Source: Chthoniobacter sp. (GTDB lineage Bacteria; Verrucomicrobiota; Verrucomicrobiia; Chthoniobacterales; Chthoniobacteraceae). Taken from it: a stretch of DNA of 39,370 bases. Position numbers and translations under genes: made by a program. The notes below the pieces were generated by a model. That model saw only the letters and a program-made list of their open reading frames with translations, did not search any database and had not been told where the DNA came from. The stretch spans positions 1-39,370 of the forward strand of contig JAQGOK010000016.1 of the NCBI GenBank assembly GCA_028293645.1, written 5' to 3'. The number at the start of each line of letters is the position of its first letter. The first letter of the stretch is position 1. Below, piece by piece: positions 1 through 39,370 of the stretch.

Positions 1-935
1 CCGTATTCGGCTTGGTAGAGCTTGCCGCCGCGCAGCTCGCGGATGCGACCGAGCACCTTTTGCTTGTGACCGGGCGCATGCCGTTCCAACCAGGCTTCGA
101 ACAGCGGAGCAACCGCCCACGGCAGGCGCAGGATCGTGTAGCTCGCCCCACTCGCACCTGCGCAGGCCGCGGCTTTGAGCAGGGCGGGGAGCTCGTGTTC
201 GGTCAGGCCGGGAATGATCGGTGCGGTCAGCGCAATCACCGGCACCCCGGCGGCGCTCAGTGCCTCGATGGCCGCGAGGCGGCGGCTCGGCGATGAGGCA
301 CGCGGCTCCAGTGCTTTGGCTAGATTCGCATCGAGGGTCGTCAGCGAGATCGCGACCGAGACGGCGTCGTATTTGGCGAGCTCTGCCAGCAGATCGATGT
401 CACGGGTGACCAGGTGGTTCTTGGTGATGATCACCACCGGATTCCGAAACTCCGCGAAGACGGCCAGGCAGGCGCGCGTCAGTCCGAGCTTCCGCTCGAT
501 CGGCTGATACACGTCGGTCACGCCGCTCATCGCGACCGGCTGCGGTTCCCAGCTCTTCTTGGAAAGCGCGGCCCTGAGCAACTCGGGCGCGCGCTCCTTG
601 ATCATGATCTTCGACTCGAAATCGACGCCGGCGGAAAAGCCGAGATACTCATGCGTCGGCCGCGCGAAGCAGTACGCGCAGCCGTGTTCGCATCCTCGAT
701 ACGGACTGATCCCGGCGCGGAACGGAATGTCCGGCGAATCGTTCCAGGCGATGATCGATTGCGTGTCGTCGCGGAAGAACTGGGTGCGGATCGGCAACGG
801 CTGGCCGTCTTCATCGACCAGCGCTTCCGGATCGAGCTCCACCGCCAGCTTTTCGAAGCGGTTCGGCAAATTGGCAGCCGAACCGCGCGCCTGCGGATTG
901 GGCGCGTAAGGATTTAGCGGGATCTTCGGTTCCAT
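1..935 (-). CDS. PA0069-type radical SAM protein (3' end cut by window edge)
   Basis: The minus strand carries an open frame of 311 residues that runs off the left edge, so the C-terminus is missing. Around residues 75-83 the translation reads YRGCEHGCAYCFARPTHEYL, the CxxxCxxC cluster of radical SAM enzymes in the form typical of the PA0069/Rv2578c family, which is related to spore photoproduct lyase. It is followed by KIMIKERAPELL and by SGVTDVYQPIERKLGLTR, also family hallmarks. The cluster would bind [4Fe-4S] and cleave SAM; the substrate of this family is unknown to me. The ATG at 935 is the first after an in-frame TAG, which is also the stop codon of the upstream redoxin gene; only 48 bp separate the two genes, so they are probably co-transcribed. 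No good Shine-Dalgarno sequence is visible. Family assignment is firm; function is not. Confidence 0.88.
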   Translation of the reverse strand, partial: MEPKIPLNPYAPNPQARGSAANLPNRFEKLAVELDPEALVDEDGQPLPIRTQFFRDDTQSIIAWNDSPDIPFRAGISPYRGCEHGCAYCFARPTHEYLGFSAGVDFESKIMIKERAPELLRAALSKKSWEPQPVAMSGVTDVYQPIERKLGLTRACLAVFAEFRNPVVIITKNHLVTRDIDLLAELAKYDAVSVAISLTTLDANLAKALEPRASSPSRRLAAIEALSAAGVPVIALTAPIIPGLTEHELPALLKAAACAGASGASYTILRLPWAVAPLFEAWLERHAPGHKQKVLGRIRELRGGKLYQAEY

Positions 936-983
936 CTTCGGCAGCGGCGGGAAGGTCGTCCGGCCTGGCCGAAAATCCAAAGG

Positions 984-1559
984 CTAACCGTAGTAATCCG
1001 GCTCGTGCCCGACCTTCCACTTGATATTGCAGCCGATGCTCGGGCGTTGATCCGGATCGACTGGCGCGCCGTTCAGCACTGCGTTGAGCGCGGCCCGGAG
1101 GTCATGCCCGTCCGGTTCGCCTTTGCCGGGCCGCGACGAGTCGAGCTGGCCGCGATACGCGAGCTTTCGCTCCGCATCGAAGAGGAAAAAATCCGGGGTG
1201 CAGGCGGCAGTGAACGCCTTCGCGACTTCCTGCGTCTCGTCGTAGACGATCGGGAAGGTGAAGCTCGCAGCGTGCGCCATGGCGGCGGTCGGCTCGGGCG
1301 CGTCCTGCGGATACTGCGCGACGTCATTGGAGGTGATCGCGAGAATGCCGACACCGCGATTGGAATAATCACGAGCGAGCCGGGCGAGTTCGGGCTGAAC
1401 GTGGACGACGTAGGGGCAATGGGCGCAGATGAACATCACGAGCAGCGCCCGGGCGTCTGCGAAGTCCGCCAGTGAAAACGGCCGGCCGGTGGTCACATCG
1501 ATCAGTTCGAATTCCGGAATCGGAGTACCAAGAGGGAGCATGGTGGAGGAGACAGCCAT
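984..1559 (-). CDS. thioredoxin-fold redoxin/AhpC-TSA family protein
   Basis: A protein of 191 residues with a thioredoxin fold. After LPLGTPIPEFELIDVTTG comes ALLVMFICAHCPYVVHVQ, which holds the CxxC redox motif (C-A-H-C) at the usual place after the first beta strand. Further on, TPDFFLFDAERKLAYRGQLD is the cis-proline (TP) strand of the fold, and the end GCNIKWKVGHEPDYYG is the conserved tail of this redoxin subfamily. It probably acts as a cytoplasmic thiol oxidoreductase or peroxiredoxin-like protein; no signal peptide is seen. The frame is open further upstream, but those residues are low-complexity and overlap the divergent purU leader, so ATG 1559 (MAVSSTML) is preferred; ATG 1541 is an alternative. 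It lies just upstream of the radical SAM gene on the same strand. Confidence 0.88.
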   Translation of the reverse strand: MAVSSTMLPLGTPIPEFELIDVTTGRPFSLADFADARALLVMFICAHCPYVVHVQPELARLARDYSNRGVGILAITSNDVAQYPQDAPEPTAAMAHAASFTFPIVYDETQEVAKAFTAACTPDFFLFDAERKLAYRGQLDSSRPGKGEPDGHDLRAALNAVLNGAPVDPDQRPSIGCNIKWKVGHEPDYYG

Positions 1560-1671
1560 AATAAGGGAATGGTGAGGGATGATTCGCGATCGGTGAAAGG
1601 TGAATCGCTGGCCGCGCGTCGTTGGCCTCAATCGCGAATCAGCGGTCACCCATCCGCATTCCCCGCACCGC

Positions 1672-2526
1672 ATGTCTTCCACCATTCTCCGCCTGGCGTG
1701 CCCGGACCGCGTCGGCTTGCTGGCGCAGCTTTCCGGTTTCTTTGCGCAACACGGAGGCAATCTGCTGGAGGTGCATCAGTTTACCGATTCGGGAGCCGGT
1801 TGGTTTTTTGCGCGGATGGCGATCGAGACGCGCACGCTCCGGCTGGGTCTGCCGGCATTGCGCACCGCGTTCACTCCATTGGCGGGGGAGTTGGAGGCGG
1901 ATTGGACTTTGCGCGAAGCGCAGAGCCGGATGCGCGTGATCCTGATGGTGAGCAAGCTCGGCCATTGCCTTGCCGACCTGCTCTGGCGCTGGCGCTCGGG
2001 CGAGCTCGAGTTCGACATCCCTTTGGTGATCTCCAACCACGAGGATTTCCGCAAAGTGGTGGAACGCGAGGGTCTCGAGTTTCGCCACATGCCGATGACC
2101 ACCGAGAGCAAAGCGGAGGTCTTCGCGGAGATCGCCGGCACTTTCCGCGACGTGCGGCCCGACCTGATCGTGCTCGCGCGCTATATGCAGATCATCCCCG
2201 CGGAGATTTGTGCCGAGTTCAAGGGGCGCATCCTGAACATTCACCACTCATTCCTGCCGTCGTTTGTCGGCGCGAATCCTTACCAACGCGCCTACGAACG
2301 TGGAGTGAAGCTGATCGGCGCCACGTGTCACTACGCGACCGCGGAACTGGACGCCGGCCCAATCATCGATCAGGAGGTGATCCGCGTGGAGCATTTCCAT
2401 ACGCCGGACGATCTGGTCCGCCTCGGCCGGGATTGCGAGCGGCTGGCACTCGCGCGGAGTGTGCGCTGGCACCTGGATGACCGGGTGTTGGTGCATGGAA
2501 ACCGCGCGATAGTCTTCCGCGATTGA
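1672..2526 (+). CDS. purU: formyltetrahydrofolate deformylase
   Basis: A 284-residue protein matching PurU, which hydrolyses 10-formyltetrahydrofolate to formate and tetrahydrofolate, supplying formate for PurT and balancing one-carbon units. Residues 1-80 form the ACT-like regulatory domain (LRLACPDRVGLLAQLSGFFA). The C-terminal two thirds are the formyltransferase fold. They contain NIHHSFLPSF with the Asn and His expected in the catalytic site of the GAR-transformylase family, and CHYATAELDAGPII with the catalytic Asp. Length is as expected for the family. ATG 1672 is chosen because it directly starts the ACT domain; an upstream in-frame ATG at 1600 adds 24 residues without similarity. It is transcribed divergently from the redoxin gene and appears monocistronic. 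Confidence 0.95.
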   Translation: MSSTILRLACPDRVGLLAQLSGFFAQHGGNLLEVHQFTDSGAGWFFARMAIETRTLRLGLPALRTAFTPLAGELEADWTLREAQSRMRVILMVSKLGHCLADLLWRWRSGELEFDIPLVISNHEDFRKVVEREGLEFRHMPMTTESKAEVFAEIAGTFRDVRPDLIVLARYMQIIPAEICAEFKGRILNIHHSFLPSFVGANPYQRAYERGVKLIGATCHYATAELDAGPIIDQEVIRVEHFHTPDDLVRLGRDCERLALARSVRWHLDDRVLVHGNRAIVFRD

Positions 2527-2631
2527 GCGGTTTACGGCGCAGGCTACGAACTATTTGCGTCACCCCCGGGCAGACCTATGCTCGCCTGTGCGTAACCCCC
2601 ACACGGTAGCCGTCTTACCGCGCGTTCCCCC

Positions 2632-5600
2632 ATGTTTTTTTCCCGCCTTCTCCGTACCTTTGCGTGCTTTTTAGCGGTTGTCCCTCTCGCCGGTGCTGCC
2701 CCGAGCGTTCAGACGCTGAACCCGACGGATGGCAGCACGGTCGCCGCTCTGACGAGCGTCGCCATCACCTTCAGCGAGGCAGTGACTGAAGTAGATGCCG
2801 ATGACTTGCTGATCAATGGCGACACCGCCCTTTCGGTCACGGGATCGGGCGTCGGAGCTTACACGTTCACTTTCTCCCAGCCGGTGGCCGGGCCGGTCAA
2901 CGTGGAGTTTGCCGGTGACAACGGCATTGTCGGCCTCGCAAATACGGGAGCCTTCGTGCCGCCATTGCCCTGGAGCTACACGCTGAGCGACACCATCGCT
3001 CCGGTGGCGACGCAGTTGACGCCTGCCGCCGGTTCCACGCTCGGCGTGGTGACCGAGGTGCGGGTTCTTTTTAGCGAATCGGTGGACGGGGTAAACGCGA
3101 GCGATCTGACGGTGAATGGCGTCGCCGCCTCGGCGGTAACCGGCAGCGGCCAGGGTCCGTATCTTTTCACCGTCACCCCACCTGCGGCCGGTGCGGTGAC
3201 GCTCGCCTGGGTCGCGGGCCACGGGATTCAAGACACCGCCACCACGCCGAACGCGTTTGCCGGTGGGAGCTGGAACGTGACCGTCAGCGCCACCGGTGCG
3301 GGCAACCTCGTGATCAATGAGTTCCTCGCCGGGAATGGCGTCGGAATCGCGGACGAGAATGGCGACCAGGAAGACTGGATCGAAATCCACAATCCCGGCG
3401 CGTCCGCAGTGAACCTGGCAGGCTGGGCGCTCACCGATGATGATCAGGAGCCGACGAAATGGGTTTTCCCGAGCCGGACGCTGAATGCCGGCGCCTATCT
3501 CGTGGTCTTCGCGTCGGCCAAAAACCGCCGGCCTGCGTCCGGCAACCTGCACACCAACTTCAAACTGAACGAAGGCGGCGGTTACCTCGCTTTGATAAAG
3601 CCCGACTCACCGAGTGTTATCTCGAGCAGCTTCGCCTACCCCCCGCAGCGCTTTGATTACAGCTATGGATCAAGTGCGGGGCAGGCGCGTTACTTCACCC
3701 CACCGACACCGAACGCAGCGAATAGCTCGACGGCGCTGACCGCTTTCGCCGCGGCGCCGAAGGCGAGCGTGGGACGTGGCTTCTTCCAGCAGCCGTTCGA
3801 TCTCGTGCTCAGCACGGCGACCCCGAACGCCACGGTCCGCTACACGCTCGATGGGAGTGAGCCGACCGCCACCACCGGCACAGTTTACACCGGTCCGATA
3901 AATATCAGCGGAACGCGCGTGCTGCGGACTGCGGCTTTCGGCACAGGGCTCGTGCCGAGCGCGACGGTCACCCACAGCTACATCTTCCTCGATCAAGTGC
4001 TGACCCAGCCGAACAATCCGGCGGGGTATCCGACGAATTGGGGCGCGCATACGGGCTTCTCCACCGGCGTGGTTCCGGCCGACTACGAGATGGATCCGCA
4101 GATCGTGAACGATCCGCTTTACACGCAGATGCTGAAGGACGGGCTGCGCCAGTTGCCGATCGTGTCGCTGGTGATGCCGATTGCCGACATGTTCGGACCG
4201 AACGGCATCAACACGAATCCGAACATCGCCAACAAAGGCTTCCCCGCGAAAAAGGGGTCCATGGAAATGGTGCTGCCGGATGGTTCCACTGCGTTCACCA
4301 TCACCTGCGGTATCAGCGCACACGGCAACGCCAGCCGTGACCCGCTCAAGAATCCGAAGCATGGCTTCAAGCTGAAGTTCAAAGGCGATTACGGCGCGAG
4401 CAAGCTGGAGTACCGGCTGTTCCCCGACTCGCCGGCGACCGAATTCGAAGACCTGGTGCTGCGCGCTGACTTCGGAACGAGCTGGCGGCACTGGAGTGAC
4501 GATTCCGGGAATGGAAGTGGTGTCTTTCAACGCAGCCGTGGCTCGAGGACGCGCGACGCCTGGGTGAAACACACGGCGCGGGACATGGGCGTGGTCGCTG
4601 GTCACAACCGCTACTGCCACTTGTTCATCAATGGCCTTTACTGGGGCACTTACGATTTTACAGAGCAGCCGACCGCGAGCTTCGGGGCGACTTACTTTGG
4701 CGGGACCGAATCCGACTACGACATCTACGAGCAGGGCTCGCTGAAGAATGGAACGGCGAACGCTTACAACGCGCTGACCGGGCTGCCCGCTGCAACGACG
4801 AACGCGATCTACGAGCAGTACAAAGCCACGCTCGATGTGCCGGAGTTCATCGACTACATGATGCTTCACTTCTACATGGGCCACCAGGATTGGGGGCTGA
4901 ACAAGAACTGGTATGCCATGCGCCAGCGCGGCGGTGGGACCTTCGGCACGGAAGGCAAGTTTCGTTACATCCCGTGGGATGGGGAAAATGTGCTCCTCGA
5001 TACGACGGTGAATCGCGTTCCGACCGCCCCGTCCGGAACGGGCGACGTGCCGAGCGGCGTGCACATCGATCTCGATGACAACCCGCAGTATCGCCTCGAT
5101 TTCGCCGACCGCGTCCACAAGCACATGGTCGCCCCGGATGGCGCTCTTTCGCCTTCGGCCAACATCGCCCGGTGGCAGACCTGGCAGGCCGTGATGGACA
5201 AGCCGATCGTCGCGGAAAGTGCGCGGTGGGGGGATTACCGGCGCGACGTGCACCCGTATCAGTCGGGCAGCTTTGTGCTCTACACGCGCAATCAGCATTG
5301 GATGGCGGAAAACAACCGCCTGGTGAACAGCTATTTCCCGGCGGCGAACCGCCACAACATCGTGCTCAATCAGTTTCGGGGTGCGGGGCTTTATCCCAAC
5401 GTCCCGGCGCCCGAGTTCCGGCAGACCAACACGAGCGGGCAACTTGTCGGTTCCGCCCAGGTGAATGCCGGCTATGTGCTGGCGATGCGGAATCCCGGCG
5501 CGGGAACGCTCCATTACACGACCAATGGCGTGGACCCGCGCGTCTATTATGCGGGCACTGTCGCAGCCGGCGCGGTCGCGTATTCCGAGCCACTGACTCT

Positions 5601-8529
5601 CAACAGCACCACCACGGTCAAGGCGCGCGTCCTCAACGGCAGCACTTGGAGCGCGCTGAATGAGGCGACTTTTCACATCGGCGTTCCCGCCATCCCGATC
5701 GCGATCAGCGAGCTCATGTACCATCCTCCAGGTGGGGATTTGCATGAGTTCATCGAGTTGCAAAACTATGGCGCGGAGACGCTGGATCTCGGCGGATTCC
5801 ACCTGGACGGGGTCGATTTCTTCTTCCCGCTCTACTTCAGTCTGGCGCCGGGTGCGCGCGTGGTTCTCGCTTCGAATGACGACCGCGCAGGCTTTGCGGC
5901 GCAGTACCCGGGCGTGGTCGTAGCGGGCTACTATGGTGGCTCCCTGAGCAATGGGAGCGAGACCCTTACGTTGTATAGCGACGAAGGGCAGCGCGTGGTC
6001 ACCGTGACCTACCACGACGAACCGCCGTGGCCGAGTCCGGCGGACGGTGGCGGTTACTCGCTGGAAATCTTTGATCCGGCGGGGGATCCGGATTCCGCAG
6101 CAAACTGGCGCAGAAGCGCGAACTTCAAAGGCACGCCCGGTCAGGCGAATTCGCTGACGCCGGCTTTTCCAATGGTGATCAATGAGGTGCTCGCGGAGAA
6201 CCAAGGCGCGGTAGCGGTAGCCGGTGGCGCCTACGATTATGTGGAGCTGAAGAACGTCTCGGGCGCACCCGTGGACTTACAGGGCTGGACTCTCTTCGCC
6301 GCGGGTACCGGTCACTCCTTTACCTCGAGCTTCGTTGTCCCTGCGGGCGGCTTCGCCGTCGTGCCGTGCTCACCCATGGCGCCGGTGGGCTCGCCGCGTT
6401 TGGCGGCGAGTATCCCGACCGCCGGGGCTCTCGTCCGGCTGCAGACTCCTGGCGGGATTGATGCGGATGCGATCCACTTTGGAAACCAGCTCTCAAACCT
6501 CTCCATCGGCCGAGTTGCCGGCTCGTGGACCCTGAACAATCCCACTCCCAACGCCGAGAACGTCGCGGCCCCAATCGCACCGGTCGCCGGCAATTTGGTG
6601 ATCAACGAATGGCTGTCCAACGCGGTGCCGGGCGGCAGCGATTGGCTCGAACTCTTCAACAAACACGCGACGTTGCCGGTGCCGCTCCACGGCCTCTTTT
6701 TCCAAACCGATTCCGAGTTGTTCCGCTTCCCGTTCCTGGCGTTTCTGGGAGCTGGTCAGTTCTTGCAGTTGTTCGCGGACGAACGTCCGGGCGTGGATCA
6801 GCTCGACTTCAAGTTGCCCGCCGCGGGGACTGCCCTGTCGATCCTCGATGCGAATGGCGTGGCGATCGACGCGATCAGCAAGGCCGATTTCGGCGTTCTG
6901 GCGGAGGGCATTTCTCGCGGGCGCAGCCCGGATGGCAGCGGCACGTTCTCGACTTTCAGCGACAGCACCTCCCCGGCGGATGCGAACTACATCAACACTT
7001 ACGCAGGTCCGGCTCTGAATGAGGTGCTCGCGCGCAACGTGCGCGGAGGTCCGGCACCCTGGGGGACCGTTTCGGATTGGCTCGAATTCCACAACTCCGG
7101 AACGAGTGCGGCTGATCTGAGCGGGTTCCGCTTGAGCAATGTGCCGGACTTCGGCACCGCCTGGCCTTTGCCGAGCGGCACGACGATGGCCGCCGGTTCG
7201 TATCTGACCATCTGGTGCGATGCTGAGCACGCGCCGAGCACTGCGGCAGGGCCGGATCTGAACTCCGGGCTCGATCTCGGCGACTCAAGCGGCGCGGTTT
7301 ATCTTTTCGATCGGCAGGGTCGGGTCGTGGCACAGCTCCGGTGGGGTTTTCAGGTCGCGAACGTCTCGATCGGTGTCAGTGCCGGAACGTGGCAGGCCCT
7401 GACGACGCCGACTCGCGGTGCCGCGAACAGCGCACCTGCTGCGCTCGGTGCGGTCAGTGCATTGCGCATCAACGAGTGGATGGCCCAGCCCACTGCGGGC
7501 GGGGACTGGTTCGAGTTGCACAACCCCAGCCCGGACCTCCTGAGCCTCGGCGGGCTTCTGCTGACCGACGATCCCAGCGAGCCGGGCGTGTCCAAGTTCC
7601 GGATCCCGGCGCTGAGTTTTATCGGTCCCAAAAGTTGGGTGAAATGGGAAGCGAGTGGCGCGACGGACATCGGCCGCAATCACGTGAACTTCAGCCTCGA
7701 TGTGGCTGGCGAGTCGCTCCGGCTGTCCAATAGCGACTCGGTTTTCACGCCGATCGACAGCGTGACGTTCGGGCTGCAAACGATCGGTGTTTCGGAGGGA
7801 CGGATCCTCGATGGTGCAAACAACGTTGTCGCCATGCCTGGCTCGCCGACTCCCGGCGCTCGGAACGTCCTTTTCCCTTCACCGTCGTTTACCGAGCAGC
7901 CGGCCAGCCAGACCGTGGCGCAAGGTGCCAACGTTACTTTCAACACGGCGGCGAGCGGATCGGCGCCCATGAGTTATCAATGGCTTCGCAACGGCTCGCC
8001 GGTGGCTGGCGCGACCAATCCGACCCTTGTCTTGAATGGCGTCACGACCGCGCAAGACGGCGCTTACATCCTGGTCGCGAGCAATACCGCGGGAAGCCTC
8101 TCGAGCAACCCCGCGTTCCTTGCTGTTCAGACCACCTTCGCACAATGGGCTACGACCAACGGCGTCGGCGCTGCTGGCGACGATCCCGATCGGGACGGCC
8201 TCAGCAATGCCGCAGAGTTCTTCCACAACCTGTCGCCGAATGACTCGGCAAGCGCTGTGGATCGCTCGGCGCTCCCAAAAGTCGGGTTGGAACCAGGCGC
8301 GCAGACTTACCTGACCCTCATCTATCGCCGCAGTGCCCGGGCGGTTTCCTCCAGCGTGCAATACGAACTCTCCTCCACGCTGGTCGCTGGCTCGTGGCTG
8401 CCGGCGACTCCGGCGATCACGGAAAACCTCGGTCCTGATCCAACGACGGGCGATCCGCTCATCAAGGTGAAGTTTGCAGTGTCTCCTGACGACAAGCGAC
8501 ACTTCGCCCGCCTGGTGATCACGCCGTGA
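2632..8529 (+). CDS. giant secreted CotH-kinase / lamin-tail / Ig-domain protein
   Basis: A 1965-residue exported protein with a clear signal peptide (residues 1 to about 23, ending AGAA). Order of modules, with approximate residues: two Ig-like SwmB/Big_5-type repeats (24-215); lamin-tail domain 1 (224-345, starts NLVINEFLAG); a chitobiase-like C-terminal module (384-455, VRYTLDGSEPT); a CotH-type kinase-fold domain (508-825, with SAHGNASRD, LFINGLYWGTYDFTEQP and YIPWDGENVLLD); a second chitobiase-like module (960-1010); five more lamin-tail domains starting near 1021, 1180, 1320, 1459 and 1610, each opening with a variant of INE; an Ig domain (1751-1834, with the YQW signature); and a C-terminal domain with DPDRDGLSNAAEF, a calcium-binding thrombospondin-3-like motif. 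CotH proteins are atypical kinases phosphorylating extracellular proteins; whether this one is active is inference. It is probably cell-surface or secreted and stands alone between opposed genes. Confidence 0.93.
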   Translation: MFFSRLLRTFACFLAVVPLAGAAPSVQTLNPTDGSTVAALTSVAITFSEAVTEVDADDLLINGDTALSVTGSGVGAYTFTFSQPVAGPVNVEFAGDNGIVGLANTGAFVPPLPWSYTLSDTIAPVATQLTPAAGSTLGVVTEVRVLFSESVDGVNASDLTVNGVAASAVTGSGQGPYLFTVTPPAAGAVTLAWVAGHGIQDTATTPNAFAGGSWNVTVSATGAGNLVINEFLAGNGVGIADENGDQEDWIEIHNPGASAVNLAGWALTDDDQEPTKWVFPSRTLNAGAYLVVFASAKNRRPASGNLHTNFKLNEGGGYLALIKPDSPSVISSSFAYPPQRFDYSYGSSAGQARYFTPPTPNAANSSTALTAFAAAPKASVGRGFFQQPFDLVLSTATPNATVRYTLDGSEPTATTGTVYTGPINISGTRVLRTAAFGTGLVPSATVTHSYIFLDQVLTQPNNPAGYPTNWGAHTGFSTGVVPADYEMDPQIVNDPLYTQMLKDGLRQLPIVSLVMPIADMFGPNGINTNPNIANKGFPAKKGSMEMVLPDGSTAFTITCGISAHGNASRDPLKNPKHGFKLKFKGDYGASKLEYRLFPDSPATEFEDLVLRADFGTSWRHWSDDSGNGSGVFQRSRGSRTRDAWVKHTARDMGVVAGHNRYCHLFINGLYWGTYDFTEQPTASFGATYFGGTESDYDIYEQGSLKNGTANAYNALTGLPAATTNAIYEQYKATLDVPEFIDYMMLHFYMGHQDWGLNKNWYAMRQRGGGTFGTEGKFRYIPWDGENVLLDTTVNRVPTAPSGTGDVPSGVHIDLDDNPQYRLDFADRVHKHMVAPDGALSPSANIARWQTWQAVMDKPIVAESARWGDYRRDVHPYQSGSFVLYTRNQHWMAENNRLVNSYFPAANRHNIVLNQFRGAGLYPNVPAPEFRQTNTSGQLVGSAQVNAGYVLAMRNPGAGTLHYTTNGVDPRVYYAGTVAAGAVAYSEPLTLNSTTTVKARVLNGSTWSALNEATFHIGVPAIPIAISELMYHPPGGDLHEFIELQNYGAETLDLGGFHLDGVDFFFPLYFSLAPGARVVLASNDDRAGFAAQYPGVVVAGYYGGSLSNGSETLTLYSDEGQRVVTVTYHDEPPWPSPADGGGYSLEIFDPAGDPDSAANWRRSANFKGTPGQANSLTPAFPMVINEVLAENQGAVAVAGGAYDYVELKNVSGAPVDLQGWTLFAAGTGHSFTSSFVVPAGGFAVVPCSPMAPVGSPRLAASIPTAGALVRLQTPGGIDADAIHFGNQLSNLSIGRVAGSWTLNNPTPNAENVAAPIAPVAGNLVINEWLSNAVPGGSDWLELFNKHATLPVPLHGLFFQTDSELFRFPFLAFLGAGQFLQLFADERPGVDQLDFKLPAAGTALSILDANGVAIDAISKADFGVLAEGISRGRSPDGSGTFSTFSDSTSPADANYINTYAGPALNEVLARNVRGGPAPWGTVSDWLEFHNSGTSAADLSGFRLSNVPDFGTAWPLPSGTTMAAGSYLTIWCDAEHAPSTAAGPDLNSGLDLGDSSGAVYLFDRQGRVVAQLRWGFQVANVSIGVSAGTWQALTTPTRGAANSAPAALGAVSALRINEWMAQPTAGGDWFELHNPSPDLLSLGGLLLTDDPSEPGVSKFRIPALSFIGPKSWVKWEASGATDIGRNHVNFSLDVAGESLRLSNSDSVFTPIDSVTFGLQTIGVSEGRILDGANNVVAMPGSPTPGARNVLFPSPSFTEQPASQTVAQGANVTFNTAASGSAPMSYQWLRNGSPVAGATNPTLVLNGVTTAQDGAYILVASNTAGSLSSNPAFLAVQTTFAQWATTNGVGAAGDDPDRDGLSNAAEFFHNLSPNDSASAVDRSALPKVGLEPGAQTYLTLIYRRSARAVSSSVQYELSSTLVAGSWLPATPAITENLGPDPTTGDPLIKVKFAVSPDDKRHFARLVITP

Positions 8530-8570
8530 GCCCGGCGTGGCAGATCACGGGCCCTCGCCCTGGCTGAGCG

Positions 8571-9566
8571 CTACCGCGTGGCGTGATCCGCCGGCTTCAC
8601 CCCTTTGATGAAACTGTTGAAGCCGTAATTCGTCGGCTTGAAGTCGCCGACCAGACTCACATCCGCCTTTGCGGGCACTTCCAGTCCGGTGAAGGCATAA
8701 GCCGCGTTCACGATCAGCCGGCGCAAACTTTCGTTCAGCAGATCGGTCGCGGAGCCCATGGTGGTGCAGAGGATCTGATTCGTCTTGCCGGTGTCACTCC
8801 GGTAATCGCGCCGCCATACGACCGGCATCATCGGGTCGTTGATGGGCTGCTCAGCCTTATCGGTTGATCGCTTTTTGGAGTAAACCGCGGGCGCGTCTTC
8901 GGGGCGCATGCCGTTCACGACCTGGCCGCGGACCAGGATCTTCGCGTCGGCGGGCGGGTAAGCCTCATAGACGTCGGTATCGCCGAAGATGTCCGTCACA
9001 CCTCGGAGGAGTGGATCGTCTTTCGCGGACGGCTCGATGATCCCGCGGGTCGCTTCCGCTTTGTGTTTTCCCCAGTGGCTCACCCACTTTTCGCCGAGCA
9101 CCTGTTTTCCAAATTCGTTCAGGCCTTTGTAGATTCCGGAAACTCCGTTGAAAGCATGGGTGCTGGTCCGCAAACCGATGAACGGTTTGCCCGCCGCGAG
9201 GTAGTCGGCGAAGTGTTTCATCTGCTCCTCCGGCCAGGTGCGAAACCGAAGTGAAGTGATGCAAAGATCCGCGGAGGCGAGCGCCTCGATGCCAGGCTGG
9301 TTGTCCTTGGTATTCGGATCGATCTCACCCGTTTTCGGGTTGATCGAGAAGGAGACCGTGCATTTGAAGCCGTGTTTCTCGCTGAGAATCTTCGCGAGTT
9401 GCGGCAGCGCTTCCTCACTGCGGTATTCCTCATCACCGGCCAGCAGAACGATGTGTTTGCCTTTACCGGGACCGTCCTTGCCTTCGTACGTGACCCAAGG
9501 CTGACCCTCGGCGGCGAGGACTGGCAGGGCGGAGACGAGCAGGAAGAGAGCGGGGAGAAGCTTCAT
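8571..9566 (-). CDS. secreted ThuA-like (trehalose utilisation family) protein
   Basis: A 331-residue protein with a signal peptide (MKLLPALFLLVSALPVLAA, cleavage near residue 19) followed by a ThuA/glutamine-amidotransferase-like fold. GKHIVLLAGDEEYRSEEALP is the first strand and loop typical of the family, DLCITSLRFRTWPEEQMKHF the second helix region, and GKPFIGLRTSTHAF the nucleophile-elbow region, where amidotransferases have a Cys and this protein does not. Family members occur in large numbers in Verrucomicrobiota and Planctomycetes, often near sugar-degradation genes; the biochemical role is unsettled. The frame is open upstream to 9785, but ATG 9566 directly begins the signal peptide. 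It is convergent with the giant CotH gene, with 41 bp between the stops. Confidence 0.88.
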   Translation of the reverse strand: MKLLPALFLLVSALPVLAAEGQPWVTYEGKDGPGKGKHIVLLAGDEEYRSEEALPQLAKILSEKHGFKCTVSFSINPKTGEIDPNTKDNQPGIEALASADLCITSLRFRTWPEEQMKHFADYLAAGKPFIGLRTSTHAFNGVSGIYKGLNEFGKQVLGEKWVSHWGKHKAEATRGIIEPSAKDDPLLRGVTDIFGDTDVYEAYPPADAKILVRGQVVNGMRPEDAPAVYSKKRSTDKAEQPINDPMMPVVWRRDYRSDTGKTNQILCTTMGSATDLLNESLRRLIVNAAYAFTGLEVPAKADVSLVGDFKPTNYGFNSFIKGVKPADHATR

Positions 9567-9676
9567 GCGTGCATGCTTGCCGCAACACCGCGAGCGGGGA
9601 AGGCAAAACCGGGCGGGGTGCGGGTGACCGGCTTTGCACTCGCGCGGGCGAACTGCTTTACGCATCGTCGCGTCGC

Positions 9677-10147
9677 ATGAATGAACCGTCCACGCGCGCG
9701 CCCGTTGATCCGCCCATCCTCGCCCAACCATGGGCGGTGCGCCTCGGCCTGTGCGTCTTGCTCGGCTTCGCAGCGATTCTCGCAATGACCTTTCGCGATG
9801 CTTCGCGGCGGAAAACGATCGAGCACTCGAGCGAGAACACGGCCGTGGGAGACCAGAGCTATTTCACGCGGCCAGCTGCCACGGTGAAGCTGCCGGTGCT
9901 CGCTGCCGAAATCGCTGGTCGCCCGCTTTACCTCACCGCCACCAACGGGATCGAAGTCCGCGACACCCATGTCGTCCGGGTGGATCGCGACGCGCAACGA
10001 GGGTTGACGCTTTACCAACTCGCCGCCAACGCCACGGACAAGGAGCGCGAGCGCGCTGGCAGGATGAAGAATGCCTACTTGCTGAAAGTGCAGCCGAGCG
10101 AATTTCTGAAGGTGCAGGATCTATCAGGGAAGGAGCAGGCTCCTTGA
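9677..10147 (+). CDS. hypothetical single-pass membrane protein
   Basis: A 156-residue protein that I do not recognise. A Pro-rich N-terminus is followed by one hydrophobic segment (residues about 19-40, AVRLGLCVLLGFAAILAMTF), so the remaining residues probably lie outside the cytoplasm. The soluble part (about 60-150) contains VKLPVLAAEIAGRPLYLTATN and VRDTHVVRVDRDAQRGLTLY, which suggest a small beta-rich domain. ATG 9677 is chosen since it gives a short N-terminus before the membrane segment; a frame open to 9569 overlaps the region where the divergent ThuA gene starts. It ends 34 bp before the stop of the convergent NlpC/P60 gene. Confidence 0.6.
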   Translation: MNEPSTRAPVDPPILAQPWAVRLGLCVLLGFAAILAMTFRDASRRKTIEHSSENTAVGDQSYFTRPAATVKLPVLAAEIAGRPLYLTATNGIEVRDTHVVRVDRDAQRGLTLYQLAANATDKERERAGRMKNAYLLKVQPSEFLKVQDLSGKEQAP

Positions 10148-10181
10148 AATGACGAGCGTTCCGGCTCGGAGTCGCGCGTTG

Positions 10182-10718
10182 TTACAAACCTTCCGGATGA
10201 CGGGCGGTGAAACCGGCGGCTGAGCGGCCGTCGGGACGCCAGCGCGGCCCGTCTTCTGCGCGGAAGCCGGTGGTATCCAGCCGCAGCCCGGCGACCGTCG
10301 CGAAGACGTGGCCCTTCCGTGCATACACGGTGATCCAACGGCCTTTGCCCCGGTTGCCGTAGCGGGTCAGTTCTCCCGAAGCAGCCGGACGGCCGATCGC
10401 CCCTGCGTGGCGGAGCAGGAAGGAGACGGTGCCGGAGCAGTCGTAGCCGCGATCATAAAAACTGCTGTGCCCTCCGCCCCAAACGTAGGGTTTGCGAGTG
10501 AGGTAATTGGTTGCCCAGATCGCCCGCTTCACCGCTTCCGGCGCCTCGTCCGGCGCATGCGCAATCCCACCGCGCAACTTGGCGCGGCTGCCCGGGACGG
10601 TAGGCCCGGACGTAGGCGGATTGGCGGACGTGTACTTCGCGACCGCAGCCGGAGAGAAAAGGACGAGCGCGAGGAATGCGCCGGCAAACCGGCGAATGGA
10701 ACGAGGAAGAAAGTGCAT
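10182..10718 (-). CDS. exported NlpC/P60-type peptidoglycan hydrolase
   Basis: A 178-residue protein with a signal peptide (residues 1 to about 27, ending AAVA) and an NlpC/P60 papain-like domain. The catalytic Cys is C94 in YDCSGTVSFLL, preceded by the usual KPYVWGGG strand; the catalytic His is H137 in GHVFATVAG. Such enzymes cleave peptide stems of peptidoglycan, often the D-Glu-DAP bond. ATG 10718 is chosen because it begins the signal peptide and sits 8 nt after AAAGGGA (complement of 10726-10732), a good ribosome-binding site. An in-frame ATG at 10781 would run through the structured leader and is rejected. That leader (10719-10911) is annotated separately as a possible riboswitch; NlpC/P60 genes are classic targets of c-di-AMP riboswitches. 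Confidence 0.9.
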   Translation of the reverse strand: MHFLPRSIRRFAGAFLALVLFSPAAVAKYTSANPPTSGPTVPGSRAKLRGGIAHAPDEAPEAVKRAIWATNYLTRKPYVWGGGHSSFYDRGYDCSGTVSFLLRHAGAIGRPAASGELTRYGNRGKGRWITVYARKGHVFATVAGLRLDTTGFRAEDGPRWRPDGRSAAGFTARHPEGL

Positions 10719-10726
10719 GTGCGAAT

Positions 10727-10885
10727 CCCTTTGCAAGAAAGGGGCCACGGCCGTTGGCAATCGTCGGAACGCCTGACGCACCGTCGCTCCAGTTCCGGGA
10801 TGAAAGGCCCGCCGGCGCCTTCACCCGACCGGGGTTGTCCCGGTTGGCGCCTCCGCCAGCTCTCCGCAATTCGTGGGCGGCGAAC
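10727..10885 (-). promoter_or_regulatory. structured 5' leader; candidate ydaO-like c-di-AMP riboswitch
   Basis: Read on the minus strand, the leader of the NlpC/P60 gene folds strongly. A perfect 6-bp hairpin ACCGGG/CCCGGT (10839-10844 with 10828-10833) is enclosed by two GGCGCC copies (10846-10851 and 10814-10819). It is followed by CGGGTGAAGG and then GGGCCTTTCATCCCGGAAC. CGCC (10879-10882) can pair with GGCG (10770-10773) as an outer stem. The strings GAGAGC, GGGTGAA, GGGC-CTTTCATCCCG-GAAC, AGC and CAGGCGT occur in the order found in ydaO RNAs. Just before the start codon, CCCTTT/AAAGGG (10727-10743) can hide the ribosome-binding site. Deviations: GGTGAAGG instead of GGTGAATC, no clear AGCTAAC, and only a weak second helix (TGGCG with CGTCA). 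It could instead be an unrelated structured leader. Confidence 0.45.
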
Positions 10886-10911
10886 GGTTCCTGCTTGTTT
10901 CACTCCTGAGA

Positions 10912-11613
10912 ATGCATGTCCTGATCGCCGATGACGACGCCGTCACCCGTCTGCTGCTTAGCTCTGCGCTGACGAAGCTCGGGCATGAAGTGCACGAGGC
11001 GGCGAATGGCCCCGAAGCTTGCGCGGCTTGGGAGGGTGGGCAGTTCCCCCTCATCATTTCGGACTGGATGATGCCTGATCTCGACGGGTTGGAGTTCTGT
11101 CGCCGCGTTCGGGGTGAGCCGCGCACTGCTTATACCTACGTCATCCTGCTCACCTCCCGCGCGGGCAAAACGGATTTTCTGGAGGCGATGAACGCCGGCG
11201 CGGATGACTTCTTCACGAAGCCGTTCGAAAACGATGAGTTTGCCGCGCGCGTCCGGGTAGCCGAACGCATTCTAGGACTGCATGCGAACCTGCGAGCGGC
11301 CAATACGGATCTGGAACGGCGGGTCTTGGAACGTTCGGTCGAGCTTGCCGAAGCGCTGCAGGCAAAGAGTGAATTTCTTTCGCGTGCGAGTCATGAACTC
11401 CGCACCCCGATGGGTCACGTCCTCGGATATGCGCAGCTTCTGGCGATGGATCCGCTGACGGACGAGCAAGCCGTCAGTGTTAATCAGATTCTAACCAGCG
11501 GTGCTCATCTGTTGAAGGTGATCGACCGCATCCTCGCTATCTCGGACGCCCGGCCGGAAGATCTGAGTTTCCTCGAGACCGCTCCGGAAGTCCCAGGCAG
11601 CGACCCGTGTTGA
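10912..11613 (+). CDS. response-regulator receiver fused to HisKA, without ATPase domain
   Basis: A 233-residue protein. Residues 3-120 are a receiver domain: acidic pocket ADDD (6-9), phospho-acceptor D51 in LIISDWMMPDLDG, the switch Thr/Ser in ILLTSRAG, and the conserved Lys in FFTKPF. A helical linker leads to a HisKA dimerisation domain with phospho-histidine H161 in RASHELRTPMGHVLGYAQLL. The protein then stops without the HATPase domain that normally follows, so it cannot autophosphorylate; it may be phosphorylated in trans or act as a relay, or it may be the truncated remainder of a hybrid kinase. ATG 10912 begins the first beta strand. Downstream lie small frames of uncertain status and then a full-length sensor kinase on the same strand. 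Confidence 0.85.
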   Translation: MHVLIADDDAVTRLLLSSALTKLGHEVHEAANGPEACAAWEGGQFPLIISDWMMPDLDGLEFCRRVRGEPRTAYTYVILLTSRAGKTDFLEAMNAGADDFFTKPFENDEFAARVRVAERILGLHANLRAANTDLERRVLERSVELAEALQAKSEFLSRASHELRTPMGHVLGYAQLLAMDPLTDEQAVSVNQILTSGAHLLKVIDRILAISDARPEDLSFLETAPEVPGSDPC

Positions 11614-11834
11614 GCGGCCATTCATTTCGTCGCGCTGAACCACTCCCTTTCCATGAAAGCCCCGAAAGCGAACTCCAAACTCACCGCGGTGCGGAAGTCA
11701 GGCGCGCGGTCAGCAAGGACCAGGAACGCGGAGCAGTGCTGGCGCTCGATCAGGCTGCGATGGGCCGCAGCCGCCAGGGGGATGTGGTCAAGAGCAAGGG
11801 TCTGCGCACCCGCCGCAACGGCGGCAAGCTCTGA
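11607..11834 (+). other. doubtful small frame between the two signalling genes
   Basis: This stretch of the 545-bp gap between the receiver-HisKA gene and the next kinase has no gene that I recognise. A frame opening at GTG 11607 encodes 75 residues. Its last 40, from about [20 protein letters not shown] to [11 protein letters not shown], read like a small basic protein, while a different frame opening at ATG 11653 begins [19 protein letters not shown], which looks like a plausible start. A single frameshift near 11700-11710 would join them into a protein of about 60 residues. The stop overlaps the next ATG (ATGA at 11831-11834), as in coupled gene pairs. It could be a decayed small gene or chance. 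Confidence 0.25.
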
Positions 11835-12058
11835 TGAAAACGCTTTTCAAACTCTTCCCGGGGCAGGAGGGACCGCGTGCCGCGTTGCTCCAGAGGCCGC
11901 TCGAAGAAATCGTCGGCTACACCTTCGAGACTTTCATGGTGACCGAAGAGCGCAGGGTGAGCGGCACGGCGTCTCGATCCGCCGCGAGCGCCGCCATGGC
12001 CACGGTTTCGGGCTCCACAGTGCTGCGCTGGCGGCCAGGGAAATGGGCGGCTCGCTGA
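11834..12058 (+). pseudogene. small frame fused into a decayed kinase fragment
   Basis: ATG 11834 overlaps the preceding stop by 4 bp and opens a 74-residue frame. The first 40 residues ([40 protein letters not shown]) look like a real small protein of unknown family. After about position 11955 the frame reads through, out of phase, a stretch that encodes a histidine-kinase ATPase box in another frame. The C-terminal half is therefore probably junk created by a junction between two unrelated sequences. I do not recognise the N-terminal part; it could be the beginning of a gene whose remainder has been lost. Confidence 0.3.
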
Positions 12059-12162
12059 CCGCGCAGAGTGACGGTCCCGGGTGCGGGGCCTTATTCGTCC
12101 TCACCTCGGTCCCGCCGTCCTTGAGTCCTTCTGTCGAACCGCCTGGAGTTCGCGGTTCATGA
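11967..12162 (+). pseudogene. fragment of a histidine-kinase HATPase domain
   Basis: In the frame of position 11968 the translation reads [19 protein letters not shown], then [20 protein letters not shown] and CGALFVLTS. This aligns with the last part of the adjacent full-length kinase ([20 protein letters not shown], then [20 protein letters not shown]), covering the F and G2 boxes and the final strand of the ATPase domain. No N or G1 box and no in-frame start can be found upstream, so it is a remnant rather than a gene. By eye the DNA is only roughly 70 percent identical to the neighbour, so it is not a recent duplication. It is of the [13 protein letters not shown] subtype, unlike the SHELRTP-type HisKA domain upstream. 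Confidence 0.65.
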
Positions 12163-15071
12163 TGTCCCTCAACCAGCTCTTCTCGACCGGCGGGTTTATC
12201 CCGCACGGGCAGAGTTACCTCCCGGATGCCAATGTGATGTGGCTTCACATCGTCTCGGATGCGCTCATCGCGCTGGCCTACTTCGCCATCCCGATGACGA
12301 TGATCTACATCGGACGGAGGCGCAAAAATCTGCCCTTCGACGGGATGTTTGCATGGTTCGGCGTTTTCATCCTCGCCTGCGGCGCCACGCACGCTCTCGA
12401 GATCTTGAACATCTGGCAGCCGCTCTATCGCTTCTCCGGAGTCGTGAAGGCCTTCACCGCACTGGCTTCCATCATTTGCGCGACCGTGCTGATCCGGATG
12501 ATTCCGCGCCTGATCGCCATGCCGAGTCTGGCCAAAATGCAGGAAAGCGAGGAGCGCTTCTCCGGCGCGTTCGAACATGCGCCCATCGGCGTCGCGCTGG
12601 TTTCACCGGAGGGTGGCTGGATCAAAGTCAACCGGGCGCTCTGCGAGCTGGTGGGTTACTCCGAGGCCGAGTTGCTCAAGGGCAGGTTCCAGGACATCAC
12701 GCATCCGGAGGATCTCGAAAGGGATATGGAGCATCTGCGCGGAATGCTCACGGGAGAGATCGCCATCTACGAGATTGAGAAGCGCTATCTCCATCGACAG
12801 GGCCATGTTGTGCCGGTTCAGCTTAATGTGTCACTCGTCCGCGATGTCCGAGGCCAGCCACGGTACTTCATCTCGCAAATCCAGGACATCGCCGCCCGCA
12901 AGCAGGCCGAAGCAAGGCAACGCGCGGAAGAAGAGCGTTACCTCCGCCAGCGCAATGCTCTGATCAATGTCACCCGGGGAGGTGCGCTGAGTGGTGACGA
13001 CCTGAGCGGCACGATGCGGCGACTCACCGAAACCAGCGCCGCGACTTTGGGCGCCGCGCGGGTCAGCGTTTGGCGCTATAACGAAGAGCGCACCGCCATC
13101 CGCTGCGTGGACCTATACGAGCGGGAGGCGGATCGGCACACCGCCGGCATGGAGTTGTCCGCGGCGGACTACCCGGCATACTTCAGAGCGCTGGCCACGC
13201 AGCAGGTGATTGCCGCGGAAGACGCGCATCTCGACCCGCGCACCAGCGAGTTCGCGGAGAATTATTCCCGGCCGTCCGGGATCACCTCGATGCTGGACGC
13301 GCCCATTCACCTGGGTGGAGCGGCCGAAGGGGTCCTGTGTCACGAGCATGTCGGCCCGCCGCGTCGATGGACGGGAGATGAGGAAACTTTCGCCGTGGCC
13401 GTGGCGAATGTCGCGTCCCTGGCCCTGGAAGGTTCAGAGCGCCAACGAGCGGAGCAGCAGTTGCGAGAGAGCGAAGGCCGCTACCGCGCCGTGGTGGAGT
13501 GGTCGCCGCAAGCCATGATCGTCCATCGCGGGGTGCAGGTGCTTTTTGCAAACTCAGCGGCTGTCGCGATGTTTGGCGGAACCTCCCTGCAGGATCTCGC
13601 CGGCAAGCCGGTTCTCGACCTGGTCCATCCCGATTCGCGTCAGCTCGTTCTCGAGCGGATCCGGAGTCATGCGGACCCGGGCGCCATCCACCCGATGGCG
13701 GAGCAGAGATTGCTCAAGCTGGACGGTACGCCCATCGATGCCGAAGTCCGTGGCACCTCGATCTCTTTCGGAGGAGAGCCCGCGATCCTCGCTTCGATCC
13801 AGGACGTCACGGAGCGCAAACGGGCTGCGGAGGATCTGGCGGCCAGTGAAGAACTGCTCCGCCAGTTCATCCGGCACAGCCCGGCTGCCATCGCCATGCT
13901 GGATACGCAGATGCGTTACGTGCAGGCCAGCGAACGTTGGATTCAGGATTACCAACTCACTGGAGAGGAAATCATCGGCCGGGGGCACTACGAGATTTTC
14001 CCCCACATGCCGCAGCGTTGGAAAGACGCCAGCCAGCGGGTGCTCGCCGGTGCGATCGAACGCTGTGACGAGGACCACTTCACGCAGGCCGATGGCTCGG
14101 TTGATTGGTTGCAGTGGGAGGCACGCCCCTGGCGGGACGCGAGCGGAGAAATCGGCGGGCTGATTTTCTTCACTCAAGTGATCACCGGGCGCAAACGCGC
14201 GGAAGCGGAAACGGAGCGGCTGAGCCGGCAACTGATCGGCCTCTCGCGGCAGGCGGGGATGGCGGAAGTCGCCACGAGCGTGCTGCACAATGTCGGCAAC
14301 GTCCTGAATAGCGTGAATATCTCGGCCGCACAGGCCTCCGATAAAGTCCGCCACAGTTGTGGCGTCGATCTCCTGCGCGTGGCCGCTCTGCTGGAAGAGC
14401 ACCGGGACGATCTACCGAAATTTCTCGGCACCACCCAGGGTGCGCAGTTGCCCGGCTTCATCACCGCCCTGGCGGACGCGCTCGCCGCGGAGCAGCGCGT
14501 CGCCCTGGAGGAGTTGGGATCGCTGACGACGCACATCGATCACATCAAGGAAATCGTCGCCATGCAGCAGACCTATGCTCGCATCGCCCCGATGATCGAA
14601 GACATCTCGCCAGTGAGCCTGGTGGAGAATGCCCTGCAGATGAATGGAGCAGCGCTTGAACAGCAAGGCGTGGAGATCGTTCGCGAGTACGCAGGCGCGC
14701 GGTCTTCCATCCGGGTCGATAAACACAAAGCGCTGCAGATCCTGGTGAACCTGATCCAGAATGCCGGTCACGCACTGGCGGATGGCGAAACTGACCGCAA
14801 ACGCCTGATCCTGCGCATCCGCGAGGACGACGGCACCACGGTCGAAATTGAGGTGGCCGATGAAGGAGTCGGGATTCCTGCCGGGAATCTGACGCGCATC
14901 TTTGAACACGGTTTCACCACGCGCAAAGAGGGGCACGGTTTCGGTCTGCACAGCGCAGCGCTCGCCGCGCAGGAACTCGGCGGACTGCTCAGCGTGCAGA
15001 GTGATGGACCGGGGAAAGGCGCCGTGTTCACCCTCGCACTGCCGATGCAGGGAGGAGTTCTCAAAGCATGA
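12159..15071 (+). CDS. sensor histidine kinase with ethylene-receptor-like copper-binding N-terminus
   Basis: A 970-residue kinase. Residues 25-112 form three membrane helices that match the ethylene-binding domain of plant ETR1 and cyanobacterial homologues: [34 protein letters not shown] and [19 protein letters not shown]34, Y41, I44, P45, I71, C74 and H78 all sit exactly 9 positions after ETR1 D25, Y32, I35, P36, I62, C65 and H69; C65 and H69 hold the copper ion. Then follow PAS (127-251), GAF (261-428), PAS (435-554), PAS (560-683), a dimerisation region with probable phospho-His H710 in [11 protein letters not shown], and an HATPase domain with N box [11 protein letters not shown]1 DEGVGIP and G2 [13 protein letters not shown]. 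There is no receiver domain. The start is ATG 12159 (or 12162), with GGAG about 10 nt upstream; an in-frame ATG at 12081 would overlap the kinase fragment. A decayed regulator overlaps its stop. Confidence 0.93.
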
Positions 15072-15313
15072 GCTCAGCGAGCTCGACGTCCCGCAGAAGC
15101 ATCCTGCTGATTGACGCCAGGCGGGCGATCAACCGGAGACTACCACCGCGCCGGAAGGTGGAGGGCGTGCTTCGCGGTCGTGCCGGCTTCAGCGTTTGCG
15201 TTCCTGAATGCCGGCGATCTTCAGGCCGTCATCGGTCCGGCTTAGCTGCACGATGTTCTCCGTCTCTCCCTTGGCACTCCCTTCCGGCCCGCGAAGCGCG
15301 TAGCGAATCCTGA
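15068..15313 (+). pseudogene. decayed response-regulator start overlapping the kinase stop
   Basis: ATG 15068 overlaps the kinase stop by 4 bp (ATGA), the standard arrangement for a kinase with its cognate regulator. The first residues, [20 protein letters not shown], resemble the opening of receiver domains found beside this kinase subtype (pattern ILLIDDNRAIH). The second acidic residue is replaced by Ala, and the resemblance ends after about 25 residues in Arg- and Pro-rich sequence. The frame stays open to 15313 but from 15189 it runs antisense to the convergent peptidoglycan-binding gene. The reading is that the partner regulator has been truncated and is no longer functional. A chance frame is possible, but the coupling and the ILLID match make a remnant more likely. 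Confidence 0.5.
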
Positions 15314-15998
15314 ATCGCAGGGAGGTCCGGCTCTCGTCCGCGCGCAGCACTTCCGGCCCGCTGGTCAGGGTGAACGACCGACTGGGCCAGCGCCGATAGT
15401 AATTGCGCTGATCCTTCTCCACGAATTTGCGGGTCACTCTGCCGCTTCCGAAATAATTCACCTGATCGGCGTAGAAGCTAATCTCCTCGTCGGGCTTTGT
15501 TTGCTCCGCGGCCTTCAGATAATCGCGCACGAACTCGTCCGCTTCTTCCTTGGAGATCAGGTTGGACGTCCGCGGCCGCGGCGCTTGCTCAATCGGCCTG
15601 GGAGGCGGCACAGCGGCTTGCACGCGCGGGGCTGTGGCTGCCTCCGGAGGGTCAGCGGATTCAAGCCGCTCCAGAAACTCCTGATCGTCCTGTGCCGACT
15701 CTTGCGCCAGCGCGCGCACCGAGCGACTGCCCGTATCAGTCGCGGCTGTCTGCAAGTTTTCCAGCGTTGCCGTATCCATCTCACCCGTCACCGGGAGGCC
15801 GCGGTGAATCTGGAAACGCCGAAAGGCTGCGCGCGTTTCCGCGTCGAGCGTTCCCGTCACTTCACCAAAATAGAATTGCTGCTCCTTCAGCGTCTTTTGC
15901 ACGGATGCGAGTGGGCCGCGGACCGATCCCTCCGGAGCTTGAGCGCGCGATCCGGAGAGCAGCATCAGACTGGCCAGGCAGGCGACGAGCGTTTTCAT
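15189..15998 (-). CDS. exported peptidoglycan-binding-domain protein
   Basis: A 269-residue protein with a signal peptide (MKTLVACLASLMLLSGSRAQ). Residues about 28-78 are a PG_binding_1 domain (VQKTLKEQQFYFGEVTGTLD, TRAAFRRFQIHRGLPVTGEM), the three-helix fold that binds peptidoglycan. A Pro/Ala-rich linker (about 110-155) leads to a C-terminal alpha+beta domain (160-269) with YLKAAEQTKPDEEISFYADQ and VNYFGSGRVTRKFVEKDQRN, which resembles an NTF2-like fold and has no catalytic motif that I can see. The role is probably structural or regulatory at the wall. ATG 15998 is supported by GGAGGA just upstream. The DUF817 gene ends 78 bp before it on the same strand. Confidence 0.85.
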   Translation of the reverse strand: MKTLVACLASLMLLSGSRAQAPEGSVRGPLASVQKTLKEQQFYFGEVTGTLDAETRAAFRRFQIHRGLPVTGEMDTATLENLQTAATDTGSRSVRALAQESAQDDQEFLERLESADPPEAATAPRVQAAVPPPRPIEQAPRPRTSNLISKEEADEFVRDYLKAAEQTKPDEEISFYADQVNYFGSGRVTRKFVEKDQRNYYRRWPSRSFTLTSGPEVLRADESRTSLRFRIRYALRGPEGSAKGETENIVQLSRTDDGLKIAGIQERKR

Positions 15999-16076
15999 GC
16001 TCCTCCAAATCGCCTGCGCCGCGGCCAGCGGTCTTGCGCCGCAATGGAAGCCGGCAATCGACCTTCCGTCCAAGCA

Positions 16077-16913
16077 CTAAGCCGGTCGCTCGCGCGTCAC
16101 CGTCTTCTCGCCTTCGCGCACGTGCTTGAGATCCGCCACGAGGATGAAGGTCACGATGACCAGCAGCGCCCACGAACTGATCTTTCCTGCCGAGACGAAC
16201 GCCCACGCGTGTTGCTGGTTCGGGTAAACCCAGGCGCCGAAAAAGGTGGCCATATTCTCTGCCACCCACACGAAAAACCCGATCAACGCAAAGCTCAGCA
16301 CCAAAGGCATCGAGCGCTCCCGCTGGCGAACGGTGAACTGGACGCGCGTCCGCGCAAAAACAACGATCACCGCCACGATCAGCCACCAGCGAAAGTCTCC
16401 GATCCAATGGTGGGTGAAAAAATTGGCATAGATCGCCGCGCTCAAAAGCAGGCTGAGCCAGTGCGGTGGATAGCCAGTCAGCCGCAGCCGCAGCAGCCGC
16501 CAGGATTGGCACATGTAGCTGGCCACCGCCGCATACATGAACCCGCTGTAGAGCGGCACCGCGCCGAGCTTGGTCACCGCTGGTTCGGGATAACTCCACG
16601 AGCCGATGTGCGGCTGCGTCTTGAACCATTCCAGCCCGAGCCCGAGCAGATGAAACACCATCAAGACCGCGGCCTCGGCCAGCGTTTCCACGCGCAGCAG
16701 CAGCAGCACCGCCTGAATGCTCAACGCCGCAAGGAGAATGAAATCGTAACGCGGAAGAGGTCCCAAAGGGATGAATCTGGAAAGCACCAGCGCCGCCAGA
16801 AAGGAGCCAGCAAAGACACACGCCTGCACCTGCTTCCAGCCAAAGAGAAGGAACTCCAGAATCGCCTGCCGCGACGCAGACGTGGCGGAGGGGACAGGTT
16901 CGTGGGCCGCCAT
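16077..16913 (-). CDS. DUF817 integral membrane protein
   Basis: A 278-residue polytopic membrane protein with about seven to eight hydrophobic helices. It matches DUF817 through several diagnostic stretches: EFLLFGWKQVQACVFAG near the N-terminus, LEWFKTQPHIGSWSYPEP in the middle, VPLYSGFMYAAVASYM, and LIGFFVWVAENMATFFGAWV followed by YPNQ and GKISSWALLVIVTFILVADL near the end. The biochemical role of DUF817 is unknown to me. ATG 16913 is chosen because GGAGGG lies directly upstream; the frame is open much further, but that sequence overlaps the divergent SnoaL-like gene. It lies upstream of the peptidoglycan-binding gene on the same strand. Confidence 0.88.
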   Translation of the reverse strand: MAAHEPVPSATSASRQAILEFLLFGWKQVQACVFAGSFLAALVLSRFIPLGPLPRYDFILLAALSIQAVLLLLRVETLAEAAVLMVFHLLGLGLEWFKTQPHIGSWSYPEPAVTKLGAVPLYSGFMYAAVASYMCQSWRLLRLRLTGYPPHWLSLLLSAAIYANFFTHHWIGDFRWWLIVAVIVVFARTRVQFTVRQRERSMPLVLSFALIGFFVWVAENMATFFGAWVYPNQQHAWAFVSAGKISSWALLVIVTFILVADLKHVREGEKTVTRERPA

Positions 16914-17065
16914 CACCCTCCATCCTGTTCGGTTTTCAGAGCAATGCGATGCCTTCAGTGCCGAGCCGTGACGGTCACGCGGAGCTTTCGACCCGGCGTC
17001 GCGCGCGCCCGCCGGCCGAAGCTTTGTCCTGTCGTTTCCATCGCCATGCAAGCAGCCTCGCCCCC

Positions 17066-17449
17066 ATGAGTGCACAGACGCGAGAGCTCGCCCGCCGTTG
17101 GTTTGAGGAAGTTTGGAATGAGCGCCGGGCGGATACCATCGAAGAGTTGGTGCACCCCCACTGCATCGGCCATCACGAGGGCAGAATGACCCGCGGCAGT
17201 GCCGACCTGAAAGTGATGCGCGATCAGTTGCTCACGATGGTCGCGGATCTGCGCGTGGTCATCGAGGACATCTGCGCTGAGGACGACAACGCAGTCGTGC
17301 GCTGGCGTTTCGCCGGCGTCTCGTCGGCTGGTTCGCGGAAGCCGATTTCGTTCGAAGGGATGACGTGGCTGAAGTTCTCCGAAGGCAAAGTGATCGAAGG
17401 TTGGGATCGCTGGAATCAGGCGGCTTTCCTGCAGCAGGTGGCCATGTGA
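17066..17449 (+). CDS. SnoaL-like / NTF2-fold protein
   Basis: A 127-residue single-domain protein of the SnoaL-like polyketide cyclase (NTF2-like) family. RELARRWFEEVWNERRADTI opens the first helices, ELVHPHCIGHH follows, then MRDQLLTMVADLRVVIEDIC and a beta sheet ending SFEGMTWLKFSEGKVIEGWD. Members are small alpha+beta barrels that act as isomerases, cyclases or hydrolases, or bind ligands without catalysis; nothing here tells which. The start at ATG 17066 matches the usual N-terminus; the open frame from 16949 adds a low-complexity extension overlapping the divergent DUF817 promoter region. It ends 30 bp before the stop of the convergent DNA glycosylase gene. Confidence 0.82.
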   Translation: MSAQTRELARRWFEEVWNERRADTIEELVHPHCIGHHEGRMTRGSADLKVMRDQLLTMVADLRVVIEDICAEDDNAVVRWRFAGVSSAGSRKPISFEGMTWLKFSEGKVIEGWDRWNQAAFLQQVAM

Positions 17450-17479
17450 AGTGACCGCGCGAAAGCGAAGGTGCTCCGG

Positions 17480-18571
17480 CTATCTGCGGAGTTCGAAGCA
17501 GCCGCGAGCGAGGCGTTCGCCGTTCACGATGATCTCCACCTCATGTCGGCCGGCGTGGTGCACTCGCGTGGTGAAGTCGCGGACGATTTGAGCGCGGCTC
17601 AGCGTGACGGACGTGCGGGCCGGGAGCGTGAACTCTTTGAGCTTGAAGACCTTGCCGGAGGTTCCGCCCGATTTCTTCACGTAGTGAATGACGTAATCGA
17701 CGACCAGCCGTTGGGCTTTGGTGGAGTTCGATTCGACCTGGAGCGAAACGGTAAGGCGCTCGCCGAGCGAGAGCACGCGCGGCTTGAGCTCGAGATCCCG
17801 GACATTGACCAGCGGTTTTGCTCCGGCGCCTATGACCGCGAGCGCACGGCGATCACCCTTTTTGATCAAGGTGCGCAGGGCACGTTTCGCGATCCAGCGG
17901 GTATGCGGATCTTTCAGCGGCCAGCTTTCCAGCCGATCGAGCACCCAGTCGGGATGATCTTTCGTGATGTCGTTCAGGTGATTCGCCACTGACTTGCGGA
18001 CGTAGAGGCTTGGATCGGCCCGGAGATTTTCGAGGATCGGAACGACGGGGGTTGGATCGGCAACCAAAGCATCGATACGAAAGGACCAGGGCAGGCGCGG
18101 CCGGCAGCCTTCGCTCGCGAGCCGGCGCACCTGTTCGTCAGGATCGCGCGACCACGTTTCCATGACTGCCAGCGTGCGCGCGAGATCGCTCCGGAGGAAT
18201 GGACGAATGCCGAACTCGGACGAGCCGAACGTGGTGAAAAACTTCAGCGCATCGAGCGAAGCATCGAACTGATCGACTCCATAGAGCCCGACGAAATCCG
18301 GCAGCACGAGCGTGGAAAAACCGCGCTCGATCCGGGGCGCAAGCCGGCGCAAAACGGCCAGCGCTTTGAGGTAATCGGCCGGCAGGGTCGCGTGCAGGCT
18401 TTCCGTCATCCGCCGCATTCTTTGGGTAAGCGAAAGGGCGGCGAGATCGCGCAGCGCAAGCGCCAGAAAGCGTTTCGAGCCGAAACGCGGATGGATCGCT
18501 GCGATCTCGCGCGCAAAGGTTCGGAAGCGTTGCGCGTCGAAGATTTCCTTGAGAGCGGGAGCTTCAGCCAT
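17480..18571 (-). CDS. AlkC-like DNA alkylation repair glycosylase with C-terminal Ig-like domain
   Basis: A 363-residue protein of the AlkC/AlkD superfamily, HEAT-like-repeat DNA glycosylases that excise N3- and N7-alkylated purines without flipping the base. The N-terminus (ALKEIFDAQRFRTFAREIAA) and LALRDLAALSLTQRMRRMTE match AlkC-type proteins. The helical repeats continue with DLARTLAVMETWSRDPDEQV, VVPILENLRADPSLYVRKSV and NHLNDITKDHPDWVLDRLES. From about residue 255 the sequence turns into beta strands (LSLGERLTVSLQVESNSTKA, VVDYVIHYVKKSG, FTTRVHHAGRHEVEIIVNGE), in keeping with the Ig-like domain known at the C-terminus of some AlkC proteins. ATG 18571 is the natural start. It is an isolated gene, convergent with the SnoaL-like gene. 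Confidence 0.88.
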   Translation of the reverse strand: MAEAPALKEIFDAQRFRTFAREIAAIHPRFGSKRFLALALRDLAALSLTQRMRRMTESLHATLPADYLKALAVLRRLAPRIERGFSTLVLPDFVGLYGVDQFDASLDALKFFTTFGSSEFGIRPFLRSDLARTLAVMETWSRDPDEQVRRLASEGCRPRLPWSFRIDALVADPTPVVPILENLRADPSLYVRKSVANHLNDITKDHPDWVLDRLESWPLKDPHTRWIAKRALRTLIKKGDRRALAVIGAGAKPLVNVRDLELKPRVLSLGERLTVSLQVESNSTKAQRLVVDYVIHYVKKSGGTSGKVFKLKEFTLPARTSVTLSRAQIVRDFTTRVHHAGRHEVEIIVNGERLARGCFELRR

Positions 18572-18710
18572 GCGCCGCCACGGTAACCAGCCGCGTCGGA
18601 GCCCGGAAGCTCGCGCTCAGATGGACTCCGCCATTCACACGGTTCACGGCGTTGTTTGAACGCAAAGCAGCGTTGACCACTCTGCGACTGAGTTCGAAGC
18701 TGTTTTCGCG

Positions 18711-19055
18711 ATGCGCTGTCGTCTTCTGTTGCTCTTCCTGGTCCTCGCAGGCCTGGCCTTGCCTCCGGCTTGGTCAACGCAAGCGTGTGGTCTCGCGGCT
18801 TCGGCAGAGACGTGTGGCACGTGCTGCCACGAGGTGGAGGTGTCTTGCTGCCCCTCGGCTGTGCCGGTGCGCAAAGCCCCGACCGCGCTCGAACAAGTTG
18901 CGTCGGTTTCGGTGAAGCAATGGGTCGTGCCCATCACGATGGTTCTGGCGCCAGCTCCCGCGCTGTTGCTGCAGACCCCTTTGCAGCAGCGGCGGAAGGC
19001 TGCGCGGCTTCCGGTACTGCGTCCGTTGGAACGCTCCGGCGTGCGGCTGATCTGA
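18711..19055 (+). CDS. small exported Cys-rich protein upstream of metal efflux genes
   Basis: A 114-residue protein that I do not recognise. It has a signal peptide (MRCRLLLLFLVLAGLALPPA), then a Cys-rich stretch with six Cys (QACGLAASAETCGTCCHEVE followed by VSCCPS) containing CxxCC and CC pairs suited to binding soft metals. A hydrophobic stretch (about 73-90, VVPITMVLAPAPALLL) and a basic tail follow. It lies 160 bp upstream of the CusB-like gene on the same strand, so a role in periplasmic metal binding or sensing before export is a reasonable inference. ATG 18711 directly begins the signal sequence. It could also be a lineage-specific peptide of unrelated function. Confidence 0.65.
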   Translation: MRCRLLLLFLVLAGLALPPAWSTQACGLAASAETCGTCCHEVEVSCCPSAVPVRKAPTALEQVASVSVKQWVVPITMVLAPAPALLLQTPLQQRRKAARLPVLRPLERSGVRLI

Positions 19056-19174
19056 GATCGTTCTTATAGGCGCAGTGTGCCCGCAGCTCGCGGCGCATCG
19101 CCTCCGTTTGTCGTCCGCCGCCTTCGCGCGCGGACGTTCTGTGACTCTTCACGCCGGTTTCCCGGCAGACACTC

Positions 19175-19191
19175 GCCCGCGGTTCGCGGGC
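19175..19191 (+). other. GC-rich hairpin between the Cys-rich gene and cusB-like gene
   Basis: GCCCGCG (19175-19181), loop GTT and CGCGGGC (19185-19191) form a perfect 7-bp stem 24 bp upstream of the CusB-like start codon. A short pyrimidine run (TCCTTTC) follows, but not a proper T tract. It could reduce read-through or stabilise the downstream message; a strong Rho-independent terminator is not supported. Confidence 0.35.
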
Positions 19192-19215
19192 TCCTTTCAG
19201 CTTCCTGCTTTTCTC

Positions 19216-20913
19216 ATGAAGACCCGTTTCGCTCTTCTCCTTCTTCTCATCGCAACTGCTGCCGGCGCAACCGGCTGGTGGTTGGGTCATCGTCATACCG
19301 AGCCTCATCGCGCCGCCGGTTCCGCCGAACGTAAAGTGCTGTTTTACCAGAGTCCGATGCATCCGTGGATCAAGTCGGAGCAGCCGGGTAACTGCACCAT
19401 CTGCGGGATGAAGCTCGTCCCGGTGATGGAAGGTCAGCCGGACGGTGCAGCCACCTCAGAGACGACCACCAAGCTCAGCGCCAGCAGCCTCAGCGTCGTT
19501 GATATTCAGACCGCAACCGTCACCCGCCAGCCGCTGAAGCGGACGCTGCGCGTCGCCGGCACCATCGACGACGACGATTCCAAACACCGCCGTCTCTCCG
19601 CCTACGTGGACGCGCGCATCGACAAGCTCTTCGTCAACTTCGTCGGCGCGGAAGTGACCGCGGGCGAGCCGCTCGCTTCGCTTTACAGCCGCGACCTGCT
19701 CGTTGCGCGGAGCGAATACGCGCAGGCGGTGCGGCGTCCCGCTTCACCCGAGCGAGAGACATTTCTGGCGGCGAGCACGAACAAGCTGCGGCGCATGGGC
19801 CTTACGCTCGAACAGATCGCAAAGCTGCCGGGCCAGACCGGCGACACCTTCGACCTGGTCGCGCCGGCGTCCGGCACGGTGGTCGAACGCAAGGTCTATG
19901 AAGGCCAGTACGTGAAGGAGGGCGACGTGCTCTTCGAGATCGCGGATTTCACCAGGATGTGGTTCGTCTTCGATGCGTACGAACGCGACCTCGCGTGGCT
20001 CCGCGTTGGCCAATCCGTGGAGATCACCACACCGAGTGTGCCGGGGAAAACGTTCACCGCGCCGGTGGCTTTCATCGACCCGAATCTCGTGCCCGCGACC
20101 CGCTCCGCGAAGGTGCGGGTGGTGCTCGAGAATCCGCACCTCGGCGACCCGGCGAAGCATCAACATGAGCTGCTGCACAAGGTCTTCGCCGAAGGTCGAA
20201 TTCACGCCGCAACCGAGCCGGTGTTGGCTGTGCCGCGGACCGCGGTGCTCTCGGCGGGAGGCGGGCCGCTCGTTTACGTGGCAAAAACCGGGCACGACTT
20301 TGAGCCGCGCGCGGTGACACTCGGCCGCGCGGGCGATGAGGTTTGGGAGATCGTTGCGGGACTCCAGGAAAACGAGCGGGTCGTCACGACGGGAAACTTG
20401 CTCATCGACGCGCAAGCGCAGCTCGATCGGCCGCAGCAGGTCGTGAGTTCGGGGGCGACGACTGCCGAGCCGTCCACTCCCGCTCAACACGAGGCTGTGA
20501 AGCAACTCATGGAGACGGCTTCAGCCGTGGGGGAAGCGTTGGCTTCCGACGATCTCGCTGCGCACAACACGCGCATCGCGGCGCTGCATTCCGCAGCCAT
20601 GAAAACCGCCGAGGAACTCGGTGCAGCGGGGCGCCGGTTGGGCGAGGTCGCGCACGTCGGCGAGGCGAAGGATCTGGTCGCCGCGCGGAAGCAGTTTTAT
20701 CCCGTCAGCATGGCGGTCGCGGAAATCGCGACGGCTTTGCGCAAACGCGATCGGAGTGCCGTCACGGCCAAGGTTTTTGAGTGCCCGATGGCTCGTTCCG
20801 CGGTGCCGAGCGCTGACACAAATCAAGGCCGCTGGGTGCAACTGAACGGGCCGATTCGCAATCCGTTTTTCGGTGCCGAAATGCTCGAGTGTGGCGCGGA
20901 GGTGAAGCCGTGA
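19216..20913 (+). CDS. cusB: CusB-like periplasmic adaptor of a heavy-metal RND efflux pump
   Basis: A 565-residue membrane-fusion protein with an N-terminal signal or anchor (MKTRFALLLLLIATAAGATG). Residues 43-70 are a heavy-metal-binding domain: FYQSPMHPWIKSEQPGNCTI followed by CGMKLVPV, with C60 and C63 as the CxxC pair and M48/H49 nearby. The adaptor core follows, with barrel-sandwich halves (ARIDKLFVNFVGAEVTAGEP and FDLVAPASGTVVERKVYEGQ), a beta-barrel region (MWFVFDAYERDLAWLRVGQS) and a membrane-proximal domain. Residues about 415-560 match DUF3347, ending FECPMARSAV and WVQLNGPIRNPFFGAEMLEC. The CusB family hands Cu(I)/Ag(I) to CusA. ATG 19216 starts the signal segment; the frame open to 19075 is not needed. 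Its stop overlaps the cusA-like start. No outer-membrane channel gene (cusC) is adjacent. Confidence 0.92.
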   Translation: MKTRFALLLLLIATAAGATGWWLGHRHTEPHRAAGSAERKVLFYQSPMHPWIKSEQPGNCTICGMKLVPVMEGQPDGAATSETTTKLSASSLSVVDIQTATVTRQPLKRTLRVAGTIDDDDSKHRRLSAYVDARIDKLFVNFVGAEVTAGEPLASLYSRDLLVARSEYAQAVRRPASPERETFLAASTNKLRRMGLTLEQIAKLPGQTGDTFDLVAPASGTVVERKVYEGQYVKEGDVLFEIADFTRMWFVFDAYERDLAWLRVGQSVEITTPSVPGKTFTAPVAFIDPNLVPATRSAKVRVVLENPHLGDPAKHQHELLHKVFAEGRIHAATEPVLAVPRTAVLSAGGGPLVYVAKTGHDFEPRAVTLGRAGDEVWEIVAGLQENERVVTTGNLLIDAQAQLDRPQQVVSSGATTAEPSTPAQHEAVKQLMETASAVGEALASDDLAAHNTRIAALHSAAMKTAEELGAAGRRLGEVAHVGEAKDLVAARKQFYPVSMAVAEIATALRKRDRSAVTAKVFECPMARSAVPSADTNQGRWVQLNGPIRNPFFGAEMLECGAEVKP

Positions 20914-23900
20914 TTCCCCGGCTGATCGAGTGGTCGCTGCGCAACCGCTTCATGGTCGCGTGCGGCACACTCTTCGTCGTCGCGTTCGGGATCTTCGAGC
21001 TGCGACGCACGCCGGTGGATGCCATCCCGGACTTGAGCGAGAACCAGGTGATCGTCTTCGCCGACTGGCCCGGGCGCAGCCCGCAGGAAGTAGAGGACCA
21101 GATCACGTATCCGCTTTCGGTGAATCTGCAGGGCCTCGCCGGCGTGCACACCGTGCGCGCCAATTCCATGTTCGGCTTCTCGCTGTTGACCGTGATCTTC
21201 GATGAGAAGATCGACAACTACTTCGCCCGCACGCGCGTCCTGGAACGGCTCAATTACCTCGGTGATCTTCTGCCGGGCGGCGTTGTTCCGAAGCTCGGAC
21301 CGGACGCGACGGGGCTCGGCTGGGTCTTTCAATACTACCTCGATGTGGACGCGTCGCAGTCGCCGAACGGCGGCTACGATCTCGGCGAACTGCGCTCCGT
21401 GCAGGATTGGTTCGTGCGATATCAGCTCAACGCGGTGCCGGGTGTCGCGGAAGTGGCGAGCATCGGCGGCTTTGTCCGGCAGTATCAGATCGAGGTGAGT
21501 TCCGCGAAAATGCGCGCGGTCAATGTCTCGCTGCAGCAGGTGATGGAGGCGGTCGGGCAGAGCAACCTCAACGTCGGCGGCAAGGTGATCGAAGAAAACG
21601 GCATGGAGTTCGTGGTGCGCGGTCTCGGGCTGATCACGTCCGTCAGCGATTTGGAGAAGACGGTGCTCACCGAGCGCGAAGGCACACCGGTCTATCTGCG
21701 CGATGTGGCAACCGTGCAGATCGGTGGCGAGTTTCGGCGTGGCGCGCTCGACGTGAACGGGCGCGAAGTGGTGGGCGGAATCGTGGTGATGCGCACGGGC
21801 GAAAATGCGCACGACGTGATCCGACGCGTGAAGGAAAAGGTCGCGCAGATAACGCCCAGTCTTCCGCCGGGCGTGACGATCCGCGCGTTCTACGACCGCA
21901 GCGAACTGATCGATCGGACGATCGATACGCTCAAGCACGCGCTCACCGAGGAGATCATTCTCGTGACGCTCGCGCACATCGTTTTCCTCTTCCACTTCCG
22001 CAGCATCCTTATCGTCACCTTTCCGCTGCCGGTTTCGATTCTGATCTCGTTCATCCTGATGCGGCAGTTCGGCATCACCTCGAACATCATGTCGCTGAGC
22101 GGCATCGCGATCGCGATCGGGGTGCTGGTCGATGCGGCGATCGTGATGACCGAGAATGTGCTGCGGCATTGTGAGGAAGCGGAGCAGCGCAAGGGCGCGC
22201 CGTTGACCCGGCAGGAGACTTGGGAGACGACGCTCGCGGCTTCGAAGCAGGTCGGGAGGCCGATCTTTTTCGCGATGGCGATCATCATTCTCGCCTTCGT
22301 GCCGGTGTTCGCGCTGACCGGGCAGGAGGGGAAACTTTTCCACCCGCTCGCGTTCACGAAAACCTTCGCGATGATCGGCTCGACGCTGCTCGCCGTCACC
22401 ATCGTGCCGGTGCTCTGCGCGACGCTCGTGCGCGGGCCTTTCCATTCGGAAAACAAAAACTGGGTGATGCGTGGGCTGCTGCGGATCTACGAGCCGACGC
22501 TCGATTGGGCGCTGGGCCATCGTCGGACGGTGCTCGCGGGTGCGACGGTGATGTTGCTCGCCGCGTTGGTGCTCGCGTTTGGATTGCCGCGGGCGCTGAC
22601 GGAACGGGTGCCGGCCCTGCATGGCTTCACTGGGATGGGGCGCGAATTCATGCCGCCGCTCAATGAGGGCTCGCTGCTTTTCATGCCGGTGCTGCTGCCG
22701 CAAACGAGCCTAACGGAGGTGAAGCGCATCATGGCCTGGCAGGATCGCGTGATCAAAGAAACGCCGGAAGTGGCATCCGCCGCCGGCAAACTCGGGCGCG
22801 CTGAATCGGCCACCGACCCGGCACCGGTTGAGATGATCGAGACGACGATCATGCTCAAGCCGCCGTCCGAATGGCGCGCTGGCATGACCCAGGATCAGCT
22901 CGTCGCGGAGCTCACGGCCAAGCTCACGCAAGTCCCCGGCTACGTGCCTGGTTTTCTCCAACCAATCGAGAACCGCATCCTGATGCTGAGCACTGGCATT
23001 CGTGCGCAGGTCGGGATCAAAATCCTCGGTGACGATCTCGCTGCGCTGCAGAACAAAGCCTTCGAAGTCGAGAAAGTGGTGCGCTCGATTCCCGGCGCGG
23101 TCGGGGTCGCGCCTTCGCGCGTCCAAGGCAAGCCGTATGTCGAGATTGCGGTCAATCGCGAGGCCATGGCGCGCTTCGGTTTGCGCGCGCAGCAGTTGCT
23201 GGATGTAGTGGAGACGGGCATCGGCGGGAAGAACGTGGCAACCACGATCGAGGGCCGGCAACGCTTTCCGATTCAGGTCCGCATTGCGCGCGAGGAACGC
23301 GATGATCTCGAGCGACTCGGCGATCTGCTGGTCGCGACGCCCGCCGGTCAGCACATTCCGCTCGGGCAGCTCGCGGACATTCGGCGGAACATCGGTGCGA
23401 GCGAGATCGCCAGCGAGAACGGGCGGCTGCGCGTCTTCGTGCAGGCGAATGTGCAGGGGCGCGATCTCGGCGGATTCGTGGACGAAGCACGCCGTCGCAT
23501 CGCGCATGAGATCACTCTACCGAAAGGAATGACGATCGAGTGGAGCGGCCAGTACGAGAACCAGGTGCGCGCCGCGCAGCGGCTGCTGATCATCGGGCCG
23601 ACCGCGATCGCGATTATTTTCCTGCTGCTCTACATCGTTTACGGCTCAGTGCAGGAAGCGGCGCACGTGATCCTGGCGGTGCCGTTCGCGCTCACCGGCG
23701 GCGTCTTTTTGCAATGGCTGCTCGGTTACCCGTTCAGCGTTGCCGTGTGGGTCGGCTACATCGCGCTCTTCGGCACCGCCATCCAGACTGGTGTCGTGAT
23801 GGTTGTTTATCTCGAAGAGGCACTGGACCGAAAGCGCCGCGAAAAGGGTGGGACGTTCAGCCGCACTGATCTGCTCGACGCAATCAAGGAAGGCGCGCGG

Positions 23901-24137
23901 CTGCGGCTCCGCCCGAAAGTCATGACCGTGGCGACGATCGTCGCGAGCTTGCTGCCAATCATGTGGAGCACGCGCACTGGCGCGGAAGTGATGAAGCCGC
24001 TCGCGACGCCCGTGATCGGCGGAATGGTGAGCAGTCTCCTGCACATCCTGATCGTCACGCCGGTGATCTTCGCGTGGCTCCGCGAGCGGGAGCTCCGGCG
24101 GGAAATGCTGTCGCCTACAGCTTCTCCGGCTCCTTGA
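20910..24137 (+). CDS. cusA: CusA/CzcA-family heavy-metal RND efflux transporter
   Basis: A 1075-residue inner-membrane proton antiporter of the HME-RND family, the usual length. It starts IPRLIEWSLRNRFMVACGTL and contains TPVDAIPDLSENQVIVFADW, the family signature for the first periplasmic loop, and GVLVDAAIVMTENVLRH in TM4, with the Asp of the proton relay. In the second loop LLFMPVLLPQTSL, VEMIETTIMLKPPSEW and LMLSTGIRAQVGIKI each place a Met where, from memory of E. coli CusA, the Cu/Ag Met triad lies; this favours Cu(I)/Ag(I) over Zn/Co. The start is GTG 20910, which overlaps the cusB-like stop (GTGA) and follows GGAGG at 20898-20902; a GTG at 20889 is less well placed. Its last 23 bp overlap the end of the convergent E2 gene. 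Confidence 0.94.
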   Translation: MIPRLIEWSLRNRFMVACGTLFVVAFGIFELRRTPVDAIPDLSENQVIVFADWPGRSPQEVEDQITYPLSVNLQGLAGVHTVRANSMFGFSLLTVIFDEKIDNYFARTRVLERLNYLGDLLPGGVVPKLGPDATGLGWVFQYYLDVDASQSPNGGYDLGELRSVQDWFVRYQLNAVPGVAEVASIGGFVRQYQIEVSSAKMRAVNVSLQQVMEAVGQSNLNVGGKVIEENGMEFVVRGLGLITSVSDLEKTVLTEREGTPVYLRDVATVQIGGEFRRGALDVNGREVVGGIVVMRTGENAHDVIRRVKEKVAQITPSLPPGVTIRAFYDRSELIDRTIDTLKHALTEEIILVTLAHIVFLFHFRSILIVTFPLPVSILISFILMRQFGITSNIMSLSGIAIAIGVLVDAAIVMTENVLRHCEEAEQRKGAPLTRQETWETTLAASKQVGRPIFFAMAIIILAFVPVFALTGQEGKLFHPLAFTKTFAMIGSTLLAVTIVPVLCATLVRGPFHSENKNWVMRGLLRIYEPTLDWALGHRRTVLAGATVMLLAALVLAFGLPRALTERVPALHGFTGMGREFMPPLNEGSLLFMPVLLPQTSLTEVKRIMAWQDRVIKETPEVASAAGKLGRAESATDPAPVEMIETTIMLKPPSEWRAGMTQDQLVAELTAKLTQVPGYVPGFLQPIENRILMLSTGIRAQVGIKILGDDLAALQNKAFEVEKVVRSIPGAVGVAPSRVQGKPYVEIAVNREAMARFGLRAQQLLDVVETGIGGKNVATTIEGRQRFPIQVRIAREERDDLERLGDLLVATPAGQHIPLGQLADIRRNIGASEIASENGRLRVFVQANVQGRDLGGFVDEARRRIAHEITLPKGMTIEWSGQYENQVRAAQRLLIIGPTAIAIIFLLLYIVYGSVQEAAHVILAVPFALTGGVFLQWLLGYPFSVAVWVGYIALFGTAIQTGVVMVVYLEEALDRKRREKGGTFSRTDLLDAIKEGARLRLRPKVMTVATIVASLLPIMWSTRTGAEVMKPLATPVIGGMVSSLLHILIVTPVIFAWLRERELRREMLSPTASPAP

Positions 24138-25314
24138 GGAGCACCGCGATGCGCTGGAGCAAGCGGCCTGCACCGCCGCCATCGAGCACCCGGTGATCGA
24201 AGCTCAACGTGAGCTGCGCTTCGGTCACGGGCAGGAATTGGGCTTTCGCCTTATCCCAGCTGGGAATGACCCGGCCGGCGCCGAGACCGAGCACCAGCGT
24301 TTGTTCCGGGAGCGGAATCGGCGTGGCCCACTCGAGACCGAATGTGCCGAAGTTCGTTACGGTCGCGATCGAGCCGCCTTGCGCGGTCGCAGGCAAACGC
24401 CGCTGCCGCGCAAGTTCCACCAGTTCGTCGTAACGAACGACCATTTCGGAGAGCGGCGTCTGATCCGCGCGGCGCAGAACAGGCACGAGCACGCCGTCTT
24501 CCGCTTCGACGGCGAAGCCGACGTCGATGGAATGGGGATGCACAATCTTCTGTCCAACGAGCCGGCCGGCGGGGGCGCTGTTTTCACCCAACGCGATCGC
24601 CAACGCGCGCAACGCATACAACGCCGGGCCGGGCTTTGGTGTGCTCGTTTTCCGATGCGCGAGCAGAGGGTCGAGCACGACGGAACGGCCGACCGTCGCG
24701 AGTGGGCGCGTCCAGCTGCGGCGCATCGCATCAGCCACCGCGACGCGCATGGACGATGCGGGACTGAGTTTATGTTCATCGAGGCGCGCGAGGTATTTTT
24801 CGAAATCCTCGATCGTCACGCGGCCCGCCGCGCCGCTGCCGGCCACGGCGGAAAGGTCTGCAGCGTGAAGACCGAGTTCGTTCATCCGCGCTTTCATCCG
24901 CGGTGAAAGGTAGGTCGCACCCGAAGCATGTGCGGGGACCGGGAGGCCGCGCACGGTCGGTTGCACGCCACCCTTGGATTGAGCGGGGCTGGTGCTGTCC
25001 ATCGGAGAGCTGGAGTGCTCGCTGGCTGCGGCTGGCGCGGGCGCATCCAGGCCGGCGCGCTCTGCTTCTTCGTCAGTCACTTCGAGATAGCCCAGCGTCG
25101 CGCCGACAGGGTAGCTCTGCTGCACCTCGATCAGCCATTCCGCGACGCGGCCGCCGCAAGGCGTGGTCACGCCCATGGTCGCTTTGTTGGTCTCGACTTC
25201 GAGGACGTCCTGATCGGTTTCCACCATCTCGCCGGCTTGGAAAGCGATGCTCAGGACAGTGGCTTCAGCGATCGATTCGCCGAGCTGGGGCATGATGATG
25301 GGGATACGCGGCAT
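24115..25314 (-). CDS. 2-oxo acid dehydrogenase E2, dihydrolipoamide acyltransferase
   Basis: A 399-residue E2 subunit. Residues 1-78 are one lipoyl domain with the lipoylated Lys K44 in VLEVETNKATMGV. An Ala/Ser/Pro-rich linker leads to the peripheral subunit-binding domain (about 134-175, YLSPRMKARMNELGLHAADL and GAAGRVTIEDFEKYL), and residues 185-399 are the acyltransferase core, ending SFDHRVLDGGGAGRLLQR with catalytic H374 and D378. It transfers the acyl group from E1 to CoA. The linker and the single lipoyl domain fit PDH, BCKDH or acetoin-type complexes; the substrate cannot be decided here. ATG 25314 begins the lipoyl domain directly. It follows E1 beta by 16 bp. No E3 (lipoamide dehydrogenase) gene follows; instead the gene collides with cusA. 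Confidence 0.94.
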   Translation of the reverse strand: MPRIPIIMPQLGESIAEATVLSIAFQAGEMVETDQDVLEVETNKATMGVTTPCGGRVAEWLIEVQQSYPVGATLGYLEVTDEEAERAGLDAPAPAAASEHSSSPMDSTSPAQSKGGVQPTVRGLPVPAHASGATYLSPRMKARMNELGLHAADLSAVAGSGAAGRVTIEDFEKYLARLDEHKLSPASSMRVAVADAMRRSWTRPLATVGRSVVLDPLLAHRKTSTPKPGPALYALRALAIALGENSAPAGRLVGQKIVHPHSIDVGFAVEAEDGVLVPVLRRADQTPLSEMVVRYDELVELARQRRLPATAQGGSIATVTNFGTFGLEWATPIPLPEQTLVLGLGAGRVIPSWDKAKAQFLPVTEAQLTLSFDHRVLDGGGAGRLLQRIAVLLKEPEKL

Positions 25315-25330
25315 GGCGGCGGGAGCGGAA

Positions 25331-26293
25331 TTAGAGACGGAGTAAGTCGCGCAGCTTGGCCGCGATCGAGCGGGCGGTCGGGCGGTGCGTGCCCCAGAGA
25401 TTCGGGTGGAAAGGAACGGGGGTGTCCTTGGCGTTGAGCCGCATCGGCGGGACATCGAGGAGTCCGAAGCCATCGGTCGCGACACGCGCGACGATCTCGG
25501 CGGTGACGCCACCCCACGGCCAGGCTTCGCCAACCGCCAGCAAGCGGCCGGTCCGCGCTACGCTGGCGAGCACGGTGTCGGTATCGAGCGGCTTCACGGA
25601 GCGCAGGTCGATGACTTCGATCTCCCAACCCTCGGTCGCGAGTTCGTCCGCGCACGCGATCGCCTCATGAACCATCGCACTGTAGGTCACGATCGTGGCG
25701 TCACGGCCCGCGCGGGCGATGCGGGCCTTGCCGGTCGGTGTGGCTTCGGTCGGAAGCGCGTCAGCCTTCAAGTGGTAGTAGAGATACTTGTGCTCGCAGA
25801 AGATGACGGGATCATCGATCGCGACTGCTTCGAGCAGCATCGAATAGGCGTCTTCGACCGTTGCGGGCGTCATCACGATCAGCCCCGGGTAATGCGCGTA
25901 GAGCGCTTCCATGCTCTGGCTGTGAAACGGCCCCGCGCCGGAGGTGCCGCCGCTTGGCAAACGCACAGTGATCGGGCAGGGGATGTTCGTGCGCCAGTGC
26001 AGCGTCGCGGCCTGGTTGACGACCTGGTTGAAACCGACGGTCGAGAAGTCCGCGAACTGCACCTCGATGATTGGCCGCATTCCCTCGAGCGCAGCGCCGA
26101 TCGCGGAGCCGATCATCGCGTCTTCGCTGATGGGCGCATCGATGACACGCCCGGGATATTCTTTCGCCAAACCTTTCGTGGCTTTGAACGCACCACCAAA
26201 GGCGCCCACATCCTGGCCGTAGATGTAAACGCGGGGATCGTCGGCAAGCGCGCGGGCCTGCGCCTCGCGGATGGCTTCCAGGTAGGTGATCAT
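25331..26293 (-). CDS. 2-oxo acid dehydrogenase E1 component, beta subunit
   Basis: A 320-residue transketolase-like E1 beta subunit. The opening MITYLEAIREAQARALADDP and YIYGQDVGAFGGAFKATKGL is typical, as are VIDAPISEDAMIGSAIGAAL (a thiamine diphosphate-contacting region with the catalytic-site Glu) and VRLPSGGTSGAGPFHSQSME. The C-terminal domain has RDATIVTYSAMVHEAIACAD and IEVIDLRSVKPLDTDTV. Together with the alpha subunit it decarboxylates a 2-oxo acid and acylates the lipoyl arm of E2. ATG 26293 overlaps the stop of E1 alpha (ATGA), which implies translational coupling and equal amounts of both subunits. Confidence 0.95.
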   Translation of the reverse strand: MITYLEAIREAQARALADDPRVYIYGQDVGAFGGAFKATKGLAKEYPGRVIDAPISEDAMIGSAIGAALEGMRPIIEVQFADFSTVGFNQVVNQAATLHWRTNIPCPITVRLPSGGTSGAGPFHSQSMEALYAHYPGLIVMTPATVEDAYSMLLEAVAIDDPVIFCEHKYLYYHLKADALPTEATPTGKARIARAGRDATIVTYSAMVHEAIACADELATEGWEIEVIDLRSVKPLDTDTVLASVARTGRLLAVGEAWPWGGVTAEIVARVATDGFGLLDVPPMRLNAKDTPVPFHPNLWGTHRPTARSIAAKLRDLLRL

Positions 26294-27339
26294 TCCGTGA
26301 CGAAGCCGTCCCGCAAATGCCGCGATGCGAGCGCGCACCAATCTTCCTCATTGGGATCTGGCGCGGGCTCACGGGTCGTGGTCGCGACCGCTTCCTCCAC
26401 CTGCTGCTGAGCATCCTCTTTCCACGCCGCGAGCGCGGCGCCATCGGCCCAGTCGGAATCCACAATGTGCTGCTCGGCGAGGGTGAGACAGTCGAGGCCC
26501 AACGAGGAATTGCGCAGCGCGGGATCGATGTAACTCGCGTCGTCATGTTCGCCATGGCCCACGAGCCGCAGCAGCGAGGCGACGACCAATTGGGGACCGC
26601 CGCCGCCGCGCGCCTGATCAACCGCGCGGCCGAGGACTTCCAGGCAATCCGCCAGGCTCGTGCCATCGACGGAGTGGCCCTCGATGCCATAACCGACCGC
26701 CTTATCGACGAGATCGCGACAGGCAAACTGACGATCGTTGGGCGTCGAGTAGGCGTACTGATTATTCGCCACCACGACGACCAGCGGGAGGCGTTCGACC
26801 GCGGCGAGGTTCAGCGCTTCATGGAAAGCGCCGGTGGACGTTCCACCATCGCCGATGCAAGTGGCACCGACGGTCCCGAACTGGCCGCGGAATTTCCGCG
26901 CGAGCAAGGTCCCGGCGACGACGGGGATCATTGCGCCGAGATGGCTGATCATCGGGAGCATGCCTTCATCCGGCCGGCCGCGATGCACGTTGCCGTCGCG
27001 CCCGCGCATCGGCCCGAGGCGCGAGCCGAGGTAGGTGCGGGTGCAATCGAGGATGCTTTCGCCGAATGCGAAGCGTCCGGCCTGATCGCGGATGAGCGGG
27101 GCGAAGACGTCACCGCGCCGCAAAGAAATGCCGACTGCGACGCTCACAGCCTCCTGACCTTTGCCGAGAAAGACGCCGCCCTGGACCTTGCCGCCGCGAT
27201 AGAGGTTCGCGAGTTTTTCCTCCGTCAGGCGAGCCAGCAGCATCCAGCGATAGGCGCGGATATAGGTCTGCGCAAAAGAGTGGTCCAGCGGGTCGGGCTG
27301 GTCCAGGCGCTGTGGCGGAGCCGCGATGGCGGGAAGCAT
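26290..27339 (-). CDS. 2-oxo acid dehydrogenase E1 component, alpha subunit
   Basis: A 349-residue E1 alpha subunit. The thiamine diphosphate motif begins with GDG at residues 163-165 (ATCIGDGGTSTGAFHEALNL) and ends with NN at 192-193 (VVVVANNQYAYST), the expected spacing. GGVFLGKGQEAVSVAVGISL and RDGNVHRGRPDEGMLPMISH are further conserved stretches, the latter leading into the active-site loop. In the usual Ser phosphorylation-loop region DDASYIDPALR is seen. The pattern suits the branched-chain/acetoin/PDH E1 alpha family; the substrate is open. It is the first enzyme gene of the operon E1 alpha, E1 beta, E2, and ends with a 4-bp overlap with E1 beta. Confidence 0.94.
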   Translation of the reverse strand: MLPAIAAPPQRLDQPDPLDHSFAQTYIRAYRWMLLARLTEEKLANLYRGGKVQGGVFLGKGQEAVSVAVGISLRRGDVFAPLIRDQAGRFAFGESILDCTRTYLGSRLGPMRGRDGNVHRGRPDEGMLPMISHLGAMIPVVAGTLLARKFRGQFGTVGATCIGDGGTSTGAFHEALNLAAVERLPLVVVVANNQYAYSTPNDRQFACRDLVDKAVGYGIEGHSVDGTSLADCLEVLGRAVDQARGGGGPQLVVASLLRLVGHGEHDDASYIDPALRNSSLGLDCLTLAEQHIVDSDWADGAALAAWKEDAQQQVEEAVATTTREPAPDPNEEDWCALASRHLRDGFVTE

Positions 27340-27401
27340 CCGCGAACTCTACGAGGCGGCGCGGAATACGCGCAACGGTTTCTTCGCCGCACGGCCGCTG
27401 G

Positions 27402-28022
27402 TCATGCGACTTGCAGCCGACCCAGTCGCCAGCGGAGCCACAGGCCCAGCGTGATGCCGAAGACCGCGTGGGCGCTGGCGGTGAGGAAGATGAACCGCGC
27501 ATCGAGCGGCAAGCCGAAGAAGCGCGGGTAAGGCGTGAGCAGGAGCAGCACTTCCACGCCCGCCGCCCAGGCGATCGCGCCGCCCAGCAGCATCCGCGGA
27601 GTGAGCCGCGGAAGCATCGCCAGCAGCATCACGCCGAGTGCGGCACCGTTGGAAAAGTGATAGGTCCAACCAAGGGCGTGAACGAGCCAGCGCGGCTCCG
27701 TGTTCCCGAGAAGCAATTCGCCAAACCGTGGAAACACGCGGAACAGCGGGGCGCCTTGCAGCACAAAAGGCAGACGATAAAGATCGTAGGCGAAGGCAGC
27801 AATCAGCCCGGCGATCGCACCTTCCACGATCCACGTGCGGCTGCTGTGTTGCGCGCCGGGGCTCGCCCGGAAGTCCCGCCAGGCGATCCATGCGAGCAAG
27901 GCCGTGGCCGGCGGAAGGATCAGGCAGCCGAAAGCCTGCATCGTCCAGAATCCATAGAACGTTCCGAGGAGGCAGGCGAACGAAAGCGAGGCGAGGAGGA
28001 AGACGAGCGCGCGCAACGGCAT
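27402..28022 (-). CDS. polytopic membrane protein of unknown function
   Basis: A 206-residue protein with about six hydrophobic helices (for example ALVFLLASLSFACLLGTFYG, FGCLILPPATALLAWIAW, EGAIAGLIAAFAYDLYRLPF, AALGVMLLAMLPRL, LGGAIAWAAGVEVLLLL and FLTASAHAVFGITLGLWL). I do not recognise the family. Short charged loops and a conserved-looking YDLYRLPFVLQG stretch are all that stand out. ATG 28022 begins the first helix; the frame stays open to 28160 but adds only a low-complexity basic extension. It lies 62 bp upstream of the E1 alpha gene on the same strand and might be the first gene of that operon. It is divergent from the NADH dehydrogenase gene. Confidence 0.7.
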   Translation of the reverse strand: MPLRALVFLLASLSFACLLGTFYGFWTMQAFGCLILPPATALLAWIAWRDFRASPGAQHSSRTWIVEGAIAGLIAAFAYDLYRLPFVLQGAPLFRVFPRFGELLLGNTEPRWLVHALGWTYHFSNGAALGVMLLAMLPRLTPRMLLGGAIAWAAGVEVLLLLTPYPRFFGLPLDARFIFLTASAHAVFGITLGLWLRWRLGRLQVA

Positions 28023-28214
28023 GAGCGTTGGTAACAGGTGAAGTGCTCGCGAGGCAACGAACTGACGGGCTCCTGCTCCGGTGCGCTTCTCGGAATCGAT
28101 TGCACGATTCGGAGCGCTTGCCACCACCGAGGCTGCGAGGCGGATAGCGGGCACGTTCATCGAAATAGGGAGACCGCAACTGACGTCTCGCCTTCATGGA
28201 ATCCGGATGGATGC

Positions 28215-28238
28215 CGCTTGTGAAATATTTCACAAGCG
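28215..28238. promoter_or_regulatory. perfect 24-bp palindrome, probable Rex operator of ndh
   Basis: The core TTGTGAAATATTTCACAA (28218-28235) is fully symmetric, and the symmetry extends three more base pairs on each side (CGC/GCG). It equals the Rex consensus TTGTGAA-N4-TTCACAA at every fixed position. Rex is a repressor that leaves DNA when NADH/NAD+ rises, and ndh is its known target in Bacillus subtilis. The site ends 44 bp upstream of the NDH-2 start codon, where a repressor site over the promoter would be expected. The core also fits the CRP pattern TGTGA-N6-TCACA, so a CRP-type regulator is the alternative. No rex gene lies in the window. Within the 260-bp gap 28023-28282 nothing else stands out. 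Confidence 0.75.
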
Positions 28239-28282
28239 CCGAATTGTGTGCTCTACTGAGTGTGTCGGTGATCGAAACGCTT

Positions 28283-29557
28283 ATGAATGTGCATCAACGA
28301 AATTTGCCTCGGGTGGTGATTATCGGCGGCGGCTTCGGTGGGTTGGAAGCGGCCAAAGCGCTACGCAAGGTGCCGGTCCGCGTGACGCTGATCGATCGAC
28401 AGAATCATCACCTTTTCCAGCCGCTGCTCTATCAAGTGGCGACCGCGGCTCTTTCGCCCGCGGATATCGCGGAGCCGCTGCGTGCCATCCTGCGCGGTCA
28501 GCAGAATGCAGAGGTCATTCTCGGCAGCGTGCGTCGCATTGATGTGGAGGCGAAAGAGGTAATCACTGGCGACGGTTCCGTGGCCTACGATTACCTCGTC
28601 GTCGCGGCCGGTGCGCGGCATTCGTATTTCGGGAAGGAGCACTGGGAGAAGCTTGCGCCGGGTCTGAAGAGTCTGGACGACGCCCTGGAAATCCGGCGCC
28701 GGATGCTCATGGCGTTCGAGATCGCGGAGAAAACAGAGGATGATGCCGTGCGCCGCTCCGCGATGACCTTCGTGGTTGTCGGTGCGGGACCGACGGGCGT
28801 GGAAATGGCCGGCGCGATTTCGGAAATTGCCCGGGTCACCCTGGTCCGGGATTTTCGACACATCGACCCGGCGCAGGCGCGCGTGGTTCTGCTCGATGCC
28901 GCGCCGCGCGTGTTGCCGACTTACGCGCCTGAGCTTTCCGAAAGCGCCCGCCGACAGCTGACCAACATCGGTGTGGAGGTGCAACTGGGCATGATCGTGG
29001 AGGAAATTGATGAAAGCGGAGTCACTCTGAAAGGCGGGACAAGGATCATGGCGCGCACGGTCGTCTGGGCGGCTGGCAACGCAGCCTCTCCGCTCGGCGC
29101 GAGCCTCGGCGTGCCGACGGATCGACAAGGTCGCGTCGTTGTGAAGGACGATCTCAGCATCCCCGGGCATCCGGAGGTTTTCGTCATTGGCGACCTCGCG
29201 CATTTTGCGCCGGATGGGGCGGCGCCGTTGCCCGGCCTCTCGCCAGTGGCGATGCAGCAGGGACGCCACGTGGCGAAGAACATTCGCGCTTTGCTCGCCG
29301 GTGGCTGGACCGGAAAGTTCGAGTATTTCGACAAAGGTACGATGGCGACCATCGGCCGACACGCGGCAGTCGCGGACGCAGGTTTCGTCAAGTTCAGCGG
29401 GCTGCTCGCCTGGCTCGCGTGGCTTTTCGTGCACGTGATTTTTTTGGTCAGCTTCCGCAACAAAATCACCGTGTTGCTGAACTGGGCGTATGCGTATTTC
29501 ACCTTCGGACGCGGTGCGCGGTTGATCACCGGTCGCGACTGGCCACTGCCACCTTGA
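28283..29557 (+). CDS. ndh: type II NADH dehydrogenase (NDH-2)
   Basis: A 424-residue flavoprotein that passes electrons from NADH to quinone without pumping protons. The FAD-binding Rossmann motif is PRVVIIGGGFGGLEAAKALR at the N-terminus. The NHHLFQPLLYQVATAALSP stretch is diagnostic of NDH-2. A second Rossmann motif (TFVVVGAGPTGVEMAGAISE) binds NADH. VFVIGDLAHFAPDGA is the second FAD contact, and SPVAMQQGRHVAKNI the quinone-site helix. The C-terminal part (FSGLLAWLAWLFVHVIFLVS, FRNKITVLLNWAYAYFTFGR) is the amphipathic membrane anchor. ATG 28283 puts the Rossmann motif near residue 10, as usual; the frame open from 28196 would include the operator. It is convergent with the lipid kinase gene, with 4 bp between stops. 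Regulation by Rex is likely from the upstream palindrome. Confidence 0.95.
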   Translation: MNVHQRNLPRVVIIGGGFGGLEAAKALRKVPVRVTLIDRQNHHLFQPLLYQVATAALSPADIAEPLRAILRGQQNAEVILGSVRRIDVEAKEVITGDGSVAYDYLVVAAGARHSYFGKEHWEKLAPGLKSLDDALEIRRRMLMAFEIAEKTEDDAVRRSAMTFVVVGAGPTGVEMAGAISEIARVTLVRDFRHIDPAQARVVLLDAAPRVLPTYAPELSESARRQLTNIGVEVQLGMIVEEIDESGVTLKGGTRIMARTVVWAAGNAASPLGASLGVPTDRQGRVVVKDDLSIPGHPEVFVIGDLAHFAPDGAAPLPGLSPVAMQQGRHVAKNIRALLAGGWTGKFEYFDKGTMATIGRHAAVADAGFVKFSGLLAWLAWLFVHVIFLVSFRNKITVLLNWAYAYFTFGRGARLITGRDWPLPP

Positions 29558-29561
29558 GGCG

Positions 29562-30464
29562 CTAAGCCGCGGGCCGACCGACAATCATTTCCAGGGCCGC
29601 CGGCAGCACCTCGAACGTTGCGGGTTCATCGCCGACGAACTCTCCATCCGTGTTGAAGCGCATCGGCGGCTCCGACACGATCGAGATGTGGCGCGCGCGC
29701 CGGAAAAGAATCTCCGCGTTGTCCAGATGTGCGCCGGCGAGGATTTGGGGCGCGAGCAAAGCAAGCGCGGTCGGCCCCGCGGTCCGAACAATCACCAGAT
29801 CCGCGAATCCATCAGCGACATCAGCAAGTGGCGCGATGGGAATGCCCCTGGCCACATAGCGGCCATTTGCGATCACAACGTTGTATCCGCTCAGGTCGAG
29901 GTGTTCGCTGCCGTCCAGCACAAGGCTGATCTGAAATTCTTCAAGCTCGCCGAGGGCCGCGACAAAACCACGGATGTAGGAGAGCGGACCCCAGGCGGCT
30001 TTCACGTCGTCGGTGAGCTTTTCGTCCACTGAGCCGCTGAAGCCCGCCGCGGAAACGTTGATCAACATGCGCGTCCTGGAGCTAACCACGCGGATCAAAT
30101 CCACGCGACGGGTGAAGCCTTCAGCCAGGACTGCGAGCGCATCATCCAGCCCCGGTGGAATATCCACGCTGCGCGCAAAGTCGTTGCCAGTGCCGAGCGG
30201 CAGCAGCCCGAGCCGCACGCCGGAATAATCATGGCCAATGCCATTCACCACTTCGTTCAGCGTCCCGTCTCCGCCGGCGGCGACGATGGTGCCGAAGCCT
30301 TCCGCTCGCGCGACGGCGGCAAGTTTCTCCGCGCCGCCGCACTCACTGCTGGTTTGCACCGTGGCATCGGGAAACACGGCCCGGATGCTTGCGCTCACCG
30401 CATCCAGGTCCTTAACCGATCCCGACGCAGGGTTGACGATGAAGCAAGGTGCGATGGGCAGCAT
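29562..30464 (-). CDS. diacylglycerol/lipid kinase family protein (YegS/DgkB-like)
   Basis: A 300-residue protein of the DAGK catalytic-domain superfamily, ATP-dependent lipid kinases. APCFIVNPASGSVKDLD is the opening strand, TIVAAGGDGTLNEVVNGI the nucleotide-binding GGDGT motif (residues 64-68), and GLLPLGTGNDFARSVDIP the second family signature. The C-terminal beta sandwich includes YNVVIANGRYVARGIPIAPL and ends with RFNTDGEFVGDEPATFEVLP, the usual DGE motif. Members phosphorylate diacylglycerol, phosphatidylglycerol or sphingoid lipids; the substrate here is unknown. ATG 30464 directly precedes the first strand. The HerA-like gene ends 41 bp upstream on the same strand. Confidence 0.92.
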   Translation of the reverse strand: MLPIAPCFIVNPASGSVKDLDAVSASIRAVFPDATVQTSSECGGAEKLAAVARAEGFGTIVAAGGDGTLNEVVNGIGHDYSGVRLGLLPLGTGNDFARSVDIPPGLDDALAVLAEGFTRRVDLIRVVSSRTRMLINVSAAGFSGSVDEKLTDDVKAAWGPLSYIRGFVAALGELEEFQISLVLDGSEHLDLSGYNVVIANGRYVARGIPIAPLADVADGFADLVIVRTAGPTALALLAPQILAGAHLDNAEILFRRARHISIVSEPPMRFNTDGEFVGDEPATFEVLPAALEMIVGRPAA

Positions 30465-30505
30465 GGAGCGGGATGAATCGGAAGCTGACGCCGGAACGGT
30501 CGAAA

Positions 30506-31996
30506 CTAACGGCGGCGACCACGGCCAAAGAGCGACCCGAGCACGCCGCGCATGATCTCCCGACCGACGCTGCTGCCAACCGTGCGCACTGCGCTCTTGG
30601 CCATGGCTTCGACCATTCCTTCGCGTCGTCCGCCCCGCGGTCCGGTGCTGCCAAACAGAACGGACGACAATCCGCCCGCCGCGCCAATCTTCGCCGGAGC
30701 TGCTTGCTGCTCCGCCTTTTCCGTGGCTCGCGCGGCGAGCATTTCCGCGGCGGAATCCCGATCGACTGCTTTCTCGTAGATGCCGTAAACGGTCGAACTC
30801 TGCACGAGGGACGCGCGTTCCGCTGGAGTGAGCGGCCCGAGCTGGCTGCGCGGTGGCGCAACGAGGGCGCGTTCGACGATCCCAGGCGTGCCGTTTTCAT
30901 CGAGCAACGACACCAGTGCTTCACCGACGCCGAGCTCCGTGATCGCCGCTGCGACATCGAGCTGCGGGTTGATGCGGAATGTTTCCGCAGCCGCACGAAC
31001 GGCCTTCTGATCTCGCGCTGTGAAGGAGCGAAGTGCGTGCTGAATTCGGTTCCCGAGCTGGCCGATAACGTCCTCGGGAATATCGAGGGGATTTTGCGAG
31101 ATGAAGAAAATGCCGACGCCTTTCGAACGGATCAATCGCACGACGTGCTCGATCTTGTCCTCGAGGATCTTTGGAATGTCTTCGAAGAGCAGATGTGCTT
31201 CGTCGAAGAAGAAAACGAGTTTCGGCTTCTCCACATCGCCGACCTCCGGCAGGCGCTCAAACAGTTCCGAGAGCAGCCAGAGCAACGCCGTCGCGTACGT
31301 GCGCGGATTTTGCATCAGCGTTTCCGCGGCGAGGATGTTGATCACGCCGCGGCCGTCGGGCGCGGTTTGGATCAGATCGTCGAGATTCAGCGCCGGCTCG
31401 CCGAAGAACTTGCCGGCGCCCTGATCCTCGAGCATCAGGAGGTTGCGCTGGATGGCGCCGATGCTGGCGGTCGAAATGTTGCCGTATTGCGCTTTGAACT
31501 CGGACGAGTTCTCCCCGACGAACCGGCACATCGCGCGGAGATCGTCCAGATCCAGCAGCAGAAGCCCGTTCTCATCAGCGATCCGGAACACCAGATTGAG
31601 CACGCCTTCCTGGGTGTCATTCAGATTGAGGACCCTCGAAAGAAGGAGCGGTCCCATCTCGGAGACCGTGGTCCGCAGCGGATGGCCGTGAGTGCCGAAG
31701 AGATCCCAAAATGCGACGGGAGAGCCGGCGAATGCGAACTCGTCCAGGCCGAGTTGCTTGACCCTCTGATCGATCTTTGGATTCGAAGCGCCGGGCTTCG
31801 CGAGCCCGGCGAGATCGCCTTTCACGTCGGCAACAAAAACCGGCACGCCCATTGCGCTAAAGCCTTCCGCAAGCACCCGAAGCGTCGCCGTTTTTCCCGT
31901 TCCGGTGGCGCCCGCGATCAGACCGTGTCGATTGCCCATCTTCGGATCGAAAAAGATCGGTGCGGCGGCTTGGGCGAGGAGAAATGGTTTGGCCAT
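30506..31996 (-). CDS. HerA-like DUF853 P-loop ATPase (YjgR family)
   Basis: A 496-residue ATPase. The Walker A motif is GATGTGKT (residues 29-36) within [20 protein letters not shown], and Walker B is [12 protein letters not shown] with D265 and E266. [16 protein letters not shown] and [20 protein letters not shown] are hallmarks of the DUF853 (YjgR) family, related to HerA/FtsK-type DNA-translocating ATPases. [20 protein letters not shown] and [18 protein letters not shown] match the sensor region. The C-terminus is Gly/Arg-rich ([20 protein letters not shown]). Its cellular role is not established; DNA processing is inferred from the fold. The length is normal. The gene lies between an AEC transporter and a lipid kinase on the same strand. 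Confidence 0.92.
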
Positions 31997-32057
31997 GAAG
32001 ATGCGTGAGGGCGGAAAGTCTAAAAGGTAGTCGAAAAGGGGCGAGCAGTTTGTCCCC

Positions 32058-32975
32058 CTACAAAAGTTGGAGCAGCGCGATCAGCAGCGTGACACTGAGC
32101 ATGCTGACCAAAGTCGATGCGAACACCGCGGACGCTGCGAAGTCCGGATCGGCCTTCAATTCGTGGGCGATCAATGCCGTATTGACCGCAGTCGGAAACG
32201 CCGAGCTGAGGATCATGATCCTGGCTGCTTCACCCTCGAATCCAAATGCCCGCACCAGCGCGACGGCGAGGAGCGGTCCACCCAGCAATCGCACGCCAAT
32301 TGCCCATCCAAGGCGGGAGAAATGGGTGGGCGGCGGCGTCTTGGAAATCTGGGCTCCGAGCGTGACCAGCGCGATGCCGACGAGCGCATCGGAGAGATAT
32401 TCGAGCGGTACCCAGAGCCAGCGCCACTCTTGCACCGGAAGCTGAAAGCCACGCACCAGCAGTGCGCAAGCAACCGCCCAAAGGGAGACCTGGCGCAGCA
32501 TTGGAACGAAGCTTCGCCAACCTCCGGCTTGACCGGAGGCCGCGAGCAGCAAGCCCACGGTGAAGGTGCTGACATTGATGGCGACGATGACGAAGGCCTG
32601 AAGCACCGGTCCGGCGACGGGATACGCGAGCGCCATGAGCGGGACGCCGTAGTTCCCCGAGTTGTAAAACATCGTCGCCAATTGCAGCGACCGGGTCTGC
32701 GACGCTTCGTAATGAAGCACCCTGCCGACGATTGCACTGATCAGGAACATCCCCGTCACGATCGCGGCAGTAAAGCCAACCACACGCACTGCCATGCCGG
32801 TGGAAAGGTCCGACACGACGATCTGCACGAAGATGAACGCGGGAACGAACAGGTAAATGTTCAACTTCACCAAGCTTCCAAGATCGAGCCTGCAGCGCCG
32901 GTCCAGGACCCATCCCGCCCCGAACATCACGAGGATGGGCAGAAGAACTTCGCTGAAAACTTTCCAAACGAGCAT
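32058..32975 (-). CDS. AEC (auxin efflux carrier) family transporter
   Basis: A 305-residue membrane protein with about ten helices in two inverted halves, as in the AEC/PF03547 family and the related bile acid transporter fold. The N-terminal half starts [20 protein letters not shown] and contains [20 protein letters not shown], where the LxxYxxxPA pattern is typical, and [19 protein letters not shown], the conserved NxGNxGxPL motif of the first crossover helix. The C-terminal half has [15 protein letters not shown] and ends [20 protein letters not shown], the second crossover with the FPxAVN pattern. The substrate is unknown; bacterial members move malate, malonate or other small acids. ATG 32975 is the natural start. 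It ends 61 bp upstream of the HerA-like gene start. Confidence 0.9.
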
Positions 32976-33014
32976 TCAGGCCAGCACTGAAGGTGTGATG
33001 GGTGCGGCGACGAG

Positions 33015-33055
33015 CAAAAAAAAGAGCGCGAGAGAAACTCTCGCGCTCTTTTCAA
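33015..33055 (-). terminator. strong intrinsic terminator after the secreted-protein gene
   Basis: A perfect inverted repeat with an AAA loop (33035-33037): GAGCGCGAGAG (33024-33034) and CTCTCGCGCTC (33038-33048), extended by A/T pairs to a 15-bp stem (33020-33034 with 33038-33052). On the minus strand it is followed by a run of T (complement of 33016-33023). It lies 22 bp past the stop of the minus-strand gene at 33074-34312 and just upstream of the AEC transporter start, so it ends the former transcript and insulates the latter. The A/T flanks make it possibly bidirectional. Confidence 0.92.
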
Positions 33056-33073
33056 ACTGAATGGATGTGAGCC

Positions 33074-34312
33074 TTACGGGCTGACCGGCGCAAGGCGGCC
33101 GGTGAGGACGGGCGGGAAGCCCAACGCACCAGGAAGATACGGTGATCCCGTTGGCCCAAGGGCCACTGGCTCGGCTTTGGCGTCTTTGTAATCCTTGCCG
33201 TCTCCGCCTTTGGAAGTGTCGTAGGTTGCGGCGCCGCTGAACTCAGCGATCACTTCTGGTCTCAGCCCCACCTCGTATTCATTGAGCGTGAGGGCGTTGA
33301 AGCTATTCACTTCGCGGATGGTCAAACTCTCATCGGGAGTGACAGGCGACCAGCGAAGCAGGATCTGCGAGGCTTCCGTTGCCGGGAAGTCGATGCTGGC
33401 GCGGGCATTGGAACCGTCGAGAACGACGCTGACAGTGGGCGTCAGACCGTCGAGGGCGACGGCGGTGTTCGCCGGGGCGGTGTTAACCGCATAGAAGTCC
33501 AGTTTGCCCTTCGGCCCGGTTTCCGTGAGAACCGAGACGCGGGAGACAGACCGCTTTTCGCCGAGAGCGATCACTGCACCGGACTCGGTACTGCTGGCGG
33601 CGAGAACGATCCCGGTCTCCGGGTTATCGTCGATGCCTCGCTGCCAGGAGAGGTATCCATCCGGCGAATTGGAGTAACTCACGCGGCTCGCGGAATATAG
33701 TCCCGTGAGGTTGAAGTTCGTCGAGTTGTTGACGTATTGACCAAAGATCGAGCGAGCATCGATCGTTTGCTCGCGTTTGCGTAGCCGATAAGTCACTGCC
33801 GGCTTATCACCATATACATAAAGGCTGAAGAGCGGCCCCGGATTGGCGATATCAGTCTCGATCAACAGATACTTCGCGAACCGACTGAACGGGCGCCCCA
33901 TCTTCTTATCGTTGATGGAATCCAGAGGCACATCCTTTGCGACCAGCGCCCAGGATTTGGCGCCGGGAGCGGCGGCTTCATCTCCGGCGTAGAGTGTCAC
34001 TGTGCCGTCCGCCGGCCGGGTCGATACGCTGAAATTGTTCAGCAATTCCGGTTCACTCAACGCGAGGAGATAGTGCTGTTTCCCAGCCATCACTGGCCAG
34101 CCAGTAGTCACGTCGTCGTCCAGCCATGCGGCGGAAGCTTCGGTAGGGACATAGCTTCCATTGCTCGCATTGAAGACGAACAAATTGGAACCGAGATGCT
34201 GGCGAGCGAAGTTCTTCGAATACACCTGCAGCTGGGTGCTATCGACCTCTGCCGCAATGGCGAGGGTCGAGCAAACAGCTGAAACGATCGAAACGAGCGA
34301 CTTTGTCTTCAT
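33074..34312 (-). CDS. secreted protein of unknown function with beta-rich discoidin-like regions
   Basis: A 412-residue protein with a signal peptide (MKTKSLVSIVSAVCSTLAIA, cleavage near residue 21). I do not recognise it as a named family. The middle alternates short beta strands (HYLLALSEPELLNNFSVSTR, KYLLIETDIANPGPLFSLYV, GAVIALGEKRSVSRVSVLTE, ASQILLRWSPVTPDESLTIR), which resembles discoidin/F5-8C-type jelly rolls, possibly two in tandem. The C-terminus is Gly/Pro-rich (TGSPYLPGALGFPPV). No catalytic motif is visible. It is divergent from the pseudokinase-FGE gene, with a 287-bp gap that holds no convincing gene. The terminator just downstream makes it monocistronic. A role at the cell surface is inferred. 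Confidence 0.78.
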   Translation of the reverse strand: MKTKSLVSIVSAVCSTLAIAAEVDSTQLQVYSKNFARQHLGSNLFVFNASNGSYVPTEASAAWLDDDVTTGWPVMAGKQHYLLALSEPELLNNFSVSTRPADGTVTLYAGDEAAAPGAKSWALVAKDVPLDSINDKKMGRPFSRFAKYLLIETDIANPGPLFSLYVYGDKPAVTYRLRKREQTIDARSIFGQYVNNSTNFNLTGLYSASRVSYSNSPDGYLSWQRGIDDNPETGIVLAASSTESGAVIALGEKRSVSRVSVLTETGPKGKLDFYAVNTAPANTAVALDGLTPTVSVVLDGSNARASIDFPATEASQILLRWSPVTPDESLTIREVNSFNALTLNEYEVGLRPEVIAEFSGAATYDTSKGGDGKDYKDAKAEPVALGPTGSPYLPGALGFPPVLTGRLAPVSP

Positions 34313-34599
34313 TGAATACGTGCCTCTGTAGCGGGTTCTGCGTGGAGTTGGAATCGAATTCTATCGCGACTACCGTGCGGGCAGGCGTTCCAGTAATTGG
34401 AGAGAATATGAAGAATAAGCGTCGTTTGGCAAGGGATTTCTCGGCTACGTTTTCTCAGCCACGCGACTACCGGGAATTTGGAGTTGGCAACCTCGGTGTA
34501 TGCGGCTATCCAAGGCCGCTATGGTCTGTTCCCTGCTAGCATTGCAGAAGTCCTCGTCCAAAATGCCCGCGCTCGTTCTCTCTTGCCCCCGTTTTTGCC

Positions 34600-37500
34600 G
34601 TGAGTAATTCAACCCACTCCACTCCTCCTCCGGCCGCCCCGCTTACCGCGGGTCAGAAGTTCGCTGGCTGTTACGTTCTCAAGCAACACCTCAGCGACGA
34701 GAATGGGACGCAGATATGGCTCGCCGAAGATGAAGTCCTCGGGGAGGCTGCTGCGCTCCATTTTCTCCCATTGGTCGTCTCAACGGACGCTGCAGCGTTG
34801 GACGAACTCAAGCAGGAAGCGAAGCGGAACCGGCAGTTGATTCACGCGCACATTCTGCGCGTGCATGACGTGTTGGAAGACGCGGGCCGCGTTGCAATTG
34901 TTACCAACGTTCCTGCGGGAAAGACATTGGCGATGCTCCTCCGGGACAAGGGCCGCTTCACCGCAGACGAGGTGAAACCGTGGATCGACCAACTCGCGCG
35001 CACTTTGGAAGAGGCACACCGGATCCATTTCGTTGCCGGGTCGCTCGCGCCTGAACACATTTTCCTCGACGCCGCTGGCAAGGTGACGATTGCCCATTTC
35101 GGCCTGAGCAAAATTGTAGGAAAAGCGCTCTTGCGAGCAAAGCTTCCGGAGGGTGTTGCGGCCGGAGCGTTGCTCAGCCCGCAGTTGTTGAGCGAGCAAC
35201 CTGCATCTCGCAGCGATGATGTCTATGCGTTGGCCGCTTTGATCCATCGGCTGGTTCGCGGCGCACCGCTTTTCGAGGGAGAAGACGTGTCCAGACAGGT
35301 GCAGGACACGGTTCCCAAGAAACTATCAGAGTTCGGACTGGCGACAGGCGCGCTGCCATCTGCTTGGGACGAAGCAATCGCCGAGGCGTTGAGCAAGACT
35401 GCCGAGGGCCGGCCGCAAACACCTGCGCAATTGTTGGCACGCCTGGCAGTCGAGCGACCCGCTACAACAGCGGCCGCTCCGGCGATCGAGGAAGCAGTGG
35501 CTGCACCCGCTCCAGTAGCCGCTGCGCCGATCGTCCCGCCGACCGCGGTGGTGGTTGCGCCGGAACCGCCACCGAAAAAGGCAATCGAGATTCTTCGCGA
35601 GAGAGCCGCGCTGGCAAAGCAGGGTGAGGTTAAGAAGGAAGCTTCCGCGCCGGCCGCGACTCAAGCACCTCTGAGTGCCCCTGCGGCGACCGCGGCTTCG
35701 TCCGAACCCCCGCCAAAGAAGGCCGCGGAAATGCTCCTCGAACGCGCAGCGCTTGCCAGGCAAATGGCTGCTTCGAAGGGCGCCGAACCGTCGGAAGAAA
35801 AACCCAAGCGCAGCGAGTCGGCATCCGGAAAGTCGCCCTTTTCGGGCATTTCGTCTGGTTCGTCGGCTTCAAGCCGTCCCCGAGTGCCGCTCACAGCGCT
35901 GGTCGGAGCGGCAGTTTTGATTGTGGTTGGTTTGGCCAGTTATTACTTCAGCAATCTCGGACCAAAGCCGCAACCAACGACCGAGATCAGCACGCGTGAT
36001 TTGGCCGAAGGAGCCGAGTTGACCACCGTGAAAAACTCCTCCGTCCCGGCGACGGTTGCGGAAGTGAAGCCGGTGCCGACGGTGGTCGCTGAGGTCAAAG
36101 CAAGCACCCCCGCGCCTGCGACCCCGGCTGTGGTGCTCGCGGCAGCGGGAGATTCACCTCGCAAACCTTCCGAAAACGCTCGGCCGCCGGTCCCTCCCAC
36201 CTCGGTTGCGGAGGTCGCCAGCGGTGATCCCGCGGCGGCTCTCGAGAAGTTGAGACAGGCAGCCGCCAGCGCAGAAAAAACGCATCAGGAACTCGTGCGA
36301 CAGCAAAAGGCCGCCGAGGCTGCGGCCGCGGAAGCGCAGAAAGCCATGGATGCTCGCAGCAAGACTGCCGGACCCGCAGCAAAGGCCGCCGAAGAACTGA
36401 TGGCTCTGCGCACTCGCCGTGAGGAAGAACAAAAGGCGGCGGAGGCGGCCGCCAGGGAGGCGCAGGAGATCGCCGCGGAGAAAGCGAAAGCTGCCGAAGC
36501 AGCCAAAAAGGCTGTTGCTGATTTGGATGCGCAGAACAAGGGGAAAATCGAAGCGCAGCAGAAGGCTCAGGCCGAGGTGCAGGCGCTGCAGCGTTCTCTG
36601 CAGGAAAAGCAACAACTCGCCGCCGATTCGGCCAAGGCCGTTGCGGAGGCCGAGGCCACGCGGCAGCAGTACGCCGCTTCGCTCAAACAAACGGAGCAGG
36701 AAGTCGCGATGGCCAGGGAGGCGAGCGAGGCTGCTGCCGCCGAAGCGGAAAAGAAGCGTCAGGCGATGGATTCGGAACGACGCAAGGTGGATGATGAACT
36801 CGCGTCGATGCGCTCAATGTTCGAGCAGAAGATGAAGGAGCTCGAGGAGCGCCGGAAGCAAATCGAAGCGGGAGGCTCCGCCAGCGCACCCGCTCCCTCT
36901 GTCGCGCCTCCAGTCGCCAGCGCCCAGGTGCCGGTGCCTATGACTGCTCGCGCCACGCCTTCGCCTGCGGGAGTCGCGCCGCTGGCGATGAAAGCCGATC
37001 CGGTGGCCGCCCCTGCTACGATCCCTGAGCCATCAAAGCCGACCGCGCCTGCCGCTGACGCTGCGGAAAACAGTCTTGGGATGCGTTTCGTCACCGTAGG
37101 CCCAGTGCAGTTCTGTATCTGGCAGACGCGCGTCATGGACTTCGATGTTTTTGCGCGTGCGGTGAATCTAAAAACGGCCGGTTGGAAAGCGCCGGGCTTT
37201 AAGCAAACGCCCGAGCACCCGGTGGTAAACGTTTCGTGGAATGAGGCGGTTGCCTTCTGTAAGTGGCTCACCGAGAAGGAGCGCAAGGAGGGGAAGCTGC
37301 CTGCCGGCCAATTCTATCGACTCCCGTACGACCTCGAATGGAGCCAGGCTGTGGGCCTCTCCGACGAGACTGGAAAGACTCCCGAAGCGCGCGATATGGG
37401 AGTGCCGGACATCTATCCGTGGGGGACTGCATGGCCTCCTCCAAAAGGAGCCGGAAATTACACGGGTGAGGAGACCAACTCCGACGTGGCCATTAAGGGC

Positions 37501-37779
37501 TATGATGATGGTTTCGCATGGACTGCACCGGTGGGAAGCTTTCCTCCCAACCAATTTGGAATTCACGACATGGGCGGCAATGTCTGGCAGTGGTGTATGG
37601 ACTCCTGGAACGGTGAGTCGAAGGCCAAAGTGTTGCGCGGAGCTTCCTGGTATAACGGGGCGCTGAAACTAAGCCTGCTGTCATCCTGCCGGGTCCATGC
37701 CTCTCCGGACAGTAGCACAGATAACTACGGTTTTCGGATCGTCCGCGTTACCGAGCCTGCGAAAGCTGCAAAAAAGTAA
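34600..37779 (+). CDS. pseudokinase - coiled coil - FGE-sulfatase (SUMF1) domain membrane protein
   Basis: A 1059-residue fusion. Residues 22-285 have a Hanks-type kinase fold but every catalytic residue is replaced. The usual VALKFLP reads AALHFLP (Lys to H54). The HRDLKPEN loop reads AGSLAPEH (Asp to S148, Lys to A150, Asn to H153). DFG reads HFG (Asp to H166). Fold markers such as SDDVYALAALIHRLVRG remain. A Pro/Ala-rich linker with two copies of an EPPPKKA-type repeat (about 322-390) precedes a membrane helix (430-451, LTALVGAAVLIVVGLASYYF). Then come a long Ala/Glu/Lys-rich coiled coil (545-757) and a formylglycine-generating-enzyme-like domain (824-1050: NSLGMRFVTVG, HPVVNVSWNEAVAFCKWL, GIHDMGGNVWQWCMDSW, VLRGASWYNGA, GFRIVRV). 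The catalytic Cys pair of true FGE is not apparent. The start is GTG 34600; no ATG fits. The FGE domain should face the periplasm. Confidence 0.88.
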   Translation: MSNSTHSTPPPAAPLTAGQKFAGCYVLKQHLSDENGTQIWLAEDEVLGEAAALHFLPLVVSTDAAALDELKQEAKRNRQLIHAHILRVHDVLEDAGRVAIVTNVPAGKTLAMLLRDKGRFTADEVKPWIDQLARTLEEAHRIHFVAGSLAPEHIFLDAAGKVTIAHFGLSKIVGKALLRAKLPEGVAAGALLSPQLLSEQPASRSDDVYALAALIHRLVRGAPLFEGEDVSRQVQDTVPKKLSEFGLATGALPSAWDEAIAEALSKTAEGRPQTPAQLLARLAVERPATTAAAPAIEEAVAAPAPVAAAPIVPPTAVVVAPEPPPKKAIEILRERAALAKQGEVKKEASAPAATQAPLSAPAATAASSEPPPKKAAEMLLERAALARQMAASKGAEPSEEKPKRSESASGKSPFSGISSGSSASSRPRVPLTALVGAAVLIVVGLASYYFSNLGPKPQPTTEISTRDLAEGAELTTVKNSSVPATVAEVKPVPTVVAEVKASTPAPATPAVVLAAAGDSPRKPSENARPPVPPTSVAEVASGDPAAALEKLRQAAASAEKTHQELVRQQKAAEAAAAEAQKAMDARSKTAGPAAKAAEELMALRTRREEEQKAAEAAAREAQEIAAEKAKAAEAAKKAVADLDAQNKGKIEAQQKAQAEVQALQRSLQEKQQLAADSAKAVAEAEATRQQYAASLKQTEQEVAMAREASEAAAAEAEKKRQAMDSERRKVDDELASMRSMFEQKMKELEERRKQIEAGGSASAPAPSVAPPVASAQVPVPMTARATPSPAGVAPLAMKADPVAAPATIPEPSKPTAPAADAAENSLGMRFVTVGPVQFCIWQTRVMDFDVFARAVNLKTAGWKAPGFKQTPEHPVVNVSWNEAVAFCKWLTEKERKEGKLPAGQFYRLPYDLEWSQAVGLSDETGKTPEARDMGVPDIYPWGTAWPPPKGAGNYTGEETNSDVAIKGYDDGFAWTAPVGSFPPNQFGIHDMGGNVWQWCMDSWNGESKAKVLRGASWYNGALKLSLLSSCRVHASPDSSTDNYGFRIVRVTEPAKAAKK
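35562..35768 (+). repeat. two-copy coding repeat in the pseudokinase linker
   Basis: Within the linker of the pseudokinase gene, EPPPKKAIEILRERAALAKQ (from about 35562) recurs as EPPPKKAAEMLLERAALARQ (from about 35703). The copies are about 141 bp apart and nearly identical over 20 residues. Each predicts a short basic amphipathic helix preceded by a Pro run. Between them lies Ala/Pro-rich filler. This may be a docking motif for a partner protein or simple linker duplication. Confidence 0.8.
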
Positions 37780-37868
37780 GAAAGCTCGGCGGGAGCCGGG
37801 GTCGAAACGGTTTTTCGGTTGCAATTGCTTCGCCGATGGCAAGCATCGCCAGCTAAGTGCGATCTGAT

Positions 37869-39272
37869 ATGAAAAACTCCTTTGGACGTTCGATTTTGCT
37901 AGCTGCTGTCTTGGCGTTAGTCCAACCGCTTGAGGGACCTGCGCAAGAATTTTTCCGTGATTTGGGGACCTCTCGCTCATCTGGTGGCATCGGCCTGATC
38001 ACCCCATCTGAGTATTCGTATCAGGATGGCTCGCCCAGTGGTCTCCGTCCGCTTCGCCCTGGACAGGATCTCACGGAGGCAGAGCGGATTGAGGAACTCG
38101 ATCGCTACAACTTCGCCGTGGGCAACCTTCGTTTTGCGGTCGCCGCCGGAGCGGGTATCGAGTGGAACGACAATATCACTCTGTCCGATGAGGATCGGAA
38201 ATCCGACTTCATCTTCCGCCCGAGCCTCGACATCGATGCGCGGTGGCGCCTGACGGAATTGAACACGCTTCGCTTGAATCTGGGCGCCTCTTACGCGAAG
38301 TACTTCGAGCATTCAGAGCTGGATACAGAAGGCATTCTTCTGTCGCCGAACTCGGAACTGGCGCTCACCTTCTTTCTCGGCACGATTCGATTCACAATTC
38401 GCGACCGTTTCTCCTATCAGGAGGATACCTACGAGTTGCCAGTCATCAGCAATCAAGCAACCTATCAACGTTACGAGAATCAGGCAGGGATTCAGATGGA
38501 TTGGGCGATCAACCAGCAACTCGATCTGGTGGTCGGTTACGATCACTACAATCTGTGGACCACTGAGAGTGAGTTCGAGACTCAGGATCGCTCGGTGGAT
38601 ACCATCTTTGTCCGGCCCGGTGTGCAGCTAACTCCGCCGCTGAAGGTAGGCTTGAGCACCGCCGTCTCTTACATCGATTTCGAGTCCGAGGACCGAGCGG
38701 ACGGCACCAACCTCCTGGTGGGACCGTTCATTCAATATCAGGTCTCCGAGTACACCAATCTTTACCTCGAAGCTGGTGTCCAGAGTCTCAACTTCGATGG
38801 CGGCTCAGACTTCAATAACTCGGCTCTGCGCGAGCTTCAGCTCACGGACGAAGAAGAAGCGGCCGTCAGTGACCTGCTGCGCGACGAAGAGGATACCTCC
38901 TCGTGGTATGCGAAGCTGGAGATCAATAACCGGCCATCCGATTTCTTCCAGCATCGGCTTTCCGGCTCCAAGACGTCTGAAGTAGGATTCGGCTCTAACT
39001 TCTACGATCTATACCACATCGAGTACAGCGCCGATTGGAAGCTGGCGGAGAAGACTGAACTCGGGCCGTCTTTGTTCTACGAGTACTACGAAACATCCGG
39101 CGACTTCAATGAAGAGGCCACCCGGTACGGTGCCACGGTAGGAATCAGGCATCATATTTCAAATTCGATCACGCTTGGGCTCGATTATCGCTTTCTCTAT
39201 AAGGACTCCAATGTTGAGAGAGCAGACTACTACCAGAATCTGGCCTTCCTCAGCGTTTACTACAAATTCTAA
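37869..39272 (+). CDS. outer-membrane beta-barrel protein (BBP2/EpsL-like)
   Basis: A 467-residue protein with a signal peptide (residues 1 to about 27, MKNSFGRSILLAAVLALVQP). After a short N-terminal region come many alternating amphipathic strands rich in Tyr, Phe and Asp (NLRFAVAAGAGIEWNDNITL, LNTLRLNLGASYAKYFEHSE, FLGTIRFTIRDRFSYQEDTY, QQLDLVVGYDHYNLW, NSITLGLDYRFLYKDSNVER). The chain ends LAFLSVYYKF with the C-terminal Phe that outer-membrane assembly needs. The GAGIEWNDNI opening resembles the barrel proteins of the BBP2/EpsL type found in exopolysaccharide export loci; that link is from memory. ATG 37869 begins the signal peptide. It lies 89 bp after the pseudokinase-FGE gene on the same strand and is followed by another exported protein. 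Confidence 0.85.
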   Translation: MKNSFGRSILLAAVLALVQPLEGPAQEFFRDLGTSRSSGGIGLITPSEYSYQDGSPSGLRPLRPGQDLTEAERIEELDRYNFAVGNLRFAVAAGAGIEWNDNITLSDEDRKSDFIFRPSLDIDARWRLTELNTLRLNLGASYAKYFEHSELDTEGILLSPNSELALTFFLGTIRFTIRDRFSYQEDTYELPVISNQATYQRYENQAGIQMDWAINQQLDLVVGYDHYNLWTTESEFETQDRSVDTIFVRPGVQLTPPLKVGLSTAVSYIDFESEDRADGTNLLVGPFIQYQVSEYTNLYLEAGVQSLNFDGGSDFNNSALRELQLTDEEEAAVSDLLRDEEDTSSWYAKLEINNRPSDFFQHRLSGSKTSEVGFGSNFYDLYHIEYSADWKLAEKTELGPSLFYEYYETSGDFNEEATRYGATVGIRHHISNSITLGLDYRFLYKDSNVERADYYQNLAFLSVYYKF

Positions 39273-39288
39273 ACTCCACGCATGGCCT

Positions 39289-39370
39289 ATGGCTAAGTCC
39301 TGTCTTTTGGCGAGGGTGCTCGTCGTCCTTTTCGCGACGCAGTTAACAGGATTTGCCCAACTCGGGGCGC
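39289..39370 (+). CDS. start of an exported protein (cut by window edge)
   Basis: ATG 39289 opens a frame that runs off the right edge. The 27 visible residues, beginning MAKSCLLARVLVVLFATQLT and continuing GFAQLGA, form a typical signal peptide with a cleavage site near AQ. It starts 16 bp after the barrel gene, so it is probably in the same operon. The product cannot be told from this; a polysaccharide export or assembly protein would fit an EpsL-like neighbour, but that is a guess. Confidence 0.6.
   Translation, partial: MAKSCLLARVLVVLFATQLTGFAQLGA

Follow-up and report, generated by a model that had tools for sequence, protein, structure and literature searches.

The window (the whole stretch of DNA analysed, 39,370 nucleotides) encodes a 970-residue sensor histidine kinase whose N-terminal membrane domain, to judge from its profile match, belongs with close to complete certainty to the ETR1_N family of ethylene receptors. 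The kinase is a further example of a bacterial receptor type that was already known, and it is predicted that it probably senses ethylene in a Cu(I)-dependent manner and drives a phosphorelay. From the alignments, its seven-residue site is intact, yet its lineage shows changes at positions associated with the site. The gene and its parts were delimited as follows:

12159..15071, forward strand: sensor histidine kinase, 970 amino acids (Chthoniobacter sp. contig JAQGOK010000016.1, reading frame and translation)
12213..12215, forward strand: Ser19 codon, AGT; Cys in 62 of 65 relatives (alignment)
12228..12320, forward strand: membrane helix 1, residues 24-54, with D34, Y41, I44 and P45 (AlphaFold, alignment)
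12234..12518, forward strand: ethylene-binding-type domain ETR1_N, residues 26-120 (Pfam PF25487, E = 1.3e-35)
12339..12416, forward strand: membrane helix 2, residues 61-86, with I71, C74 and H78; C74 and H78 are the predicted Cu(I) ligands (AlphaFold)
12426..12518, forward strand: membrane helix 3, residues 90-120, with K97, corresponding to ETR1 K91 (AlphaFold)
12477..12479, forward strand: Cys107 codon; Thr in 62 of 65 relatives (alignment)
12540..12917, forward strand: PAS domain 1, residues 128-253 (TIGR00229, Pfam PAS_3)
12999..13427, forward strand: GAF domain, residues 281-423 (PF01590, E = 3.2e-14)
13479..13808, forward strand: PAS domain 2, residues 441-550 (PF00989)
13872..14198, forward strand: PAS domain 3, residues 572-680 (PF08448)
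14286..14288, forward strand: putative phospho-acceptor His710, in an H box that includes LHNVGNVLN (sequence; conserved in L136, a relative described below)
14721..15050, forward strand: HATPase_c catalytic domain, residues 855-964 (PF02518, E = 4e-16)

The reading frame opens with an ATG at 12159, and GGAG lies a little over ten bases 5' of it. An earlier, sequence-only reading had described a PAS-GAF-PAS-PAS histidine kinase, and this architecture was recovered through Pfam and TIGR00229 domain matches, the HATPase included. Pfam HisKA gave no match at the H box around His710; the N box, DEGVGI (G1) and GHGFGLHSA (G2) motifs of the HATPase_c domain were read by eye, and the protein is, on these motifs, a histidine kinase with a complete catalytic set and predicted activity. 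The GAF domain, by eye, has no Cys at what we take to be the usual position of bilin attachment. A three-helix domain was indeed found within the span first proposed for it, 12159-12500, but its third helix reaches slightly further, to approximately 12518.

The proposed kinship of the N-terminal residues with the ETR1 N-terminal family was confirmed by the Pfam profile, which matched residues 26-120 with 122 bits, the cut-off being 27 (PF25487, E = 1.3e-35). Seven residues of ETR1, namely D25, Y32, I35, P36, I62, C65 and H69, are needed for ethylene binding. Translation and BLASTP placed D34, Y41, I44, P45, I71, C74 and H78 exactly where the earlier reading had them, at a constant offset of 9 from these positions, in an alignment that was also gap-free over the first two helices as claimed (residues 23-78 against ETR1 14-69, E = 6e-18). 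Gaps against ETR1 were confined to the loop before helix 3. The BLASTP query consisted of ETR1 residues 1-119, and the Pfam profile is a test independent of it. The count of seven residues in ETR1, together with the roles of D25, C65, H69 and K91, has been published (PMC11819568, PMC12643061); K97 of the Chthoniobacter kinase aligns with ETR1 K91 and was kept in 63 of 65 aligned relatives (97%). In the same set, D34, I71, C74 and H78 were each kept in 98-100% of sequences (C74 in 65/65, H78 in 64/65), and the Cys-His copper pair was further upheld by the Pfam profile, by the alignment with AzoEtr1 and by conservation across some 150 relatives. A chance likeness of three hydrophobic helices to ETR1 is so improbable that it may be set aside, because the match to a curated family is of this strength, because polar residues are co-conserved, and because at least 577 relatives were confirmed in named genomes (a list drawn by conserved motifs and biased towards intact sites).

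Structure prediction with AlphaFold, from 63 aligned rows (two plasmid-derived rows and the AzoEtr1 row having been left out), produced three long helices at residues 24-54, 61-86 and 90-120, with a mean pLDDT of 90.4. Helix 1 begins about 10 residues before D34, helix 2 ends about 8 after H78, and helix 3 begins about 7 before K97, so that, judged by position along the helices alone, all three are 7-10 residues from helix ends on the same side; by the same measure D34, C74 and H78 are at similar depth. This placement, read from helix depth only, is compatible in the model with one shared site for D34, H78 and K97. Among solved structures, the domain had no match by sequence and no significant match by fold, and the ethylene-binding domain appears to be without a deposited structure.

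The copper site had been called intact, and this was true of all seven residues; however, the N-terminal Cys that accompanies other seven-residue sites is missing, its position being occupied by Ser19. The first Cys in the kinase is C74, and it thereby lacks the N-terminal Cys of the dimer disulfide proposed for functional receptors. Among 146 other complete domains, this Cys (position 19) was present in 126/126 with all seven residues, in 136/137 with the Asp-Cys-His triad, in 10/11 triad domains short of the full seven, and in none of the 9 without the triad; hence, within the examined set, the Chthoniobacter domain was the only seven-residue domain without it. Elsewhere, loss of Cys19 coincided with loss of the triad, locus L034 excepted. 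Fisher's test gave p = 1.5e-13 for the association, but this value is overstated because the rows are related; mapped onto the tree, the losses number 4-5 as independent events, and nearly all of them agree with the association (sign test, p = 0.125). The single N-terminal Cys of cyanobacterial receptors has been suggested to form a dimer disulfide, as the two plant N-terminal Cys residues do (PMC6682694). For bacteria the need for this Cys is no more than a proposal (PMC6682694), so its absence leaves membership of the domain family intact.

Ser19 was not the sole departure from strong consensus among the 65 aligned relatives, which also included Trp22 to Pro, Leu48 to Met and Thr107 to Cys; Ser19, Pro22 and Cys107 fall at positions otherwise 91-95% conserved. 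The Chthoniobacter domain sits on a long branch, of 0.84-0.94 where the median is 0.25-0.32; trees of 131-136 columns left its placement unsettled and transfer between phyla unsupported. A base error at codon 19 might be suspected, given that the assembly is fragmented (225 contigs, 80% complete) and that Ser and Cys may differ by one base, but general divergence is likelier in view of Pro22, Cys107 and the length of the branch.

In the mechanism favoured here, a dimer of the kinase would sit in the inner membrane. In helix 2 of each chain, C74 and H78 would together bind one Cu(I), and D34 would hold H78 in position and also contact the helix-3 residue K97. Binding of ethylene or some other small olefin to the copper would shift helix 3; the PAS-GAF-PAS-PAS relay would in turn alter autophosphorylation of His710 and phosphotransfer to an unlinked response regulator. 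Binding of copper and of ethylene, signalling through helix 3 and phosphotransfer are inferred from ETR1, SynEtr1 and AzoEtr1, and it is not certain that the Chthoniobacter domain has retained affinity for ethylene. A copper P-type ATPase in the same genome (617 bits, cut-off 397) favours the sensor reading insofar as it establishes that copper handling is present, though such ATPases are near-universal.

The strongest alternative, although itself unlikely, is that ethylene binding by the domain is being eroded by drift, such that fold and copper ligands stay, affinity or dimer stability is lower, and the PAS and GAF domains provide the main signal. The changes at Ser19, Pro22 and Cys107 are in keeping with this, as is the loss of Cys19 together with the triad elsewhere, apart from L034. 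So too is L136 (genome G401, from the host family), a 1076-residue kinase and the closest relative with the Chthoniobacter-type kinase architecture. Its ETR1_N domain is 48% identical, it has PAS repeats, and its kinase core has the same type of H box and is 54% identical to the Chthoniobacter core; it differs in having more PAS domains, no GAF match, and substitutions of Cys19 to Tyr, Y41 to Cys and P45 to Ala. As L136 is without these three site-associated residues, constraint on the lineage may be relaxed. Against drift, all seven residues and K97 are identical in the Chthoniobacter domain, which would be unlikely under long neutral drift, and the Cys/triad association comprises just the 4-5 independent losses noted above. 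A tentative reading, again improbable, is that a seven-residue ethylene-type domain works without the N-terminal Cys, either as a disulfide-free dimer or with another ligand or affinity; with the Cys-less, partly eroded L136 it would then represent a natural intermediate between copper-dependent receptors and copper-free ETR1_N domains of the same order.

It is more doubtful still that the domain binds Cu(I) but responds to copper itself, as the periplasmic Cu(I) supply, rather than to ethylene. The conserved Asp-Cys-His triad would suit such a sensor, as would the CusBA-type efflux genes 4-9 kb downstream, where HlyD_D23/HMBD and AcrB-family genes occur at 19075-24137. However, genes downstream of the kinase to 18571 are mostly on the opposite strand, and these stand between it and the efflux pair. 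Moreover, no CusB or CusA homologue was found near ETR1_N genes in ten host-family regions of 12.6-19 kb and 80 shorter named regions, and the proximity in the window is therefore probably accidental; a copper-operon link between the kinase and the CusBA-like genes was considered and dropped on this ground. Binding of Cu(I) by ETR1 is also extremely tight (Kd about 1e-15 M; PMC12643061), which is ill-suited to a sensor of copper level. The pair itself (18700-24137) comprises a CusB-like membrane-fusion protein, which carries a heavy-metal-binding domain, and a pump of the CusA/AcrB family; it is likely a copper/silver-type efflux system, and a short reading frame rich in Cys comes before it.

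The kinase neighbourhood contained no gene pointing to an output, and no response regulator gene adjoins the kinase in an operon. Upstream, 10915-11613 encodes a receiver-HisKA protein without HATPase, while 11962-12102 matches the kinase's own C-terminal tail at 66% over 47 residues, and the corresponding DNA at 72% over 105 bases. The region 10915-12103 is probably what is left of a kinase gene that has decayed or recombined.

Returning to the probable ethylene sensor, the Chthoniobacter kinase can be compared with three known systems. A tblastn search of plasmid records matched 19, seven of them from Azospirillum, and one locus (L041:2980-4557) was identified as AzoEtr1 of A. brasilense Sp7, with 525 residues that begin MFGGVEAF and a receiver gene overlapping its own. 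Residues 1-130 of AzoEtr1 are reported to show saturable 14C-ethylene binding, the D35A and C75A mutants having been used as predicted non-binding forms (PMC11819568). It aligns with the Chthoniobacter domain without gaps (35% identity over 124 residues) and shares all seven residues, the helix-3 Lys, and a PAS and histidine kinase arrangement. In contrast to the 970-residue multi-PAS Chthoniobacter kinase, it is 525 residues long and has a single PAS domain together with a conventional HisKA; the gene for its cognate receiver overlaps the 3' end of the kinase gene, and it has an N-terminal Cys, C20, where the Chthoniobacter kinase has Ser19. SynEtr1 (slr1212, Synechocystis PCC 6803) and GeiEtr1/2 (Geitlerinema) likewise carry the domain on a multi-domain histidine kinase, but each has one N-terminal Cys, proposed to form the dimer disulfide (PMC6682694), where the Chthoniobacter kinase has none. 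SynEtr1 is also a light sensor (PMC6682694), whereas the Chthoniobacter GAF domain is, by eye, without the usual bilin Cys. Arabidopsis ETR1 shares the seven residues at offset 9, a GAF domain and a histidine-kinase-type transmitter; unlike the present kinase, it has no PAS domain, carries a C-terminal receiver, dimerizes through a C4/C6 disulfide, and signals in plants independently of kinase activity.

The distribution of ETR1_N in the host phylum, Verrucomicrobiota, was patchy: it occurred in 24 of 388 genomes sampled across the phylum, 52/384 of the host class, 26/213 of the order and 8/40 of the family. Of four further genus members only one had it, and none of 14 control genomes did. A contig scan with a single sequence returned no relatives; a tighter alignment found them, and weak matches L024 (29 bits) and L025 (21 bits) were left out of comparisons. 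The 80 kept from the named-genome relatives were mostly from Cyanobacteria, where the family is common, with others from Verrucomicrobiota, Acidobacteriota, Myxococcota, Eremiobacterota and Betaproteobacteria. Putative ethylene receptors have been described in several bacterial phyla (PMC11819568), and diversity of output domains has been noted as well; of six papers returned by a full-text search, none, judged by title or abstract, dealt with such a receptor in Verrucomicrobia. Ethylene-receptor-type sensors thereby extend to a phylum whose members are abundant in soil and where the papers found do not report them, and ethylene perception by such bacteria becomes testable. The family-wide pattern of the N-terminal Cys poses a mutagenesis question on its role, to which the Chthoniobacter kinase is a natural exception.

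Within the same order, six loci from another family, f2 (L023, L165, L166, L167, L169 and L170), had ETR1_N domains whose scores clearly exceed the Pfam cut-off and whose copper ligands are lost, Asp and His being replaced in all six and Cys in a part of them. Pfam matched HisKA in L166 and, below cut-off, in L023, with a receiver directly after it and no HATPase, and the same HisKA-receiver arrangement without HATPase was seen by eye in L167 and L169. By sequence comparison, the f2 loci share a conserved, copper-free and apparently kinase-less ethylene-receptor-like architecture. Elsewhere in the window, 2632-8529 encodes a 1965-residue protein with six lamin-tail domains and CotH kinase and chitobiase-C-terminal-like domains, and 34600-37779 encodes a protein kinase domain fused to a C-terminal FGE-sulfatase (formylglycine-generating enzyme-like) domain.
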